Shown here: one piece after another, positions 1 to 64,000 of the stretch
How the letters are laid out: every line of letters begins with the position of its first letter
How positions within the stretch are numbered: position 1 is the first letter of the stretch
NCBI RefSeq assembly: GCF_000022065.1
Contig: NC_011898.1
Coordinates: 1,200,001 to 1,264,000, forward strand
DNA length: 64,000 nt
Source of the DNA: Ruminiclostridium cellulolyticum H10
GTDB taxonomy: Bacteria; Bacillota; Clostridia; Acetivibrionales; DSM-1351
Direction: 5' to 3'
The notes under the pieces: generated by a model
The model's input: the letters and a program-made list of their open reading frames with translations, nothing else
Told to the model about the DNA's origin: nothing
The model's database searches: none
Translations under genes and position numbers: made by a program

Positions 1-1140
1 CTATGTATAGATGAATGTATGCAGCAGATCAGTGAAGAAAGTGATGATAGTCCCGAAAACAAAGCTGATAGCGGAAGTGTTGCATATATAATTTATACTT
101 CAGGCTCAACTGGTAGGCCAAAGGGAGTACAGGGACTACACAAGGGAATAATAAACCGTTGTAACTGGATGTGGAGGACATATCCTTATAAAGAGGAAGA
201 AATTTGCTGCCAGAAGACTGCGTTAAGCTTTGTAGATTCAATCTGTGAAATATTCAGTCCTCTCTTAAAGGGTATCAGGCTTGTAATTATTCCGGATGAG
301 ACATTGCTGGATGTACAGCATTTTGTAGATGAGCTTTCAGTAAGCAGAATTAGCAGAATTGTACTTGTTCCTTCGCTGCTTCAGGCGATGCTGGATACGG
401 TACCTGATATAGGAAAAAAGCTTTCTGAGCTAAAGCTATGGGTTACAAGCGGAGAAACCCTGAGAATTGAGCTTATGAAAAGGTTCAAGCAGAGTATACC
501 CAATGGCAGACTTATTAATATATACGGTTCTTCAGAGGTATCGGCAGATGTAACCTACTACGATACTGCTCTAGCAAGTGAAACATTGTCAAGAGTGCCC
601 ATAGGAAGACCAATAGATAATACTGAGATATACATACTTGACAGTAACAAGCAGCCAGTCCCTATTGGGGTAGCAGGAGAATTGTATGTTGCAGGAGACG
701 GGTTGGCAAAGGGTTACTTAAATCGTCCAGAGCTTACCGAAGAAAGGTTTGTTCCAAACCCATATGATACCTCTGGCTTGATGTATAGAATGGGAGATAT
801 GGCAAGGTATTTGCCTGATGGCAATATAGAGTACCTGGGAAGAGGAGACAATCAAGTAAAGATAAGGGGTATACGTGTAGAATTAGGTGAAATAGAGAGT
901 GTACTGTTAAAGTTTCCTTCTGTTAAGGAGGCAGTGGTTGTAAGCTACGGAGAGCTAAAGGGAGATGTAAGGCTAGCAGCATATATAGTTCCAGATGTAA
1001 CGGTACCGGAAGTTGATGAACTGAGGAGCTTTATTAGAGGATATCTGCCGGAATACATGATACCTGTAAGTATAAACTTTGTTGAACATATTCCTTTATT
1101 GCCAAACGGCAAGATTGATAAGAAGAGTTTGCCTGATCCG
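1..1140 (+). repeat. Direct repeat copy 1: adenylation-domain duplication
   Basis: Bases 1-1140 match bases 3181-4320 at a constant offset of 3180 bp (1060 codons, one NRPS module). Counting by eye I find about 20 mismatches in 1140 bases. Identity stops sharply just after the LPNGKIDKK motif, at about 1145. The left limit is outside the window. This is the signature of recent module duplication or gene conversion. Confidence 0.95.
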
Positions 1141-4100
1141 GAGTTATTTAATTTTAAAGAAATGAGTTATATAGCTCCTAGAAATTCTTTGGAAGAAATG
1201 GTTGCATGTATAGTTTCCGGTGTTCTTAATATAGAGAAAGTGGGTATTTACGACAACTTTTTTGATCTTGGAGGACATTCATTACTTGCAACACAAGTAA
1301 TCTCACGTATAAGAAGGGAATTCAGTATAGATATATCATTACAAAGTTTTTTTGAAAAACCAAATATTGTGAACTTAGTAGAATTAATACAAAATTCCCT
1401 TGAAATGAGTAATTATGGAAAAGGTAGAACTATACAAAGGGTATCAAGAGATACAGCTTTACCACTATCTTTTGCACAACAGAGGATATGGTTCTTGGAA
1501 CAGCTTGAACCGGCTAGCTCAACCTATAATATACCAATGGCAGTAGGGCTGCACGGGAGTCTTAACACAGAAGCACTTGAGCAAAGCTTGAATGAAATTA
1601 TAAAACGCCACGAGGTGATGCGTACCACCTTTAGAGAAGTGAATGAACAGCTTGTACAGGTTATTGCTCCTGAGCTTATTATAAAGCTGAATATAGAGAG
1701 CTTTGAACATATAGATCAAGCAATAAGAGAGGAAAAAGCATTACAGTATATTCGTGAACAAGCATGTGTACCATTTAAATTATCAGAAGGATATCTGTTC
1801 CACTTAAACTTAGTAAAAATAGACAAAGAATATTATATTTTACTATTAGTTTTACATCATGCTATTTCTGACGGTTGGTCTAAGGGAGTACTTGTAAGGG
1901 AATTGACAGATTTATACCAGTTCCATTCATCCGGAAAGCCTTCAATGTTAAAGGAGCTAAACATACAGTATGCTGACTACGCCGTTTGGCAAAGAGAGTG
2001 GCTTCAAGGGGAAGTGCTTAAGAAACAATTGGATTATTGGAAGGAAAAGCTGGGCGGGCGATTACCTGTTCTGGAGCTTCCCTATGACCATACAAGGCCT
2101 GCTGTACAGTCCTTCAAGGGTAAAACATATGATTTACAGCTATCCAGACAACTTTCTGATTCTTTAAGGGTACTGTCACGTAAAGAGGGATGTACTCTTT
2201 TCATGCTTCTGCTTTCAGCGTTTCAGGTAATGCTTTATCTCTACACAGGAGAAGAGGACATCCCCATTGGTTCACCTATAGCAGGAAGAAATACCTCCGA
2301 TACTGAGGACTTAATAGGCTTTTTTATAAATACATTGGTTTTTAGAGGGGATTTATCAGGAGATCCATCATATAGCCAGCTAATAAGAAGGATTAAGGAA
2401 ACTTCACTTGAAGCCTATGCTCATCAGGATATACCATTTGACAGAATTGTAGAAGAATTAAAACCAAGTCGTGATTTGAGCAGGCAGCCATTGTTCCAGA
2501 TTATGCTGATACTTCAGAATACACCTATGGATGAAGTGAAGCTGGATGATATAAGTATAAATTCTATTCAGGTAGAAAGTGGAACCTCAAAATTCGATTT
2601 GACACTGGAATTATATGATGATGATGAAATATGGGGTTGGTTTGAGTACAGTACAGACCTGTTTGAAGAAAGTACTGTAGAGCGTATGACTAAGCATTTT
2701 ATAAAGCTGCTTGAGGGAATAGTCCAAAATCCCAAGGAGAGGATTTCTAAGATTCCTCTTATGGGGGAAGATGAAAAAACACTTGTACTAGAGGCTTGGA
2801 ACAGAACCGAGAGAGATTATCCCAATGAATGTATTCATACTATGTTTGAAAAGCAGGCCAAGGCTGCTCCAGATGCCTGTGCCATAATGTATCGTGGAGA
2901 ACACTATACTTATGGTCAGCTTGACAGTCTATCAAGCCGTATTGCAAATTACCTTGTCAAGCAGGGGCTACATACCGGTGAACCTGTAGGTGTTTCAATA
3001 GAACGCTCACCTGAGGCGGTAGCCTGTATACTGGGAATCCTTAAAGCGGGTGGAGCGTATGTGCCACTGGATCCCTCTTATCCTAAAGAGCGTATAGCTT
3101 TTATGCTGGAGGATTCGGGGCTAAAGCTTGTACTTACCAAAAAGGACATATTGAAGGGCGTAGAAACTAACGCCGTTATGCTATGTATAGATGAATGTAT
3201 GCAGCAGATCAGTGAGGAAAGTGATGATAGTCCCGAAAACAAAGCTGATAGCGGAAGTGTTGCATATATAATTTATACTTCAGGCTCAACTGGTAAGCCA
3301 AAGGGAGTACAGGGACTACACAAGGGAATAATAAACCGTTGTAACTGGATGTGGAGGACATATCCTTATAAAGAGGAAGAAATTTGCTGCCAGAAGACTG
3401 CGTTAAGCTTTGTAGATTCAATCTGTGAAATATTCAGTCCTCTCTTAAAGGGTATCAGGCTTGTAATTATTCCGGATGAGACATTGCTGGATGTACAGCA
3501 TTTTGTAGATGAGCTTTCAGTAAGCAGAATTAGCAGAATAGTCCTTGTTCCTTCGCTGCTTCAGGCGATGCTGGATACGGTACCTGATATAGGAAAAAAG
3601 CTTTCTGAGCTAAAGCTATGGGTTACAAGCGGAGAAACCCTGAGAATTGAGCTTATGAAAAGGTTCAAGCAGAGTATACCCAATGGCAGACTTATTAATA
3701 TATACGGTTCTTCAGAGGTATCGGCAGATGCAACCTACTACGATACTGCTCTAGCAAGTGAAACATTGTCAAGAGTGCCCATAGGAAGACCAATAGATAA
3801 TACTGAGATATACATACTTGACAGTAACAAGCAGCTAGTCCCTATTGGTGTTGCAGGAGAATTGTATGTTGCAGGAGACGGGTTGGCAAAGGGCTACTTA
3901 AATCGTCCAGAGCTTACCAAAGAAAGGTTTGTTCCAAACCCATATGATACCTCTGGCTTGATGTATAGAATGGGAGATATGGCAAGGTATTTGCCTGATG
4001 GCAATATAGAGTACCTGGGAAGAGGAGACAATCAAGTAAAGATAAGGGGTATACGTGTAGAATCAGGTGAAATAGAGAGTGTACTGTTAAAGTTTCCTTC

Positions 4101-4671
4101 TGTTAAGGAGGCAGTGGTTGTAAGCTACGGAGAGGCAAAGGGAGATGTAAGGCTAGCAGCATATATAGTTCCAAACGTAACGGTACCGGAAGTTGATGAA
4201 CTGAGGAGCTTTATTAGAGGATATCTGTCGGAATACATGATACCTGCAAGTATAAACTTTGTTGAACATATGCCTTTATTACCAAACGGCAAGATTGATA
4301 AGAAGAGTTTGCCTAATCCGGAGTTGCTAAAAGGTCAATTGGAATTTACTCCTCCCTGTTCAGAGATAGAAAAAGAAATAGCTCAGATGTGGAATGAAGT
4401 ATTGGGAGTAAAAGAATCAGGGATTAATAATAGCTTTTTTGACATGGGTGGACACTCACTTATGGCTACGCAATTAATATCAAGGATACGCTTAAAATTT
4501 GGAGTAGATTTGCAACTTAAAAGTTTTTTTAGTTCGCCTACAATCAAGAGTATTGCAAAATCAGTAGAAGACCAAATTTTAATGGATGCAAGCAGTGATC
4601 AAATAAATGATGTACTTAATCTGCTTGAGGAGCTTAGTGAAGAAGATATTTTAAATATGCTTGATTACTAA
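1..4671 (+). CDS. Nonribosomal peptide synthetase, 5'-truncated (A-PCP-C-A-PCP)
   Basis: The frame is open from base 1, so the gene starts upstream of the window. Counting codons from base 1, the order is: an adenylation (A) domain entered before its A3 motif YTSGSTGRPKG and ending at LPNGKIDKK; a carrier domain (LGGHS, Ser427); a condensation domain with intact HHAISDG (His619/His620); a second complete A domain (A3 YTSGSTGKPKG); and a carrier domain (GGHS, Ser1486). The tail LLEELSEEDILNML may be a docking helix. Aligned by eye to GrsA-PheA, both A domains give V235 D236 C239 V278 V299 S301 I322 A330 D331 K517. Asp235, which normally binds the alpha-amino group, is replaced by Val with Asp one position later, as in beta-alanine-activating domains (recalled code VDWVISLADK). 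I infer two successive beta-alanine residues. The two A domains are about 98% identical in DNA. Core A8 of the second reads RVESGEIE, where Leu is usual. Confidence 0.93.
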   Translation, partial: LCIDECMQQISEESDDSPENKADSGSVAYIIYTSGSTGRPKGVQGLHKGIINRCNWMWRTYPYKEEEICCQKTALSFVDSICEIFSPLLKGIRLVIIPDETLLDVQHFVDELSVSRISRIVLVPSLLQAMLDTVPDIGKKLSELKLWVTSGETLRIELMKRFKQSIPNGRLINIYGSSEVSADVTYYDTALASETLSRVPIGRPIDNTEIYILDSNKQPVPIGVAGELYVAGDGLAKGYLNRPELTEERFVPNPYDTSGLMYRMGDMARYLPDGNIEYLGRGDNQVKIRGIRVELGEIESVLLKFPSVKEAVVVSYGELKGDVRLAAYIVPDVTVPEVDELRSFIRGYLPEYMIPVSINFVEHIPLLPNGKIDKKSLPDPELFNFKEMSYIAPRNSLEEMVACIVSGVLNIEKVGIYDNFFDLGGHSLLATQVISRIRREFSIDISLQSFFEKPNIVNLVELIQNSLEMSNYGKGRTIQRVSRDTALPLSFAQQRIWFLEQLEPASSTYNIPMAVGLHGSLNTEALEQSLNEIIKRHEVMRTTFREVNEQLVQVIAPELIIKLNIESFEHIDQAIREEKALQYIREQACVPFKLSEGYLFHLNLVKIDKEYYILLLVLHHAISDGWSKGVLVRELTDLYQFHSSGKPSMLKELNIQYADYAVWQREWLQGEVLKKQLDYWKEKLGGRLPVLELPYDHTRPAVQSFKGKTYDLQLSRQLSDSLRVLSRKEGCTLFMLLLSAFQVMLYLYTGEEDIPIGSPIAGRNTSDTEDLIGFFINTLVFRGDLSGDPSYSQLIRRIKETSLEAYAHQDIPFDRIVEELKPSRDLSRQPLFQIMLILQNTPMDEVKLDDISINSIQVESGTSKFDLTLELYDDDEIWGWFEYSTDLFEESTVERMTKHFIKLLEGIVQNPKERISKIPLMGEDEKTLVLEAWNRTERDYPNECIHTMFEKQAKAAPDACAIMYRGEHYTYGQLDSLSSRIANYLVKQGLHTGEPVGVSIERSPEAVACILGILKAGGAYVPLDPSYPKERIAFMLEDSGLKLVLTKKDILKGVETNAVMLCIDECMQQISEESDDSPENKADSGSVAYIIYTSGSTGKPKGVQGLHKGIINRCNWMWRTYPYKEEEICCQKTALSFVDSICEIFSPLLKGIRLVIIPDETLLDVQHFVDELSVSRISRIVLVPSLLQAMLDTVPDIGKKLSELKLWVTSGETLRIELMKRFKQSIPNGRLINIYGSSEVSADATYYDTALASETLSRVPIGRPIDNTEIYILDSNKQLVPIGVAGELYVAGDGLAKGYLNRPELTKERFVPNPYDTSGLMYRMGDMARYLPDGNIEYLGRGDNQVKIRGIRVESGEIESVLLKFPSVKEAVVVSYGEAKGDVRLAAYIVPNVTVPEVDELRSFIRGYLSEYMIPASINFVEHMPLLPNGKIDKKSLPNPELLKGQLEFTPPCSEIEKEIAQMWNEVLGVKESGINNSFFDMGGHSLMATQLISRIRLKFGVDLQLKSFFSSPTIKSIAKSVEDQILMDASSDQINDVLNLLEELSEEDILNMLDY
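3181..4320 (+). repeat. Direct repeat copy 2: adenylation-domain duplication
   Basis: Second copy of the repeat at 1-1140. Differences cluster in the 3' half (about 14 of 20 fall after 3840), so the 5' half was homogenised more recently or is under stronger constraint. The carrier domains after the two copies are clearly different in sequence, so only the A domain was copied or converted, not the whole module. Confidence 0.95.
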
Positions 4672-4711
4672 CAGCAAGCAAGATGTTATTAAATCCGGGA
4701 AGGTGATATAT

Positions 4712-6337
4712 ATGGAGCTGACATTTAACCCGCAAAATTTTTCTCCAGAGGAAACGCAAAGCGGTGAAACAAAAAAAGAAATACTTGATCTGTTTTCCGT
4801 AACAGATAGTAGTTTGTTGAAGGCTAGAAATGAAACAGATAGAAGGGTTTCAGAAGTAATAAATGAATTTATAGGTGGAAGTGAAGTAAGCACCGATGTC
4901 AGGTTAAATGATTTGCTGACAAACTTTTGTAAAAGCGAAATACCTGATAAACCGTTAAATGTGGACGAGTACATTGCATTTTTTAACAAAAATATAATAC
5001 GTCATTCTACGCGTACTTCTTCACCCAGATATATAGGGCACATGACTTCGGCACTTCCTTATTTCATTAAGCCACTTGCTGGCTTAATCGTTACACTCAA
5101 TCAGAACGTTGTAAAAGCAGAAACAGCAAAGGTGCTAACTCCATACGAACGTCAAGTAATCGCTATGTTGCATAGGGCAATTTATCAATTTGATTCGGAT
5201 TTCTATAATCATCACATTCAAAATAGGGAAAGTGTGCTGGGAATACTGACCTCAGGAGGGACTATAGCAAACCTTACAGCATTATGGTGTGCCCGTAATA
5301 GTGCGTTAGGCCCGTGTGAAGGCTTTAATGGAGTAGAAAAGGAAGGTATGGATGCAGCTCTGAAATTTTATGGGTACAAGGATGCTGTTATTATAGGCTC
5401 TGCTATGATGCATTATTCCTTTGAGAAAGCTGCAGATCTACTGGGTATAGGGTCTAATAACAGCATCAAGATACCTGTAGATAAAAATAATCATATAGAT
5501 TTATCTGAATTACGTAAAACTGTGGAGGAATGCCATAGGAAAAGAAGGCTTATCATAGCCATAATAGCTAATGCAGGTACAACGGACTGTGGTGCAATAG
5601 ATCCAATAGAGAGAGTTGCTGAAATTGCTTATAAAGAAGGATGCCACTTCCATGTTGACGCTGCATGGGGAGGACCCCTTTTATTTTCTGACAAGTATAG
5701 AAATAGGCTTAAGGGAATTGAACTGGCAGACTCAGTCACAATTGACGGACATAAACAGCTTTATCTTCCCATGGGATTGGGGATGATTTTTATGCGTAAT
5801 CCACAGGCCGCAAAAAGCATTGAAAAAAATTCAAACTATATAATACGACGGGGGTCAATAGATCTTGGAAGGAGATCCCTTGAGGGCTCAAGGCCTGCTA
5901 TGTCAATATACTTACATGCGGCCCTCAATATAATAGCAAAGGGCGGGTATGAATTTCTTATAAATGAAGGCATAAAAAAGGCTGAATATATGGCGGGTCT
6001 AATTAAATCAATGAGGGAATTTGAGCTGCTTACAGAGCCTGATATGAATATGCTCCTATATCGCTTTATTCCTGAACGATTAAGAGGTAAAGCTGCGGAT
6101 CACATGCTTGATGATGCTGATAACGAAGTAATTAATAAATACAATGAACAACTTCAGAAGTTACAGCGCAATGGGGGGTATTCCTTTGTATCCCGTACAT
6201 CTTTTAGTTCAGAATTGTATCAAAACAAATCCCTTGTAGCTTTACGAGCAGTACTGGCAAATCCTCTTACTTGTGAAGCTAATATAAATGAGGTTATCAA
6301 CGATCAGCTAAATATAGCAAAACGTTTAAATTTATAA
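4712..6337 (+). CDS. panP: PLP-dependent decarboxylase, PanP-like (aspartate 1-decarboxylase)
   Basis: This is a 541-residue group II PLP decarboxylase. The pyridoxal lysine is K348 in DGHKQLYLP, preceded by the cofactor-binding HVDAAWGGP. The N-terminal part (SPRYIGHMTSALPYF, then ALNQN-like and ETAK segments) resembles the PanP family of pyridoxal aspartate 1-decarboxylases, which convert L-aspartate to beta-alanine; length also fits. The ATG at 4712 is preceded by GAAGGTG at good spacing. An upstream TTG at 4661 overlapping the NRPS stop is less likely. The position between two NRPS genes, directly after A domains with a beta-alanine-like code, suggests dedicated precursor supply. Alternatives in the same fold are glutamate or 2,4-diaminobutyrate decarboxylase; the latter would give diaminopropane. 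The family call is firm; the substrate is inferred. Confidence 0.85.
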   Translation: MELTFNPQNFSPEETQSGETKKEILDLFSVTDSSLLKARNETDRRVSEVINEFIGGSEVSTDVRLNDLLTNFCKSEIPDKPLNVDEYIAFFNKNIIRHSTRTSSPRYIGHMTSALPYFIKPLAGLIVTLNQNVVKAETAKVLTPYERQVIAMLHRAIYQFDSDFYNHHIQNRESVLGILTSGGTIANLTALWCARNSALGPCEGFNGVEKEGMDAALKFYGYKDAVIIGSAMMHYSFEKAADLLGIGSNNSIKIPVDKNNHIDLSELRKTVEECHRKRRLIIAIIANAGTTDCGAIDPIERVAEIAYKEGCHFHVDAAWGGPLLFSDKYRNRLKGIELADSVTIDGHKQLYLPMGLGMIFMRNPQAAKSIEKNSNYIIRRGSIDLGRRSLEGSRPAMSIYLHAALNIIAKGGYEFLINEGIKKAEYMAGLIKSMREFELLTEPDMNMLLYRFIPERLRGKAADHMLDDADNEVINKYNEQLQKLQRNGGYSFVSRTSFSSELYQNKSLVALRAVLANPLTCEANINEVINDQLNIAKRLNL

Positions 6338-6381
6338 AATGGCTACCATAAATCAATTTTACAATCGCGAGGTGTCATCAT

Positions 6382-9300
6382 ATGTCTGATAATAGATTGG
6401 AAATAATTAAACAGCTTTCGCCGGCAAAGAGGGAACTACTTATTAAGAAGCTTCGGAAAGAGGTTACAGAGAAAAAAGATCAGGGAATACCCAGATATAC
6501 CGGAGATAAACCTGCTCCGCTTTCGTTTTCTCAAGAGAGAATGTGGTTTCTGAATGAACTACAGCCTGATAATCCAGCATACAACATATTTTTTGCTGCA
6601 AGGATTAAAGGCATTCTGGAAATACCAGTACTACAAAAAAGCATAGATGAAATTATAAAGCACCATGAAGCTATGAGGATAGTAATTGGACTATCAGATG
6701 GAAAGCCTGTGCTTATAGAGACTCCGGCATTTAGTGTACCAATAAATTTTATAGATATAACAGATGTTGAACAGGAACTGCAAGAATCAACGATCAGAAT
6801 ACTTGCAACTGAGGAGGCCCAAAAAACCTTTGACCTTACAAAGAGTCCTCTTTTTAGTTTCACGCTTCTAAAGCAAAGTGAAAAAGAAAATGTTTTGTTC
6901 ATAAAAATGCATCATATTATATCAGATGGTTGGTCAATGCGTCTGTTTGTAAAAGAAATGTCAGAGTTATACGAAGGCTATAAGAACGGAAATCCTGTTA
7001 TACTACCTGAACTACCCATACAATATAGAGACTTTTCTTACTGGCAGCGAAATCGGCTAAAGGATAATTTAATGGAATCCCAAATGTTATATTGGAAGCA
7101 ACAACTTGGTAATTGTTCACATATACTGGAACTTCCAACGGATCATCCTCGTCCTATTTCTCAACGTTTTAAGGGAGCAATAAAAAGGTTTTCACTTTCA
7201 CCACAATTGGGGGAAACCATAAGGGAGCTTTGCAAAAGGGAGGGTGTCACTCTTTTTATGACATTGATATCTGCCTTTTATACACTGCTTTACCGTTATA
7301 CTTATCAGGAGGAAATAGTAGTTGGAACACCTATTGCTAATCGTAATTATTTTGAGACTGAAAGACTTATAGGTTGCTTTGTAAATACATTGGCTCTACG
7401 TACAGAACTGAATGGAGAAGATACGTTTAAGGAACTGTTATTACGTGTCCGTAATGTATGCCTTGGTGCTTACGCCAATCAGGATATGCCTTTTGACAAA
7501 TTGGTAGAGGTACTTCATCCTCAGAGAGACTTAAGCAGACAACCGATATTTCAGGTTATGTTTATTTTACAAAACACGCAAATTAACAAAATTGTACAGA
7601 GTGATTTTGATATAAGCCCAATACAGGTTGACAGTGGGGTAGCAAAGTTTGACCTTACTTTGGAGCTTTATGATGAGGATATAATAAATGGTTGGTTTGA
7701 GTATAATACAGACCTTTTTAATGAAGATACCATTGAGCGAATGATAGGACATTTAAAAAACATATTGGAAGGAGTAGTCAAGAACGTAGAACAACGTATA
7801 GCTGACATTGATATATTAGGCGAGAAAGAGCGTAGTATGCTACTGGAAGAATGGAACAATACAGAGTATGATTATCCGGAAAAACTCTGCCTGCATCAAC
7901 AATTCGAGAAGCAAGCAGAAAAGAACCCTGATGGGATTGCTGTAATATTTGAAGAACAACAGCTTACATATAAGGAATTAAACCTGCGTGTAAATCAACT
8001 GGCACACTATTTACGTAGGTTGGGGGTGGGACCTGACACCATTGTAGGAGTTCTGATGGATCGTTCCTTAGAGAGTGCAATAGCATTGGAGGGTATTCTC
8101 AAAGCAGGTGGAGCATATTTGCCATTTGATACCGATTGTCCTAAAGAACGTCTCACATTTATGCTTGAAGACGCACAGGTACCTATATTGGTTACTCAGG
8201 AAAGGCATATTGAAGCACTCAAAGATATAAATACAATAAAAATATGCATAGATGCCAATTATAATGAAATCTCAAAAGAAAGCATTGAAAACCCCGTTAA
8301 TATTGCATCAATGAATAATCTCGCTTATGTAATTTATACATCGGGTTCTACAGGTAAGCCAAAGGGTGCAAAGCTGCCGCATCTTGCATTGTTCAATAGA
8401 ATCAAGTGGGCACAGGGTAATTATAAATTAAATGCTACAGATCGGGTTTTACAAAAAACTCCTATGACCTTTGATGTATCTGTATGGGAATATTTCTGGC
8501 CTCTGGCTGTTGGTGCAGGCTTAGTTATGGCTCGTCCCGGAGGTCATAAGGACAGTGCATATCTGGTAGATGTGATTTCTGAGAAGAAAGTTACTACTAT
8601 ACAGTTTGTACCATCTATGCTAAGAGCATTCCTTGAAGAAAATGAAATTAAAAAAGCAAATTGTCTAAGAAGGGTTATCTCAGGGGGAGAAGCTTTATCA
8701 GTTGAGCTTCATGATAGATTTTTTGAAAAGCTTGATGTAGAACTACATAATCAATATGGTCCGACAGAAGCTGCCATTGATGTAACCTACTGGAAATGTT
8801 ATAAGGGGTGTAAACGGCATACTATACCTATTGGACATCCTCTGGCAAATACAAAGTTATACATACTTGATAAATATTTTAATCCGGTACCGATTGGAGT
8901 GCCGGGAGAATTACATATTTGTGGTGATGGACTTGCATCCGGATATCTAAACAGACCCGAGCTCACAAATGAGAAATTTATATCAAACCCTTTTAGTGAT
9001 AAACATGGGGGTAGACTGTATAAAACAGGTGATTTAGTTCGGTATGCCAATGATGGAAGCATTGAATTTATAGGTAGAATAGACCATCAGGTAAAAATAC
9101 GAGGTTTAAGAATAGAACTGGGAGAGATTGAAGCAATGCTGCTTCAGCATCCTGATGTACATGCATCTGCTGTAATTGTATGGGAAGGCTCAGAAGATGT
9201 AAAACGCCTTGTGGCTTACATTGTTATGGAAAGTGGAAAAGAGTTTAATACTACTGAATTGAGAAGCTATCTAAAGGCTAAACTTCCGGATTACATGGTC

Positions 9301-12300
9301 CCGGCAGTACTTATGAATATTGACGCCCTCCCTCTTACTACCAGTGGCAAGTTAGATAAAAGAGGACTACCGGCAGTTGATTTTTCAAGGGATATGATGG
9401 AACAACCCTTTGCGGCTCCAAGAAATCATGTGGAAGAAACGCTTGCAGGAATATGGGCCGATATACTTAAGCTTGAAGAGGTGGGTATACACGATAGATT
9501 CTTTGAATTAGGGGGAGACTCTATTCTAAGCATACAGGTGGTCGCTAGAGCTCGTCAGTCTGGCATATACATAACTCCAAAACAAATTTTTGAACATCAA
9601 ACAATTGAGGAACTAGCACAAGTGGTAAATACAGAAAAACTTGTTCACTCAGAAGAAGGACTAGTCACAGGAAGAGTGCCGCTCACTCCAGTTCAGCATT
9701 ACTTTTTTGAGCAGAAGCTGGAACAGGCTCATCATTTTAATCAGGCGGTTATACTTGAGGTTGAGGCTGGAGTTAGTTCTTGTATGGTGGAAAATGCGAT
9801 TCAGCAGCTCCTTATACATCACGATGCTCTCAGAATGACAGTTGAGAATCCCGATAGCGGTTGGGGAGAAATCGAAAGGGAGCCTGATTATTCAAGATAT
9901 TATACAGTGCTTGACCTTTCCACACTAAGTGTGGGAGAACAGAAAAAGGAATTACTGAAAGTTTCTTCAGAAATGCAGGCAAGCCTTGATTTAGCAAAAG
10001 GCTCCATATTTAAGGCTGTATATTTTAATATGGGGGCTGAACAGTTGGCAAGGCTGGTAATTATAATTCATCACCTGGTTGTAGACGGAATTTCATGGAG
10101 AGTATTGCTTGAAGATTTACAGACCTTATGTAAGTCAAACAGTTTACCCCAAAAAACCACATCCCTTAAATACTGGGCTGAAAAGCTTGCATCATATGCA
10201 CAATCAACAGATATTGAGAAACACCTAAGCTATTGGCAGTCCTTGTCTGAAGTTAGTTTGCCTGCTTTACCAAGTGACTTTGAGGCGAATTATGATATGA
10301 ATACCGAAGGAGAAAAGCAAACGATATCGGTATTTCTTGGGAGTGGTGAAACAAAGGCACTTCTGGATGAAGTACCTGCAGTTTACCATACACAGATAAA
10401 CGATATCTTGCTCACAGCATTGACTCAGGCATTTGCAGAATGGTCTGGTCAGAATCGTTTGTTGGTTGACCTTGAAGGACATGGTAGAGAAGATATCTTT
10501 ACAGATGTTGATATATCAAGGACAGTAGGCTGGTTTACTACTATATTTCCTGTTTTATTGGATTTTGGTAACAGCGGGGATATAGGGGAAAAAATAGTTA
10601 AAGTAAAGGAAACACTTAGGGAGATACCCTGTGGAGGGTTGACTTATGGTTTACTCAAGTACTTAGGCAAGTATAAAAAGCAATTAAGTAAGATACCTAA
10701 AGGAAGTATACTTTTCAATTACTTAGGTCAATTTGATCAGATTACAAATGAAGATTCTCTATTTAAAGTAATTCAAGAGCCAATTGGGACGACTAGAGGT
10801 GAAAAGAACCTTAGAAGTCACCTTTTAGAAGTAAATGCTCTCATTGGTGGAGGGGTTTTACAAGTAGACTGGGAATTCAGCCGAAAAATATTCAATAAAA
10901 AAACTGTAGAGAAGCTTGCAAAGGGCTTTATAAAGGCATTGGAAGGAATTATTCAATACTGCAAAACAGCTCAAACAAGGTATACGCCATCAGACTTTCC
11001 TATGTCTGGGCTTACTCAGCAAAAGCTCAATGAGATAGTTGGAAATAACATAGAAATTGAGAACATATATCCGCTGGCACCAATGCAGCAGGCTGTATTA
11101 TCATATAACCTGTTTTCAGTTAGCTCGGGTACAAATATACAGCAGCTTTCATGGCTGATTGAAGGTGATTTGGATATTGATCTATTTAAAACCGCTTGGC
11201 AGAAAGTTGTTGATAAATATGCCATACTTAGGACTTCTTTTATATGGAAAAAGCTTAAGAAGCCTCTTCAAGTAGTTTTCCGTTCATTAAGATTGTCATT
11301 TGAAGAGGCTGACTGGAGTCAACTGCCTTCTAAACAGAAGGAACAGGCACTGGCTGACTATATGGAGGGAAACCGTAAGCGTGGTTTTAAAGTATCGGAA
11401 GCTCCCCTTATGTGCTGCTTTATCGCCTGCTTGGGAAAAGGGGTATACAGATTTGTATGGAGTTACTGGACTTCTCTATTTGATAACTGGAGTTGGGCGA
11501 ACATAATAAAAGAAGCATTCCAAAACTATAAGCTTCTATCTGAGGGTAATAATCTACCAGCTATAAGCAGCTCTCCTTTCTCAAGCTATATTCAATGGAT
11601 AATGCAACAGGACGAAGCACAGGCAGCTGACTTCTGGCGAAATGAGCTCAAAGGTTTTAATTCTTCTATGGATATAGGGATTGAGCGACGTACACAGGAT
11701 TATTTAAATAAAAGTTTTGATGCTGGTGAAGTTGAGGTTGGTTTTACTGAAGAAGAAACGAAGCTGCTTACAGCTTTTATCAGGAAGTATAGCATAACTC
11801 TTGGCTCGCTTTTACAGGGGGCATGGGTGCTTCTCTTGTCGCAGTATAGTGGTCAAGAGGACATTCTATACGGAGTATTAACCTATGGACGACCGGCATC
11901 ACTTAAGGATGTAGATTCTATGGTAGGATTGTTTTCAAATAATTTACCTGTACGAGTAAGGGTAGAAAAAGACGTCAATATTGTAGATTGGCTAAGAGAT
12001 ATTCAGGACAAGCAGGTAGTACTTCGTCAGTATGACTATGTAACTGTTCAACAAATTGCAAAGTGGAGTCTTGTACCACTTAGTGTTTTACAAAGAGCAA
12101 TATATGATAGAACATTTATATTTGTAAAAGCTCCAGAGGAAGACTTTTTTTCACAGCAGAGTGAAGATAGTGTAAGACTAAGTCAATATCAAAATACATT
12201 GCAATTAAATATACCTTTGAGGCTATACGCAGAGCCATCAAACAAGATTTTAATAAGGGCAAAATATGATAGTGCAACTTTTAGTGGTGAAGACATTCAA

Positions 12301-12402
12301 AGTATGCTTAGATCCATGAAACAATTATTAGGAAAAATGAGCTCAAGTCCAGATGTGAAACTTTATGACCTTATAAAGAATAAACATGATACAGAACTAT
12401 AA
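6382..12402 (+). CDS. Nonribosomal peptide synthetase (C-A-PCP-E-C*)
   Basis: This 2006-residue protein starts with a short helical leader that may dock to the preceding synthetase. Domains: condensation (about 40-470, MHHIISDGWS at His176); adenylation (about 490-990, YTSGSTGKPKG near 652); carrier with LGGDS (Ser1047), the form typical before epimerases; epimerization (about 1095-1530) with HHLVVDGISW near 1230, EGHGRE and NYLGQFDQ; and a C-terminal condensation-like domain (about 1560-2000). In that last domain HHxxxDG reads WTSLFDN (W1696, T1697, D1701, N1702), so both histidines, including the catalytic one, are gone. By eye the A-domain code is D-V-W-Q-I-G-Q-I-D-K, nearest among those I recall to glutamine (DAWQFGLIDK). 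The residue would be made D. There is no thioesterase or terminal carrier domain. Confidence 0.94.
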   Translation: MSDNRLEIIKQLSPAKRELLIKKLRKEVTEKKDQGIPRYTGDKPAPLSFSQERMWFLNELQPDNPAYNIFFAARIKGILEIPVLQKSIDEIIKHHEAMRIVIGLSDGKPVLIETPAFSVPINFIDITDVEQELQESTIRILATEEAQKTFDLTKSPLFSFTLLKQSEKENVLFIKMHHIISDGWSMRLFVKEMSELYEGYKNGNPVILPELPIQYRDFSYWQRNRLKDNLMESQMLYWKQQLGNCSHILELPTDHPRPISQRFKGAIKRFSLSPQLGETIRELCKREGVTLFMTLISAFYTLLYRYTYQEEIVVGTPIANRNYFETERLIGCFVNTLALRTELNGEDTFKELLLRVRNVCLGAYANQDMPFDKLVEVLHPQRDLSRQPIFQVMFILQNTQINKIVQSDFDISPIQVDSGVAKFDLTLELYDEDIINGWFEYNTDLFNEDTIERMIGHLKNILEGVVKNVEQRIADIDILGEKERSMLLEEWNNTEYDYPEKLCLHQQFEKQAEKNPDGIAVIFEEQQLTYKELNLRVNQLAHYLRRLGVGPDTIVGVLMDRSLESAIALEGILKAGGAYLPFDTDCPKERLTFMLEDAQVPILVTQERHIEALKDINTIKICIDANYNEISKESIENPVNIASMNNLAYVIYTSGSTGKPKGAKLPHLALFNRIKWAQGNYKLNATDRVLQKTPMTFDVSVWEYFWPLAVGAGLVMARPGGHKDSAYLVDVISEKKVTTIQFVPSMLRAFLEENEIKKANCLRRVISGGEALSVELHDRFFEKLDVELHNQYGPTEAAIDVTYWKCYKGCKRHTIPIGHPLANTKLYILDKYFNPVPIGVPGELHICGDGLASGYLNRPELTNEKFISNPFSDKHGGRLYKTGDLVRYANDGSIEFIGRIDHQVKIRGLRIELGEIEAMLLQHPDVHASAVIVWEGSEDVKRLVAYIVMESGKEFNTTELRSYLKAKLPDYMVPAVLMNIDALPLTTSGKLDKRGLPAVDFSRDMMEQPFAAPRNHVEETLAGIWADILKLEEVGIHDRFFELGGDSILSIQVVARARQSGIYITPKQIFEHQTIEELAQVVNTEKLVHSEEGLVTGRVPLTPVQHYFFEQKLEQAHHFNQAVILEVEAGVSSCMVENAIQQLLIHHDALRMTVENPDSGWGEIEREPDYSRYYTVLDLSTLSVGEQKKELLKVSSEMQASLDLAKGSIFKAVYFNMGAEQLARLVIIIHHLVVDGISWRVLLEDLQTLCKSNSLPQKTTSLKYWAEKLASYAQSTDIEKHLSYWQSLSEVSLPALPSDFEANYDMNTEGEKQTISVFLGSGETKALLDEVPAVYHTQINDILLTALTQAFAEWSGQNRLLVDLEGHGREDIFTDVDISRTVGWFTTIFPVLLDFGNSGDIGEKIVKVKETLREIPCGGLTYGLLKYLGKYKKQLSKIPKGSILFNYLGQFDQITNEDSLFKVIQEPIGTTRGEKNLRSHLLEVNALIGGGVLQVDWEFSRKIFNKKTVEKLAKGFIKALEGIIQYCKTAQTRYTPSDFPMSGLTQQKLNEIVGNNIEIENIYPLAPMQQAVLSYNLFSVSSGTNIQQLSWLIEGDLDIDLFKTAWQKVVDKYAILRTSFIWKKLKKPLQVVFRSLRLSFEEADWSQLPSKQKEQALADYMEGNRKRGFKVSEAPLMCCFIACLGKGVYRFVWSYWTSLFDNWSWANIIKEAFQNYKLLSEGNNLPAISSSPFSSYIQWIMQQDEAQAADFWRNELKGFNSSMDIGIERRTQDYLNKSFDAGEVEVGFTEEETKLLTAFIRKYSITLGSLLQGAWVLLLSQYSGQEDILYGVLTYGRPASLKDVDSMVGLFSNNLPVRVRVEKDVNIVDWLRDIQDKQVVLRQYDYVTVQQIAKWSLVPLSVLQRAIYDRTFIFVKAPEEDFFSQQSEDSVRLSQYQNTLQLNIPLRLYAEPSNKILIRAKYDSATFSGEDIQSMLRSMKQLLGKMSSSPDVKLYDLIKNKHDTEL

Positions 12403-12421
12403 AGTAGAAAGGAGAATACCT

Positions 12422-13750
12422 ATGCTTATCGATGATATCATGGGCAAGATATGGGAAAAAAATTATACTCAATACAAAAAAATTTATGATGATGCTATAG
12501 AAACAGATACAAATAAACTGTTTAAAATACTTTCCGAACAGAAAATGGGTATTATTAATTACCCTGGCGTAACTATGAATTTATTGGCTACAAGTGGCTG
12601 CCCTCACAGGTTTAGGGAGGATAGAATGTCAGGTTGTAGTATGTGCAACTACCAGTCTAACTTTTTAAGCTCAAATGCTGCAATGGCAGCACTAAGGGAA
12701 AAAGATATAAACCTATATGCAAAAGCCGTACGTCTAAGTTTTGAAAATGCGAGAGGTGTTATGTCCAAGGCAAATGCATTTGAATTGATTTCTGCAAATG
12801 ACACTCTCAATCAGAAAGAGTTTCCGACCGAAGCTTTCGAAGAATTATTTAGTAAAAATGACCTGTTTGTTAGAAAACCCTATAAATATATTATGGAAAC
12901 GAGGGCTTCGAGTGTAACTAAAGAAAGCATAGAAATTCTAAAAAAGTACATTGGTGAAAAATCAAGGGTATTAATAGAGTTTGGAATAGAAGCTGGAGAT
13001 GAATGGGTTAGAAACCATTGGATAAATAAGAATATAACCGATGAAGAAATAAAAACGGCAATAGCACTGATACATGAAGCTGGTTTCAAGGTTTCTGTTG
13101 ATATAATTATTGGCATTCCCGGATTAACTGAGCAGCAATCTATTGATATATTCAGACAAACAGTTGATTGGGCTGATAAATTATTGGCAGATGAAATAAT
13201 ATGTTTACCATTAAATAGAAAGGAGGGAACAATTCAGGGGTTTCTGTACAGTGAGCTCAAAGACAACCAAAAGCTAAGTGAGGTTGGGTTAGTTAATGGA
13301 GAACACACTGGGCTTCCGTGGTTATTCTCAGTATTGGATGCAGTTTTCTATGTTGCTAAAGAGAGTCCACATGCAATAGATAAGCTAAACTTTGCACAAT
13401 TAAGTACCAGCCAAAACCTTATAGAAAATACCATGTCATACAACAAAGAATTGGGTTGCTCATGTTCGCAATTAATAATAGAAGCTCTGGAACGATTCAG
13501 AAGGGATAAGAATGTTAACGCACTGGGAGAAGTCAGAGAAATTATAAAAAATGATTCCTGCTATGGGGAGTATACCGACTTATTAGAAAAGCAGAAAGGT
13601 GCTGGAGATATTCCAGCCACAATTAATCTTATTATTGGAGAAGTTGCAAAAAAACTTTGGCCTGAAAGCTGGGAGGAAAAAATAAGCAGCTTTGAGAAGG
13701 AATTAGCACTTTATAAAGGCAATAACAAAAAAAATATATGGAGGGATTAG
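12422..13750 (+). CDS. Radical SAM protein with atypical CX11CX2C cluster motif
   Basis: This is a 442-residue protein. Three cysteines, C60, C72 and C75 (GCP...SGCSMCNY), have spacing CX11CX2C instead of the usual CX3CX2C. The GC...GCxMCxY form recalls the Elp3/archaeosine-type branch of radical SAM enzymes, where the first spacing is long. Downstream, EFGIEAGDEWVRNHWINKN and a GFKVSVDIIIGIPGLT strand fit the later part of a radical SAM barrel. The start is the ATG at 12422 after AAAGGAG; an earlier in-frame ATG at 12386 overlaps the NRPS and has no ribosome site. It is one base short of the next gene, implying coupled translation with the PP-loop protein. The reaction is unknown. A peptide or carrier-bound substrate is a guess from context. 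Confidence 0.8.
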   Translation: MLIDDIMGKIWEKNYTQYKKIYDDAIETDTNKLFKILSEQKMGIINYPGVTMNLLATSGCPHRFREDRMSGCSMCNYQSNFLSSNAAMAALREKDINLYAKAVRLSFENARGVMSKANAFELISANDTLNQKEFPTEAFEELFSKNDLFVRKPYKYIMETRASSVTKESIEILKKYIGEKSRVLIEFGIEAGDEWVRNHWINKNITDEEIKTAIALIHEAGFKVSVDIIIGIPGLTEQQSIDIFRQTVDWADKLLADEIICLPLNRKEGTIQGFLYSELKDNQKLSEVGLVNGEHTGLPWLFSVLDAVFYVAKESPHAIDKLNFAQLSTSQNLIENTMSYNKELGCSCSQLIIEALERFRRDKNVNALGEVREIIKNDSCYGEYTDLLEKQKGAGDIPATINLIIGEVAKKLWPESWEEKISSFEKELALYKGNNKKNIWRD

Positions 13751-13751
13751 T

Positions 13752-14741
13752 ATGACTACACAAGAAAAGAAGACCAATAACGTATATCGAGAAAAAATTC
13801 TTAATTCGGTTCTGGAGAAATATTATAATCCGGATTCAAAATATGATTACTGTGTACTTTTCAGCGGTGGAAAGGACAGCACATATTTAGCAAATATAAT
13901 GAAACAAATGAAGGGAGGAAGGGTATGTACACTTACTGTTGATAATGGATTTGAGGATGAAGTTTTCCTTGACCATGTAAAAAAGGTAGCAGATAAAATA
14001 GGTGTTGATAGCTATATCATTACTCCACCGAAAGAAGATTTTGAATTACTTTTTAACTATGTCATAAAAGAGCCAAAGTTAAGAGCGGTTGATTCAAACG
14101 CAATATGTTATTTCTGTGGGCAGTACATAATGAAAGCTGGCATACGATTTGCTGAAGAAAATAATATACCAGTTGTTATTCATGGGATGTCTCCCACTCA
14201 ATATAACCTCCCAGATAAGCTTGAGAATGAAGAGGTAAGCGAGCAAGCTTTTATAAGAAATATAGAATTGCTTGAAATGTATCGTAATAAAAACATACAG
14301 GATGTATATAAACTGGCCAAGACGCTATACAGATATAATAACGACCCACAAATAAAAGAAATAATGGATAAAACCTTTTATCAATCTAAAAAGGTAAAAA
14401 TGATAATACCTTTCCAATATCTCGATTATAATGTTGAAAATATTAAAAGTATTATTGAGAAGGAGTTGGACTGGGTTAATATGTTCGGATATTCAAATAG
14501 TCTTTATATCTCATCAGGATGTCGAATGTTTGAAATATTTTTGCTTATGGAAAAAAAGATACCAGGCTTCCGTGTACACGAGCATAGGGAATTTGCACAA
14601 GATTTTAATAAAGGTCATGTAACAAAAAAAGCCTATGATTATGCTCTTGATGTAGCTAAAACATTACAGGATCAAGAAGAGATATCGCCTACAATGCATA
14701 GCCTGATAAAGAGAATTGGTCTTGAAGAGGAACTTTTATAA
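13752..14741 (+). CDS. PP-loop ATP pyrophosphatase (AANH superfamily)
   Basis: This 329-residue protein has a PP-loop, FSGGKDSTYL (SGGKDS at residues 38-43), which binds ATP in the adenine nucleotide alpha-hydrolase fold. It also has a CX2C pair (C119, C122) in a region like those of QueC and sugar amidotransferases of the WbpG/PseA group. These enzymes adenylate a carbonyl and let ammonia or sulfide attack. In the closthioamide pathway of Ruminiclostridium cellulolyticum an AANH protein (CtaC) makes thioamides on carrier-bound substrates. Here the gene sits between a radical SAM gene and a stand-alone carrier in an NRPS cluster, so amidation or thioamidation of a carrier-bound intermediate is plausible but inferred. 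It starts at the ATG after GGAGGGATTAGT. Confidence 0.82.
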   Translation: MTTQEKKTNNVYREKILNSVLEKYYNPDSKYDYCVLFSGGKDSTYLANIMKQMKGGRVCTLTVDNGFEDEVFLDHVKKVADKIGVDSYIITPPKEDFELLFNYVIKEPKLRAVDSNAICYFCGQYIMKAGIRFAEENNIPVVIHGMSPTQYNLPDKLENEEVSEQAFIRNIELLEMYRNKNIQDVYKLAKTLYRYNNDPQIKEIMDKTFYQSKKVKMIIPFQYLDYNVENIKSIIEKELDWVNMFGYSNSLYISSGCRMFEIFLLMEKKIPGFRVHEHREFAQDFNKGHVTKKAYDYALDVAKTLQDQEEISPTMHSLIKRIGLEEELL

Positions 14742-14768
14742 TAAAAAATTACATATGGAGGTTGACTT

Positions 14769-15017
14769 ATGCAAAATTTGAATATTGCAAGGATAAGAGA
14801 ACTGTTGAAGGAAACTATGGAAATGGAAGGGGATATAGATACAGTGTCTCCAGATGAGGATTTAACCAATATTGGAATGAATTCGGTATCATTTATACAG
14901 GTAATAGTTGCTTTTGAAGAAGAGTTTGAAATACAGTTTGAGGAAGAAGATCTTGATATTGAACACTTCCGCACAATAAACAGCATACTGGAATTTTTGA
15001 AAACTAAAACTAATTAG
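14769..15017 (+). CDS. Stand-alone acyl/peptidyl carrier protein
   Basis: This is an 82-residue acidic helical protein with the phosphopantetheine site motif GMNSVSF (Ser near residue 40), a normal length for a discrete carrier protein. A strong GGAGG lies before the ATG. It follows the radical SAM and PP-loop genes with short gaps. It differs clearly from the second carrier at 15901 (GFVNSLF), which has the hallmark of hydroxymalonyl/methoxymalonyl carriers. I therefore infer that this one serves the radical SAM/PP-loop pair or receives the chain from the NRPS, but that is not proved by sequence. Confidence 0.9.
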   Translation: MQNLNIARIRELLKETMEMEGDIDTVSPDEDLTNIGMNSVSFIQVIVAFEEEFEIQFEEEDLDIEHFRTINSILEFLKTKTN

Positions 15018-15027
15018 AGGTAAAAAC

Positions 15028-15873
15028 ATGAAAAGAATAGGTGTTGTTGGTGCCGGAGTTATGGGTATTGGGGTAGCACAGAATTTTGCCCAAAAAGGAT
15101 ATCCAGTTACTCTGGTAGATATCAATAAGGACATATTAAAACATGCAGAAAGTGAAATACGTAACAATATACGTTTTTACAGTTTATTCAATAAAAGTGA
15201 GAAGCTTGAGGATGCTGATACAATTATAGCAAGGATAAATTTTACGGTAGAACTTCAGGAACTAGAAGCTTCAGACTTCGTAGTAGAAAATATAACTGAA
15301 AAATGGGAAGAAAAAAAGGAAGTGTATGAAAAACTTGCTTTGATATGCTCTGAATTATGTATATTATTGGTAAACACTTCATGTATACCAATAACTAGAA
15401 TAGCGGCATTAACCAAAAATCCTGATAGAGTGATAGGTACTCATTTTATGAACCCTGTACCTATGAAAACTGTAATTGAAATTATAAGAGGTTACCACAC
15501 TTGTGAAGAAACAATTGAAGCAACAAAAGATCTGCTGAGGGGAATAGGTAAGGAGTGTATCATTGTAAATGATTTGCCGGGATTTGTGTCAAATAGGATT
15601 TCCCATTTATATATGAATGAGGCAGCATTTGTTGTACAGGATCAGGTTGCAAGTCCTGAAGCAGTAGATGATATATTTAAAAAATGCTATGGACATAAAA
15701 TGGGGCCTCTTGAAACGGCTGACCTTATAGGACTTGATACGGTGGTAAATTCTCTAAATGCTCTTTATGAAAGCTTTCAGGACACTAAGTTTCGATGCTG
15801 TCCATTGCTAAGTAAAATGGTAGATGCGGGGCTGTTAGGCAGAAAATCCGGAAGGGGTTTCTATGAATACTAG
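15028..15873 (+). CDS. 3-hydroxyacyl-CoA dehydrogenase family protein (FkbK/ZmaG-like)
   Basis: This is a 281-residue NAD-dependent dehydrogenase with an N-terminal Rossmann motif, IGVVGAGVMGIGVA, and the family features GTHFMNPVP and NDLPGFVSNRI. Length matches 3-hydroxybutyryl-CoA dehydrogenases. With the following ACP, acyl-CoA dehydrogenase and FkbH-like genes it makes the known set that turns 1,3-bisphosphoglycerate into hydroxymalonyl-ACP. In that pathway this enzyme oxidises the C3 alcohol of glyceryl-ACP to the aldehyde. The ribosome site is GAGG. The role is taken from the zwittermicin and FK520 pathways. Confidence 0.88.
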   Translation: MKRIGVVGAGVMGIGVAQNFAQKGYPVTLVDINKDILKHAESEIRNNIRFYSLFNKSEKLEDADTIIARINFTVELQELEASDFVVENITEKWEEKKEVYEKLALICSELCILLVNTSCIPITRIAALTKNPDRVIGTHFMNPVPMKTVIEIIRGYHTCEETIEATKDLLRGIGKECIIVNDLPGFVSNRISHLYMNEAAFVVQDQVASPEAVDDIFKKCYGHKMGPLETADLIGLDTVVNSLNALYESFQDTKFRCCPLLSKMVDAGLLGRKSGRGFYEY

Positions 15874-15900
15874 TGTGATAATTAGAAGGGAGCATTAAAG

Positions 15901-16140
15901 ATGGAGGAAATTAAAGTTAAAATAAGAGCATTTTTGAGCCGCTTTTTTAGGAAACATGAACTAAAGGATAATGAGGATATATTTGCTCTCGGATTTGTGA
16001 ATTCACTTTTTGCAATGCAATTAGTTATGTTTTTAGAAAAGGAATTTGGAATTAGAGTAGATAATAAAGATCTTGACTTAAATAATTTTAGAACTATAGA
16101 TACTATTACTGATTTAATCATAAGCAAAAAGGGAGAGTAA
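15901..16140 (+). CDS. Acyl carrier protein of the hydroxymalonyl-ACP cassette (FkbJ/ZmaD-like)
   Basis: This 79-residue carrier protein has the site motif GFVNSLFAMQLV. The phrase GFVNSLF is typical of carriers that hold glyceryl/hydroxymalonyl units (FkbJ, ZmaD). It lies between the 3-hydroxyacyl dehydrogenase and the acyl-CoA dehydrogenase, as in other such cassettes. The basic N-terminal helix (FLSRFFRKH) is unlike the acidic carrier at 14769. Confidence 0.92.
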   Translation: MEEIKVKIRAFLSRFFRKHELKDNEDIFALGFVNSLFAMQLVMFLEKEFGIRVDNKDLDLNNFRTIDTITDLIISKKGE

Positions 16141-16163
16141 ATAATCTACAAGGAAGGTAAAAA

Positions 16164-17300
16164 ATGATAATAGAATTAACGCCTGAACAGCTTAAGTATC
16201 AGGAAGAAGTCAAGACATTCGTAGATACTGTAATAAAACCGATGGCACAACAAAATGATAGAGAAGAACAGATGCCCGCAGAACTCATTAAAAAGATTGG
16301 GGAGAATGGACACTTAGGCTCTGTTATCGCTAAAGAATACGGTGGACAGGAACTTGATATGATATCCATTGGACTATTGAATGAAGAGTTCGGTCGTGGA
16401 TGCTCTTCTGCTAGGAGCTTACTTACAGTTCATGGGATGGTAGCTCTTGCGATTGATAGGTGGGGTACTCAAGAACAGAGAAATTACTGGCTGCCTAGAA
16501 TGTCTAAGGGGCATATAATAGGGGCATTTGGCTTAACTGAACCAAATGTAGGCTCTGATGCTAAAAGCATAGAGACTACAGCAGTTCTAAACGGAGATTG
16601 CTATGTACTGAATGGGAAAAAAAAGTGGATTACTATGGGGCAAGTTGCAGATGTTTTCCTAATTTTTGCTCGGTGTGAGGATAAGCCTACAGCATTTCTT
16701 GTTAACAGAGATACTTCTGGCTTTTCAACTAAGCCTATAAAGGGTTTAATGGGTGCAAGGGCCTCTATGGTTGCAGAGTTGATAATGGAAGACTGTCATA
16801 TTCCTAAAGAGAATATAGTAGGGAGAGTTGGTACGGGACTATCACATGTTGGACTAAACAGTCTTGATTATGGCAGGTATACTATAGCATGGGGATGCGT
16901 CGGATTGGGAGAAGCATGTCTTGAAGAGAGCGTGCGTTATTCAAGAAAAAGAAAGCAGTTTGGACAGCCATTAAGACAAAACCAGCTAATACAGAAGATG
17001 GTAACAGAAATGTCAGTGAATATTAAAGCTGCGAGGCTTCTATGCCTCAATGCTGGCTATCTAAAGGATATTGGAGATCCTGACACAATAATGGAAACAT
17101 GGAATGCAAAATACTTTGCAGCAAAAATGGTAGTTAAGGTGGCAAGTGATGCAGTACAGATTCATGGAGCTAAAGGGTGTTGCAATGAATATCCCGTAGA
17201 AAGATACTATAGGGATTCCAAAATTAATGAAATAATAGAAGGAACAACTCAGATGCATGAGCTGCTGATTGCTACAAATGTATTTAGAAATATCAGATAA
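16164..17300 (+). CDS. Acyl-CoA dehydrogenase family flavoprotein (FkbI/ZmaE-like)
   Basis: This is a 378-residue FAD-dependent acyl-CoA dehydrogenase. Visible features are AFGLTEPNVGSD in the middle domain, the FAD-binding RKQFGQPL, and the C-terminal YRDSKINEIIEGTTQ where the catalytic base normally sits. In hydroxymalonyl/methoxymalonyl-ACP pathways this protein oxidises the aldehyde on the ACP to the carboxylate. Its cassette neighbours support that role over general fatty-acid oxidation. AAGGAAGG precedes the ATG. Confidence 0.9.
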   Translation: MIIELTPEQLKYQEEVKTFVDTVIKPMAQQNDREEQMPAELIKKIGENGHLGSVIAKEYGGQELDMISIGLLNEEFGRGCSSARSLLTVHGMVALAIDRWGTQEQRNYWLPRMSKGHIIGAFGLTEPNVGSDAKSIETTAVLNGDCYVLNGKKKWITMGQVADVFLIFARCEDKPTAFLVNRDTSGFSTKPIKGLMGARASMVAELIMEDCHIPKENIVGRVGTGLSHVGLNSLDYGRYTIAWGCVGLGEACLEESVRYSRKRKQFGQPLRQNQLIQKMVTEMSVNIKAARLLCLNAGYLKDIGDPDTIMETWNAKYFAAKMVVKVASDAVQIHGAKGCCNEYPVERYYRDSKINEIIEGTTQMHELLIATNVFRNIR

Positions 17301-17356
17301 AGTAACAAGAGTGAAAAAGCATGGAAAACTAGGTTTTATGGGGGTGGTTAATTAAG

Positions 17357-18409
17357 ATGAAAGAACTTGATTGTAGGGGAACGAAAGTAAAATGCGTTGT
17401 ATGGGATCTAGATAATACAGTATGGGACGGAGTTTTACTTGAAGATGGAAATGTTAATTTATTTAACGAGGTTGCATCAATTATAAAGACCTTGGATAGC
17501 AGGGGTATACTCCAATCAATAGCGAGCAAAAACGACTACGATTTAGCATTAGCTAAGTTAGAAGAATTTGGCCTAAGGGAATACTTTATCTATCCTCAGA
17601 TTAACTGGAATTCAAAATCATTTTCCATTAAGGAAATTGCAAAAGCTATTAATATCGGAGTTGATACACTGGCTTTTATAGATGATCAACAGTTTGAACT
17701 AGAAGAAGTTAAGTTTGCTGTGCCAGAGGTGTTTTGTATAGATGCATCTAATTTAGGTAATTTGCTGGATATCCCTGAGATGAATCCAGTTTTTATAACA
17801 GAGGATTCTAAAAATAGGAGGCTTATGTATGTAAGTGATATTGAGCGAAATAAGCTGGAGGATGAATTTGAAGGACCTAAAGAAGAGTTCCTTGCTTCTC
17901 TGAATATGTCATTTACAATTATGCATGTACAGGAGGGAGACTTGCAGCGTGCCGAAGAACTTACAGTCAGAACACATCAGTTAAACACAACAGGGTATAC
18001 ATACTCCTACGAGGAGTTAGATAGTTTTCGAAAATCTAATAAACATAAATTATTGATAGCAAGTCTTGAGGATAAATTCGGTACATATGGGAAAATAGGA
18101 CTTGCTTTGGTAGAATGTAATGATGATGAATGGATATTGAAGATGCTTCTAATGTCTTGTAGAGTTATGTCCAGAGGTGTAGGAACTATAATGATAAATT
18201 ATGTTGCAGAACAGGCTAAAAAGGCTGGAGTACGGATGCTGGCTGAATTTATACCAAACGATAGGAATAGGATGATGTATATAACATATAAATTCGCAGG
18301 CTTTCAAGAAATTCAGGAAAAAAATGGGCTTTGTATTCTGGAAAAGGACACCAATGAAATACCACCATATCCAGACTATATCCGAGTTGTTAAAGAGGAT
18401 ATAGCTTAA
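17357..18409 (+). CDS. FkbH-like HAD-superfamily glyceryl-ACP synthase
   Basis: This 350-residue protein has an N-terminal HAD domain with motif WDLDNTVWDG (D17, D19), a FIDDQQFELEEV motif near residues 100-112, and a C-terminal GNAT-like half (about 180-335) containing LLMSCRVMSRGVG. This two-part layout is diagnostic of FkbH proteins, which dephosphorylate 1,3-bisphosphoglycerate and load glycerate onto an ACP. It is the last gene of the natural-product operon, ending before a strong terminator. No O-methyltransferase follows, so the unit would stay as hydroxymalonyl unless a methyltransferase lies elsewhere. Confidence 0.92.
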   Translation: MKELDCRGTKVKCVVWDLDNTVWDGVLLEDGNVNLFNEVASIIKTLDSRGILQSIASKNDYDLALAKLEEFGLREYFIYPQINWNSKSFSIKEIAKAINIGVDTLAFIDDQQFELEEVKFAVPEVFCIDASNLGNLLDIPEMNPVFITEDSKNRRLMYVSDIERNKLEDEFEGPKEEFLASLNMSFTIMHVQEGDLQRAEELTVRTHQLNTTGYTYSYEELDSFRKSNKHKLLIASLEDKFGTYGKIGLALVECNDDEWILKMLLMSCRVMSRGVGTIMINYVAEQAKKAGVRMLAEFIPNDRNRMMYITYKFAGFQEIQEKNGLCILEKDTNEIPPYPDYIRVVKEDIA

Positions 18410-18431
18410 CAGTGATATTTATATAATTGTG

Positions 18432-18511
18432 AATAAGAATTATTATGAGTTCAAGTAAGGTGAACGTAGGAAAAGCACCACGTCCACCTTACAGGCTATT
18501 CTTATTTTTTT
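18432..18511. terminator. Bidirectional terminator between the NRPS cluster and AraC gene
   Basis: Inner arms at 18455-18467 and 18480-18492 (GTAAGGTG...CACCTTAC) pair almost perfectly. Outer arms at 18432-18440 and 18498-18506 extend the stem. A T run at 18505-18511 follows on the + strand, and AT-rich sequence flanks the other side. It separates two convergent genes. Confidence 0.85.
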
Positions 18512-18538
18512 GGTCTCAAAATATTAGACTAAAATTAA

Positions 18539-20878
18539 TCACGCATTACTTCCTCTGAACGTTGTTGCATTTATACCAGTAACTCTTTTGAAAGCTCGGC
18601 AAAAGGTGTTTGTAGAAAAATAACCTGTTTTTACTGCAATTTCACTTATAGGTAAGGCAGTACTTCTCAACAGCTCTTTGGCCTTCTGAATCCTTAAATT
18701 CTCAATATACGATGACAGCTTGATACCACTTTGCTGCTTGAATATATATGACAAATAAGATTCGTTCATGTTAAATTGGCTTGCTATAGAAGCAAGAGAT
18801 ATATTACAATCATGGTAAAATTCGTTGATGTACTCAATTATTTGATTATTGGTATTTAAGTACTGTTTGTCCGATTGTCCATTTATTATTTCACAAAGCA
18901 TGTAATAAGAATCTGTTATTATTTTTATCTGCTTAAGTTCGCTATATTTGTCAATATTGTCGGTATTGCTTATGATGTAATTGTAGGTCTTTTCATCAAA
19001 GCCAATCTGATTCCACAATTTAATGATAATACCCAAAAGCTCGTAAATAAATAGTTTATGCAGTGACGTTGAAAGGTTTGAATCAATAAAATTCTTGTTA
19101 AAGAGTAGATTGAGGATGGATTTAACAGCTCCTTTATCGCCTGCCTTAACATTATTTATAAGCTTTGTCTGCAAATCGGTAGGGAAATAGTAATTAACCG
19201 TATAATTTCCTGTACCAGCATACCACAGGATATTACTATGCCTATTGGCAGAGTTAATTTTGAAGGCCAGCTTTGCATTTTCGAAAGAAATGGGTATATC
19301 ATTCAGCTGATCTACAATATTGCCGCAGGAGATTAAAAGACTTTCAAATAGATTTTTAGGCATTTCCTGCTTCAACCTGGCCGCCATATCTTCAATATAA
19401 GGATTGAGCTGTCCCTTCTGCGAGGCAGGATAAACAACAAGCATTACCAATTGTTGCTCATCCAGATCACAAATAAGGGCGTCAGGTACAACCCTGCCGA
19501 GTATTTCCCTCAATAACTGCTTAAATGAATTTACAATTGTCAATTCCAGAGTATCATAATTATTTACATCGGTATCAAATTTGAATATAACAGTGCAGTA
19601 TACACTATTTTTAAAATTCAAACGGATACATCTGGCAATTTTTCCTATCTCCTCCTGTGAATTGAACTCCCCGTTTATAAGTCTTGTAAGAAAAGTTGTT
19701 TTTAAAATAGGGATCTGTTCGTCAATGGTTCTTTTTAAATTTCTGTTGTTATTACCTAGTTCACTTAAGGTATACTTGATATTTTTAAAAGCATCTTCGC
19801 TGATTTCGCTGATTTGTATATTGTTTAATATATCCTGTAAAGGTTTTGCACTTCTTTTTGCCATATAATAAGAAATGAGAGTACCCAGCAAAATAGAAAT
19901 AAGCAGCACTACATAAATAATTACTTTAAGATTGTTAGCCTTCTCCAGTACAACTTTTTTTGATTGGACAGCTACATACTTGAACCCGTCATTATTTGTT
20001 TTAATGTAGTTAACCATCATTTTCTTACCGTTGATAGATATCTCGGAAGAATTTTCGGATCCCGTAAAGCTCTTATTTACTGAGGCTTGTACAGCCTGGA
20101 TATCACATTTTTCACCAGAAAAGTAGGTTATGATTTTACCGTCATTGTTTTCTATGTATGTTACTCCGCCGTTATCGGTATTTATAGAGGATAAAAGTTC
20201 GGATATTTCTTTTTTATTTATTACCAGCATGACGAAACCATCATTTTGACCATAAGAAATTAAGGGCTTTGAATAGGTAACTATCGTCATACCAACAGTA
20301 CCGGAAGGCGTATAATTATACAGCTCTGCCCCAATTTCTTCCGAAAGGCCGCCTTCGCAAAGGTTTTCAGTTATTGTGCGGTACCACTTTTCATAGGGTA
20401 TCCCTTTAAAACTCATATACCTTTTGTAAAATTGCTCATAAGTATAGGAAATCTCGTTGTTCATTACCATTTCACTTTTGTTAAAAAAGATGAAATAATT
20501 CCACACAAATTTATTGGAAGTATTGTAATTAGTAAGGCTATTACGTGTTCTTATTATAGAATATGAGTTAGGATATCTTAAGGGATCATGGATACCCTGA
20601 AACGCATTAACATTACTGTTTGTAACAATCTGATTCGCCATGGAATCAGCCTCACCAAACCTCTGTTCCAGAATAGAAGAGGCCTGTCTGAGAATTGCAT
20701 TATTTTCATTTATGGCATCAGAATAAACGATTTTGTATGCGTTTACATAATATGCATAACCTATTATTAGAGGTACAATTAAAACTGCAAAATAAGTAAT
20801 AAAATATTTCAGAAGATATTTTTTTGAGGCTCTGACAGATAGTACTTTGAATATTTTTCTTAAATGACTGATAATCAT
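18539..20878 (-). CDS. Membrane-anchored AraC-family regulator with extracellular sensor
   Basis: This is a 779-residue protein. A basic N-terminus is followed by a membrane segment (about 25-47), a long extracellular region (about 50-315) likely of Cache type, a second membrane segment (about 320-340), a coiled cytoplasmic linker and a C-terminal AraC DNA-binding domain (last 100 residues, with MNESYLSYIFKQQ and TGYFSTNTFCRAFKR as the two helix-turn-helix units). This is the one-component form of YesM/YesN sensing, typically for sugars or oligosaccharides outside the cell. The ATG is preceded by GGAG on the minus strand. No transporter is adjacent; the nearest candidate targets are the GH2 gene and the large SLH protein. 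Confidence 0.9.
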   Translation of the reverse strand: MIISHLRKIFKVLSVRASKKYLLKYFITYFAVLIVPLIIGYAYYVNAYKIVYSDAINENNAILRQASSILEQRFGEADSMANQIVTNSNVNAFQGIHDPLRYPNSYSIIRTRNSLTNYNTSNKFVWNYFIFFNKSEMVMNNEISYTYEQFYKRYMSFKGIPYEKWYRTITENLCEGGLSEEIGAELYNYTPSGTVGMTIVTYSKPLISYGQNDGFVMLVINKKEISELLSSINTDNGGVTYIENNDGKIITYFSGEKCDIQAVQASVNKSFTGSENSSEISINGKKMMVNYIKTNNDGFKYVAVQSKKVVLEKANNLKVIIYVVLLISILLGTLISYYMAKRSAKPLQDILNNIQISEISEDAFKNIKYTLSELGNNNRNLKRTIDEQIPILKTTFLTRLINGEFNSQEEIGKIARCIRLNFKNSVYCTVIFKFDTDVNNYDTLELTIVNSFKQLLREILGRVVPDALICDLDEQQLVMLVVYPASQKGQLNPYIEDMAARLKQEMPKNLFESLLISCGNIVDQLNDIPISFENAKLAFKINSANRHSNILWYAGTGNYTVNYYFPTDLQTKLINNVKAGDKGAVKSILNLLFNKNFIDSNLSTSLHKLFIYELLGIIIKLWNQIGFDEKTYNYIISNTDNIDKYSELKQIKIITDSYYMLCEIINGQSDKQYLNTNNQIIEYINEFYHDCNISLASIASQFNMNESYLSYIFKQQSGIKLSSYIENLRIQKAKELLRSTALPISEIAVKTGYFSTNTFCRAFKRVTGINATTFRGSNA

Positions 20879-21001
20879 ACTATTGCTCCAAGTCTATTAT
20901 TTGCATAATTATTTTTATTATAGCATTAAATTGTCTGATTAAAATAAAATCTAAAAAATATACAATAGCTAAAAAAATGCATATTGACATCTTATGTATT
21001 T

Positions 21002-21832
21002 TTACTGAGGCATGAAATATAGCTCTCTGAACCTGTTAGGAGAGTAGCCTTCATATTCCTTAAAGACCGAGCCGAAATAGCTGCAACTGTTAAAGCCTGT
21101 ATCTAAGGAAATAGCTTTTATGCTTTTGTCCGGAAAATTTATTAGTTCTTCCTTCGCTGCATTAACCCTGCACCGAAGAATATATGTAAAAGGGCTGATG
21201 CCGTATTCCTTTTTGAATATCCTACAAAGATATGATGATGAAATACCAGCATGTGTAGCTAGTTCCTCAAGGGTTATATCCTTTTTGAAATTATTTTTTA
21301 TAAATCCGATAATACTATTTAGCTTTTTTATAAGCTGCGTGTCGCCTTCCGAATTTACCTCTTCAATCAGTTTATTTATATTTGCAAGAAAGTTGTATAG
21401 GACTCCAGAGGCTTCAAGCATACTTGTGGACTTTTTTTCAAGAAGTATTTTATGGAGTTTATTACAGCAAAAGGTAACTTCTTCGGGACTGTTGAGCATA
21501 TACACCTCAAAGCGGCCTATACCCGCGGCATTGAGAAGTGTATGGACACTAGATCCGGAGAATATAATCCACCTGAGTGACCAGGGCTCTGCGACGGGAT
21601 AATACTCGTGGGGTACATTTGGATAAAAGAAAAAAGCAGTTTTCTGTTCAATCAAATATTCCCTGTTACATATTATAAGTTTTCCGACGCCTTGTTCACA
21701 AAATGCAAGGTGGTAATTGGGGAACCCTTCCTTTCTGGTGACGTGGTCCTGATAATGTTCATAACCCACACCTGTTACAAAAATCGGGAGGGATATATCG
21801 CGTTCTGTAAGCACAGAAAAAATTCTTTCCAT
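21002..21832 (-). CDS. AraC-family transcriptional regulator (cupin + HTH)
   Basis: This is a protein of about 276 residues with an N-terminal AraC-type cupin (HLAFCEQGVGKLII...YPNVPHEYYP) and a C-terminal AraC DNA-binding domain (SSYLCRIFKKEYG and FNSCSYFGSVFKEYEG). I chose the ATG at 21832 because GGAG lies six bases before it; the upstream ATG at 21844 and TTG at 21853 lack a ribosome site. It is divergent from the GH2 gene at 22003 and probably controls it through the shared AT-rich 170-base gap. Confidence 0.9.
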   Translation of the reverse strand: MERIFSVLTERDISLPIFVTGVGYEHYQDHVTRKEGFPNYHLAFCEQGVGKLIICNREYLIEQKTAFFFYPNVPHEYYPVAEPWSLRWIIFSGSSVHTLLNAAGIGRFEVYMLNSPEEVTFCCNKLHKILLEKKSTSMLEASGVLYNFLANINKLIEEVNSEGDTQLIKKLNSIIGFIKNNFKKDITLEELATHAGISSSYLCRIFKKEYGISPFTYILRCRVNAAKEELINFPDKSIKAISLDTGFNSCSYFGSVFKEYEGYSPNRFRELYFMPQ

Positions 21833-22002
21833 TTTTTGCTCCATTAAGTTCAATATAGTTATATATAAACAAAATCTTTAGATTGTATCTATTATTTCCA
21901 TGCATATATAATATCAATATAATTATATTAATGCAAGTATCTCGAATATGATCCACTCGATATTAAGATGAATAAAGCACTGTTGCATAGGAGGAGTCAA
22001 GT

Positions 22003-25000
22003 ATGGACAAAAGGTCTTTCCCGCTGGACGGAGATTGGTATGTAGCTCTGGATGAAAAGGAGATCGGAATAAAAGAGAAATGGTTTGAAAGTACATTTAC
22101 AGAAAAGGTTAAATTACCCGGTACCCTTGATGAAAATGGCATTGGCAGTCTGGTAACAGGTACTGACACCTTTAGATTGAACCGTATACGCAAATATGTA
22201 GGGGCAGCATGGTATAACAGATTGGTAGTGCTACCTGACGACATAGTAGAAAAGCATGTCACATTGTTTTTGGAAAGATGCATGTGGAAAACAGAACTTT
22301 GGATAAATGGCAATTATGCCGGCTCTCAAAATAGCTTAAGCACCCCTCACAAGTATAAGCTTGACGGAATGCTTAAAGCGGGTGAAAACCTTATCAGCAT
22401 CAAGGTGGATAATTCACCTATCTATAATCTGGGAGTCATGAGCCACGGATATTCGGAAGAGGTACAAACCGTTTGGAACGGCATAGTGGGAAGAATAGAA
22501 CTGGATATTAGGGATAAAGTTTATGTGGAGCGAGCAAATGTGTATTCTGATATGGAAAGCAGTAAGCTATCAACGCGCCTGTTGCTGGTTAATACTGCTT
22601 CAAAAGCAGTCGAAGGCTTGATTAGTCTTTCGGTCCGTCCTCAAGATGGAGAAAATGTAATTATAAGGGATTCATATTATTTTAGTATAGGAGCAAATTC
22701 ATCAGTTAACGTTGAGTTGACTCAGGCGTATGAGGACAAGCTAGGCTTGTGGGATGAGTTTAATCAAAATTTGTATAGAATGGATATAAATTTGGAATGC
22801 CAGTGTGAAAAAGAGAATGAAATGTATTCTGATTCAAGCCAAATACTTTTCGGTATTCGGAGCTTTAAGGCAGAAGGTCCTGTGTTTAGGCTTAACGGCA
22901 AAAAAATATTCCTAAGGGGGACTCATGATGCCGGTAATTTTCCGATTACAGGGTATCCGTCAATGGAGGTTGAAGACTGGAAACGTATATATGCAATAGC
23001 AAAATCCTATGGAATCAACCACTTCAGATTTCACTCATGGTGTCCCGGCGAAGCTGCATTTGCTGCCGCTGATGAAGAGGGAATGATTTTACAGGCAGAA
23101 TTGCCCTTATTTGGTTTTACTGCTCCGCCGCTGGGACAGGATGAACCTAGAGACAGCTTCCTGAGAGAAGAGCTGCTTAGAATTCTGGAAGAGTATGGGA
23201 ACCACCCGTCATTTTGCATGATGTGCATGGGAAACGAACTTCGCGGAGACTATGAGATGCTCTCTGAATTTGTTGAAATGGGCAGGAAAACGGACGGAAG
23301 GCACCTTTATTCGTCAGCCGCAAACAATGCGGCAGAACCAGGACTTGGGATCAAACCTAATAAAGGTGATCAGTACTATGTTGCTCATGAGGCAAGGATA
23401 AACGGTGAAAGGGTTAATAGACGCTGTGAGAATGTTTTCAATAATGAAAGGCCTGAAACTATATCCGACTACAGTGAGACACTGAAAGGAATAGAGGTTC
23501 CGACCATATCTCATGAAGTAGGCCAGTGGGAGGTTTATCCCGACTTTGAAGAAATAAAAAAGTACACTGGTGTTTTAAAGGCAAAAAATTTTGAGGAGTT
23601 TAAAGGATCGGCAGCGGCAAAACAGGTTTTGAACAAAAATAAGGATTTTGTAATGGCTTCGGGCAAATTGGCGGTTTTATTGTACAGGGAAGAAATTGAA
23701 CGCTCGCTGAGAACTGCGGATTATGGAGGTTTTCAGCTTCTTGACATGCATGATTTCCCTGGGCAGGGTACTGCCCTTGTGGGATGGCTGGATGCCTTCT
23801 GGGATTCCAAAGGTCTGGTGGAGCCCCGGGAATTCAGAAACTGGTGCAACCACTCTGTGCTACTGGCAAGAATGGAAAAACGTGTGTGGTTAAATAGTGA
23901 GGTATTCAGTGCTGAGATCAATTTTGCCAATTACAGTCAAAATGATTATTCACAGCTTAATATCAGGTGGGAATTAACCCGAAGTGACGGTACGATGTAT
24001 TCCTGCGGTAAATTTAATAACATCTTCATTCCCCAGGGCAACCTATCTTATATTGGAGTGGCAGCAGCTGAGCTCAATAAGGTAGAAACTGCTGAAAAAC
24101 TTATACTTACAATTGTTACGGACGGCATTTGTATAACAAATCAATGGGATATCTGGGTATATCCCGAAAAGCTAGCTGTTGAAATGCCGGAAGACATATA
24201 TGTTGCCGAAAGCTGGGATGACGGAGTGTCCGAAACCTTGGGCAATGGGGGGACAGTGCTTATGTTTACTGGAGCAGTAAGAAATTCGGAGGCAATGTGT
24301 TTTACGACTCCATTTTGGAATACCCAGATGTTTGAAAACCAGAGGAAAACCATGGGTATTCTTTGTAACCCTAATCATCCTGCTCTTCTGGACTTCCCCA
24401 CGGAGTACCATACAAACTGGCAATGGTGGGAGCTGCTTGCCGATTCAAAGTGTATAGGCATAAATGAACTCCCGGCAGGGTTTGAGCCAATTGTCTCTGC
24501 AATAGATCACCCTGTCAGAAATAACAGGCTAGGAGTTATTTTTGAAGCAAGGGTTCTCAGCGGAAAACTTCTTATATGTAGCCTCGATTTGAACGGCGAT
24601 TTAGGCGGCCTTCCGGCAGCAAGACAGTTAAAGTACAGTATTCTGAATTATATCCAGAGTGAAAGGTTTGAGCCTGAATTTTATGTGGATGAGAGCATTA
24701 TGGCAAATATGTTGTTAAAAAACACTGCATCCAATTTAAAATTACTGACAAAAAATATTAAGGCATCAAATACAAAATACTCAAGTAAAGTGGAATATAT
24801 TCTTGATACTGATACGTCAAATTTTTGGGTCACAATGGGAGGACAATACCCGTATGTCATAGATATTGAACTTACGGAAAGTACAGCCATAAAAGGTTTA
24901 ACATATTGGCCGAGACAGGATGGTATGACGATAGGACTTATATCCAGATATGAAATATATATATCCGGTGATCCGGTGCAATACGGTAAGCCTGTCGCAT

Positions 25001-25173
25001 CAGGAAGCTTTAAAAACACACTTGAAAAACAGGAGATAATTCTGGATTGGATTGATGACGGATTTAATGTTACCAGGAGCAAGACAGGGAAATATATTAG
25101 ATTTGTTGCTGTTAAAGGGTTTAACAATGACCGGGAAGCTGCCATTGGAAGTCTGGACATAATAACCGTATAA
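22003..25173 (+). CDS. Glycoside hydrolase family 2 protein with C-terminal F5/8-like domain
   Basis: This 1056-residue protein has the GH2 order: jelly-roll sugar-binding domain (about 1-175), immunoglobulin-like domain (about 180-285), then a TIM barrel. Likely acid/base is E412 in CMGNELRGD and nucleophile E505 in TISHEVGQW. The C-terminal 150 residues (about 895-1056; DTDTSNFWVT, YPYVIDIEL, KYIRFVAV) look like a discoidin/F5-8 carbohydrate-binding domain. No signal peptide is visible, so it should act in the cytoplasm. The substrate (beta-galactoside, beta-glucuronide, beta-mannoside or beta-arabinoside) cannot be told by eye. AGGAGG precedes the ATG. It is divergent from an AraC regulator. 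Confidence 0.88.
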   Translation: MDKRSFPLDGDWYVALDEKEIGIKEKWFESTFTEKVKLPGTLDENGIGSLVTGTDTFRLNRIRKYVGAAWYNRLVVLPDDIVEKHVTLFLERCMWKTELWINGNYAGSQNSLSTPHKYKLDGMLKAGENLISIKVDNSPIYNLGVMSHGYSEEVQTVWNGIVGRIELDIRDKVYVERANVYSDMESSKLSTRLLLVNTASKAVEGLISLSVRPQDGENVIIRDSYYFSIGANSSVNVELTQAYEDKLGLWDEFNQNLYRMDINLECQCEKENEMYSDSSQILFGIRSFKAEGPVFRLNGKKIFLRGTHDAGNFPITGYPSMEVEDWKRIYAIAKSYGINHFRFHSWCPGEAAFAAADEEGMILQAELPLFGFTAPPLGQDEPRDSFLREELLRILEEYGNHPSFCMMCMGNELRGDYEMLSEFVEMGRKTDGRHLYSSAANNAAEPGLGIKPNKGDQYYVAHEARINGERVNRRCENVFNNERPETISDYSETLKGIEVPTISHEVGQWEVYPDFEEIKKYTGVLKAKNFEEFKGSAAAKQVLNKNKDFVMASGKLAVLLYREEIERSLRTADYGGFQLLDMHDFPGQGTALVGWLDAFWDSKGLVEPREFRNWCNHSVLLARMEKRVWLNSEVFSAEINFANYSQNDYSQLNIRWELTRSDGTMYSCGKFNNIFIPQGNLSYIGVAAAELNKVETAEKLILTIVTDGICITNQWDIWVYPEKLAVEMPEDIYVAESWDDGVSETLGNGGTVLMFTGAVRNSEAMCFTTPFWNTQMFENQRKTMGILCNPNHPALLDFPTEYHTNWQWWELLADSKCIGINELPAGFEPIVSAIDHPVRNNRLGVIFEARVLSGKLLICSLDLNGDLGGLPAARQLKYSILNYIQSERFEPEFYVDESIMANMLLKNTASNLKLLTKNIKASNTKYSSKVEYILDTDTSNFWVTMGGQYPYVIDIELTESTAIKGLTYWPRQDGMTIGLISRYEIYISGDPVQYGKPVASGSFKNTLEKQEIILDWIDDGFNVTRSKTGKYIRFVAVKGFNNDREAAIGSLDIITV

Positions 25174-25199
25174 AACAAGCAAAAACAAAAACAATGTAG

Positions 25200-25254
25200 A
25201 ACTCCTGAAATTATATGTGCACACTGCGTGTTGTGCAGTATAATTTCAGGAGTT
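25200..25254 (+). terminator. Hairpin terminator after GH2 gene
   Basis: A perfect 16-base inverted repeat, arms at 25200-25215 and 25239-25254 (AACTCCTGAAATTATA and its complement), starts 27 bases after the GH2 stop. The following T run is weak (TTATTAAATTT). Confidence 0.7.
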
Positions 25255-25843
25255 TATTAAATTTCTGGAGCAGTGAAAATACCGAACTGTCCTGATATAG
25301 CAGAAATGGTTAGTTATGAAAATTGCTCCAAAATCATTGTAACTCCAGGGTATTTTTTACTGTAAATAACTCACAAAACCGGGTAATGGCGGCATTATAA
25401 CCTGGTTTTGAAAATTTATTTTGCAATAACCCAATTATTTTCCGTATTGCCCAAAAATAATCCCTTAAAAAAAAGTAGCAATAATCTTATACTATGAAAC
25501 TGTAATATGTAATTTTTATATAATGTAAAACAGCATTAAGTTCTATGCATAAAGTTCACATAACATACGTTTCTGGCATCTCGGGCCGCATCTTTGTTCA
25601 GACTAAAAGTTCAGAAATCACTGTAAAATATCATAATTGCTTATTCTTGTTAATGTTTTTAACCTCAATTTATGATTGAGGTTATTAGAATAAAATACTT
25701 AAAACAGAGAGGAGGCTCTAGGTTAGTATTATTCAGAAACAATTTCTTTACTTGTTGAATTCATCAACTGATTGGCACAACGTTTTATGTAGTATTGGAT
25801 AGGTCAAGAAAATGTGACAAGTTTAATTTAAAGGAGGCAAAAA
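25255..25843 (+). other. Long non-coding leader before the SLH protein gene
   Basis: This stretch of 589 bases has no credible gene. It holds two hairpins: arms 25375-25384/25400-25409 (AAAACCGGGT with ACCTGGTTTT) and arms 25661-25669/25675-25683 (AACCTCAAT with ATTGAGGTT). An AGGAGG-like run at about 25711-25717 has no start codon at a usable distance. The real ribosome site AAAGGAGG lies just before 25844. It may be a regulatory leader, but I recognise no riboswitch class. Confidence 0.5.
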
Positions 25844-28800
25844 ATGAAACTAGTAGGTTGGTATCAATATAGGAAATGTTTATCTGTATTTTTAGCTCTT
25901 ATAATTGCTTTCGGCAGTTTTTTCTCACTTGCAGCTTCTCCGGTTGCTGCAGAGGGCGAAACAAATGATCCAGTACAGGCAACCTTCTATGTATCTCCTG
26001 CAGGAGACGATAATAATCCGGGAACAATTGATGAGCCTTTCAAAACTCTTGCTAAGGCGAAAGAACATGTAAGGACTCTTCCTAAGACCGGAGGGGATAT
26101 CGTCGTTCAAATTGCGGATGGGTTCTATCCGCTTGATGAAACCCTGGTTTTTGACAAGGATGATTCCGGAAGTGCAAGTTGCACTATTCGATATGAGGCG
26201 GCACCTGGTGCAAAGCCGGTAATTAGCGGCGGCGAGATGCTGGAAAAAGGTGTATGGACAGAAGCTACAGACCTTACCCAGACTGGCGGCTTAACGGCTT
26301 ATAAAACGACCCTTAACCGGGACGAAAAATTACGCGCCATTTATGTAAATGACAAGCGTGCTAACATGACTCTGAGCGGAACAATAACTTCGGCAGATAG
26401 AACCACCGAGGGTACTCCCACAGTCAGTTTTGACGGTACCGATAACCCTTGGGCGTGGCAGAACGGCAACAACATACGGGCTGCTATAGTGTTCAGCGAG
26501 AGCGTAGGTCTGACGCCGGATACGAAAAACCCCCAAAACATCGAAGCCGAAAGCATGGGCGGCTCCACTGCCAGATGGGCGAGACCGTTTGTTTGCTTTG
26601 CGTCGGCTGAATCGGCACCAGAAGCCAGCGGCAAGGTCGGCGGCACTATGCTCCGATTCCAAATGCCGTATGCGGCAATTTCACAGTCTTTGAGCAATAA
26701 TACGCAATACAATCCAGGTAATAATCAAGTAATCCGTAATGCTTTCGAGTTCCTGAACAAACGCGGAGATTTCTATTTTGACCAGGCCGAAAGTACACTT
26801 TATTACATCCCGCTTGAAGGTGAGGATATCAATACCGCCGACGTGGTGATTCCGAAGCTCGAGACGGTTGTCGACTTAAGAGGAATCCCTGTGGGAGACA
26901 GATTGAATCCTGTTGAGGGCTCGGATGAAGGACGTGTCACAAACATAACCTTCGACGGACTGAGGTTTGCCCACACTGACTATAAACTGTATGAACTCAC
27001 AGGTACATATACACTTAGCGACGGATCTGGCCCGGTAACAACCAGTTCACGCGGCTTCGCGTCCGTTCAAGGCTGTATAGTAAACAAAGTTTACTTCCCA
27101 AGCTACATAAACTGGCATGAGACTTTCTACCGTGGGTATGACATACCGCCGGCGGCAGTAATGGTTAACGCGGCGAGGAACATCAAAGTTCTGAACGGCG
27201 AGATTGCGCTTACCGGATTTAATGGCATCCATCTGGAGAATGACGTCAAGGATTGCGAAGTCACAGGCAACTATATAGCAGATACACTCAGCTCCGGCGT
27301 TGTAGTCGGACATCCGACGCATATCTATGAAAATGATAAGCCGACTACTCATGAATCAGCTGTTAAGGTTGGAGAAACGCCTATAGGGGACTGGGCCGGC
27401 GTTGATAAGGAAAAATATACATCAGGTACTGAGGCAGTACCGCAGGATATTTTTATTACCAACAACTTTTTGTATAGGAACTGCTACGGTTTCCCAGGTG
27501 CTAACTCACTAACTTCTTTTTATACAACTAACATGCAGGTACTGCATAACTACTTGTATGACTCCACTTACGGAGCTATGAGCATTGGCTGGGGCTGGTG
27601 TGAGTACGATGGGTACGGCTATACTAACCATGGTACCGACAAGAACGGCAGCCCTTATGCTGGCACGCATGAAACAAGCCTTGCAAGGTCTCCAGATATT
27701 TCTACGACCTCAAGGGATAACAAAATAAACTATAACAGGGTAGAGGAAATCTGCACGGTAGTAAACGACTCCGGAGCTATTTACTCACTGGGAAGGCAAG
27801 GCGATCCGGGTAATTTGCCGGACGGAGGGACATGGGACACTGTCGATAGTTTGACAAGCAGCCCCGTCACCGACCCAAACAGTAACTGGCATCCTGACAA
27901 CTGGACGAATTTCACCGAAATGAACTACAACTTCCTTGACCCAAATCCTAATAACAAACCTACGACCTCCAACAACTGGACGAACGGGTTCCATCCCGAC
28001 GAAGGTAGTACGTTCATAAAGATGATAGGTAACGTTGTGCAGTCAAAGCTCTCCCACTCCCCTGGACGGAGCCGTCTTTATGAGTTTAATAACTGGAAGC
28101 GTAAAAGCGATATGATTGCCATCGATGGTTTCGTGGACGGGAATAACGACCAGAATGGCGGACCTAGAATTACTTTTAAAAATTACAAAAGCGAAGAACG
28201 CATTTGGCCTGTTAGGGGTAACGAAATCGTTCTAAATTCGGGCCTTACCGACGAATATACTCATATGATTCCAAGGAGCCTCATTGCCGATACCGAATTT
28301 GAGCTGGCTTCAAACGTTATCATGGGTAAAGGTGAAACACTGAACCGCAGGGGTCTGCTAAAACCTGAAGACACTGTTTGGCTCGCACCCGCGGACACAA
28401 CTGAATTTGTGGAAGGCAGCAATATGACAAAAGCTGCTGGTGACGAAAAGACAATTGTCGCTCCGTCTGCCGCAGGAGAATACAAACTATATATTGTATA
28501 TGCCGATGGTAGAGAAACGGCCACTTCTAAGTTTACGGCATACGTCGATGCAAGTGCATCAGCGGTCAACGTTGAAGACGGGAAAAATTACGAAGTATCA
28601 GCAGTACGTCCTCTTAAGCTGACTTTAAGTGAAGACTTCACCTATACGCTTAATGGCGAGCCCGTGGTGAACGGTTACGATATCAGCACCGAAGGAAGCT
28701 GGACCTTGGTACTCAGCACTCCGACGGCACCGGCTACAAAAACCATCAACTTTACAACCACAGTATCGTTGGCAAATAAGCTACTCCCGGCTGATGTGTC

Positions 28801-31800
28801 AGTAGCCCCCGGAGGGACAGTCAGATTTGCGTATGATTTGGACGACGCGACAAAAAAGATATGGATTTCCTCGTCCAGCGGCGGACATTTTGATGGAGGC
28901 GACGATGAATCAGTGGCATCCGGCGACATGCTAGGGATGGCTGCACCTGTTGTGCCTGGACCATATGTTATTTTTGTACTGGCGGAGGACGGCGAAGTAC
29001 TTAGCCAGTCGCATGCCCGTGTTGTGGTGCGCGACATGACGCCTGTCGACATTCCTAGAGAGGGTCTTGACTTATGGCTTAAGGCAGATGAAGGTGTGAC
29101 TACAGATGACACTGGCAATGTAATTGGATGGAAAAATATGGGCGGAGTTGCTGCGACCCTTGTCCCAGCGGATGTCCCCGGTACCGGCGGCGATAATCTT
29201 GGACCAGCAAACGGTAACCCCACGCTGAAGAAAGATGTATACGACTATGTAAATTTCGACGCAGCGTCAAGGCCGTTAAAAGCTAAAAACTTTAAAGATT
29301 ATAACGACAAATCTGAGATGACTATATACACACTGGTTAAGCCAACAACCACAGCAAACAACTCCAGCGACCAAAGTGGCCTTGTTTATTTCGGATTGAA
29401 CGAGAATTACAATGATTGGGCCGCCAACGACGGTTGGAGCGGTATTAATCTGGGTGTAGGAACAAACAGAATTACCCTACGCTTTGGTAACACGGTTCAA
29501 TGGTCGGGCGGCGGGTCAACTTTTACAACAGATATTGCAGGTCTGACCAGCGTTCGGGCACAGCTAAACGGAACCAATCGAGAGGTTTATGTTAATAACA
29601 TCAGTATTGGCAGTGATAGTAACTCTGCGGCGCTTAAAGGGAACCGATCGGATCTGGGTGTAGGTTACACGATGTCGGCTGTAACTCCCTACCGCTTCCT
29701 AGGGCAAGTCGCGCAGATTCTTATCTACGACAGGGTGCTGGAAGCTGACGAAATTGTGAAAGTAGAAGCATATTTTGACGAATACAAAAAAGGAAATGGT
29801 GGAATTGCGAACCCAGTTAGCCAAGCGGTCGACAAAACTCTGCTGACTGCCTTGATTAACGACGTAAATAACCTTGACGACACGATTTATACAGTAGATT
29901 CATGGAACACTTTTGAAAGTGCATTAAGTGATGCCAAAACTGCAGCCTCGAATCAAGAGATTGATCAGGAAGCAGCGGACAATGCATATTTCGCACTGCG
30001 TAGCGCGTTCAAAGCACTTACTCTGTTACCTAGCGGCATTGGAACCTCAGCATACGGTACGCCTGTTCTCGGCGGTGCTGAACTCGACCCGCTCTGGAAC
30101 ACGACCGTAACGCTACCGATCTTTAAGCATCTGACAATGGCGAACGGCCCAGCGAACGGTACCGCTAAAGTACTGTGGGACGATACTAACCTATATGTGC
30201 TGGTGCGTATAAAAGACCCTGTACTGAACAGCAGCAACTCTGCTGCACACGAGCAGGACTCGGTCGAGATCTTTGTGGATGAGACCAATAGTAAAGCAGC
30301 CTCCTACGGCGCAGGTATGGGGCAATACCGTATTAACTATCTTAATGCGAAAAGCTTTAATCCAAGCAGTATCAGTACCGGTTTTGAGTCTTTTGCCAAA
30401 GTTGTGGATGGCGGTTATTACATTGAAACTAAAATCCCCTTTAAGACCGGGGTGCCTGAGATTCCAAAGAATGGGCACGTAATTGGATTTGATGTGCAAA
30501 TCAATGATGCGGGAGCAACCGGCGGCCGTCAGGACATTGTAATGTGGCACGATGAGACCGGAAATTCCTGGAGTAACGGTTCACAATGGGGTGTGGTTAC
30601 ACTTGTAAAGGCTGATAGCAATGATACAGCCGCACCGACATGGCCGGAGGGAAGTACGATGACAGCACCGGAAATAGGAATAAATGCTGTTACATTAAAC
30701 TGGTCTCCTGCACAGGACGATGTTGGTGTTACAAGTTATGAAATTTACAACGGAACGGATATGATTGGTAAAGTAGCAGGAAACATCAATAGTTTCGAAG
30801 CTGCAAATCTCAATGCCGAAACCGAATATACTTTCACGGTACAGGCAGTTGACCAAGCTGGTAATACTAGTACGGATGGCCCCTCAGTTACATTTACCAC
30901 CTTGCCGGATGACGGACAGGGGGACACAGAGGCACCGTACTGGCCTGAAGGAAGCAGTATTGCTGTATCCGAAGTTACTGAAACCGGATTGACTCTTACC
31001 TGGCCGGCAGCCTTGGATAATACGGCTGTGACAGGATATGTCATATACGATGGAGCTACGCAGGTGGCTGTGTTGGCTGGGGATGTAACCAGTTATGCGA
31101 TATCAGGATTAAAGGCAGGAACCGAATATACATTTACAATAAAGGCCAAGGATGCAAGCTTGAATTGGAGTGAAACGGGTCTTTCGGTAACAGAAACAAC
31201 TAAACAGGAAGAACCAAAGGACACGACTGCACCGGTTTGGCCAGAAGGAAGCACGCTTTCAGCAGCGGGAGTATCCCAGACTGGTCTTCAGTTGAACTGG
31301 ACGGCTGCACAGGATGATACCGGGGTAAACAGCTACAAGGTATACAGGGGTTCAACCCTCATTGCAACTGTTCCGGGAACTACAAGCAGCTATAATGTCA
31401 GCGGATTGTCTTCTGGAACCTCCTATGTGTTCTCGGTACAGGCTGGAGATGCCGCAGGCAACTGGAGCAGCAACGGCCCGACTGTTAACGTAACCACTAA
31501 ATCAGCAAGTAGCAGTAGCAGCACACCACCACCTGTCGAAACAACAGTTCCCGGCAAGGTAAAAATATCCGCACCTGTAGTGGATACAGCTAAGGGAATT
31601 TCAAAGGTTACGGTTGATGCAAATGAACTTTCAAGAGCATTAACTCAGGCAAAGGTTGCTACGGTGGAAATTCCAAAGACAGCAGGAATGAATGCCTACG
31701 TTACAAGCTTGCCGTCATCGGCTCTAGTGTCAGGTGACGCATCAAAGGCAATTCAGATTGTATCTGAGGAAGCAGCAGTAACATTGCCTCTAAACATGCT

Positions 31801-32704
31801 CTCTGCGACTGATTTGGCAGGGGCTGACAGGATTGAACTTTCCATTGAAAAGTCCGACGCAGGCGAGCTGGATTCTCCAAAGAAGGCGATAGTCGGAGAC
31901 AAGCCTGTGTTTGATATAAAACTTATTGTAAATGGAGAGGAAAAGGCATGGAGTAATGCAGAAGCGGCTTTGACCGTCAAAATACCATATGCTCCAACTT
32001 CCATTGAACTTGCTAACACTGAGTATCTAACGGTATGGTACTTGTCACCGGATGGACAAGCAGTGAAGATGAATGATGCAAAATATGTACCTTCTGAAAA
32101 GGCCATGGTATTTACTACTACTCACCTGAGCAAGTATGCGGTGGTTTATACAAAGAAGGACTTCCTTGACATGCAGAAGCATTCCTGGGCTGTAGAGGCG
32201 GTAAAAGCCCTTGCAGAAAACGGAATAATTGAAGGTACGTCAGGTACGGAATTCAGTCCGGCCGAGAAGATTACAAGAGAAGAATATGTGGCTTGGCTTG
32301 TAAGAACTCTGGGAATGACCGCCGATTTCAATAACAACTTCAGTGATGTGAAGGAAACGGATAAGTATTACAAGGAAATAGGTATAGCAAAAGAACTTGG
32401 CATATCGGTAGGCTATAAGGGCGAATTCAGTCCTGAAAGGGAGATATCGAGACAGGAACTGGTTACAATGACTATAAATGCATTAAAGATAGCGGATAAA
32501 CCATTGGAAATAGGTACTGCTGAGGATATCAAAAAGTATACCGATGCTGGGAAAATTGCAAAATATGCAACAGAAAACATGGCTACAATGGTTAGGATGG
32601 GCTTCATTACGGGTAACAGCAAAACAACTCTGAATCCGGTAGGAGTCGCTACCAGAGCCGAAGCAGCAGTAATACTCTACAAGATCTACTTAATGGAATG
32701 GTAG
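25844..32704 (+). CDS. SLH-anchored surface protein: beta-helix, LamG-like, CBM9-like, FN3
   Basis: This is a 2286-residue secreted protein. It has a signal peptide (residues 1 to about 32-36). A parallel beta-helix of pectate-lyase or GH-type spans about 45-690, opening with FYVSPAGDDNNPGT. An unassigned region (about 690-1070) is followed by a LamG-like domain (about 1075-1312, GLDLWLKADEGV), a FIVAR-type helical module (about 1326-1395), a CBM9-like xylan/sugar-binding domain (about 1399-1589), three fibronectin III modules (about 1596-1886), a Ser-rich linker, and a domain often found before SLH repeats. Three S-layer homology repeats (about 2107-2286) end the protein. It should sit on the cell wall and cut or bind plant polysaccharide. 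The beta-helix part is richer in G+C than flanking genes (two sampled 60-base lines: 57% and 47%, versus 37% for a sampled NRPS line). Confidence 0.9.
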   Translation: MKLVGWYQYRKCLSVFLALIIAFGSFFSLAASPVAAEGETNDPVQATFYVSPAGDDNNPGTIDEPFKTLAKAKEHVRTLPKTGGDIVVQIADGFYPLDETLVFDKDDSGSASCTIRYEAAPGAKPVISGGEMLEKGVWTEATDLTQTGGLTAYKTTLNRDEKLRAIYVNDKRANMTLSGTITSADRTTEGTPTVSFDGTDNPWAWQNGNNIRAAIVFSESVGLTPDTKNPQNIEAESMGGSTARWARPFVCFASAESAPEASGKVGGTMLRFQMPYAAISQSLSNNTQYNPGNNQVIRNAFEFLNKRGDFYFDQAESTLYYIPLEGEDINTADVVIPKLETVVDLRGIPVGDRLNPVEGSDEGRVTNITFDGLRFAHTDYKLYELTGTYTLSDGSGPVTTSSRGFASVQGCIVNKVYFPSYINWHETFYRGYDIPPAAVMVNAARNIKVLNGEIALTGFNGIHLENDVKDCEVTGNYIADTLSSGVVVGHPTHIYENDKPTTHESAVKVGETPIGDWAGVDKEKYTSGTEAVPQDIFITNNFLYRNCYGFPGANSLTSFYTTNMQVLHNYLYDSTYGAMSIGWGWCEYDGYGYTNHGTDKNGSPYAGTHETSLARSPDISTTSRDNKINYNRVEEICTVVNDSGAIYSLGRQGDPGNLPDGGTWDTVDSLTSSPVTDPNSNWHPDNWTNFTEMNYNFLDPNPNNKPTTSNNWTNGFHPDEGSTFIKMIGNVVQSKLSHSPGRSRLYEFNNWKRKSDMIAIDGFVDGNNDQNGGPRITFKNYKSEERIWPVRGNEIVLNSGLTDEYTHMIPRSLIADTEFELASNVIMGKGETLNRRGLLKPEDTVWLAPADTTEFVEGSNMTKAAGDEKTIVAPSAAGEYKLYIVYADGRETATSKFTAYVDASASAVNVEDGKNYEVSAVRPLKLTLSEDFTYTLNGEPVVNGYDISTEGSWTLVLSTPTAPATKTINFTTTVSLANKLLPADVSVAPGGTVRFAYDLDDATKKIWISSSSGGHFDGGDDESVASGDMLGMAAPVVPGPYVIFVLAEDGEVLSQSHARVVVRDMTPVDIPREGLDLWLKADEGVTTDDTGNVIGWKNMGGVAATLVPADVPGTGGDNLGPANGNPTLKKDVYDYVNFDAASRPLKAKNFKDYNDKSEMTIYTLVKPTTTANNSSDQSGLVYFGLNENYNDWAANDGWSGINLGVGTNRITLRFGNTVQWSGGGSTFTTDIAGLTSVRAQLNGTNREVYVNNISIGSDSNSAALKGNRSDLGVGYTMSAVTPYRFLGQVAQILIYDRVLEADEIVKVEAYFDEYKKGNGGIANPVSQAVDKTLLTALINDVNNLDDTIYTVDSWNTFESALSDAKTAASNQEIDQEAADNAYFALRSAFKALTLLPSGIGTSAYGTPVLGGAELDPLWNTTVTLPIFKHLTMANGPANGTAKVLWDDTNLYVLVRIKDPVLNSSNSAAHEQDSVEIFVDETNSKAASYGAGMGQYRINYLNAKSFNPSSISTGFESFAKVVDGGYYIETKIPFKTGVPEIPKNGHVIGFDVQINDAGATGGRQDIVMWHDETGNSWSNGSQWGVVTLVKADSNDTAAPTWPEGSTMTAPEIGINAVTLNWSPAQDDVGVTSYEIYNGTDMIGKVAGNINSFEAANLNAETEYTFTVQAVDQAGNTSTDGPSVTFTTLPDDGQGDTEAPYWPEGSSIAVSEVTETGLTLTWPAALDNTAVTGYVIYDGATQVAVLAGDVTSYAISGLKAGTEYTFTIKAKDASLNWSETGLSVTETTKQEEPKDTTAPVWPEGSTLSAAGVSQTGLQLNWTAAQDDTGVNSYKVYRGSTLIATVPGTTSSYNVSGLSSGTSYVFSVQAGDAAGNWSSNGPTVNVTTKSASSSSSTPPPVETTVPGKVKISAPVVDTAKGISKVTVDANELSRALTQAKVATVEIPKTAGMNAYVTSLPSSALVSGDASKAIQIVSEEAAVTLPLNMLSATDLAGADRIELSIEKSDAGELDSPKKAIVGDKPVFDIKLIVNGEEKAWSNAEAALTVKIPYAPTSIELANTEYLTVWYLSPDGQAVKMNDAKYVPSEKAMVFTTTHLSKYAVVYTKKDFLDMQKHSWAVEAVKALAENGIIEGTSGTEFSPAEKITREEYVAWLVRTLGMTADFNNNFSDVKETDKYYKEIGIAKELGISVGYKGEFSPEREISRQELVTMTINALKIADKPLEIGTAEDIKKYTDAGKIAKYATENMATMVRMGFITGNSKTTLNPVGVATRAEAAVILYKIYLMEW

Positions 32705-32717
32705 TATTATAAAAGGG

Positions 32718-32757
32718 ACCGCTGCAAAACTCAAATGGGTTTTGCAGCGGTTTTTTT
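32718..32757 (+). terminator. Rho-independent terminator after SLH protein gene
   Basis: A perfect 13-base stem, ACCGCTGCAAAAC at 32718-32730 with its complement at 32739-32751, is followed at once by seven T residues ending at 32757. Confidence 0.93.
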
Positions 32758-32919
32758 GCTTTGTTTCCTTGACATCCTGGTATAAACCTTGTGCAAATAT
32801 ATATTGAATTAACATAATCCGTTGATATAAATTTGTACATTAAAACATTAAAGTATGATATTATATAAAAGAACAATGCAGTTCAACCAAAAAATCACCT
32901 ATATTGTAGGAATTATAAG

Positions 32920-34731
32920 ATGAAAAATAATAAATTTATTAGTTTCGCAATATCCACTTTTAATAATATTTCTATAAAAAGCAAAATATTTATTTTTTAT
33001 GCAGGTATACTTTTAGCATCCTTGTCTATATTTGCCATATTAACAATCAATATTTCCAATCAGGCAATAGTGGAAAAGGTAACCAAAAATGCTGAAAGAG
33101 AACTTTCCCTGATTGACAAGAGTCTTCTTAATTTAGCCAATAATTCCGAAAATTATGCAAGAATACTGTCAATGGATAACAGAATGCAAAACCAGTTGGA
33201 GCGTATAGAAAACAATGAATTGGATTCAATTGATAATATTGAGGTTGAAAAGACATTATCTACAGTAATAAGCAATGTTGTACAGCCTAATACTAATATT
33301 GCAGCGGCAAGTATCATGTCGTCAAAATATATGTTTTTTGATGTAGGTTATATCGATAATTCAAGTATAAGTAGATATTTCAATAGGGATTTAATTAACT
33401 CCATAACTAAAAATAAGGTTCCGACATGGACCAGGTTGTTCAAGGTCAGATACAAGTTCGGTGGAGATGAAGATGTATTTGCCATAGCCAAGACCATAAT
33501 AGGAATGGATACCGGGCATGTTTTGGGAACAGCTGTACTTTATTTGAAGGAAAAGGATGTAGCAGCAATATACCTGAATAACATTGTAAACGAGAATGAT
33601 AAATTTTATATAGTCGATAATCAAAAAAATATCATATCAACGCAGGATAAAAGCGAATTGTACAGGAAATTTGATGAAGAGCTATATTTGGGCAAATATA
33701 AGCTTGAGGATATTTCCGATACTAAAAGCCTTATAAGAAACATAGGAGACAAAAAGGTTTTAATAACCGTTCAGAATTTCGATAAGCTTGATTGGAAAGT
33801 TGTCAGTGTAATTCCTCTGGATGAAATTACATATGAAAACAAAAAAATGACCCAGCTTATTCTTATATTTGGCGTAACCTGTTTGATATGTGCATTTGTT
33901 GCATCGTATCTGTTATCCTATACCATATCAAAGCCCATATTAAAGCTTGTAAATATAATGAAAGAAATTAAATCCGGCAATTTGAAACTGAGAGCCGACC
34001 TGAATGTCAAAGGCGAAATCGGGATGCTGGGAGACGGGTTTAACAGCCTGATGGATAAAATTAACGTGCTGGTGGAACATATTTATACTGAACAGAGATT
34101 GAAACGGGAAAACGAATTTAAGCTTCTCCAATCTCAAATAAAGCCTCATTTTTTGTATAATACTATTGAAACAATTATTTCGTTTATAAAATTGAATTTA
34201 AAGGATAATGCAATGTTGACTGCCAAGTACTTGGCGGGGTTTTATAGGATTTCCCTGAGTAAGGGCAATGACATTATAACCATTAGAGACGAAATGAATC
34301 TGATAGATAATTATCTTTCAATACAAAAAATGAGATATGTTGAGTATCTGGATTACCGGTTGGAATTTGAAGAAGAAATATTAAAGTATCAGATACCCAA
34401 ACTAACTTTGCAGCCACTTGTAGAGAATTCGATTTATCACGGGCTAAAGCAAAAGGAAGACAGGGGCATATTGATAATAAAAGGTGAATTTGAGAATGGT
34501 GAAATAAAAATAGAGGTATTTGATGATGGCGTAGGTATGAGTGAGGAGAATATCAACAGGGTTCTTAACAGGTTGATAAATGGCCAGAAGAGTAATGACT
34601 TTGGTATATACAGTGTTAATTCTCGATTAAAGCTGCTATACGGAGATGAGTATGGATTGAGCATAGAGAGCAAAGAGTCAGAGTTTACTAGAGTAACATT
34701 GAGATTGCCGGCAATCGATACTTGGGGGTGA
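32920..34731 (+). CDS. YesM-type sensor histidine kinase
   Basis: This is a 603-residue membrane kinase with a first membrane segment at about 22-45, an extracellular Cache-like sensor (about 50-305), a second membrane segment (about 312-335), HAMP (about 335-388) and a His_kinase domain with the phosphorylated His410 in QIKPHFLYNTIE. A HATPase domain follows, with N box PLVENSIYHGLKQ and G1 box VFDDGVGMS. This PHFLYN form defines the YesM/LytS class, which senses extracellular sugars in Firmicutes. The next gene, four bases away, is its response regulator, and a binding lipoprotein follows. Confidence 0.95.
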   Translation: MKNNKFISFAISTFNNISIKSKIFIFYAGILLASLSIFAILTINISNQAIVEKVTKNAERELSLIDKSLLNLANNSENYARILSMDNRMQNQLERIENNELDSIDNIEVEKTLSTVISNVVQPNTNIAAASIMSSKYMFFDVGYIDNSSISRYFNRDLINSITKNKVPTWTRLFKVRYKFGGDEDVFAIAKTIIGMDTGHVLGTAVLYLKEKDVAAIYLNNIVNENDKFYIVDNQKNIISTQDKSELYRKFDEELYLGKYKLEDISDTKSLIRNIGDKKVLITVQNFDKLDWKVVSVIPLDEITYENKKMTQLILIFGVTCLICAFVASYLLSYTISKPILKLVNIMKEIKSGNLKLRADLNVKGEIGMLGDGFNSLMDKINVLVEHIYTEQRLKRENEFKLLQSQIKPHFLYNTIETIISFIKLNLKDNAMLTAKYLAGFYRISLSKGNDIITIRDEMNLIDNYLSIQKMRYVEYLDYRLEFEEEILKYQIPKLTLQPLVENSIYHGLKQKEDRGILIIKGEFENGEIKIEVFDDGVGMSEENINRVLNRLINGQKSNDFGIYSVNSRLKLLYGDEYGLSIESKESEFTRVTLRLPAIDTWG

Positions 34732-34735
34732 AAAC

Positions 34736-36364
34736 ATGTTGAAAATAATGATAATCGATGATGAATTTTATTTCAGAGAAGCACTTAAGGTGTCCATACC
34801 GTGGAAAGAATATGGTTTTGAAATTTGCGGGGAAGCAAAAAACGGTAAGGACGCTTTGGAAAGAGTGGCGGATTTAAATCCTGACATAATGATTGTTGAT
34901 ATAAATATGCCTATAATCGACGGGCTTGAATTTATACAGAGTGTTAAGGAAAAGGGAATAGAAAGTAAATTTATTATTCTTACCGGGCACAGCGAATTCA
35001 ATTATGCCAAACAAGCAGTTCAGCTAGGGGTTAATAATTATATACTTAAGCCTGTAAATGAGGAAGAACTTAAAAGTTCACTATTTGAAATAAAAGAGGT
35101 TATTAGCAAAGAGAGAAACGTAAAATTTGAATTTGAAGGTTTGAAGCAACAGGTCAGGGACAGTCTTCCCCTTCTGAAGGATAAGTTTTTGAACGAATTG
35201 ATACAGGGCTCTCTGATACCAAAAGAAAATGAAACTTTAAAAAAGATGGAATATCTGAAAATAAATATTAATTCGGATTACTACTTAGTTATTACCATTG
35301 AGTTGGACTGTGATGAAAGTACCGGTTGGGACAATGAAGAAAAACAGCTGTGGAAATTTGCAGTATCAAATATTTCAAGTGAAATTATGGGTGAAAAATT
35401 TATTTTTGATATTTGCTATGACATTGATGATAGAATATGCATAATCGTTGGTATTGATGGGGCACAAAATATAGGTGATTTCCTTACTTTACTGGAAAGC
35501 AGGCTAGAGCTTATCAGGTCTGCCATATGCAAGCATTTGGATTTCACTGTAACTATGGGAGTGGGAAGTGAAAAAACAGAATTATTCGATATTCCCATAT
35601 CATACAAGGAATCAATAATAGCATTAAAGAATAAGCTAACTCTTGGAAAAAACAGAATTATACTCTATAGCCTAGTAGCCGAGTCAGGTATAAAGGGAAC
35701 CGCATTTTCGGGGGAATATCGGAACAAGCTGTTAATGAATATTCGGACGGCAGATGAAGAAGAAGTGAATAAGCTGATTAGCCAGATATTCATGAGGGTA
35801 CGCGGTGAAAATATACATCATCAAATACTTTTTGTTGTTTGTATTGAAATGGTTGCAGCGTGTATGGAGGCAATTGTTGAAATGGGTCTGCACATTGAAG
35901 ATATCATAACAGGAAACAGTTTTAATATTATAGAAGAAATTCAGTCAAAAAAATCAATTGATGAAATGGAAAACTGGATTAAAGATATTTTTAAGCACAC
36001 CCTTGAAACTATTAAAAGAAATAAGATTTCAAAAGCTTCAAGACTTATAGAAGAAGTAAAAAATTATATAAGCTCCAACTATCAAAGCAGCGAGCTAAGT
36101 ATAGATGAAATAGCAAGGAATCTGTTTGTTAATTATGCACATCTTTGTTTTATTTTTAAAAGAGATACAGGTTTTACCATAAATGAATATCTGACAGAAT
36201 TCAGAATCAAAAAAGCAAAGGAGCTGTTTGATTCAGGTAATACTTTAATACTTGATGTTGCAAGCAAAGTAGGTTATGCGGATGCCAGCTACTTCGGCAA
36301 GTGTTTTAAAAAATATTATGGTCTGGCACCCAGCAAATTTATAGAGAACATTAGAAAGACGTAA
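34736..36364 (+). CDS. YesN-type response regulator (REC + AraC HTH)
   Basis: This is a 542-residue protein. The N-terminal receiver domain has acidic pocket IIDDE and phospho-acceptor D55 (IMIVDINMP), with conserved Thr/Lys in ILTGHS and YILKPV. The middle about 130-430 is a variable helical region. The C-terminal AraC domain contains VNYAHLCFIFKRDTG and VGYADASYFGKCFKKYYG. It is paired with the kinase immediately upstream and probably activates nearby uptake and glycosidase genes. Confidence 0.95.
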   Translation: MLKIMIIDDEFYFREALKVSIPWKEYGFEICGEAKNGKDALERVADLNPDIMIVDINMPIIDGLEFIQSVKEKGIESKFIILTGHSEFNYAKQAVQLGVNNYILKPVNEEELKSSLFEIKEVISKERNVKFEFEGLKQQVRDSLPLLKDKFLNELIQGSLIPKENETLKKMEYLKININSDYYLVITIELDCDESTGWDNEEKQLWKFAVSNISSEIMGEKFIFDICYDIDDRICIIVGIDGAQNIGDFLTLLESRLELIRSAICKHLDFTVTMGVGSEKTELFDIPISYKESIIALKNKLTLGKNRIILYSLVAESGIKGTAFSGEYRNKLLMNIRTADEEEVNKLISQIFMRVRGENIHHQILFVVCIEMVAACMEAIVEMGLHIEDIITGNSFNIIEEIQSKKSIDEMENWIKDIFKHTLETIKRNKISKASRLIEEVKNYISSNYQSSELSIDEIARNLFVNYAHLCFIFKRDTGFTINEYLTEFRIKKAKELFDSGNTLILDVASKVGYADASYFGKCFKKYYGLAPSKFIENIRKT

Positions 36365-36407
36365 ACGACCGAGCATTTTATAAACTAAATTCGAAGGGAG
36401 TTACCAT

Positions 36408-37775
36408 ATGGCTAAGCGTTGTAAAATATATTTATTGATTTTTATGCTGTCTATAACTGCAGCCTGTAGTGACTCTACAGGCTTGTACAAAAATGCTGGG
36501 ACATCGGAAGCTTTTACACCGACGAATAAAGTGAAAATCCTCTTTCTCTCCATAAGTGACAGCGATGTAAGGGAAAATATCAGAGAGCACTATATTAAAG
36601 CAAATCTGGAAAAAGAAATGCCCGATTTGGAAGTGGAATTTGATTTAGGCGGAGGGGGACAGGATTACGCCAACAAGTTGAAGGTGTATAACTCATCAGG
36701 CAACATGCCAGATGTATGGTTTTCGGAGCAAAACCTGTCTACCGTTGTTATTGATTCCGGCAATGCACTTGATTTGGCACCATATATATATAAATGGGAA
36801 TTTGATAAAAAGTTTACCGAAAAGGAATTTATAATGCCGGACAAAAACGGCAGGATTTACTCTGTTCAATCAGGCAACGACATGTTTACCACTCCAAGGC
36901 TGTGGTATCACAAAAATATATTCAAAAGATATGGTATACAGGTTCCTAATACTTATGACGAACTGCTGAAAGTATGTGAACTGTTAAAGGTAAAAGGACT
37001 AGTTCCTATTTCAATTTCGGGCAGGGATGGATGGACACTTAATCTTCATCTACTTCAGACAATGATTATGGCTGAAGAACCGCAGGTTGCACTTGATATG
37101 CTTAATGGGAATACTGATTTTACCAACCCAGTAATACAGAGGGCTCTGGAACGTATAAGGAAGTTGGTTCAGGTGGGAGCATTTCCTTATAATACTGCAA
37201 ATCTTGACTATGAGCCGGCAATAAACATGTACACCTCAGGAAGGGCTGCAATGCTGTCGGCATTTTCATGGGAACTGCCGAGGCTGGAAAAGTTGGCCCC
37301 TGATACTGATTTCATGCCATGGCCGTCTGTAAGAGGGGGGACTGACAATACTAAGGCTGTACAATACTGGGGTGCTCCCTTAAGCGGCTATATGGTATGG
37401 GCAAAAACAAAAAATCCTGAGGCAGCCGCACGTTTTGCAATGTACTGTGCTACCCAGGATGCATTATATTATAATATTGAGAGTAAAGCTCCAACAATGC
37501 TTAACACCGGAGTAAGAATAGAGAATACCTCTGCCTTGGCAAAAAAGGATCTGAAACAGCTTGATATGGCTGAAATAAAGATACCCTCCATTTGGTCGGC
37601 TGCCTTTAATACCAGAACCTCTGCAGAAATTTCCGTTCAAAACAGAAAGCTTCTGACAGGGAGGTATTCTCCCGATGAATATATCAAGGCAATAAATCCT
37701 CTGTGGATTGAAAACGCGAAGGAAATAAGGGAGAGAAGCTATGATATACACTATAAATTTCATCCTCAACCCTGA
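36408..37775 (+). CDS. CUT1 sugar-binding lipoprotein, first paralogue; 3' end fused into antisense gene
   Basis: This is a 455-residue extracellular solute-binding protein with a lipoprotein signal (SITAAC, lipid Cys at about residue 20). It is strongly similar to the lipoprotein at 39924: shared runs include DLGGGGQDYANKLK, MPDVWFSEQNLS and TPRLWYHK. It follows the YesM/YesN pair but no permease genes follow. Relative to the paralogue, which ends NPVWAENFK, this protein ends NPLWIENAK plus 17 extra residues (EIRERSYD...HPQP) that are the antisense of the GH127 3' end. It overlaps that convergent gene by 92 bases. It may share the permeases at 41366-43099 or act as a sensing partner for the kinase. 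Confidence 0.92.
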   Translation: MAKRCKIYLLIFMLSITAACSDSTGLYKNAGTSEAFTPTNKVKILFLSISDSDVRENIREHYIKANLEKEMPDLEVEFDLGGGGQDYANKLKVYNSSGNMPDVWFSEQNLSTVVIDSGNALDLAPYIYKWEFDKKFTEKEFIMPDKNGRIYSVQSGNDMFTTPRLWYHKNIFKRYGIQVPNTYDELLKVCELLKVKGLVPISISGRDGWTLNLHLLQTMIMAEEPQVALDMLNGNTDFTNPVIQRALERIRKLVQVGAFPYNTANLDYEPAINMYTSGRAAMLSAFSWELPRLEKLAPDTDFMPWPSVRGGTDNTKAVQYWGAPLSGYMVWAKTKNPEAAARFAMYCATQDALYYNIESKAPTMLNTGVRIENTSALAKKDLKQLDMAEIKIPSIWSAAFNTRTSAEISVQNRKLLTGRYSPDEYIKAINPLWIENAKEIRERSYDIHYKFHPQP

Positions 37776-39477
37776 ACAGCGGAATAAATTCTGTGCAGCC
37801 ATCTTCATTGTCACATATTTTAAATGAGAGCAGCGGGCTGCCGGCCTTAATCAGCCTTTGATTTACATTATCACAGTCTATTGCGTCCAGATACGGTTTT
37901 TGCCCCAACTGAGCAAGCAATATTCTGTCATACATGACTGCAGCCTTATTTTCACTGCCTTTAAGCTGTATCAGGTGCAAGGAGCTGTCGATTTCGATTT
38001 CAATTGTATCATTGTTGTTGAAAATACGTTTTATGTATATATACCCATTATCTGCAATAAAATTAAAACTTTTACCATTAATCTTGACAGACTTAACCTG
38101 CGATTTTCTAAGCATAAGAGTGAATGAGACAGGGTTAGAAGTGCTGACTGTTAAAACAGATACGGTATTGTCAGGATAAGCTGTATTTTGTACAATTTTT
38201 ACATTTTTTTCATCCCATTGAACTGTGGAAGCTATAAACATATTCAGAAGAAGAGTGTCTTTGTCCTTAAACCATATATTTTTTTGGATTTCACTCATTG
38301 CTTCTATTCCTGTACCAGTACAGCACCAGAAGGTATCGAATAAACCGCTGAAATTCTTTTTTACACCTGTTCCCATGGGCTGCTGATACTGAGAAAGGCC
38401 AGTCACGGTGCTTGTACTGTTGAGAACCGCATTATATTTCAAAATTTCCAAGTGCTCAAGAAACCTTTCATCCTCAGTCCAAGCAAATAACTGTTGTACA
38501 ATCTTCTCAGTATTGTGAGCACAGCAACTTTCGCTTTCACCGCCAGTCAATGAATTCTCCAGATGGTTATGGGCTCCCCAGTGTTCTGATTTTTCAGAAA
38601 CCTCTCCTTTTTTGAAAGAGGTAGCTTTGGAACTGCTGTTTCCGTTTACGAAAGTTCTGCCCAAGAGATATTTATAAAAGTTTTGGGCTGCATGCTTATA
38701 TTTGTATTCACCTGTAAGGTTAAAACGGTGTATGGCGGATATGACCATAGGAAGATGTGTGTTGGCATGCAGATCTTCAAGCACATCCCTGTCTGCGGCA
38801 AGGTTCCCGATAAAATAATCACGATTAAAAATATCCGCCAGATCAAATATTTTCCTATCTCCGGTAATCTCATACAAACTGTACAGGACATCTCCAATCC
38901 CTCCGAATTCATTTACGGGGTTAACTCTTGTACAACGGAGTATTCCGTCTGTTTTCCAATATGACAGCCTTTCGAACCGCCTGCGAATGTAATGTGCCAG
39001 ATTGACAGCAAGGGAAAGGGCTGTCTTGTTATTCAGAAATAAATAGCAATCTACCAAACCCTGCAATATTTTATGCAAGGTGTAATAAGGTGCCCATACT
39101 CCCCTGTCCTCCTCAGTTTCCAGAATGTCCAGCATTTCTTCGCCAAAAGCACTCAAATACCCATTTTCACTGGCACATTCGGCCATGATTTTTACAATAT
39201 TATCTGCTTTAGTTTTCAAACAGTCATCATTATCAGAAAATGCAAACTTGGAGCATGCAGACAGGAAGTGTCCAACGAAATGCCCTCTCAGGTTGCATTC
39301 TTCGCTTTCCCAGCCCCCAAGAGGTTCTGCAAGCGATTCAATACCTGCATTTTTCCGGAAGGTATGCATAAGTCGGTTGATATCAAAATCATTCACATAT
39401 TTTTTTGCTGTTTCCCTTCGAACACTGAAATACTTGTCCGATAGTTTTATTTTGTCCAGATTAAAATTTTCAAACAT
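37684..39477 (-). CDS. GH127-like beta-L-arabinofuranosidase family protein (DUF1680)
   Basis: This is a 597-residue cytoplasmic protein of the GH127/GH146-type (alpha/alpha)6 barrel family. Diagnostic segments are ESESCCAHNTEK (E316, C318, C319) and DTFWCCTGTG (C385, C386); the family uses Cys and Glu around a zinc ion for catalysis on beta-L-arabinofuranosides. No signal peptide is seen. The last about 20 residues after DEIYSVYH look non-native: they are read from the antisense strand of the neighbouring binding-protein gene, with the stop at 37684. It is divergent from the second binding-protein gene across a 446-base gap holding a large inverted repeat. Arabinan or arabinoglycan side chains are the likely substrate class. 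Confidence 0.88.
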   Translation of the reverse strand: MFENFNLDKIKLSDKYFSVRRETAKKYVNDFDINRLMHTFRKNAGIESLAEPLGGWESEECNLRGHFVGHFLSACSKFAFSDNDDCLKTKADNIVKIMAECASENGYLSAFGEEMLDILETEEDRGVWAPYYTLHKILQGLVDCYLFLNNKTALSLAVNLAHYIRRRFERLSYWKTDGILRCTRVNPVNEFGGIGDVLYSLYEITGDRKIFDLADIFNRDYFIGNLAADRDVLEDLHANTHLPMVISAIHRFNLTGEYKYKHAAQNFYKYLLGRTFVNGNSSSKATSFKKGEVSEKSEHWGAHNHLENSLTGGESESCCAHNTEKIVQQLFAWTEDERFLEHLEILKYNAVLNSTSTVTGLSQYQQPMGTGVKKNFSGLFDTFWCCTGTGIEAMSEIQKNIWFKDKDTLLLNMFIASTVQWDEKNVKIVQNTAYPDNTVSVLTVSTSNPVSFTLMLRKSQVKSVKINGKSFNFIADNGYIYIKRIFNNNDTIEIEIDSSLHLIQLKGSENKAAVMYDRILLAQLGQKPYLDAIDCDNVNQRLIKAGSPLLSFKICDNEDGCTEFIPLFRVEDEIYSVYHSFSPLFPSRFQSTEDLLP

Positions 39478-39509
39478 ATATTCCTCCGAAAATATTTATA
39501 TTAGTGACT

Positions 39510-39670
39510 AGTAGCCTGTGACATCTAAAACGTATATTGGCCGAGAGGAAAATTTTTTTCAGGACAAGGTGGAGGAGGGCGTAATAATCGCTGTATTCAA
39601 ACTGACGACAACGCAGTTCTGGAGAAATTTAACCTCCGGCAATGTATGAATTTAGATGTTACAGACTACT
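39510..39670. repeat. Imperfect 160-bp inverted repeat (MITE-like or large hairpin)
   Basis: The ends AGTAGCCTGTGACATCTAAA (39510-39529) and the complement of 39651-39670 match at 18 of 20 bases. Similarity continues inward with gaps (CGTATATTGGCCGAGAGG against the complement of CCTCCGGCAATGTATG), so the arms may reach 50 bases or more. A central small stem AACTG/CAGTT lies near 39600-39618. There is no ORF inside. It looks like a non-autonomous miniature element or a long regulatory hairpin; I see no clear target-site duplication. Confidence 0.6.
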
Positions 39671-39853
39671 GTACTACTGCTTTGAGCACGCATCCTATAT
39701 ATATAATCGGTAAAGCCGATTTTCAAATGCACTCGATTATATTATATATACTATTTTTGTTTTTGTTCAGTTTATTTGAATAAACCAATATTTTTGCTTG
39801 TTAACTAAGAATATTACCTTCAAAAAATGTATACATGAGTAATATAATTTACT

Positions 39854-39908
39854 TGTAACAGTTACAGAAACCTTTCGAAAGGCATATTTACTTAGTTTGA
39901 TTATCAAA
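39854..39908. promoter_or_regulatory. Three palindromes upstream of second binding-protein gene
   Basis: Within 55 bases lie TGTAACAGTTACA (39854-39866), CCTTTCGAAAGG (39871-39882) and TTTGATTATCAAA (39896-39908), each a perfect palindrome about its centre. They are 15-70 bases before the ATG at 39924 and overlap the probable leader. They could be operator sites for the YesN-type regulator or another factor. The rest of the 39478-39923 gap is AT-rich and without a gene. Confidence 0.4.
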
Positions 39909-39923
39909 TAAGGAGGATGGAAA

Positions 39924-41279
39924 ATGATTAAGTTAACAAAGCTTACATCAGGTGTTGTGGCTATTGCTATGCTATTTTCTTTAACTGCTTGCGGTGGTGG
40001 AAATGAAAAGGGTTCGGATTCAACCGAGGCATCTTCTTCAGGAGCTGCACAAACCTCACAAGCGGCATCAAATAACACCGAAAAGGTTAAGATCAAATTC
40101 CTTTCATATAGCACTGATGAAAACAGAAATAATATCCGTGACAAATATATAAAGGTGAACATTGAAAAGGATATGCCCAATGTTGAGGTAGAATATGATT
40201 TGGGCGGAGGCGGACAGGATTACGCAAACAAGCTGAAAGCCTACAACGCATCTGGCGATATGCCTGACGTATGGTTCTCAGAGCAAAACCTCTCATCTGT
40301 TGTTGTAGAGGCAGGTAATGCTTTAGATTTGGCCCCATTTGTACAAAAAACTGGTTTTGACAAAAAATTTAAAATGCAGGAAGTAGTTACACCTGACAAG
40401 GACGGAAAGCTTTATTGCGTTCAGCCTGGTGCCGATCAATACTTCACACCAAGATTATGGTATCACAAGGATATATTTGCTAAGAATAACATTCAGATTC
40501 CTACCACGTTTGATGAACTTGTTAAAGTTTGTGAAACCCTTAAAGGTAAGGGTGTTGTTCCAATGGCAATAGTAGGTAAGGACGGTTGGACTCCAAACCT
40601 TCATATGTTACAGACTATGATCATGGCTGAAGATCCGCAGGTTGCATTAGACTTGGTAAATAATAAGACGGATTTCAGCAATCCTGTAGTTAAAAATGCA
40701 TTGGGAAGAATACAGAAGCTAGTACAGGTAGGAGCTTTTGCACCAGGAGTGACAAACGTAGACTACGGTCCTGCTGTTGAAGCTTATACATCCGGAAAAG
40801 CTGCAATGTTGGCAATGTTCACATGGGAGACAACAAATCTAGAAAAAGCTGCTCCTGATACTGATTTTATTGTATGGCCTTCAGCAAAGGAAGGAAATGA
40901 TGCAAATTCATCAATACAGTTCTGGGGTGCACCACTGAGTGGATATCTCGTATCTGCAAATACTAAAAACCCTGAAGTTGCCGCTAATTTTGCAATGTTC
41001 TGTGCAACTCAGGACGCACTTTACTACAACACAGAACAAAAGGCACCGACAGCACTTGATACCGGAATTAAAATCGAAGGAATATCTCCTTTACTGCAGA
41101 AGAGCCTTGATCAGTTTGATGCTGCAACATTAAAGATTCCATCTTTGTGGGCGGCTACATATAACACCAAAATGTCAGCCGAAATTTCAACACTGAACAG
41201 CAAGCTTCTTACAGGAAAGTATTCACCAGATGATTATATCAAGGAAATCAATCCTGTATGGGCTGAGAATTTTAAATAA
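39924..41279 (+). CDS. CUT1 sugar-binding lipoprotein, second paralogue
   Basis: This is a 451-residue extracellular solute-binding protein with a lipoprotein signal ending LTAC (lipid Cys near residue 24), followed by a Ser/Ala-rich linker and the binding fold. It is closely related to the protein at 36408 along its full length. AAGGAGG precedes the ATG. Two permease genes follow in the same direction, so this is the binding component of a complete importer except for the ATPase, which is commonly a shared MsmX-type protein encoded elsewhere. Confidence 0.95.
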   Translation: MIKLTKLTSGVVAIAMLFSLTACGGGNEKGSDSTEASSSGAAQTSQAASNNTEKVKIKFLSYSTDENRNNIRDKYIKVNIEKDMPNVEVEYDLGGGGQDYANKLKAYNASGDMPDVWFSEQNLSSVVVEAGNALDLAPFVQKTGFDKKFKMQEVVTPDKDGKLYCVQPGADQYFTPRLWYHKDIFAKNNIQIPTTFDELVKVCETLKGKGVVPMAIVGKDGWTPNLHMLQTMIMAEDPQVALDLVNNKTDFSNPVVKNALGRIQKLVQVGAFAPGVTNVDYGPAVEAYTSGKAAMLAMFTWETTNLEKAAPDTDFIVWPSAKEGNDANSSIQFWGAPLSGYLVSANTKNPEVAANFAMFCATQDALYYNTEQKAPTALDTGIKIEGISPLLQKSLDQFDAATLKIPSLWAATYNTKMSAEISTLNSKLLTGKYSPDDYIKEINPVWAENFK

Positions 41280-41365
41280 TATTCATAACTAGTAGATTAG
41301 CTAAATAATTAAACCATCCCTGTATGGGTTGATCTCATACAGGGATTGGTTAACAGGTGATAAAC

Positions 41366-42250
41366 ATGAACAAAACTTATGGCAACAAACTTGCAATATT
41401 CATATTTTCTTTTCCGGCATTACTGTTGTTTACTGTTTTTGTAATCTATCCTCTCTTTCCAGAGATACTGATAAGCTTTCAAAAAAACGATGGGTTTAAA
41501 AGTATGGGATATGTCGGATTTGAAAATTATATAAATGTTCTTAAGGATTCAACTTTTTGGAGATCCAACATAAATACTTTTACGATGGTACTTATATCCG
41601 CATGCATCGGATTGCCTCTATCCCTGCTTCTTGCTTTGATTATGGATAGACAGGGTGAACGGGTAAAAAGGTTTTTTAAGGCCAGCAGCGTATTTCCCGC
41701 AATACTTTCGGTAACAGTTATAGCACAGATGTGGATAGCAATTTATGAACCGCAGTGGGGCTTGGTTAATAGTATATTAAGGGGAGTTGGTCTGGGTAAT
41801 TTTGCTTTGGAATGGTTGTCTAATGAGCAAACAGTAGTTCTTGCTATAACGGCGGCTTTCCTATGGCAATATATAGGTTTAAATGCTTTGCTTTTTTATA
41901 CAGGTATAAAGGCAATTCCAAAGACATATTACGAAGCAGCGGTTATTGATGGTGCGGGGTTCTTTAGAACAAGCGTAAAAATTACGATTCCCCTGTTGCA
42001 GGACGTAAGCAAATATGTGCTTGTTCTCTCACTGCTAGGCTGTATGTCACAATTTGCCCATGTAAGGATAATGACCGCCGGAGGACCCGGTGATGTTTCA
42101 AGAACAGTTATATACCAGCTATATTATAAAGCCTTTTCAGCTTCCGATTTCGGTCAGGGCTGTGCAATTGCAATAATATTTGTGCTGGAATGTCTGGTGG
42201 TAACGTTTTTTATTAACAAATTTGTTGCAAGAGAGAAGATTGAATTCTAA
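41366..42250 (+). CDS. Sugar ABC transporter permease, UgpA/LacF type
   Basis: This is a protein of about 294 residues with six predicted membrane segments, the first at about 10-32 (IFIFSFPALLLFTVFVIY). The EAAxxDGA loop YYEAAVIDGAGFFRT contacts the ATPase. The ATG at 41366 follows AGGTG at good spacing; a GTG at 41357 is less likely. It pairs with the next gene and takes sugar from the lipoprotein at 39924. Confidence 0.93.
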   Translation: MNKTYGNKLAIFIFSFPALLLFTVFVIYPLFPEILISFQKNDGFKSMGYVGFENYINVLKDSTFWRSNINTFTMVLISACIGLPLSLLLALIMDRQGERVKRFFKASSVFPAILSVTVIAQMWIAIYEPQWGLVNSILRGVGLGNFALEWLSNEQTVVLAITAAFLWQYIGLNALLFYTGIKAIPKTYYEAAVIDGAGFFRTSVKITIPLLQDVSKYVLVLSLLGCMSQFAHVRIMTAGGPGDVSRTVIYQLYYKAFSASDFGQGCAIAIIFVLECLVVTFFINKFVAREKIEF

Positions 42251-42259
42251 ACAGGGGGG

Positions 42260-43099
42260 GTGGACGTTACGAATAAAAATAAACTTTACAAAATATTAGT
42301 AAATACAGCTATGGTATTTATTGGGTTGACTTTTCTCTTCCCCTTGTACTGGATGATAAATCTGTCGTTTAAGTCAAGAAGCGAAGTGTATGACAATCCA
42401 TTTGGGCTTCCTGAACAATGGGTTTTTGACAACTATAGCGGAGCACTTGAAAAATTTAATTTTCCGAGGTATCTATCCAACAGTTTGATATATTCTGTAA
42501 GTACAATCGTTATAACAATATTTTTGGGAAGTATGCTCGCATACTGCCTGAGCAGAATGAACTGGAAGTTTAAAGGATTTGCTTTGAGCTACATTTCAAT
42601 GGGTCTGATTGTACCCGCCCAGGTGGTAATTATACCATTGCTTATGATGACACGAAGTATGGGTTTAAAAGGTACACACCTTGGCTTGATACTTCCTTAT
42701 TCGGCCTTTGCTCTCTCTTCATGTGTTCTTATGCTTTACGCCTTTTTCAGAGGCCTGCCGAAAGAACTGGAAGAAGCGGCCTGTATTGATGGATGCAATA
42801 TCTATCAAACTTACTTCAGAATTATTCTGCCTGTTATAAAACCGGCAATTGCCACTCAATGTGTTCTGATATTTATTAATATATATAACGAATTCTTTCT
42901 AGCTTTTATTTTAGCGGCTGATGACAAGATTCGGCCTTTAACGGTTGGTTTGCTTAACTTCTTTGTAAGCATAGGAGTGTCCCATTGGGGACAAATCGGG
43001 GCTGCCATGATTATTACAAGCCTGCCAATGATAATAGTATATATGTTTGGAAATGAGCAAATAGAGAACGCTCTTACAGCAGGTGCAATTTTGAAATAA
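42260..43099 (+). CDS. Sugar ABC transporter permease, UgpE/MalG type
   Basis: This is a 279-residue inner-membrane permease with first segment at about 12-30, the FKSRSEVYDNPFGLPEQW periplasmic stretch typical of the family, and the EAAxxDG loop ELEEAACIDGCNIYQT. The GTG at 42260 sits directly against a run of seven G residues, so ribosome-site spacing is short and the true start is uncertain by a few codons. It is last in the importer operon. Confidence 0.92.
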   Translation: MDVTNKNKLYKILVNTAMVFIGLTFLFPLYWMINLSFKSRSEVYDNPFGLPEQWVFDNYSGALEKFNFPRYLSNSLIYSVSTIVITIFLGSMLAYCLSRMNWKFKGFALSYISMGLIVPAQVVIIPLLMMTRSMGLKGTHLGLILPYSAFALSSCVLMLYAFFRGLPKELEEAACIDGCNIYQTYFRIILPVIKPAIATQCVLIFINIYNEFFLAFILAADDKIRPLTVGLLNFFVSIGVSHWGQIGAAMIITSLPMIIVYMFGNEQIENALTAGAILK

Positions 43100-43173
43100 T
43101 TTGCGATAAATTCGCAGTTTTTAATAATAAAATAAGCCGAACTAAATTTTCTAATTGCAGCAAACAAAGAAAA

Positions 43174-43217
43174 AGGTCTGTTCCCAGGCAAAAAATATTG
43201 CTTTTGGGAATAGGCCT
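43174..43217. terminator. Terminator hairpin between permease and AraC genes
   Basis: Arms at 43174-43186 and 43205-43217 (AGGTCTGTTCCCA with TGGGAATAGGCCT) pair with G-U wobble. A-rich sequence on the left (AAAGAAAA) gives a U run for transcripts on the minus strand, so it mainly ends the AraC gene. Confidence 0.7.
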
Positions 43218-43240
43218 AATTTCATCTAACTAGCAAAACA

Positions 43241-44164
43241 TTAATTTGATATTCTTTTAAGCAGAACCTGATTTTTGAAATGGCCGTTTTCATCTGCATA
43301 CCACTGCCCGCCTCCCGTATCAGCTTTAATATTCTGACCTTTTAGCTTTCTATATTGCTGTGGGCTCATATTGTAGTGTTTTTCGAAGATATAGCCAAAA
43401 TGCTGACGGCTGTTGTACCCTAAATGAAATGCCATATCTGTAATACTCATGTTGCTGTTGTTTAGCAGGAAGGCAGCATGTTCCATACGTAATTTGTTTA
43501 CATAAGCAATAATGCCGCAATTAAATTGTTTCGAAAACAGGGTTTGAAGATAGCTATGGTTTATCCCTGTATATTCTGCAATCATTTCAACATTCAGATC
43601 CTCATACAGGTGCTCATTAATATACTTCTGAGCTTTCCTTAAGTGCAGGCTGCCCAGATAATGACTGTCCTGTCCTATGTTTCTTGTAAACTCCACAAGC
43701 ATACGGAAAAATAGAATCCGGAGCAGGAACTGATCACTTGATTTTTTCTTCTCAAGTTCTGAAATGAGATCTTTAAGAGCATAACCAACCTTACCATTAT
43801 CATTAAGAACAAGAAAATCCTCTTTTCTGTCAATAAACCCCCGGTAGGTTTCACTGTTGTTCAGCATCTCATTTAAATCGATTCCTCCTTTATTTGGGCT
43901 GCATAGGAATTCCAGATTTAAAATTGTACATGGAGTACCTGATTTAATATATAAACAATGAGACACATTCTGATCAAGAAATATAAACTGATTTTTCTTT
44001 AGAGTTATCATTTCTTTTTTTGCAGAAACAACACAGTTTCCGGAGACAACATACATTATTTCGCACCGGTTATGAGTGTGAGGAGGCATATGAAATTCAG
44101 TAAGATTTAAGGCATAAAACGCTTCAGGTCTAGCATAGCGGTTATTAATATTATATATACTCAT
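43241..44164 (-). CDS. AraC-family transcriptional regulator (cupin + HTH)
   Basis: This is a protein of about 307 residues. The N-terminal cupin (HMPPHTHNRCEIMYV, then QNVSHCLYI) probably binds a sugar. The C-terminal AraC domain contains INHSYLQTLFSKQF and LGYNSRQHFGYIFEKHY. The ATG at 44164 follows AGGTGG; a GTG nine bases earlier is less likely. It is divergent from the GH4 gene at 44410 and probably controls it. Confidence 0.92.
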   Translation of the reverse strand: MSIYNINNRYARPEAFYALNLTEFHMPPHTHNRCEIMYVVSGNCVVSAKKEMITLKKNQFIFLDQNVSHCLYIKSGTPCTILNLEFLCSPNKGGIDLNEMLNNSETYRGFIDRKEDFLVLNDNGKVGYALKDLISELEKKKSSDQFLLRILFFRMLVEFTRNIGQDSHYLGSLHLRKAQKYINEHLYEDLNVEMIAEYTGINHSYLQTLFSKQFNCGIIAYVNKLRMEHAAFLLNNSNMSITDMAFHLGYNSRQHFGYIFEKHYNMSPQQYRKLKGQNIKADTGGGQWYADENGHFKNQVLLKRISN

Positions 44165-44244
44165 ATTTACCACCTATTATATACCGTTTATGATTATTAA
44201 TACTTGTGCACGTCCTGACTAAATAATAATTTATAAACAGAATT

Positions 44245-44265
44245 AATGCAACAATTTATTGCATT
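44245..44265. promoter_or_regulatory. Inverted repeat in AraC/GH4 divergent region
   Basis: AATGCAA at 44245-44251 and TTGCATT at 44259-44265 form an inverted repeat with a 7-base gap, a possible regulator site. Nearer the GH4 gene, TTGACT (44348-44353) and TATACT (44369-44374) resemble -35 and -10 boxes, but the spacer is only 15 bases. Confidence 0.35.
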
Positions 44266-44409
44266 TAATAAGATGTGTTTTTATTTTTTACACATTTGAG
44301 ATACAGATAAAGTATATTTATTTACAATAGGTATAGACTTTTGCAGGTTGACTGATTATAGTAGCCTGTATACTGTTCAAATACAACAAAATATAACAGG
44401 AGTGAGAGT

Positions 44410-45879
44410 ATGAGTTTTAAAGTTGCTTTTATAGGAGCGGGAAGTCTTGTGTTTACGAGAACACTGTTTACAGACATAATGTCGGTTCCTGAATTCAGGG
44501 ATATTAAAATTGCATTTACCGACATTAACGGAGATAATCTTCAAAAGGTGGCGGAATTGTGCCAGAGAGATCTTGAGGCCAATGGTATCACTACTAAAAT
44601 CCAGGCTACCACTGACAGGCGGGAGGCTTTCAAGGATGCAAAATATATTGTGAATTGTGTTCGTATAGGAGGCCTGGAAGCTTTTGAAACAGATATAGAC
44701 ATACCGTTAAAATACGGTGTTGACCAATGTGTGGGAGATACTCTCTGTACAGGTGGGATTATGTATGGACAGCGTGTTATAGCCGCAATGTTGGATTTTT
44801 GTAAAGACATAAGAGAAGTTTCGGCACCCGGAGCAATTCTGCTGAACTACTCAAATCCTAATGCTATGGCAACCTGGGCCTGCAACAAGTACGGTGGAGT
44901 TCGCACCATAGGGCTTTGCCACGGTGAAATTCATGGCGAGGATCAGATTGCCCAGGTGCTGGGAATACCAAGAAACGAACTTGACATCATCTGTGCTGGT
45001 ATAAACCACCAAACGTGGTATATTTCAGTAAAACACAAGGGAAAAGAGCTGTTGGACAAAATACTTCCCGGATTTGAGGCACACCCCAAGTTCAGCGAGG
45101 AAGAAAAGGTCAGAATTGATGTACTAAAGCGCTTTGGTTACTATTCCACAGAATCAAACGGTCATCTTTCGGAATACGTGGCATGGTACCGTAAGAGACC
45201 CCAGGAAATAATGAAATGGATAAACCTTGATAGCTGGATTAACGGTGAAACAGGCGGCTATTTGAGAATTACAAGGGAAGAACGAAACTGGTTTGAGACT
45301 GATTACCCAAAGATACTTGCTGAACCTCCAAAAAAATATGACGGTTCGTCCAGAGGGAGGGAACATTGTTCCTACATAATCGAGTCTTTGGAAACAGGAA
45401 GAAAATACAGAGGACATTTTAATGTAATGAATGAAGGCTGTATTACGAACCTTCCGTATGAGTCGGTGGTTGAAGTTCCCTGTTACGTGGACGGCAACGG
45501 TATATCTGTCCCGAAGGTAGGAGATTTGCCACTGGGCTGTGCCGCAGTTTGTTCACAATCCATATGGGTACAGCGGCTTGCTGTTGAGGCGGCGGTATCA
45601 GGGAATGTAACTCTGCTGAAACAGGCAGCTTTGATGGACCCACTCACCGGAGCCGTTTGCAATCCGCCGGAAATATGGCAAATGATTGACGAAATGCTAA
45701 TAGCTCAGGAAAAGTGGCTTCCTCAGTATGTTGAAGGTATCAAAGCTGCAAAAGAGAGATTTGCCAAGGGAAACCTTATTCCTATAAATGAAGGATATCG
45801 TGGTGCAGTAAGACAAAGGGTCAAAACTCCTTCCGAGGTAGCTGCCGAACGTGAATCCAGAAGTATTACAGCTGATTAA
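44410..45879 (+). CDS. Glycoside hydrolase family 4 (alpha-galactosidase/alpha-galacturonidase type)
   Basis: This is a 489-residue NAD- and metal-dependent GH4 enzyme. The N-terminal Rossmann motif is FIGAGSLVFTR. Family features are CVGDTLCTGGIMYG, the NYSNPNAM segment and the metal-ligand region GLCHGEIHG with AGINHQTW. GH4 enzymes hydrolyse alpha-glycosides by an oxidation-elimination route inside the cell. Length and motifs are nearer to the MelA/LplD side than to 6-phospho-glycosidases, but galactoside versus galacturonide cannot be settled by eye. It ends eight bases from the convergent AraC gene at 45888. Confidence 0.88.
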   Translation: MSFKVAFIGAGSLVFTRTLFTDIMSVPEFRDIKIAFTDINGDNLQKVAELCQRDLEANGITTKIQATTDRREAFKDAKYIVNCVRIGGLEAFETDIDIPLKYGVDQCVGDTLCTGGIMYGQRVIAAMLDFCKDIREVSAPGAILLNYSNPNAMATWACNKYGGVRTIGLCHGEIHGEDQIAQVLGIPRNELDIICAGINHQTWYISVKHKGKELLDKILPGFEAHPKFSEEEKVRIDVLKRFGYYSTESNGHLSEYVAWYRKRPQEIMKWINLDSWINGETGGYLRITREERNWFETDYPKILAEPPKKYDGSSRGREHCSYIIESLETGRKYRGHFNVMNEGCITNLPYESVVEVPCYVDGNGISVPKVGDLPLGCAAVCSQSIWVQRLAVEAAVSGNVTLLKQAALMDPLTGAVCNPPEIWQMIDEMLIAQEKWLPQYVEGIKAAKERFAKGNLIPINEGYRGAVRQRVKTPSEVAAERESRSITAD

Positions 45880-45887
45880 AGGAGCGG

Positions 45888-46757
45888 TCAACCTCCTTCT
45901 GAGGGTTTAATTCGATCCTTGGAAGGGGGATGGCCGTAATATTTTTTATAGAGTCTGCAAAAATAGTTGCTATTGCAGAAGCCAACCAGATCGGGAATTT
46001 GGGTTATCGGAATATCTGTGCCGATCAGAATTTTTCTCGCTTTTTCCAGGCGGAACAGTGTAAGGTATTCAACGAAAGTTTTTCCCGTACAGGCTTTGAA
46101 GAGTCTGCTAAAATGCTGAATACTCAAGTGGCAGTATACGCTCATGTCATTAACCGTAATCCGTTCACTGTAATGAATACGCAAATAATCCAGAGAGTAC
46201 TTAATCAGGCGTGTTGAATCCGGCAGCTTGTTCTTTTTAAAAAATTCCGATGGAAGGCTTTCTTGAAGTACCGAAAAAAGTATTATCATTTGACTTTTTA
46301 TTCGGGCACCATAACCGTTCCTTTTCTGATCATTTTCCCTTTGAAGCTCATGTACCAGTAAAAAACATTTTTTAAAAACCCTGTCTTTTTCTGAAAGGTG
46401 GAGCGGCGGGTAAAAGCCTATTGACATAAACGGGGTCAATACTTCAGAAATATGAGGATCTGCAACCAACCCTTCAAATAAACTTTCTCCGGCTACAATA
46501 GCACAATAGCTGCAGGAGCCCTGAGGGAAGATGCTGTGAAGGCTTCCGGGTGGAATGATTATCAGTTGATTTTCAGAAACCAAAAAGCTTGAGCCGTTAA
46601 TATATACCATACAGCTGCCCTTTTGTGAAAATACCATTTCAAAGTGGTTATGCCAATGTGGAAGAGTATTTGAGTTTTTAATATAAAAGCAATTAAATGG
46701 AAATGTAATATCGTTAAAACTAATATGTTCAAAATTGCTTGCATTTGTTAAGTCCAT
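45888..46757 (-). CDS. AraC-family transcriptional regulator (cupin + HTH)
   Basis: This is a protein of about 289 residues with cupin motif LPHWHNHFEMVFS and PPGSLHSIFP, then an AraC domain with LSIQHFSRLFKACTG and VGFCNSNYFCRLYKKYYG. The ATG at 46757 is preceded by AGGAG six bases away; an ATG 18 bases upstream has no ribosome site. It is divergent from the GH31 gene at 46895, its likely target, through a 137-base AT-rich gap. Confidence 0.92.
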   Translation of the reverse strand: MDLTNASNFEHISFNDITFPFNCFYIKNSNTLPHWHNHFEMVFSQKGSCMVYINGSSFLVSENQLIIIPPGSLHSIFPQGSCSYCAIVAGESLFEGLVADPHISEVLTPFMSIGFYPPLHLSEKDRVFKKCFLLVHELQRENDQKRNGYGARIKSQMIILFSVLQESLPSEFFKKNKLPDSTRLIKYSLDYLRIHYSERITVNDMSVYCHLSIQHFSRLFKACTGKTFVEYLTLFRLEKARKILIGTDIPITQIPDLVGFCNSNYFCRLYKKYYGHPPSKDRIKPSEGG

Positions 46758-46894
46758 TGAAATCTCCTGAGCCATTATAAAATGTTCAAATAAGACAGAA
46801 AAATAATTGAATTAGTAGTGTTTTAAATATATTTTTGAATTTAAAATGATAATATCATACAAATATTACTACGTCAAACAAGGAGGAAGGCCAT

Positions 46895-49270
46895 ATGTTG
46901 GAAGCAATCAAACCCAAACAGGCAAAAGTCACCGAAGTTCAACGAAGCGAGGGTGCTCTGGTTCTCAACACCGAAAATGGTTTACTAAAGATAGAACCAG
47001 TTAATGCCAATATAATCAGGGTAGTGTACACACTGGAAGACAAATTCTCTGCCGTTCGGGGGCTTGGCATTGAACCGCAAAAAGTATTTGAAGGCTGGGA
47101 GTTCAAGGAGAATGAACAAACAGTAATGCTTGATACTGGAGAGCTGCAGCTTTACATTAGGAAATCCGACAGCCGTATGACTTATTTTGATGGTAAAGGC
47201 AGACGCCTGACAGGGGAACCTGAAAAGAACGGCAAGGAGCTGGTTCCCTTTGATTCCTTCAAAACAGTTCTGGATGATACGGCAGTTGTTGAAAAAATTG
47301 AAACTCCGGATGGTATAAAGGAAGTAGTGCTGGATTCCAAGAAGAAATATGACCGTCAGCTATACCATACAAGACTTAATTTTGAATGGGACAAAGACGA
47401 AGCCCTTTATGGCATGGGACAGAATGAAGAAGGCTATCTGAACCTGAGAGGAACCCGCCAGTATATTCATCAGGCCAATATGAAGATAGCCATGCCGTTT
47501 CTCATGTCAACTAACGGCTACGGAATACTGTTGGATACGTACGCCCCGGTTATATTCAATGATAATGCCTTTGGATCATACCTGTACGGTGAAGCTTCGG
47601 CAGAGCTGGATTATTATTTTATACGGGGAGAAAGCTTTGACCAAATTATAGGAGGCTACCGCCAATTGACTGGCCGGGCATCCATGCTTCCACTCTGGGC
47701 CTTTGGATTTATGCAGTCTCAGGAGAGGTATGAAACCCAACAGGAGATTATTGACACGGTCAAGCGTTATCGTGAACTTGGTGTTCCACTGGACGGTATT
47801 GTCCTTGACTGGCAGTCCTGGGAAGAAGGTATGTGGGGGCAGAAAACCTTTGATACAGAGCGTTTTCCAGATGCTAAAAACATGATGGAGCAAGTACATG
47901 AGCTGGGAGCTCACCTTATGATATCTATATGGCCCAATATGGTCGAGCATTGTGAAAATTACAAGGAAATGAAAGCTAATAACGGTTTGTTCCAGCGTTC
48001 TGAAATATATAATGCATTTAGTTCCGAAGCAAGGAAATTGTATTGGAAACAGGCCAAGGAAGGATTATTTTCAAAGGGAGTGGATGCTTGGTGGTGCGAT
48101 TCCAGTGAACCATTTACTCCTGAATGGAACAATCCTGTAAAACCGGAGCCAGATCAGAACTTGACGGCCTTTCACAACACTTGCAGAACATATATGGATG
48201 AGGTATATACAAATGCGTACCCATATATGCATGCCAAGACAATATATGAAGGACAGCGGGAGACCGATGGGCAAAAAAGAGTTGTCAATCTGACAAGAAG
48301 CGGTTATACAGGTATACAAAAGTATGGAACCATTCTGTGGTCGGGTGATACCAGTGCCAAATGGTCAACTCTTAAAAATCAGATTGCTGCAGGCTTGAAT
48401 TATTGTGCATCAGGCTTACCGTACTGGACTATGGATATAGGAGCATTCTTTGTAAAGCAGGGACACATGTGGTTCTGGGACGGAGACTATGAAGGCGGTT
48501 GCAGCGATCTGGGCTATAGAGAGCTTTATACAAGGTGGTATCAGCTGGGTGCATTCCTGCCGGTGTTCAGATCTCATGGTACCGATTGCCGGAGGGAAAT
48601 ATGGAATTATGGGAAGAAGGGTGAATTTTTTTACGACGCCATAGAGAAGATAACACACTTGAGATATCAGCTCATGCCGTATATATATTCACTTGCAGGT
48701 ATGGTTTCACAGAAGCATGGCACAATTTTAAGATTGCTTGCATTTGATTTTATTAATGATGCAAAAGTGTATGATATCGACGACCAGTTTATGTTTGGTC
48801 CCAGTCTGATGGTATGTCCGGTGACTGCTCCTATGTACTATGAAGCGGATAGCAAGCCTATTGAGGGAGTAGCAAAGACAAGAAAAGTATATCTGCCTGC
48901 CGGCAGTGACTGGTATGATTTCTGGACTGAAAAGCGGTTTAAGGGAGGTCAGTCCATTGAAGCCGAGGCACCTATTGACAGGATTCCAATATACGTTAAG
49001 GCCGGTTCAATTCTGCCTATGTCTGAGCAGATACAGCATACCGGGCAAATGAAGGATGATTGTTTCATGCTGGTTGTATACCCGGGAGAGGACGGAAGCT
49101 TCACACTTTATCAGGATGAACGGAATGGATATGGTTATGAAGAAGGCAAATTTACAACAACGGAATTAACCTGGTCCGACAGCGAAAAGAAGCTTACAAT
49201 CCATCCGCACAAGGGAGAATATCCGAGTATGCCTGAAAAGGTAACCTTTTTAAAAAGAATTGTAGGATAA
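46895..49270 (+). CDS. Glycoside hydrolase family 31 (alpha-xylosidase/alpha-glucosidase type)
   Basis: This is a 791-residue protein with an N-terminal beta-sandwich (about 1-240), a TIM barrel and a C-terminal beta domain. The nucleophile is D402 in WWCDSSEPF, and the acid/base is D485 in WSGDTSAKW. GIVLDWQSW and FRSHGTD are other family landmarks. No signal peptide is seen, so it acts on imported oligosaccharides, for example alpha-xylosyl residues of xyloglucan; the exact glycoside is inferred. AAGGAGGAAGG precedes the ATG. Confidence 0.93.
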   Translation: MLEAIKPKQAKVTEVQRSEGALVLNTENGLLKIEPVNANIIRVVYTLEDKFSAVRGLGIEPQKVFEGWEFKENEQTVMLDTGELQLYIRKSDSRMTYFDGKGRRLTGEPEKNGKELVPFDSFKTVLDDTAVVEKIETPDGIKEVVLDSKKKYDRQLYHTRLNFEWDKDEALYGMGQNEEGYLNLRGTRQYIHQANMKIAMPFLMSTNGYGILLDTYAPVIFNDNAFGSYLYGEASAELDYYFIRGESFDQIIGGYRQLTGRASMLPLWAFGFMQSQERYETQQEIIDTVKRYRELGVPLDGIVLDWQSWEEGMWGQKTFDTERFPDAKNMMEQVHELGAHLMISIWPNMVEHCENYKEMKANNGLFQRSEIYNAFSSEARKLYWKQAKEGLFSKGVDAWWCDSSEPFTPEWNNPVKPEPDQNLTAFHNTCRTYMDEVYTNAYPYMHAKTIYEGQRETDGQKRVVNLTRSGYTGIQKYGTILWSGDTSAKWSTLKNQIAAGLNYCASGLPYWTMDIGAFFVKQGHMWFWDGDYEGGCSDLGYRELYTRWYQLGAFLPVFRSHGTDCRREIWNYGKKGEFFYDAIEKITHLRYQLMPYIYSLAGMVSQKHGTILRLLAFDFINDAKVYDIDDQFMFGPSLMVCPVTAPMYYEADSKPIEGVAKTRKVYLPAGSDWYDFWTEKRFKGGQSIEAEAPIDRIPIYVKAGSILPMSEQIQHTGQMKDDCFMLVVYPGEDGSFTLYQDERNGYGYEEGKFTTTELTWSDSEKKLTIHPHKGEYPSMPEKVTFLKRIVG

Positions 49271-49278
49271 AAATTGAT

Positions 49279-49360
49279 GGTTATACAGGTACGCGAGTTC
49301 AACTTAAAGAAATTGATTAAGGCTGACGGTAGTACCTGTATAGCCGTATCAAGTTTGAAC
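49279..49360. other. Interleaved inverted repeats after GH31 gene
   Basis: Arms at 49279-49292 and 49332-49345 (GGTTATACAGGTAC with GTACCTGTATAGCC, one G-U pair) enclose one arm of a second pair, 49297-49305 (GTTCAACTT), whose partner AAGTTTGAAC at 49351-49360 lies outside. The crossed order would form a pseudoknot if both pairs form in RNA. It lies ten bases after the GH31 stop and may act as a terminator or small structured RNA. No T run follows closely. Confidence 0.45.
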
Positions 49361-49430
49361 GACTAAATTTTAACTGCACAGCAAATAAGCCGTTGACTTT
49401 TGAAAATTAATTTGATACCATAGAATCAAA

Positions 49431-49444
49431 GTTAAACGTTTTGC
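49431..49444. promoter_or_regulatory. Probable LacI-family operator upstream of the lacI-like gene
   Basis: GTTAAACGTTTTGC matches 12 of 14 bases of the perfect palindrome at 50524-50537. It ends 16 bases before the proposed ATT start, so binding would block transcription or translation of the regulator, suggesting autoregulation. Confidence 0.6.
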
Positions 49445-49460
49445 GATAGAAGGTGATTTT

Positions 49461-50471
49461 ATTTCTGTAACAATAAAGGATGTTGCCAGCAAGTCAGGTC
49501 TCTCAATTGCAACAATATCCAAATATATCAATGGCGGCAATGTCCTTGAGGAAAACCGAAAAATTATAGACAAAGTAATCAAGGAACTTGGTTTTGAAGT
49601 AAATGAGATAGCCAGGGGACTGAAAACCAGCAAGACAAAAACTATAGGTTTATTGATTCCCAGTCTTGAAAATATATTCTTTACAAGCATTGTATCAAAT
49701 ATTGAAAGCGTTCTAATTAAAAGCGGTTATAGTACAATAATATGTGACTATAAAGAAGACAAAGATCTTGAAAAACAAAAGCTTGATTTCTTGTTAAAGA
49801 AAATGGTAGACGGCATTATAACAATGCCTATGGGAAACGATTCGGAAGCAATCAAGTCGGTTATTAAAAGAAACATTCCGGTAGTTTTGATTGACAGGGC
49901 TTTAAGGGATATTGATTGTGATACCGTGCTTGTTGATAATCTAAATGCAGCCTATAATGCTATTGAACAGTTAATTATTCTGGGGCACAAAAGAATAGGC
50001 ATTATTTGCGGTCCTGATGAAATCTATACTGCCCAGGAGCGTTTAAAGGGATATGAAAGAGTACACGAGGATTATAATATGTCAATTGACAGCAGTCTGG
50101 TGAAAAAAGGGGATTATCAGGTTGAAAGCGGGTACAGGCTGCTGAGCGAATTAATAAAAATGGAGGAGCCTCCCACCGCCATTTTGGTTACGAATTATGA
50201 AATGACTTTAGGAGCTTTGATGGCAGTAAATGAGGGTAACGTTAAGATTCCGGATGATATTTCTTTTATCGGATTTGACAATCTTCAGCTTTCAAAAGTC
50301 GTGAAGCCTCCGTTATCCATAGTAATTCAGCCTGTTCAACAAATTGGTGAAGTTGCTGCAAATACCATTTTGAAAAGGCTTAAGGGGGATACATCAAACT
50401 TCCCGTCCATGATCCGTTTAAAAACCGAATTGATCATGAAGGAATCGGTCCAAAAATTGGAAACTAACTAA
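49461..50471 (+). CDS. LacI-family transcriptional regulator with probable ATT start
   Basis: This is a protein of about 337 residues. The N-terminal LacI helix-turn-helix reads TIKDVASKSGLSIATISKYING, and the hinge ARGLKTSKTKTIGLLIP leads into the periplasmic-binding-like sensor domain (FTSIVSNIES, DGIITMP, ILGHKRIGIICG, FIGFDN). The frame has no ATG, GTG or TTG upstream of this DNA-binding region. The codon at 49461 is ATT, preceded by GAAGGTG at ideal spacing, so a rare ATT start is the best explanation. The first conventional start, TTG at 49653, would remove the whole DNA-binding domain. It probably represses the kinase operon beginning at 50623. Confidence 0.85.
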   Translation: MSVTIKDVASKSGLSIATISKYINGGNVLEENRKIIDKVIKELGFEVNEIARGLKTSKTKTIGLLIPSLENIFFTSIVSNIESVLIKSGYSTIICDYKEDKDLEKQKLDFLLKKMVDGIITMPMGNDSEAIKSVIKRNIPVVLIDRALRDIDCDTVLVDNLNAAYNAIEQLIILGHKRIGIICGPDEIYTAQERLKGYERVHEDYNMSIDSSLVKKGDYQVESGYRLLSELIKMEEPPTAILVTNYEMTLGALMAVNEGNVKIPDDISFIGFDNLQLSKVVKPPLSIVIQPVQQIGEVAANTILKRLKGDTSNFPSMIRLKTELIMKESVQKLETN

Positions 50472-50483
50472 AGAAAAGTTTTA

Positions 50484-50515
50484 CGAGAAGCATAGACTGT
50501 TTCTCGAATATTTTT
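50484..50515 (+). terminator. Short terminator after the LacI-family gene
   Basis: Arms CGAGAA (50484-50489) and TTCTCG (50501-50506) with loop GCATAGACTGT are followed by AATATTTTT. The stem is short, so strength is modest. Confidence 0.55.
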
Positions 50516-50523
50516 GATCATGA

Positions 50524-50537
50524 GCTAAACGTTTAGC
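50524..50537. promoter_or_regulatory. LacI-family operator of the sugar-kinase operon
   Basis: GCTAAACGTTTAGC is a perfect 14-base palindrome with the central CG typical of LacI/GalR operators. It lies about 85 bases before the kinase start, next to a possible -35 TTGATC at 50514-50519. Its near-copy precedes the regulator gene. Confidence 0.72.
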
Positions 50538-50622
50538 CATAAATAAATAAATTTATCATAACGTAACGCGTAGACGGCCGTTGTAAACGGGATTCTAACA
50601 AGTTTCAGAAATGGAGACAGCC

Positions 50623-52134
50623 GTGGAAAAATTATTATTAGGTATTGATATTGGCACATCAGCGTGCAAGGTGGCAATTTTTGATTTGCAAGGAATGGTA
50701 ATAGCACAGTCAACCAAGGAATACAAGGTTTATTATCCCGCTCCGGGCTATGTTGAGCAAAATCCCAACGAGTGGTGGGAGAGCATATGTGCAGCTACAA
50801 ACGAAGTAATATCCAAGGCGAAAATTGATGCAAAGCAGATAAGCGGGATAGGAATTGACGGCCAGAGCTGGTCTGCTATACCTGTTGATAAATGCGGCAG
50901 GGTGCTACATAATACGCCAATCTGGATGGATACCAGAGCCGCTGATCTGTGCAGGGAAACTGTTCAAAGAGTGGGTTTTGACAAGATTTTCAAGCTAAGC
51001 GGCAATTCTTTTGAGCCATCATATTCCACACCAAAGTTTATCTGGTTCAAAAAAAATATGCCTGAAATTTATAATTCAACTTATAAATTCTTGCAGAGTA
51101 ACAGCTTTGTTGCATTTAAACTCACCGGGAAAATGACTCAGGATTTGTCACAGGGCTATGGTATACACTCTTTTAACATGAATGAGGGAAAGTGGGATGA
51201 CGACTTCTGCGAGGAGCTGGGCTTTGACAGAGAGAAACTTCCTGAGATCTTCCAGTGTCATGAGGTCATCGGAGAAGTTACTGCGGAGGCAGCAGCTTCA
51301 ACAGGACTGGCAATAGGAACACCGGTAGTGGCGGGAGGATTGGATGCATCCTGTGGAACCCTTGGTGCGGGAGTTATAAAGGTAGGGCAGACCCAGGAAC
51401 AGGGGGGGCAGGCAGGAGGCATGAGTATATGCCTGGAAACTGCGGTTGCCCATCCAAAACTTATTTTGAGCTATCACGTTGTACCGAATCTTTGGCTTCT
51501 GCAAGGCGGTACAGTCGGAGGAGGCGGAGCCATAAAGTGGTTCAGGCAGGAACTGGGTGCTTTTGAGGATTCGGTGGCAAAAGAGGCAGGAACAAGTCCA
51601 TTTAAGGTTATGGATGATGAGGCTGAAAAAATACCCGCAGGTTCAGACGGTCTTATATTTTTACCGTACATGGCGGGAGAGCGATCACCTCTATGGGATA
51701 AAAATGCAAAAGGTGTATTCTTTGGACTTGGCTATGACAAAACAAGGGCTCACATGATTAGGTCAGTCATGGAGGGCTGTGCACTTGCACTGCAGCACAA
51801 TCTGAAAACTGCAGAGGAAGCGGGTGTAGCCGTACAGGAATTGGTAGCCATGGGTGGTGCGGCAAACAGCCGTCTTTGGACGCAAATGAAGGCCGATGTT
51901 ACAGGACGGGTAATAAAGGTTCCGACTTCCGACACGGCAACCACTCTCGGAGCTGCAATACTGGCAGGGGTTGGAACAGGCCTTTACAAGAGTTTTGAAC
52001 AGGCGGTAAATGACACCATCGTTATCACACGGACCCATGAGCCGAATATGAAAGCCCATGAAGCGTACAAGAGGAATTATGAAATATATATTGAGCTGTA
52101 TGAAAAATTGAAAGATACAATGCAAAAAATTTAG
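50623..52134 (+). CDS. xylB: FGGY-family sugar kinase (xylulokinase-like)
   Basis: This is a protein of about 503 residues with the FGGY actin-like fold. The N-terminal phosphate loop is LLGIDIGTSACK, and IGIDGQSW, APGYVEQNPNEWW and IWMDTRA follow the xylulokinase pattern. The C-terminal ATP-binding segment is VAMGGAANSRLWTQMKADV. I chose GTG at 50623 because GGAG is six bases upstream and the protein then starts like other family members; an in-frame ATG lies at 50611. It leads an operon with dehydrogenase and KbaZ-like genes, so the substrate may be a ketose other than D-xylulose, such as tagatose, fuculose or ribulose. The symbol is by similarity only. Confidence 0.85.
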   Translation: MEKLLLGIDIGTSACKVAIFDLQGMVIAQSTKEYKVYYPAPGYVEQNPNEWWESICAATNEVISKAKIDAKQISGIGIDGQSWSAIPVDKCGRVLHNTPIWMDTRAADLCRETVQRVGFDKIFKLSGNSFEPSYSTPKFIWFKKNMPEIYNSTYKFLQSNSFVAFKLTGKMTQDLSQGYGIHSFNMNEGKWDDDFCEELGFDREKLPEIFQCHEVIGEVTAEAAASTGLAIGTPVVAGGLDASCGTLGAGVIKVGQTQEQGGQAGGMSICLETAVAHPKLILSYHVVPNLWLLQGGTVGGGGAIKWFRQELGAFEDSVAKEAGTSPFKVMDDEAEKIPAGSDGLIFLPYMAGERSPLWDKNAKGVFFGLGYDKTRAHMIRSVMEGCALALQHNLKTAEEAGVAVQELVAMGGAANSRLWTQMKADVTGRVIKVPTSDTATTLGAAILAGVGTGLYKSFEQAVNDTIVITRTHEPNMKAHEAYKRNYEIYIELYEKLKDTMQKI

Positions 52135-52160
52135 CATTAAAAAAGTCTGGAGGGGTTTAT

Positions 52161-53207
52161 ATGAAAGCGGGAGTTTTACACGCACGGGATGATTTAAGAT
52201 ATGAGGAGATTCTGACTCCTGTACCCGTAAAGGGAGAAGTGCTTGTAAGGGTAAAGGCCACAGGCATATGTGGTTCAGATATTCCAAGGGTACTGGGTGA
52301 CGGAGCACATTTTTTCCCCATAGTTCTGGGGCATGAATTTTCAGGTGAAGTGGCTGAGATAGGAGAAGGAGTTACTTCTGTGGCAGTAGGGGACAGAGTA
52401 GCAGGAGTACCTTTGGTTCCATGTCTCAAGTGTGGAGATTGCCAGAAGGGCGATTATGCTTTATGTAAACATTATAGTTTTATCGGTTCAAGGGAAAGCG
52501 GAAGCTTTGCAGAGTATGTGAAAATGCCTGAAAGAAATGTTGTGAAATTTAATGACAGTGTGTCCTTTGAACAGGGAGCCTTTTTTGAGCCGGCAACGGT
52601 AGCTTTGCATGGTTTATTGTGTGCCGACTATAGAGGCGGAGAGGATGTTGCAATCCTTGGCGGTGGTACGGTAGGCATGTTTACGGCTCAATGGGCCAGG
52701 ATATTCGGTGCCAAAAGGGTATTCGTATTTGATATAGACAATGATAGATTGGCACTGGCAAAAAAGCTTGGTGTCGATGTGACAATTAATACTCTGGATA
52801 AGGATTTTAAAGAGCAGGTTGATAAGCTGACAAACAAAAAGGGCTTCGGTTTTGTATATGAAACTGCCGGAGTTGATATTACCATGAAACTTGCTTTTGA
52901 ACTGGCAGGCAATAAATCCGGCGTTTGTTTCATAGGAACGCCCACAAAGGATCTAGTATTCACCCCTCGTCTGTTTGAAAACATGAACCGAAAGGAGTTC
53001 AAACTTACCGGCTCATGGATGTCTTACAGTGCACCCTTCCCGGGCAGAGAGTGGGAACTGACAGCCCACTATTTTTCAACGGGTGCCTTAAAATTTGATG
53101 ATAGCTTTATATTCAAAAAAGTTCCGCTTAGTAATATCAAGGAAGGTTTTGATATGTTCAAGGTTCAGGGAGCCGTCAAAGGAAAAGTACTTATAGTGAA
53201 TGAATAG
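52161..53207 (+). CDS. Zinc-dependent medium-chain dehydrogenase (galactitol-1-phosphate/sorbitol type)
   Basis: This is a 348-residue alcohol dehydrogenase. Catalytic zinc ligands are C37 (GICGSD) and H58/E59 (LGHEF). Structural-zinc cysteines are C88, C91, C94 and C102 in PCLKCGDC...LC. The NAD-binding loop is ILGGGTVG. The family oxidises sugar alcohols or their phosphates to ketoses. It lies between the kinase and the KbaZ-like gene, suggesting polyol or ketose-phosphate metabolism. AGGGG precedes the ATG. Confidence 0.88.
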   Translation: MKAGVLHARDDLRYEEILTPVPVKGEVLVRVKATGICGSDIPRVLGDGAHFFPIVLGHEFSGEVAEIGEGVTSVAVGDRVAGVPLVPCLKCGDCQKGDYALCKHYSFIGSRESGSFAEYVKMPERNVVKFNDSVSFEQGAFFEPATVALHGLLCADYRGGEDVAILGGGTVGMFTAQWARIFGAKRVFVFDIDNDRLALAKKLGVDVTINTLDKDFKEQVDKLTNKKGFGFVYETAGVDITMKLAFELAGNKSGVCFIGTPTKDLVFTPRLFENMNRKEFKLTGSWMSYSAPFPGREWELTAHYFSTGALKFDDSFIFKKVPLSNIKEGFDMFKVQGAVKGKVLIVNE

Positions 53208-53217
53208 GAGGAAGAAT

Positions 53218-54540
53218 GTGACAATGGCTAGTTTGCATCCATTAAAGGATTTGGTTTTAAAACAAAAGCAAGGAATTCCAGTAGGAATATATTCGGCTTG
53301 CAGTGCAAATGAATACGTAATTGAAGCTGCAATGGAAAGGGCATTAAAAACCGGGGAGACTGTACTGATTGAAGCTACAGCAAATCAGGTAAACCAGTTC
53401 GGAGGTTATACAGGCATGAAACCGGAGGATTTTAAAGAATTTGTCTTTAAAATTGCCCAGAAAGTTCAATTTTCCACTGAAAACCTCATACTTGGAGGGG
53501 ATCACCTAGGACCTCTTACATGGAAAAATGAAAATTCTGACACAGCTATGGAAAAATCCTGTGAATTGATAAGACAGTATGTTCTGGCAGGTTTTACAAA
53601 AATACATATAGATACCAGCATGCATCTGGCGGATGACAATATTAATGAAAAGCTTGATACGGGTATTATAGCTGAAAGAGGGGCGGCTCTTTGCAAGGTG
53701 GCGGAGGATGCATATGCTGAACTTTTAAAAAGGGATAAAAATGCTTTACAGCCAGTATATGTTGTAGGAAGTGAAGTGCCTATTCCCGGTGGAAGTCAAG
53801 AAGAGGAAGAGGGTATTCAGGTTACAAAGGTAAGCGATTTTGAAGCCACCGTTGAAACTTTCCGGCAGGCATTCTTCAAGCTTGGGCTGCAAAAAGCCTG
53901 GGAAAATGTTATCGCAGTTGTGGTACAGCCGGGAGTTGAGTTTGGAGATGAAACAATACATGAGTATAACCGTGAAGCGGCAAAAGAGCTGTGTCAAGCT
54001 TTAAAGAAATATCCTACGCTGGTTTTTGAAGGTCATTCCACAGACTATCAGACTCCTACAGCTCTTAAGGAAATGGTCGAGGACGGAATAGCCATTCTGA
54101 AGGTGGGACCGGCTTTAACTTTTGCATTGCGAGAAGGCTTGTTTGCACTCAGCATGATTGAAGAAGAACTTTTTAAATATGAGCCTGAAATACATTTGTC
54201 AAATCTTATTAATGTGTTTGATGAAGCAATGCTTCAAAACCCTGATAACTGGAAAAAGCACTATCATGGCAGCGGTTCAAAAATAAGGTTTGCCAGAAGA
54301 TACAGTTTTTCGGACAGGTGCAGGTATTACCTTCCCGATGTTAATGTTCAGAAATCGGTAACAAGATTGCTTCAGAATTTGAAAACTGTAACAATTCCGC
54401 TTTCCCTACTGAGTGAATATATGCCTATCCAGTACAGGAAAGTAAGGAACGGAGAGCTTTCAAACGATCCTGAAAGCCTTTTGAAGGACCGTGTAGTTAA
54501 TTGTATTGACGATTATTTATATGCCACCAAAGTAAAATAG
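53218..54540 (+). CDS. KbaZ/GatZ-like tagatose-bisphosphate aldolase subunit family protein
   Basis: This is a protein of about 440 residues. Family segments include YSACSANEYVIEAAM, IEATANQVNQFGGYTG, LGGDHLGPLTWKNE and FEGHSTDYQT. GatZ and KbaZ are described as partner subunits of class II tagatose-1,6-bisphosphate aldolases; no catalytic GatY/KbaY gene is in the window. The GTG at 53218 is six bases after AGGAGG; ATG codons at 53200 (overlapping the previous stop) and 53224 are alternatives. Translation is coupled to the dehydrogenase gene. Confidence 0.87.
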   Translation: MTMASLHPLKDLVLKQKQGIPVGIYSACSANEYVIEAAMERALKTGETVLIEATANQVNQFGGYTGMKPEDFKEFVFKIAQKVQFSTENLILGGDHLGPLTWKNENSDTAMEKSCELIRQYVLAGFTKIHIDTSMHLADDNINEKLDTGIIAERGAALCKVAEDAYAELLKRDKNALQPVYVVGSEVPIPGGSQEEEEGIQVTKVSDFEATVETFRQAFFKLGLQKAWENVIAVVVQPGVEFGDETIHEYNREAAKELCQALKKYPTLVFEGHSTDYQTPTALKEMVEDGIAILKVGPALTFALREGLFALSMIEEELFKYEPEIHLSNLINVFDEAMLQNPDNWKKHYHGSGSKIRFARRYSFSDRCRYYLPDVNVQKSVTRLLQNLKTVTIPLSLLSEYMPIQYRKVRNGELSNDPESLLKDRVVNCIDDYLYATKVK

Positions 54541-54556
54541 TTTTAATAAACGGTAA

Positions 54557-54595
54557 TATACGGTAAAAACAAAAGCCGGCTGATTTTACCGTATA
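54557..54595. other. Perfect 12-base hairpin inside the sugar operon
   Basis: TATACGGTAAAA (54557-54568) and its exact complement (54584-54595) enclose a 15-base loop containing GCCGGC. No T run follows, so a terminator is unlikely; an mRNA-processing or stabilising hairpin, or an operator, fits better. Confidence 0.5.
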
Positions 54596-54632
54596 AAATA
54601 TATCTAAAATAATTATTAAAGGAGACAGTTTT

Positions 54633-55646
54633 ATGAGTAACGATATAATCAATCCAGATTTAGTTCCCCAGAGAATATTACGTGGGGGAGACAAGATGCC
54701 TGCAATAGGCATGGGAACTTTCGGTTCGGACAGGTTTTCGGCCGAAGATATTGCAGCGGCAGTTAAAGGTGCGGCAGAAGTGGGCTTCAGATTGTTTGAC
54801 TGTGCTGCGGTATACGGAAATGAGCATTTAATCGGAGAAGTTTTCGAAGATATTATGAAATCGGGAATCAAAAGAGAGGAATTGTTCATTACCTCAAAGG
54901 TATGGAATGATATGCACGGCAAAGGTGATGTAATGCTGTCCTGTGCAAAGACCTTGAAGGATTTGCGTCTTGACTATATAGATTTATATTTTGTTCACTG
55001 GCCATTCAGAAATTTCCACCCGAAGGGAGCCCCACCGGACTATCACAATAAGGATGCAAGACCATTTTCAATTGAACAGTACATGGAAACCTGGTATCAG
55101 ATGGAAAGACTTCAGAAGGCCGGTTATGTAAAGCATATCGGTGCCTCCAACATGACAATTCCAAAGTTAAAGGAATTGATCAAATATGCTACCATCATGC
55201 CTTCTGCAATAGAAATGGAGCTCCACCCATGCTTCCAGCAGCCTGAATTATTCAAATTTGTGCTTGACCATGGTATTCAGCCTATCGGCTTCTGTCCTAT
55301 CGGTTCTCCAACAAGACCGGATCGTGACAAGACTTCGGAGGACTATATAGATATAGAGGATCCAGTTATTGTTGAAATAGCAAAGGCACATAATGTCCAT
55401 CCGGCTGTTATATGTATTAAATGGGCTGTTCAGAGAGGACAGACTCCTATACCGTTCTCAATCTACAGAAACGAATATGCAAGTAACCTTAGATGTGCGG
55501 TTGAAGACCCACTTACAGAGGAGGAAATGAAGAAAATCGAAGGTGTGGATAAAAACTGCCGTCTGATTAAAGGTCAGGTTTTCCTTTGGGAAGGAGCTAA
55601 AGACTGGACCGATCTGTGGGACGTTAATGGAGAAATAACAAAATAA
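54633..55646 (+). CDS. Aldo/keto reductase
   Basis: This is a 337-residue NADPH-dependent aldo/keto reductase. The catalytic tetrad regions are visible: FDCAAVYGNE (Asp and Tyr), FITSKVW (Lys) and DLYFVHWP (His). The cofactor end contains PIPFSIYRNEYASNL, slightly different from the usual IPKS form. It is the fourth gene of the kinase operon and probably reduces a sugar aldehyde or ketose. AAGGAGA precedes the ATG. Confidence 0.92.
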   Translation: MSNDIINPDLVPQRILRGGDKMPAIGMGTFGSDRFSAEDIAAAVKGAAEVGFRLFDCAAVYGNEHLIGEVFEDIMKSGIKREELFITSKVWNDMHGKGDVMLSCAKTLKDLRLDYIDLYFVHWPFRNFHPKGAPPDYHNKDARPFSIEQYMETWYQMERLQKAGYVKHIGASNMTIPKLKELIKYATIMPSAIEMELHPCFQQPELFKFVLDHGIQPIGFCPIGSPTRPDRDKTSEDYIDIEDPVIVEIAKAHNVHPAVICIKWAVQRGQTPIPFSIYRNEYASNLRCAVEDPLTEEEMKKIEGVDKNCRLIKGQVFLWEGAKDWTDLWDVNGEITK

Positions 55647-55683
55647 ATTTTAATTTATATCCGCTTAGCGGTAAGGAGGGTAT

Positions 55684-56115
55684 ATGCTAAAGGGAATTCC
55701 TTCAATTTTGACCCCTGAACTTCTGAAGACTCTTATGGAGATGGGGCATAGTGATGAAATAGTTATTGCCGACGGAAATTTTCCTTCAGGTACATTTGGA
55801 AAGAAAGTAATACGATTGGATGGGCATGGTGTTCCCGAGGTATTGGATGCAATACTGAAGTTTTTCCCGCTTGACCCATATGTAGAAAAACCTGTAGCTC
55901 TGATGGAGGTGGTCCCCGGAGACACTGTGGAGACTCCCATTTGGGATGTTTACAAGGAAATAATAAATAGGCACGAACCACAAAACAATAAAATAGAAAA
56001 CATAGAAAGATTTGCTTTTTATGAAAGAACCAAGAGTGCATATGCAGTTATAGCAACAAGCGAGGCTGCCCTCTACGCCAACATTATTATAAAAAAAGGT
56101 GTTGTAGTTGAATAG
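55684..56115 (+). CDS. fucU: RbsD/FucU-family sugar mutarotase
   Basis: This is a 143-residue protein with the FucU/RbsD pattern: GHSDEIVIADGNFP carries His22 and Asp30, the conserved active-site residues, and the C-terminus has FYERTKSAYAVIATSE. FucU interconverts alpha- and beta-fucose; RbsD acts on ribose. Length and the FYERTKSA motif favour FucU. It is last in the operon before a strong terminator, suggesting that fucose or a similar sugar enters this pathway. Confidence 0.88.
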   Translation: MLKGIPSILTPELLKTLMEMGHSDEIVIADGNFPSGTFGKKVIRLDGHGVPEVLDAILKFFPLDPYVEKPVALMEVVPGDTVETPIWDVYKEIINRHEPQNNKIENIERFAFYERTKSAYAVIATSEAALYANIIIKKGVVVE

Positions 56116-56163
56116 TACTCGGTAATCTTTTATGAATATTATACATCCCCAATAAAGAATATA

Positions 56164-56216
56164 GCCTGAACTTGCAGGTGGTGAACCGCAAGTTCAGGCA
56201 TATTCTTTCTTTTTTA
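56164..56216. terminator. Bidirectional terminator after the sugar operon
   Basis: Perfect 12-base arms GCCTGAACTTGC (56164-56175) and complement (56188-56199) are followed by TATTCTTTCTTTTTT. It lies between the convergent fucU-like and GH43 genes. Confidence 0.88.
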
Positions 56217-56229
56217 AATAATAAAACTT

Positions 56230-57645
56230 TTATTCCAGTGTAAAAGAAGCAAGGCTTGCACTACCCTGGCCCGTATATGTGAAATACAGTGCTTGTACTC
56301 CGTCGGGAATGACTATGTCGGCAGAATACTCCTTCCATACATTGGTAAAACCTACCGATATCTTTCCAAGGGCCGGACCATCCCATGCGGTTTTTACTTC
56401 AAAGTCACCTTGACAGTATCCGCGTACCTTGATTTTAACCTTTTTAATTCCCTTACAGTCAAAATATTTGAAGCCAGCTGTGGCAGAAGCCTTCATGTTG
56501 GCAATGTAACCGATTTCTTCGTCTCCATCTCTTCCGTCTTGAGTTATTTTTGGGAACTGATTGTTCATCCATGAGGCTGTCCAATCAGTATATAACGACT
56601 CTTCTTCGCAGAACAAGTTGCATGCCAGATAGGCGGCGTATTCACCGCGTCCTTCCAACGGCCCTCCGTTGCATCCGCAGGAGGTCATTTCTACCTGTGG
56701 AATAGTGCCGTCCTCCAGAATTTCAATTTGTTCGCAACAGGCTTGCCTGCTGAAATTTGTTCCATTGGTATGCCTGTGGTAAAAAATATACCATTTACCA
56801 TTAATTTCAACTATACTTCCATGGTTATTGGCGCCATAAAACATAGGTTTTTGGGCAGGCTTGTAGGTATCGATATGAAGATCGCTATTACTTACAATAA
56901 CTCCCTTATATTCAAAACCCTTTGTGGGGTGTTTGCTTGTAGCATAACAAAGTTCATGAAATACAACCGAAGAATATATAAAGTAATAGGTATCCCCATT
57001 TTTCCTGATGGAAGGGGCTTCAAAAAACTCATGTCCTTCATAGCCGCTGCCCTTACTATAAGGCTGACTAGGAGCTATGAATACAGGTTCTTCAACAATT
57101 GTCAGCATATCCGGTCCCAACACTGTTGCCATGGCCCCTTTTCTTGACTTATCTCCTACAGCACAAAAACCTGTGTACAAATAAGTTCTATCACCTTCAG
57201 TTAGTACTCCGGGGTCAAACTGGGGCTGATCATCGGCTCTTTCGCCAAGACGGGTTCCGTCGGAATAGTGAACATAGCCATAAAATTCATATTTTCCAGC
57301 AGGGGTATCACAGACTGCAACCGACACTATAGGAAGCTTGTCAAGTACATAGTACAAATAATACCTTCCGTCGGGGCCTACAGTAACATCAGGTGCATAA
57401 AGGCACATGCTGCCATCGGGATTGAGAGGGTCATCAGTCTTTTTGTAAATAACTCCCTCATACCTCCAGTTGCCAAGATCATCGACTGGTGCGGACCAGC
57501 AAACGTAATCGTTCAAACAGTATACATACCCGTTAAAACGGTCATGTGAGCCATAGACATATACTCTGTTATTAAAAACATACGGTTCACCATCAGGAAT
57601 ATATTCCCATGACGGAAGATATGGATTGAATCCCTGTTTTTTCAT
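56230..57645 (-). CDS. Glycoside hydrolase family 43 protein with C-terminal CBM6-like domain
   Basis: This is a protein of about 471 residues. The five-bladed propeller (about 1-320) begins NPYLPSWEYIPDGEP, with acidic residues in YAPDVTVGPDGRYYLYY and a likely acid Glu in FFEAPSIRKNGD. The C-terminal about 130 residues form a jelly-roll resembling CBM6. GH43 enzymes are beta-xylosidases, alpha-L-arabinofuranosidases or arabinanases. No signal peptide is visible, so it probably cleaves imported oligosaccharides. I chose the ATG at 57645 with AAGGAG nine bases upstream; an overlapping GTG at 57657 is unlikely. It lies 190 bases downstream of an AraC gene on the same strand. Confidence 0.88.
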   Translation of the reverse strand: MKKQGFNPYLPSWEYIPDGEPYVFNNRVYVYGSHDRFNGYVYCLNDYVCWSAPVDDLGNWRYEGVIYKKTDDPLNPDGSMCLYAPDVTVGPDGRYYLYYVLDKLPIVSVAVCDTPAGKYEFYGYVHYSDGTRLGERADDQPQFDPGVLTEGDRTYLYTGFCAVGDKSRKGAMATVLGPDMLTIVEEPVFIAPSQPYSKGSGYEGHEFFEAPSIRKNGDTYYFIYSSVVFHELCYATSKHPTKGFEYKGVIVSNSDLHIDTYKPAQKPMFYGANNHGSIVEINGKWYIFYHRHTNGTNFSRQACCEQIEILEDGTIPQVEMTSCGCNGGPLEGRGEYAAYLACNLFCEEESLYTDWTASWMNNQFPKITQDGRDGDEEIGYIANMKASATAGFKYFDCKGIKKVKIKVRGYCQGDFEVKTAWDGPALGKISVGFTNVWKEYSADIVIPDGVQALYFTYTGQGSASLASFTLE

Positions 57646-57835
57646 TAATACTTTCACTCCTTCTGTTGGACTATGTTTTAGTTAATAATACTACATCCGT
57701 AGCATACCATTAGACATTTTTTTAGTCAATTTGAGCTAAAGAATTGTATATAAATAAATAAAAAAGGATATATGCCTACGTAGCTAATATATACATAATT
57801 GGCAGAACTACCTTAAACTCCCGGGCGTGCTTACC

Positions 57836-58660
57836 TTAATTCATTTTCTTATAACGGCCCGGAGAAATGCCTACCGAATTGGTAAACTGTTTTGTGAAGG
57901 AATAAGCGTCACTGTAGCCAGTAAGCTGTGCTGTTTCCTTTATAGATACGCCTGATAATAACAGCAGCTTGGCGTGTTTCATTTTTTGTTCTATTCTGTA
58001 TTGTAAAGGTGAGACGCCGACATATTCACGAAATTTCTTACGAAAGTTCTCATAGCTCATATGAAGAGCAGCCGCCACCTCTTCAAGGGAAACTGCCCTA
58101 TGAATGTCACCGGAGAGCAGTCGACAAGCTTCTTCAATTGCCCCCCTCACAGAATCCGCAGGGAAGGTTTTTGCGGGACGGTTTACAATAGACAGCACTA
58201 TCTCTTGAGCTTTAAGAGATAAAAAAGGAAGCTCAGTATCTCCTGCCGTTTTTAATTGATGTAAAAATCGGGAGAATTGCTGGAATATGTTTTCATCATA
58301 TTGTGAATGAATTACGGGAGCATCTGCCGATAGGAGGTTTAGACTGCAAAGGTAGTTGTAGGTGGTACGGCCGAAACTGATAAAGAATTCAACCCAGTTA
58401 CCGTCGGGAGTTATCTCGGTGGAGTGGCAGACTCCGGGTATACGCTGTACAAAATCACCTGCCTGGATAGGTATCATTTCCTTGTCCGGGGTATAATAGC
58501 GACCGCTCCCGGATAATAGCATAAAGCCGCTGTAATAATCAATCATAAAATTGTACTGGGATTTTTCTGTTGTTGCTTTAGGCATAAAGCCGCAGGCTAA
58601 TATACCGTTAGTCAGGTCTGATCCTATACAGCGGTAAACAACATCCTTTTCTGTTTCCAT
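57836..58660 (-). CDS. AraC-family transcriptional regulator
   Basis: This is a 274-residue protein with an N-terminal cupin-like sensor (FMLLSGSGRYYTP, RIPGVCHSTEI) and a C-terminal AraC domain (LHMSYENFRKKFREYVG and TGYSDAYSFTKQFTNSVG). AAGGA lies before the ATG. It is divergent from the LacZ-type gene at 58840 and upstream of the GH43 gene on its own strand, so it may control both. Confidence 0.92.
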   Translation of the reverse strand: METEKDVVYRCIGSDLTNGILACGFMPKATTEKSQYNFMIDYYSGFMLLSGSGRYYTPDKEMIPIQAGDFVQRIPGVCHSTEITPDGNWVEFFISFGRTTYNYLCSLNLLSADAPVIHSQYDENIFQQFSRFLHQLKTAGDTELPFLSLKAQEIVLSIVNRPAKTFPADSVRGAIEEACRLLSGDIHRAVSLEEVAAALHMSYENFRKKFREYVGVSPLQYRIEQKMKHAKLLLLSGVSIKETAQLTGYSDAYSFTKQFTNSVGISPGRYKKMN

Positions 58661-58738
58661 AATTAGTCCTTTCTGGCAGACATTCTTTTGGTCTGAGATT
58701 ATACCAAAATGGATAAAATAAAGACCAATAGAAATATT

Positions 58739-58767
58739 TTGTTCGATTATAAAATACCATATAATAT
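58739..58767 (+). promoter_or_regulatory. Sigma-A-type promoter of the LacZ-like gene
   Basis: TTGTTC (58739-58744) and TAATAT (58762-58767) are separated by 17 bases, good -35/-10 spacing, 73 bases before the ATG. Confidence 0.55.
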
Positions 58768-58836
58768 TTACAGATACAATTGTATTTTATTAACGGTAAA
58801 GTATTTTTTAAATACCAAATATGATAAAAGGAGTAG

Positions 58837-61941
<3,105 letters not shown>

Positions 61942-62040
61942 TTAACCGACAGTATGTAACATCTCAAATATTTGTTTACATAAAATATTCCATTTGAGCC
62001 TAAAACATAAGTACAGGATTAGTTAAATCTAAATAAAAGC

Positions 62041-62086
62041 GGAGACCTAAAGAAATGCAAATGCAATTCTTTAGGTCTCCTTTTTT
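62041..62086 (+). terminator. Rho-independent terminator after LacZ-like gene
   Basis: Perfect 14-base arms GGAGACCTAAAGAA (62041-62054) and complement (62067-62080) are followed by six T residues. Confidence 0.93.
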
Positions 62087-62278
62087 GTTAAAACATCGCT
62101 TTTGTATAGGACTTAGGTAAAAAAATTTCTATCAAAAATATTTGAATAAAGAATAAAGTTTTGAATATTTACATTAAAGATTTTTGGTGCTTAAATTAGA
62201 CACAGATAGTCAATGAACACTTTCATTATACAATTTCATTATTAGCAGATTTATACTGCTGGAATAGGAGCTAGTTTG
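62087..62278 (+). other. AT-rich upstream region of a second sugar importer
   Basis: No gene is seen. It should hold the promoter for the permease operon, but no clear -35/-10 pair with good spacing stands out. AGGAG at 62266-62270 is the ribosome site. Between the LacZ stop and the terminator there is also a weak hairpin (CTCAAAT at 61963-61969 with ATTTGAG at 61992-61998). Confidence 0.5.
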
Positions 62279-63250
62279 ATGCAAACAACGAGAGGCATGG
62301 ATGCACCCGCAACTAAAAAGGCAACCTTCAGAAAAAGCGGTAGTTTTCTAAAACATTTTAAAAAGACTTGGCAGTTATACACTTTATTACTGTTACCAAT
62401 AATATTTTTAGCTGTATTTAATTATTATCCTATGTATGGGGCTATAATAGCATTTAAAGATTATAATATAAGAGATGGAATATTGGGAAGTCCCTGGGCG
62501 GATAATTACGGGTTTGCAAACTTTATAAGATTTTTCGGAAACTACAATTTTATTGAGTGCCTGCGCAATACCTTATGGATATCTATATATTCTATAATTG
62601 TCAGTTTTCCGTGTGCAATTATTTTGGCTATAAGCCTTAACTATATTTTGAATGTCAGATATAAAAAAGCTGTACAGCTTATATCGTATTTTCCTTACTT
62701 TATATCAACTATAATACTTGTTGGTATGATCAATATTCTTTTTAATACAAAGACAGGAGCCATTGGTAGCATTATTTACAGCTTAACGGGTACAAATGTT
62801 CTGGCTAGTGCCTCGGCTTTTCCGTCACTGTATGTATGGTCGGGAATATGGCAATCGGTAGGTTTTAACGCAATTATATATATGGCGGCATTATCTGGAG
62901 TAGATATGCAGCTTCATGAAGCTGCTACTGTTGACGGAGCAACTATTTTGCAGCGGATAAGGCATATCGATCTTCCCGCAATAATTCCAACAGCTGTGAT
63001 TTTGCTCATTCTTAATGTTGGAGGTATTTTAAACATTGGGTACGAAAAAGTACTGGCAATGCAGAACCCTAATAATTTGGGTGCATCCGAGATAATATCA
63101 ACCTATGCCTATAAAATTGCACTGGTTGCATCAATACCGGATTTTGCCTATTCAACGGCGATAGGTTTGTTCCAGTCGGGGGTAGGTCTTATATTGCTGC
63201 TGCTTGTGAATAAAATAAGCAGAAAGCTTACCACTGAAAGCTTATGGTAA
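62279..63250 (+). CDS. Sugar ABC transporter permease, LplB type
   Basis: This is a 323-residue membrane protein of the LplB/YtcP importer group: a cytoplasmic leader, first membrane segment at about 35-55 (YTLLLLPIIFLAVFNYYPMYG), then FKDYNIRDGILGSPW and an EAAxxDGA loop (HEAATVDGATILQRI). The ATG at 62279 follows AGGAG at eight bases; the TTG just before it is less likely. It pairs with the next permease gene. The binding protein gene is presumably downstream of the window. Confidence 0.92.
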   Translation: MQTTRGMDAPATKKATFRKSGSFLKHFKKTWQLYTLLLLPIIFLAVFNYYPMYGAIIAFKDYNIRDGILGSPWADNYGFANFIRFFGNYNFIECLRNTLWISIYSIIVSFPCAIILAISLNYILNVRYKKAVQLISYFPYFISTIILVGMINILFNTKTGAIGSIIYSLTGTNVLASASAFPSLYVWSGIWQSVGFNAIIYMAALSGVDMQLHEAATVDGATILQRIRHIDLPAIIPTAVILLILNVGGILNIGYEKVLAMQNPNNLGASEIISTYAYKIALVASIPDFAYSTAIGLFQSGVGLILLLLVNKISRKLTTESLW

Positions 63251-63305
63251 CAAATACAGGTGTTGATTGAGTTAATACAAATTTTTTATAAAAGGTGGAT
63301 TTGGA

Positions 63306-64000
63306 ATGAAAACCAAATATTGTTTACAGGACAGAATATTTAATAAGGTAAATCATACTCTTCTGGCTATATTTTTGCTGGCTGTGCTATACCCGTTTAT
63401 TTATCTGATAAGCTGCTCCTTTAGCTCAGGTGATGCATTGATGACCGGAAAAGTTAAGTTGTTGCCTGTTGAACCTACATTATTGGGGTATAAGACGGTA
63501 TTTGCCTACCGTCCCATATGGAGCGGGTATTTGAACTCTCTTATTTATATGGTATCAGGAACTATAGTCAGCGTAGTTTTAACTATTATGGCATCTTATC
63601 CGCTTTCAAGGGATGATTTAAAAGGAAAAAAGTTTTTCATGGGATATTTTTTATTTACCATGATGTTTAACGGAGGACTGGTTCCAACATATATGCTGGT
63701 CAAACAATTGCATATGATTGACACCATTTGGGCTATTATATTGCCCACGGCTTTAAGTGCATATAATGTCATTGTTGCCAGAACCTTTTACAGACAGAAT
63801 ATACCTTTAGAATTGTTGGAAGCTTCCAGATTGGACGGCTGTGACGATTTCAGGTTCTTACTTAAAATAGTAATTCCATTGTCAAAGCCCATAATAGCAG
63901 TAATCAGTCTTTGGGTGGCAGTAGCCTTGTGGAATTCATATTTCTCAGCATTGATATATTTGAATTCCGAAGAGAAATATCCTTTGCAGCTTGTTTTAAG
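63306..64000 (+). CDS. Sugar ABC transporter permease, LplC type, 3'-truncated
   Basis: The ATG at 63306, after AAAGGTGG, opens a frame with no stop to the window end (231 complete codons). The translation begins MKTKYCLQDRIFNKVNH and continues with a membrane segment LLAIFLLAVLYPFIYLI, the FMGYFLFTMMFNGGLVPTYM segment typical of LplC/YtcP permeases, and ELLEASRLDGCDDFR as the ATPase-contact loop. Only the C-terminal part is missing. Confidence 0.92.
   Translation, partial: MKTKYCLQDRIFNKVNHTLLAIFLLAVLYPFIYLISCSFSSGDALMTGKVKLLPVEPTLLGYKTVFAYRPIWSGYLNSLIYMVSGTIVSVVLTIMASYPLSRDDLKGKKFFMGYFLFTMMFNGGLVPTYMLVKQLHMIDTIWAIILPTALSAYNVIVARTFYRQNIPLELLEASRLDGCDDFRFLLKIVIPLSKPIIAVISLWVAVALWNSYFSALIYLNSEEKYPLQLVL

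Follow-up and report, generated by a model that had tools for sequence, protein, structure and literature searches.

Runs of β-alanine have been described in closthioamide, another product of Ruminiclostridium cellulolyticum, and in AFC-BC11, each with three consecutive β-alanines made by non-modular or iterative systems. In the closthioamide pathway, CtaC (Ccel_3258; published residues D77, S78, C154, C157, and C284) thioamidates carrier-bound poly-β-alanine, and CtaC homologs near nonribosomal peptide synthetase (NRPS) genes have led to the proposal that thioamide tailoring was recruited by NRPSs (PMC6772006). For the adenylation (A) domains of VinN, IdnL1, CmiS6, HitB, and evolved TycA, a conserved equivalent of Asp235 holds the β-amino group; this residue is also lost in McyG, which has Val, and in α-hydroxy-acid A domains, with Val, Ala, or Gly at position 235 (PMC11253843). 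In cryptophycin, unit C is methyl-β-alanine (PMC6835634). Because module 2 of CrpD is a C-A-KR-T leucic acid module (PMC9229328), module 1 is by collinearity the unit C module. R. cellulolyticum also carries CcelB, a cryptic cis/trans-AT PKS/NRPS cluster (YP_002505303-31; Behnken and Hertweck 2012, PMC3250452). Judged by its architecture, the region studied here most likely corresponds to CcelB, and no product of this cluster was found in the literature searched.

We analyzed a window of 64,000 bp (bases 1,200,001-1,264,000) of the single-contig R. cellulolyticum genome (4,068,724 bp). Its first base falls inside the first A domain (A1) of a two-module NRPS of 2193 amino acids with the order C-A-T-C-A-T, encoded at genome positions 1198090-1204671 (L016:3090-9671), so that the gene starts upstream of the window at 1198090. 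The active-site motifs of the C and T domains of this protein are intact. The features of the locus are collected in Table 1.

Table 1. Features of the tandem-module locus, in window coordinates.
Feature	Position	Strand	Remarks
Duplicated 1702-bp tract, first copy	-550 to 1151	+	1-1151 inside window
A1, first β-alanine-type adenylation domain, 3' part	1-1140	+	Domain start upstream of window; code VDCVVSIADK
Val235-Asp236 codons of A1	232-237	+	gtagat; from alignment
T1 carrier domain, first module	1150-1390	+	DNFFDLGGHSLLATQ; edges approximate
C domain, second module	1456-2781	+	Pfam PF00668, residues 486-927; HHxxxDG intact (LHHAISDGWS)
Duplicated 1702-bp tract, second copy	2630-4331	+	C terminus of the C domain, C-A linker, complete A domain through A10
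A2, second β-alanine-type adenylation domain	2845-4314	+	Code VDCVVSIADK
Val235-Asp236 codons of A2	3412-3417	+	gtagat
T2 carrier domain	4375-4560	+	NSFFDMGGHSLMATQ; Pfam PF00550
PanP, pyridoxal-dependent aspartate 1-decarboxylase	4712-6337	+	TIGR03799
Next NRPS, C-A-T-E-like-C	6382-12402	+	A code DVWQIGQIDK
Stand-alone radical SAM protein	12386-13750	+	Directly before CtaC-like gene
CtaC-like AANH (PP-loop) protein, candidate thioamide synthetase	13752-14741	+	Same operon as tandem β-alanine modules
3-Hydroxyacyl-CoA dehydrogenase	15028-15873	+	
ACP-like ORF	15901-16140	+	
Acyl-CoA dehydrogenase	16164-17300	+	
FkbH	17357-18409	+	TIGR01686, 287 bits (cutoff 147)

Pocket residues were assigned by alignment to PheA, a reference that was verified at 100% against PDB 1amu and that yields its own known code, DAWTIAAICK. 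Both A1 and A2 read V235, D236, C239, V278, V299, S301, I322, A330, D331, and K517, in agreement at 10 of 10 positions with the by-eye reading of the preliminary description, which had also located the Val/Asp codons correctly. An Asp at position 235, named there as the outcome that would speak against the reading, was found in neither domain. The earlier comparison with VDWVISLADK, which we take to be a β-alanine A-domain code, was likewise reproduced, with seven identical and two conservative positions (V/I and I/L); the third difference is C/W. The literature search returned no match for ten-letter codes including VDWVISLADK, and the code of a Nostoc relative, VDWVISLANK, is one residue off it. 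Chance is not a useful explanation of VDCVVSIADK because the code sits within an intact A domain. A1 and A2 fit the class of CrpD module 1, xDxxxSx[A/G]D-K (no Asp235; D236, S301, a small residue at 330, D or N at 331, and K517), and the same pattern of D236/S301/D331 type without D235 is present in CrpD and in most VD-class relatives. Having Val235, the two domains fall outside the VinN type, defined by Asp at PheA position 235. A KR insertion is absent from both. A search of solved structures retrieved mainly generic NRPS A domains, and an AlphaFold2 model of A1, based on an alignment of four rows, was of poor quality (mean pLDDT 51).

The loss of Asp235 together with Asp236 had been taken to fit a β-amino acid. 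This is not a general signature, since the stand-alone VinN/HitB-type enzymes (VinN, IdnL1, CmiS6, and HitB) adenylate β-amino acids and keep Asp235, whereas A1 and A2 carry Val235 (PMC11253843). Thus, pocket logic alone is no proof of β-alanine. A narrower signature is useful: D236, S301, A/G330, and D/N331 without D235 define one NRPS class that includes CrpD. A1 and A2 belong to this known class, and their code by itself is ordinary annotation. The cryptophycin producer, Nostoc sp. ATCC 53789, has its matching A domain in module 1 of a CrpD-like gene, with panD further on in the cluster. The pocket of CrpD module 1 (GDAVFSLADK) is 51% identical to that of R. cellulolyticum, and an aspartate decarboxylase is present in the cryptophycin cluster too. 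In contrast to the locus described here, CrpD has a single such module, which takes methyl-β-alanine and has Gly at 235, and the decarboxylase is of the pyruvoyl PanD type, not PanP. CrpG is a methylaspartate/aspartate decarboxylase.

The two A domains lie within a duplicated tract whose copies share 97.8% DNA identity, with 37 mismatches when compared at a constant offset of 3180 bp. Beyond the tract, the C domains share ~50% identity, and the T domains cannot be aligned in fixed register. By sequence, this is the record of one A domain recently duplicated or gene-converted into a second, older module. Because both codes lie within the 97.8%-identical tract, they are not independent and represent one specificity observation; the preliminary description was right that both A domains read VDCVVSIADK, but the second code is a copy of the first and not separate evidence. 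The tandem A domains nonetheless count as a genuine observation of module number. Two successive β-alanines had been called unusual, which is true of modular NRPSs but not of closthioamide and AFC-BC11, with their three in a row. Among the relatives whose A domains were extracted, we found no second tandem VD-class pair; in the Paenibacillus genomes examined, two VD-class domains lie ~15 kb apart on different proteins. Each part of the R. cellulolyticum locus is of a known kind, and two such modules in a row beside a relative of a thioamide synthetase are an unusual arrangement.

The gene that follows the tandem modules in the operon encodes PanP. Its probable start, ATG 4712, lies 40 nt past the stop codon of the two-module NRPS, behind a Shine-Dalgarno-like ggaaggtgat, within a frame open from TTG 4661. 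The protein scores 617.5 bits against the NCBIfam equivalog TIGR03799, a narrow margin over the curated cutoff of 606.1, as compared to at most 157 bits against models of DABA, tyrosine, histidine, and glutamate decarboxylases, and it contains the PLP-fold motifs HVDAAWGG and DGHK. A separate canonical PanD is encoded elsewhere in the genome, at 2.14 Mb, and PanP is absent from all 390 other genomes among the 391 of the class that were searched; thus, PanP looks dedicated to the pathway. Carrier-bound decarboxylation of aspartate of the bolagladin type was considered and set aside, because BolN and AfcP use carrier-bound aspartate and PanP uses free aspartate. Enzymes of the BolN/AfcP kind belong to PLP fold classes other than that of PanP.

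The association between pocket and decarboxylase extends beyond this genome. In a collection of 72,556 plasmid records, 16 contained PanP (E up to 1e-60), 283 matched the pocket, and at least 9 fell into both groups. PanP occurred in 9 of the 30 top pocket-match plasmids, as compared to none of the top 40 matches of a control, the Gln-like A domain of the next NRPS in the same cluster (Fisher P = 2e-4); these counts include related strains, which are not independent, and by genus the linkage is found in six lineages. The four best pocket records, from Nostoc UHCC 0926, Chroococcidiopsis, Gloeocapsopsis, and P. polymyxa M1, are also those with the three best PanP matches and the sole other PanP above 50% identity. 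Distances between PanP and VD-class A domains are ~20 kb or less in Nostoc, Gloeocapsopsis, P. polymyxa, Halomonas, and Mycetohabitans; in Chroococcidiopsis, the two are on one plasmid, 56 kb apart. The PanP and A-domain trees agree on the cyanobacterial trio, and the rest of the branching is not resolved. Furthermore, two Paenibacillus relatives with the codes VDCTVSLADK and VDCTISLADK have PanD, which is unrelated to PanP, in the same operon. That two unrelated aspartate decarboxylases pair with the same class of A domain argues more strongly for β-alanine than any other single point. Of the 14 VD-class loci that had large flanks, 4 (Bradyrhizobium, Paracoccus, Alteromonas, and Rhizobium) showed no aspartate decarboxylase nearby.

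The pocket search of genome contigs returned only two Paenibacillus loci, and no close A-domain relatives outside its own genome were found among 391 genomes of the class and 398 of the phylum. In the PanP-linked NRPS clusters of Nostoc UHCC 0926, Gloeocapsopsis dulcis, Chroococcidiopsis CCNUC1, and Paenibacillus polymyxa M1, one VD-class module was seen each, versus two in R. cellulolyticum, and the three cyanobacterial codes end in ANK rather than ADK. In Mycetohabitans endofungorum B5 (L049:13383-27292), a fragmented PanP gene adjoins an NRPS that lacks a VD-class domain and has DIHYIAH-DK as its first A code; this locus is possibly a decayed β-alanine cluster.

Two modules for β-alanine best explain the observed code, A-domain duplication, and order of domains, together with the profile assignment of PanP and the linkage of the pocket class to aspartate decarboxylases; we give this reading a probability of about 0.87. 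PanP would convert L-aspartate to β-alanine, A1 and A2 would each activate the free β-alanine and load it onto the adjacent T domain, and with both modules acting in cis, a β-Ala-β-Ala unit would be joined to the growing PKS/NRPS chain. In the predicted pocket, Val replaces Asp235, and Asp236, Asp331, or both probably hold the β-amino group, backed by Ser301. The substrate proposed in the preliminary description is thus supported by the adjacency of PanP, the CrpD match, and the co-occurrence of pocket and decarboxylase, while the reason based on Asp235 is weak. That only one of the modules works, the second A copy being recent, redundant, or decaying and the product containing a single β-alanine, seems unlikely to us. 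The copy is indeed very recent, and 21 nonsynonymous versus 9 synonymous codon differences suggest little constraint so far; however, all 10 code residues are equal, neither A copy has lost a core motif, and the C and T domains that belong to the second module are diverged and retain their motifs.

CrpD module 1, with its equal D236/S301/A330/D331 pattern, takes methyl-β-alanine, and a substituted β-alanine such as 3-aminoisobutyrate, 2,3-diaminopropionate, or isoserine could be activated here as well. We consider this improbable, as the adjoining PanP yields unsubstituted β-alanine and the annotated downstream genes include no mutase, methyltransferase, or diaminopropionate-forming gene. It is more improbable still, to the point of being hardly credible, that Asp235 was lost because the substrate, an α-hydroxy or aryl acid, has no amino group at that place. 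Replacement of D235 by Val, Ala, or Gly is known in such A domains and McyG (PMC11253843), but the carboxylates of D236 and D331, Ser301, the CrpD match, and the adjacent PanP all indicate an amino acid, and neither A1 nor A2 contains an inserted KR domain.

The β-alanine modules would be placed near the end of a long assembly line. This line likely starts with C-A(interrupted)-T, a trans-AT, KS-KR-ACP, and KS-ACP-aminotransferase-C-A-T-Cy-A(Cys-like, oxidase insert)-T; continues likely with KS-AT-KR-DH and then ACP/T-Cy-A(Cys-like)-T-oxidase; and likely ends with C-A(β-Ala)-T-C-A(β-Ala)-T followed by C-A(DVWQIGQIDK, putative Gln/Glu-like)-T-E-C. The two Cy-A modules (L017:392-11611 and L015:13537-18093) have nitroreductase-like oxidase domains, one of them inside the A domain, which suggests thiazoles. 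A class III aminotransferase domain at these loci stands behind a KS-ACP. The last C-like domain of the NRPS downstream of PanP is without HHxxxDG (SYWTSLFDNWS), and no thioesterase was seen among the annotated genes of the cluster. The gene row from the 3-hydroxyacyl-CoA dehydrogenase to FkbH indicates a putative extender-unit set of the hydroxymalonyl/methoxymalonyl-ACP type.

The operon further encodes a CtaC-like protein. The R. cellulolyticum genome encodes CtaC at 3,812,153-3,813,280, and a start at residue 22 places D77, S78, C154, C157, and C284 at the published positions. The CtaC-like protein is a paralog of CtaC (29% identity, E 1e-32) with SGGKDS at residues 38-43 and with C119, C122, and C257 aligned to C154, C157, and C284. 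Because CtaC, like its paralog, falls short of the WbuX model's cutoff, the WbuX name should not be read as the function of this protein. Related proteins are encoded in three more genomes, two from the genus and one from the order, where the same stretch also contains A-domain genes. The nearest NCBIfam model of the radical SAM protein encoded directly upstream is RaSEA (62 bits, cutoff 212), so that it has no close curated family. Elsewhere in the genome, at positions 1165829-1172257 (L014:5829-12257), an NRPS A domain is interrupted twice: a radical SAM and B12-binding segment separates motif A2 from A3, and a WbuX/CtaC-like AANH domain, whose PP-loop is degenerate (SGGRGA), separates A8 from A10.

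The locus resembles the closthioamide system (CtaC-CtaG) in its predicted β-alanine run on a carrier protein and in an AANH enzyme with a PP-loop and three-Cys motif. It differs in that closthioamide biosynthesis is NRPS-independent, with an ATP-grasp enzyme predicted to load β-alanine and no modular A domains. As CtaC acts on carrier-bound poly-β-alanine and a CtaC-like protein is encoded beside the tandem modules, thioamidation of β-Ala-β-Ala suggests itself: the modules would build the dipeptide unit, and the CtaC-like protein would thioamidate one or both amides on the carrier. We put forward such a thioamidated β-peptide from a modular line only tentatively, by analogy with CtaC; a different amide could be the substrate of the paralog.

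Together, these data allow the substrate of two modules in a cryptic cluster to be predicted firmly. The finding goes beyond ordinary annotation through its tandem copy, its dedicated PanP, and its paralog of CtaC. They also offer a practical rule: an xDxxxSx[A/G]D-K A domain beside PanP or PanD can be called β-alanine-type on more grounds than its code. At the same time, they correct the view of Asp235, whose loss alone is no marker of β-amino acids. Should β-Ala-β-Ala prove to be the substrate of the CtaC paralog, thioamide tailoring of β-alanine would have been recruited by modular NRPSs, and the pathway would be a modular counterpart of closthioamide within the same bacterium.

Follow-up and report, generated by a model that had tools for sequence, protein, structure and literature searches.

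A terminal condensation domain without the usual catalytic histidines may release the chain of a nonribosomal peptide synthetase in Ruminiclostridium cellulolyticum H10

The nonribosomal peptide synthetase (NRPS) of 2006 aa encoded by an open reading frame at 6382-12402 (+) of the window, the 64,000-nucleotide stretch analysed here (NC_011898.1, positions 1,200,001 to 1,264,000), has the domain order C-A-T-E-C* and ends in a condensation domain, C*, that reads WTSLFDN where HHxxxDG is expected. C* genuinely lacks the usual catalytic histidines, yet it is no wreck. It belongs to a conserved, terminal, histidine-less condensation subtype that descends from D-to-L (DCL) domains. That C* remains catalytic and terminates the chain we infer, at about even probability. 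The features of the window that bear on this reading are the following.

1..4671 (+), remainder of the preceding NRPS gene (2193 aa when complete), with two C-A-T modules
4661..6337 (+), PanP-type aspartate decarboxylase (TIGR03799, 617.5 bits against a cut-off of 606.1)
6382..12402 (+), NRPS C-A-T-E-C*, the cluster's final megasynthase gene (Pfam, TIGR01720)
6514..7845 (+), first C domain with intact HHIISDG (PF00668 at residues 45-488, motif)
7903..9351 (+), A domain, specificity code DVWQIGQID, substrate without a confident call (Pfam, code read-out)
9439..9624 (+), carrier (T) domain (PF00550 at residues 1020-1081)
9690..11028 (+), epimerization domain with HHLVVDG, limits approximate (TIGR01720 above cut-off, motif)
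11029..12399 (+), C* terminal domain, DCL-derived, histidine-less (Pfam, tree, alignment)
11467..11487 (+), WTSLFDN at the HHxxxDG site (translation)
12422..13750 (+), radical SAM protein (remote resemblance to RaSEA, under the cut-off)
13752..14741 (+), WbuX/QueC-like PP-loop ATPase (score under the NCBIfam cut-off)
14769..15017 (+), discrete acyl carrier protein (ACP) with a GMNS motif
15028..15873 (+), FkbK-like 3-hydroxyacyl-CoA dehydrogenase (homologue in the P. monticola cluster, 51.7%)
16164..17300 (+), FkbI-like acyl-CoA dehydrogenase
17357..18409 (+), FkbH-domain protein (TIGR01686, 287.3 bits against a cut-off of 146.65)

Pfam places three Condensation-type stretches, one AMP-binding stretch and one PP-binding stretch in the 2006-aa protein. 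The middle Condensation-type stretch is an epimerization (E) domain, because it carries HHLVVDG at residue 1230 and TIGR01720 matches residues 1401-1552 with 143.7 bits (cut-off 74.2); C* gave no TIGR01720 match, the one matched stretch lying in the domain that precedes it. C* fills 11029-12399, the stop codon follows at 12400-12402, and the protein contains no further domain, as the initial annotation had said in noting that neither a carrier nor a thioesterase comes after it. Translation of codons 11467-11487 as W1696-T-S-L-F-D-N1702 likewise bore out its reading that both His and the Gly are substituted; the Asp is retained. The C-domain landmarks YPLAPMQQ and VGLFSNNLPVRV are both found in C*, its reading frame is intact, and so are the remaining catalytic motifs of the NRPS. 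A structural model, one of the proposed checks, predicts that the C-domain fold is preserved (pLDDT 85.7), with the SrfA-C condensation domain as top structural match (Z 40.6).

The proposed phylogeny of C domains placed C* in a well-supported group. In trees made by the 'quick' method only from 120 of 152 rows (epimerization-like and short rows were removed by rule), 15 domains from 15 Bacillota genomes form a single C* clade with SH-aLRT 100, a value that holds after deletion of 13 motif columns. The clade is nested among DCL domains: the smallest supported sets are the 15 C* domains and then 31 rows that include DCL-type relatives (SH-aLRT 99). PDB sequence matches of C* are McyB, PvdL, and SrfA-C, which we take to be DCL condensation domains. 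The domain is C-terminal in 15/15 members, with at most 31 aa remaining after it, in a sample that is non-random for terminal versus non-terminal counts, since loci were selected by similarity to C*. The first His is absent from all 15 and the second from 13, so that HH stands at the motif columns in 0/15 and the search for orthologues with intact HHxxxDG turned up none within the clade; HH is present in 38/38 DCL relatives, which were selected by locus and HH motif, making that count descriptive and no test. QNSLFDG is the commonest motif, and none diverges further than WTSLFDN, the only one with Asn for Gly (1/15). Two members retain the second His (QHSLIDG and QHSLFDG), and close relatives show an Asn/His swap (QNSLFDG in G1125, QHSLFDG in G1109); the second motif position of the clade still tolerates His. 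Moreover, four private residues, N1576, S1698, Q1904, and R1947, occur in 15/15 members each, whereas no more than 12% of the 38 DCL relatives carry the same residue. The copy in the window is thus a member of the clade that has lost the first His, carries the private N/S/Q/R set and is C-terminal.

On the strength of the clade and of the selection analysis, we rejected strain-specific decay, which the initial annotation had named as a refutation, as the source of the motif. The dN/dS of C* is 0.12-0.29 in 13 close pairs of relatives (those above 60% identity among 45 possible; non-independent); over the 496 codons that precede it in those genes, the range is 0.12-0.30. C* is under purifying selection in the relatives where this is measurable. 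Because of the clade, the private residues, the fold, and purifying selection, we conclude that the C* motif is no product of decay. Decay of this single copy in an otherwise functional family would fit WTSLFDN and the Gly-to-Asn change seen here alone (1/15), as well as the absence of a close orthologue from the 11 genus genomes searched (a search at family level drew on these 11 again), but the intact frame, the four strictly private residues and the intact other catalytic motifs of the NRPS make it highly improbable. A scan of genome contigs with the single C* domain as query found no relative, and tblastn of plasmids gave only domains of at most 36% identity; HH is present in the matched domain of all eight plasmid loci examined.

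The cluster that contains C* spans 67 kb and starts ≈50 kb upstream of the window, and the 2006-aa NRPS is its final megasynthase gene, which is more than the initial label of second NRPS conveyed. In a Pfam and motif inventory, each A-T pair of the cluster is paired with its own C domain, leaving no acceptor A-T module for C* within the cluster, and no thioesterase was seen in the megasynthases by Pfam and motif scan. C* is therefore without an ordinary acceptor. As a chain terminator, C* would receive from the T domain, after the E domain, a peptidyl thioester of D configuration, which a nucleophile supplied by no cis module would attack. A free amine would be the most likely nucleophile and an acceptor on the discrete ACP the second candidate, and the positioning role of the second His would fall to a side chain able to hydrogen-bond, which is Thr here and Asn in most members. 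Both A domains of the 2193-aa upstream NRPS have the specificity code VDCVVSIAD, presumably a beta-alanine-like code, and the PanP-type decarboxylase likely feeds beta-alanine to these two preceding modules. PanP was also considered as the source of the C* amine, which is less likely given the beta-alanine-like code of both upstream A domains.

A natural experiment counts for chain termination: the genome G1109 retains the C* block at 71-86% identity, and the ACP, luciferase-like, thioesterase, and subsequent PKS genes of its relatives are absent. Several points count against it. The second His is important in most C domains, and the H9721A change in a glidonin C domain reduced the yield, according to an excerpt of the glidonin study (PMC10587159). 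The present copy is the most motif-divergent of the clade (W, T, and the sole Asn for Gly), and close orthologues by which to gauge selection on it were not found. PKS genes come after the C* gene in the clusters of B. formosus and HW567; C* need not act last there, and gene order is no proof of the order of action.

The initial annotation had offered a release domain or a platform for the radical SAM, PP-loop, and carrier proteins encoded next. A release domain fits best, with C* C-terminal in every member, a C domain for each A-T pair and no thioesterase, whereas the platform is weakly supported. A non-catalytic, X-domain-like C* that holds these three proteins on the T-bound peptide would be consistent with the loss of both His from a preserved fold, with a structural match to the X domain (Z 32.9), and with other kinds of radical SAM gene that lie close to C* in G004, G249, G295, and, by eye, probably G950, in addition to the window's own. 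However, tblastn with the window's radical SAM protein found no match in any of 21 stretches; the Brevibacillus, P. jilunlii, and HW567 stretches contain no CxxxCxxC ORF, and the sole CxxxCxxC match in the P. monticola stretch is antisense and implausible. Furthermore, one private residue, S1698, lies inside the active-site motif, and the thioester would still have to be released where no thioesterase was found. These neighbours are inconstant; there may be a partial radical SAM link, but we consider a platform unlikely.

As for the carrier part of that proposal, a discrete ACP lies on the C* contig, 0.1-23 kb away, in 13 of the 14 C* genomes searched (97-118 bits; G1114 was left out), and directly downstream of C* in G295 and G950. 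It would suit a hand-over in which C* condenses the chain with, or transfers it onto, cargo of this ACP. Yet the ACP model was built from the same C* loci, with only G1125 outside it; six genomes with no known C* encode similar ACPs, at up to 78.5 bits; and G1109 has C* without such an ACP. In the window the ACP sits within an FkbH/FkbI/FkbK-type gene set, whose assignment to an FkbH pathway is our assumption, and such genes explain it as an extender-unit carrier both here and in P. monticola. A hand-over is thus quite unlikely, and G1109 and the Brevibacillus-type loci weaken the case that the ACP or a radical SAM protein partners C* in general. In intramolecular release, the way of fungal CT domains, the chain would cyclize through an internal amine or hydroxyl. 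This would accord with the C-terminal position and with structural matches that include CT domains (TqaA CT, Z 34.5; HtmB2-CT, Z 34.0). Against these, C* retains only the DxxS of the CT motif HxxxDxxS (TSLFDNWS) and has lost its His, and the sequence lineage of C* is DCL and not fungal CT; we regard this mode of release as very unlikely.

Chain termination by C* was compared with known systems. With the DCL domains of SrfA-C, PvdL (C3), McyB, and TycB, C* shares lineage, fold, post-E position, and landmarks C2 and C5; it differs by the loss of their canonical HHxxxDG, the clade-specific N/S/Q/R, a two-residue insertion, and the lack of a subsequent acceptor module. It is without the DxxxxD of Cy domains, and Cy-type rows fall elsewhere in the tree. 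X domains of glycopeptide synthetases, which sit before a thioesterase, share with C* a C fold that has lost HHxxxDG. By contrast, the X domain as described in excerpts of PMC11546977 and PMC8949500 has HRxxxDD, a motif absent from C*, is LCL-related, and recruits P450s. According to the former excerpt, streptothricin ORF18 has HQxxxDM and couples a carrier-bound peptide to a free amine; its second His is substituted, as in C*, with an amide side chain there, but it is a standalone protein that keeps the first His, and it is likened to C* by description only (PMC11546977). The glidonin terminal C domain (C13) is an amide synthase that uses free putrescine; it is terminal like C*, but in the excerpted account it carries HHxxxDG, and A*-T-TE comes after it (PMC10587159). 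We read ORF18 and C13 as precedents for the chain termination proposed for C*. BlmVI/TlmVI/ZbmVI-C2 lack both His and were assigned an altered activity within the CmodAA group of conjugate addition domains; C* lacks their [K/R]SVLLAAH element before C5 (PMC11342130), having, by eye, GSLLQGAW in that place. PamG of paenilamicin has a C-terminal C domain on a PKS protein and an Asn-coded C-A-T-E start module in its cluster, but a further NRPS gene, pamH, is listed after it (PMC4234257).

As a separate observation, the start module of several C* clusters is an Asn-coded C-A-T-E, and a protein with a beta-lactamase fold is encoded there too. We take these to resemble the prodrug systems of the colibactin (ClbP) and zwittermicin types.

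The strings QNSLFDG, QNSxxDG, and QNxxxDG occurred in no paper of the open-access literature searched; other papers may differ. It is possible, if at somewhat less than even probability, that C* is an unrecognised class of C domain in which Gln-Asn (here Trp-Thr) and the private Asn/Ser/Gln/Arg set replace the two histidines. Its members would serve as dedicated terminators at the ends of PKS and NRPS lines in Clostridia, Paenibacillus, and Brevibacillus, where they would couple free nucleophiles with thioesters of D-peptidyl, beta-amino-acyl, or ketide chains. What the second His of HHxxxDG does is still debated, as an excerpt of PMC11546977 states, and a natural histidine-less family with its fold, its own residues, and purifying selection is a ready comparison for this question, to which the Asn/His exchange between G1125 and G1109 adds. 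The family also provides a sequence signature for an unexplained ending of hybrid assembly lines.

C* closes a 2006-aa NRPS whose stop codon directly follows the domain. The ORF, the Pfam/NCBIfam matches and the motif position bear out the initial annotation as to coordinates, landmarks and WTSLFDN. The protein is laid out as follows (T, carrier; E, epimerization).

Window 6382-12402, + strand: NRPS ORF, C-A-T-E-C*, 2006 aa
Residues 45-488: C domain (Pfam/NCBIfam)
Residues 508-990: A domain (Pfam/NCBIfam)
Residues 1020-1081: T domain (Pfam/NCBIfam)
Residues 1401-1552: TIGR01720 match, epimerization domain, score above the family cut-off
Window 11029-12399: C*, final Condensation-type domain (Pfam/NCBIfam)
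Residues 1696-1702, window 11467-11487: WTSLFDN at the HHxxxDG place of C*

The genome is a single contig of 4,068,724 bases, of which the window covers 1,200,001-1,264,000, and the cluster spans approximately 1,151,326 to 1,218,409 in this order (L-numbers are genomic stretches with their own coordinates).

L009:11326-15843, upstream of the window: C-A-T-E NRPS, 1506 aa, cluster start
Next: B12 radical SAM protein, sugar-nucleotide genes, then glycosyltransferase
L018:6260-7801, upstream of the window: beta-lactamase-fold protein, 514 aa
L018:7829-14254, genome 1165829-1172254: NRPS with split A domain
Next: acyltransferase, then PKS and PKS/NRPS proteins that carry aminotransferase and nitroreductase-type (oxidase) domains
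Next: NRPS of two C-A-T modules, PanP-type decarboxylase, C-A-T-E-C* protein
Cluster end, in the window: radical SAM, PP-loop, ACP and FkbK/FkbI/FkbH-like genes

Each A-T pair of the assembly line is preceded by a C or Cy domain of its own. Pfam and a scan for the GxSxG motif both revealed no thioesterase (TE) in the cluster megasynthases. We take the code of the C-A-T-E module to be Asn-like, those of both oxidase-linked A domains to be Cys-like and those of both A domains upstream of PanP to be beta-alanine-like. The C-A-T-E module has the same nine code letters in the cluster, in genome G249 and in P. monticola. The codes of the C* protein (DVWQIGQID) and of the split A domain (DPWMLGTIN) were left unassigned, and in the 3739-aa protein one A domain escaped the code pattern. 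In the split A domain, a radical SAM and then a B12-binding domain are apparently inserted between the early and middle motifs. The PanP-type aspartate decarboxylase lies directly downstream of the two beta-alanine-like A domains, which share one code (window 1-6337), so that precursor supply would adjoin use. The Asn-coded C-A-T-E NRPS (43-46% identity to its counterparts in G249 and P. monticola) and the beta-lactamase-fold protein, whose C-terminal part is hydrophobic, together resemble an acyl-D-Asn prodrug system; in these two genomes, too, both have relatives near C*. Just upstream of the cluster (L009:4133-11299, genome 1144133-1151299), a TerB-domain protein, a BrxC/BrxD-type ATPase and a DEAD-box helicase stand in a row, perhaps a defence island. 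A 2286-aa protein at window 25844-32704 carries CBM9, fibronectin type III and S-layer homology domains.

No close orthologue of C* was found in 11 genomes of the genus, where the best match was 31% identical (G004). We extended the searches to 58 genomes of the order, 391 of the class and 398 of the phylum, and added a contig profile scan with a four-row alignment, 295 genomes of the P. monticola family and 26 of the Brevibacillus genus. The resulting clade comprises 15 domains from 15 genomes, window copy included, with these motifs.

WTSLFDN: window; LNSLFDG: G004; QNSMFDG: G249; QNSLIDG: G1044
QNSLFDG: G295, G813, G928, G1130, G814, G1114, G1125, G815, G816
With the second His, QHSLIDG: G950; QHSLFDG: G1109

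The first His is absent from all 15 members and the second from 13, and every C* ends within 31 aa of its protein's C-terminus. Host proteins vary: C-A-T-E-C* in the window, KS-ACP-AMT-C* in G004, G249 and G295; P. monticola has KS-AT-KR-ACP-C* and B. formosus KS-AT-ACP-C*. In a tree of 120 of the 152 distinct full-motif domains (short and epimerization-like rows dropped), one branch with SH-aLRT 100 split the clade from the rest, also after removal of 13 columns around the motif; C* is nested in a starred group with relatives of D-to-L (DCL) type. Three other histidine-less C domains (NLMLQDG twice, SYMCLDG; L048:13296-16082, L075, L049) form a separate clade; they end C-A-MT-T proteins, two of the three being C-terminal, and that of L048 is followed by another acyltransferase-like stretch, which contains HACTDGGG. 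HNSILDG, with Asn at the second His, occurs outside the C* clade in C-type domains of Nostoc carneum and Trichormus variabilis plasmids (L067, L069).

Compared with 38 chosen DCL domains, N1576, S1698, Q1904 and R1947 are private to C* and present in all 15 members; Q1904 adjoins a two-residue insertion of the clade. In 13 close pairs among the relatives, dN/dS of C* was 0.12-0.29, compared to 0.12-0.30 for the 496 codons that precede it in these genes. The private residues kept by the window copy and the low dN/dS in relatives argue, at the level of sequence, that C* is not a product of decay. Decay of the window copy alone would fit its Gly-to-Asn change, found in this member only, but is very improbable given its intact private residues.

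The AlphaFold2 model of C* (17-row alignment; mean pLDDT 85.7, pTM 0.83) matched the SrfA-C condensation domain best (Z 40.6, rmsd 3.3, 426 aligned); lower-ranked matches included AmbE-CmodAA (Z 37.6), TqaA CT (34.5), HtmB2-CT (34.0) and the X domain of teicoplanin (32.9). Because all these matches share the fold, it is no guide to which function C* has; a cyclizing role seems improbable to us.

As outlined in PMC11546977, the donor and acceptor of a C domain are held at HHxxxDG; the second His of this motif probably brings the acceptor amine into position, and not every C domain that loses it is inactive. The same source describes chain-releasing C domains and streptothricin ORF18, whose C domain also has an altered motif (HQxxxDM) and forms the bond between a chain on its carrier and an aminoglycoside-type amine. 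The glidonin C domain, terminal like C*, uses free putrescine (PMC10587159), and the C2 domains of BlmVI, TlmVI and ZbmVI, like C*, lack both His (PMC11342130). From these precedents we infer catalysis, release and the identity of the nucleophile alike, and give even chances to C* being a catalytic release domain. Asn or Thr would stand in place of the second His, and the nucleophile would come from outside the modules.

Of the two roles first proposed, release is consistent with the lack of any visible acceptor or TE. The other, a platform for the radical SAM, PP-loop and carrier proteins, draws on radical SAM genes near C* in G004, G249, G295 and probably G950; such neighbours are inconstant across C* loci, however, so that a platform appears unlikely and release is favoured. 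Hand-over to a discrete ACP would fit the ACP of one type found 0.1-23 kb from C* on the same contig in 13 of the 14 C* genomes searched (97-118 bits, compared to 84-87 for second ACPs at C* loci, at most 82.7 for other matches in C* genomes and at most 78.5 in six genomes without known C*). However, the search model was built from the C* loci themselves, and the FkbH/I/K-like genes, 40-56% identical between window and P. monticola, explain the ACP of both, by gene content, as an extender-unit carrier. Moreover, G1109 keeps the C* block, its proteins 71-86% identical to those of B. formosus, without the ACP, luciferase-like gene, TE and following PKS of the latter, which implies that C* can persist without them. 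This speaks against C* as a bridge to that PKS, and we consider hand-over quite doubtful. In G1109 (L120:3160-18670), five genes around C* are kept at this identity while the remainder of the B. formosus-type cluster has been replaced, which suggests an exchangeable biosynthetic sub-cluster. Four of the five Brevibacillus-type loci (L079, L082, L120, L122) have a dehydroquinase-like gene (AroQ-type, by eye) directly behind that of the C* protein.

C* belongs to a subtype of terminal condensation domains that has been maintained in evolution, and is of more interest than an isolated oddity.

Follow-up and report, generated by a model that had tools for sequence, protein, structure and literature searches.

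A candidate thioamidation enzyme beside a rare radical SAM protein in a beta-alanine NRPS cluster of Ruminiclostridium cellulolyticum H10

An antibiotic-type, reportedly silent NRPS/PKS cluster of the cellulose-degrading anaerobe R. cellulolyticum H10 contains three adjacent genes encoding a radical SAM protein (rSAM), an AANH/PP-loop protein of the CtaC clade (AANH) and a discrete carrier protein (ACP1). Since the cluster combines a close CtaC relative with a very rare rSAM and a carrier, its product is probably a second, so far unseen compound of the thioamide type, made by a partly new route. As of 2019, no bacterial thioamide nonribosomal peptide besides closthioamide was known (PMC6772006). 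The organism that encodes CtaC can be manipulated genetically, and another CtaC-clade enzyme in it, here with a modular beta-alanine NRPS, makes the portability of thioamidation to ordinary assembly lines testable. The statement in the initial annotation that no pathway with this trio beside a beta-alanine NRPS had been described was too strong, because Dunbar et al. (2019) reported CtaC homologues adjoining NRPSs, and their figure of representative clusters includes radical SAM genes (PMC6772006). The kind of system is already known, and this trio is a new version of it.

The three genes and the surrounding cluster

The window (64,000 bases) covers bases 1,200,001-1,264,000 of the single 4,068,724-bp chromosome, and the flank upstream of it was read as well. 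The three tightly spaced genes were found where the initial annotation had placed them (Table 1); their frames are intact, co-directional and nearly overlapping, and they form one operon with gaps of 1 bp between rSAM and AANH, 27 bp between AANH and ACP1, and 10 bp between ACP1 and the next gene. A purine-rich ribosome-binding site lies ahead of every gene of the trio, and the observation is not attributable to a chance pattern. The open frame of rSAM spans 12386-13750, with a likely ATG start at 12422 behind its ribosome-binding site. A scan for promoters and terminators returned sites no more numerous than in shuffles.

Table 1. Features of the window discussed in the text (positions are those of the window)
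Feature	Position	Strand	Evidence
NRPS, two near-identical A domains, beta-alanine-type code (gene start at window -1910)	1..4671	+	Pfam, code reading
Aspartate 1-decarboxylase PanP, beta-alanine supply	4709..6337	+	TIGR03799 617.6 bits, cut-off 606.1
NRPS, three condensation-superfamily domains, one A, one PCP	6382..12402	+	Pfam
Radical SAM protein (rSAM), 442 aa, CX11CX2C; distant RaSEA (TIGR01210) relative	12422..13750	+	PF04055, TIGR01210, AF2
AANH/PP-loop protein (AANH), CtaC clade, 329 aa	13752..14741	+	Tree, cysteine triad, AF2 model
Discrete carrier ACP1, 82 aa, proposed AANH carrier	14769..15017	+	PF00550 45.7 bits
3-Hydroxyacyl-CoA dehydrogenase, FkbK/asm13-like	15028..15873	+	PF02737 180.5 bits
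ACP2, carrier of glyceryl/hydroxymalonyl cassette	15901..16140	+	PF00550 30.2 bits; position between dehydrogenase and acyl-CoA dehydrogenase
Acyl-CoA dehydrogenase, FkbI-like	16164..17300	+	PF00441 144.8 bits
FkbH-domain protein, glyceryl-ACP formation	17357..18409	+	TIGR01686 287.3 bits, cut-off 146.65

From about 1,165.8 kb on the chromosome to window position 18,409, all large genes point one way, in the order 2,142-aa NRPS, trans-acting acyltransferase, KS-KR-ACP, KS-ACP-aminotransferase-C-A-PCP-C-A-oxidase, KS-AT-KR-DH, PCP-C-A-PCP-oxidase protein, NRPS, PanP, NRPS, trio and glyceryl cassette. The description of a beta-alanine NRPS also holds, as PanP scores above its NCBIfam cut-off and both A domains of the NRPS upstream of PanP have V-D-C-V-V-S-I-A-D at the specificity positions, which we take to resemble the beta-alanine code VDWVISLADK. 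The near-identical A domains of this NRPS (window 19-4671) represent a recent module duplication. No gene for AsnB was seen in the operon, and no obvious sulfur donor gene was found in the cluster, nor is there one in cta. Judged by type and size, this is probably the locus CcelB, which is of the cis/trans-AT PKS/NRPS type, comprises 29 proteins and is given with a lower KS count; in standard culture, the organism's PKS clusters were silent (PMC3250452). The cluster is rich in further radical SAM domains. Two other genes were noted upstream of the first NRPS: one within an NRPS/PKS cluster at genome 1158180-1160072, whose product belongs to the RiPP-maturation radical SAM C-methyltransferase family (762 bits), and one ahead of the NRPS at genome 1164260-1165804, encoding a secreted class C beta-lactamase-like hydrolase, possibly a ClbP/ZmaM-like prodrug peptidase.

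Directly 3' of the trio, at 15028-18409, lies a glyceryl/hydroxymalonyl-ACP cassette that had gone unmentioned in the initial annotation. Its dehydrogenase, ACP, acyl-CoA dehydrogenase and FkbH protein follow the usual order of FkbH-K type cassettes (zwittermicin, FK520); unlike those, it has no O-methyltransferase after it, and it is otherwise ordinary. Because ACP2 already occupies the usual carrier position in this cassette, the gene order suggests that ACP1, a PP-binding protein and the discrete carrier originally described, may be free to serve AANH. ACP1 was rejected as a CtaE orthologue, since its identity to the probable CtaE (29%) is no better than that to ACP2 (30%).

Properties of the AANH and radical SAM proteins

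In a tree with 22 relatives, AANH joins the discrete AANH protein of a congener (L087), and the pair groups with CtaC and a CtaC-like protein, the support for this clade being 98/99 with four rows and 86/81 with fewer rows. The congener's protein is 38% identical to AANH, and its gene adjoins NRPS and carrier genes; the neighbourhood of AANH itself consists of NRPS, carrier and PKS genes. The SGGKDS loop is found at residues 38-43, with counterparts of D77 and S78 of CtaC, and C119, C122 and C257 align with C154, C157 and C284, the Fe-S cysteines of demonstrated importance in CtaC (PMC6772006). The CtaC of this genome, encoded at about 3.812 Mb, carries all five residues exactly at the published numbers (PMC6772006). 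The two enzymes share the clade, the ATP loop and the cysteine triad, as well as a beta-alanine thiotemplate context and discrete carriers, but AANH is only 26% identical to CtaC, is without the N-terminal zinc ribbon and has rSAM directly upstream. In addition, the assembly line here is a modular NRPS/PKS line, in contrast to the NRPS-independent one for closthioamide.

The predicted structure of AANH (AF2 pLDDT 82.5) matched the sugar amidotransferase 8wex best (Z 18.0), and LarE (12.6), TtuA (about 11.8), NcsA and the nitrile synthetase ArtA were also listed; several of the LarE/TtuA/NcsA-type matches bind [4Fe-4S] clusters. By itself, the predicted fold is not decisive between sulfur and nitrogen chemistry. 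The overall fold is common to AANH and WbpG/WbuX (TIGR03573; 8wex), but the Fe-S cysteine triad was absent from all five proteins scoring above the sugar amidotransferase cut-off. AANH was rejected as an N-acetyl sugar amidotransferase (TIGR03573, 77.5 vs 203.2 bits), with the cysteine triad, the tree and the neighbourhoods also against it, and as QueC (TIGR00364, 23 vs 150.3 bits), for which the Pfam QueC score (23.8 vs 22 bits) reflects a short PP-loop match only. The same cut-offs, triad, tree and neighbourhoods ruled out a tRNA-modification reading, and none of the neighbourhoods read was tied to tRNA or sugar modification. The placement against CtaC, QueC and WbpG that the initial annotation had called for thus came out in favor of its closthioamide type over the sugar type. 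Taken together, the tree and the cysteine triad, along with the structure matches, support AANH as a putative sulfur-inserting enzyme of the CtaC type.

The radical SAM assignment of rSAM was confirmed by Pfam (PF04055, 43.2 bits, cut-off 29.5), and the cysteines C60-x11-C72-x2-C75 are invariant in 7/7 aligned homologues, with a spacing of x12 in one. The model (AF2 pLDDT 83) has a radical SAM fold; no specific structural relative was found, the fold being generic and many rows being tied near Z 12-14. RaSEA is the nearest curated family, and the match covers the radical SAM core (residues 50-278). Membership was rejected, however, because rSAM falls far below the cut-off (TIGR01210, 62.6 vs 212.15) and has no tRNA or ArcS context, being always found within NRPS/PKS clusters. 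A 65% identical paralogue that keeps the motif, absent from the initial annotation, is encoded about 70 kb upstream (genome 1142326-1143636; L011). TerB, BrxC/D-like and helicase-like genes separate this paralogue from the cluster.

Occurrence of the two enzymes and AANH-interrupted adenylation domains

When 84,980 species genomes were scanned by pattern, an approach that can miss rSAM relatives, only the paralogue and five other loci were found; two of these five were also recovered from a scanned set of 58 genomes from the order. All six rSAM neighbourhoods are NRPS/PKS clusters, and rSAM represents an uncharacterised family linked with thiotemplate chemistry. Among 291 sampled Clostridia genomes, full-length homologues were confined to the H10 genome, among 104 genomes of the family of Paenibacillus plantarum only P. 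plantarum itself had one, and no match was found by tblastn against the PLSDB plasmid collection. Among the neighbourhoods of rSAM homologues, no other locus holds rSAM, a discrete AANH and a discrete carrier together, so conservation of the trio as a cassette was not supported.

An AANH function is present in four of the six rSAM-bearing genomes and is adjacent to rSAM in two. Three of the five other rSAM-bearing genomes have an NRPS with AANH fused inside an A domain (A[AANH]), and each of these genomes also has AsnB and an amino-acid racemase. Against about 4% of the genomes sampled in two groups, the chance of three in five is about 1e-3 by a rough binomial estimate on five genomes. In R. 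cellobioparum subsp. termitidis, rSAM is directly followed by the A[AANH] NRPS, whose interrupted A domain has one apparent frameshift, and in P. massiliensis and P. plantarum the A[AANH] NRPS is on a different contig from rSAM, although the two probably belong to one cluster. The H10 cluster region has equal copy numbers, with two rSAM and two AANH. In contrast, no AANH of this type was found in two rSAM-bearing genomes, a Eubacteriales MAG and that of R. cellobioparum DSM 1351, which shows that AANH is dispensable for the rSAM step. Likewise, no rSAM of this family was found within the 20 kb read around the A[AANH] modules of four Paenibacillales genomes, nor near the congener's discrete AANH. 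Since each occurs without the other, the rSAM and AANH functions are linked yet separable, and the three genes do not form a unit. In the Eubacteriales MAG (L050:6415-9990), the N-terminal A region of the NRPS immediately upstream of rSAM contains a CxxxCxxC motif and a B12-binding domain, at a separate insertion site.

The 2,142-aa NRPS of H10, 34 kb upstream of the window (genome 1165829-1172257; L006:5829-12257), has one A domain that is interrupted twice: a radical SAM and B12-binding unit is inserted between a2 and a3, and a degenerate AANH domain between a8 and a9. The landmarks along the protein are a2 (539), the radical SAM motif (642), the B12-binding domain (976-1086), a3 (1164), a8 (1418), the AANH domain (1451-1786) and a9 (1819). 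Radical SAM followed by B12 is the reverse of the order in stand-alone proteins, and the matches that support this permuted order are weak and local. The fused AANH reads SGGRGAAN, compared to SGGKDS in the other embedded copies, and its branch in the tree is about three times longer than those of its sisters. Alanine at either of the two positions lost in this copy abolished the activity of CtaC (PMC6772006). With its ATP loop gone, the fused copy may be inactive, and the free-standing AANH of the window may have taken over its function. An intact AANH lies between a8 and a9 in seven other genomes, four Paenibacillales and three rSAM-bearing (L114, L115, L116, L117, L068, L069, L051). A review of interrupted A domains covers only methylation, oxidase and ketoreductase insertions, at a2-a3 and a8-a9 (PMC11355689). 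The insertion sites here are the same, but the insert is an AANH in the relatives and an AANH plus a radical SAM/B12 unit in H10. An AANH or radical SAM domain inside an A domain was not found in the literature searched, of which coverage was partial, and may already be known. AANH-interrupted A domains, present in eight genomes including H10, provide a search handle for further such compounds.

A proposed tailoring route and its rivals

Of the options offered in the initial annotation, carrier-bound thioamidation of beta-alanyl amides is the best reading, because of the CtaC clade, the intact ATP-loop and Fe-S motifs, PanP and the two A domains with a beta-alanine code. PanP would supply beta-alanine and the two modules would activate it. 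AANH would then act as a free-standing CtaC-type enzyme in place of the degenerate fused copy. It would adenylate a carrier-bound beta-alanyl peptide at an amide oxygen and exchange this oxygen for sulfur carried by a [4Fe-4S] cluster with C119, C122 and C257 as ligands. CtaC acts only on carrier-bound poly-beta-alanine (PMC6772006); here ACP1 or one of the assembly-line PCPs could be the carrier. rSAM would add a second modification, by radical chemistry, to the same tethered intermediate, and RaSEA-like C-N or C-C chemistry is a guess. From what is directly established (gene order, CtaC clade, intact motifs, thiotemplate context, and beta-alanine supply and code), we infer the sulfur insertion, the role of ACP1 as carrier, the substrate of rSAM and the takeover from the fused copy, and our confidence in the whole route is evenly balanced; the AANH part taken alone leans somewhat towards being right. 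Counting against thioamidation are the low identity to CtaC, the sugar amidotransferase as best structure match and the missing zinc ribbon, and further the lack of an obvious sulfur donor gene, an ACP1 no closer to CtaE than ACP2 is, and the silence of the clusters (PMC3250452).

It is also conceivable that AANH uses a nitrogen nucleophile, adenylating a carrier-bound amide and turning it into an amidine, or that it dehydrates a primary amide to a nitrile, and that a RaSEA-like rSAM then breaks a C-N bond in an adduct with an amino acid. RaSEA, the best family for rSAM, cleaves the C-N bond in preQ0-lysine after lysine has been transferred to a nitrile (PMC11298593), and the fold nearest to AANH, that of N-acetyl sugar amidotransferases, fits nitrogen chemistry, as does ArtA among the matches. 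AsnB is found with the AANH-interrupted NRPS of three genomes and with the free AANH of two more, yet none was seen in the H10 operon. The Fe-S triad, which marks the sulfur-inserting type and is missing from the five true sugar amidotransferases, the position of AANH inside the CtaC clade and the low RaSEA score of rSAM argue further against this chemistry, which we consider improbable. That the trio genes are remnants in a non-functional cluster seems very improbable: the reported silence of the PKS clusters (PMC3250452) and the ATP loop lost from the fused AANH would fit, but the trio frames are intact, their catalytic residues are conserved, ribosome-binding sites are present, and both rSAM paralogues keep the motif.

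The two enzymes could be unrelated tailoring enzymes that are neighbours by chance, with AANH thioamidating the peptide and rSAM acting elsewhere, e.g., on a residue from the interrupted NRPS module. The two genomes with rSAM and no AANH, the A[AANH] modules and the congener's discrete AANH without a nearby rSAM, and the other radical SAM domains of the H10 cluster are all consistent with this. The co-occurrence in four of six rSAM-bearing genomes, the adjacency in two and the equal copies in the H10 cluster region speak against it, and we consider it rather unlikely. Also doubtful is a two-enzyme tailoring system in which an Fe-S AANH, free or in an A domain, would activate a tethered amide and a dedicated rSAM would rebuild the same residue; if true, it would give a thioamide or amidine motif new to nonribosomal peptides.

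Further AANH loci were also noted. The H10 genome encodes a fourth AANH with the cysteine triad between PKS and NRPS genes (genome 2835946-2837052; L097:9946-11052). Near the congener's discrete AANH is a gene for a PhpK-family radical SAM P-methyltransferase (L093:16327-17952, 738 bits), perhaps marking a phosphinate-peptide cluster with an AANH. In two Paenibacillales loci (L118:4585-14273 and L119:5539-15320), a discrete AANH with AsnB, a ligase and a carrier adjoins NRPS genes, and both loci also hold acyl-CoA dehydrogenase and electron-transfer-flavoprotein-like genes.
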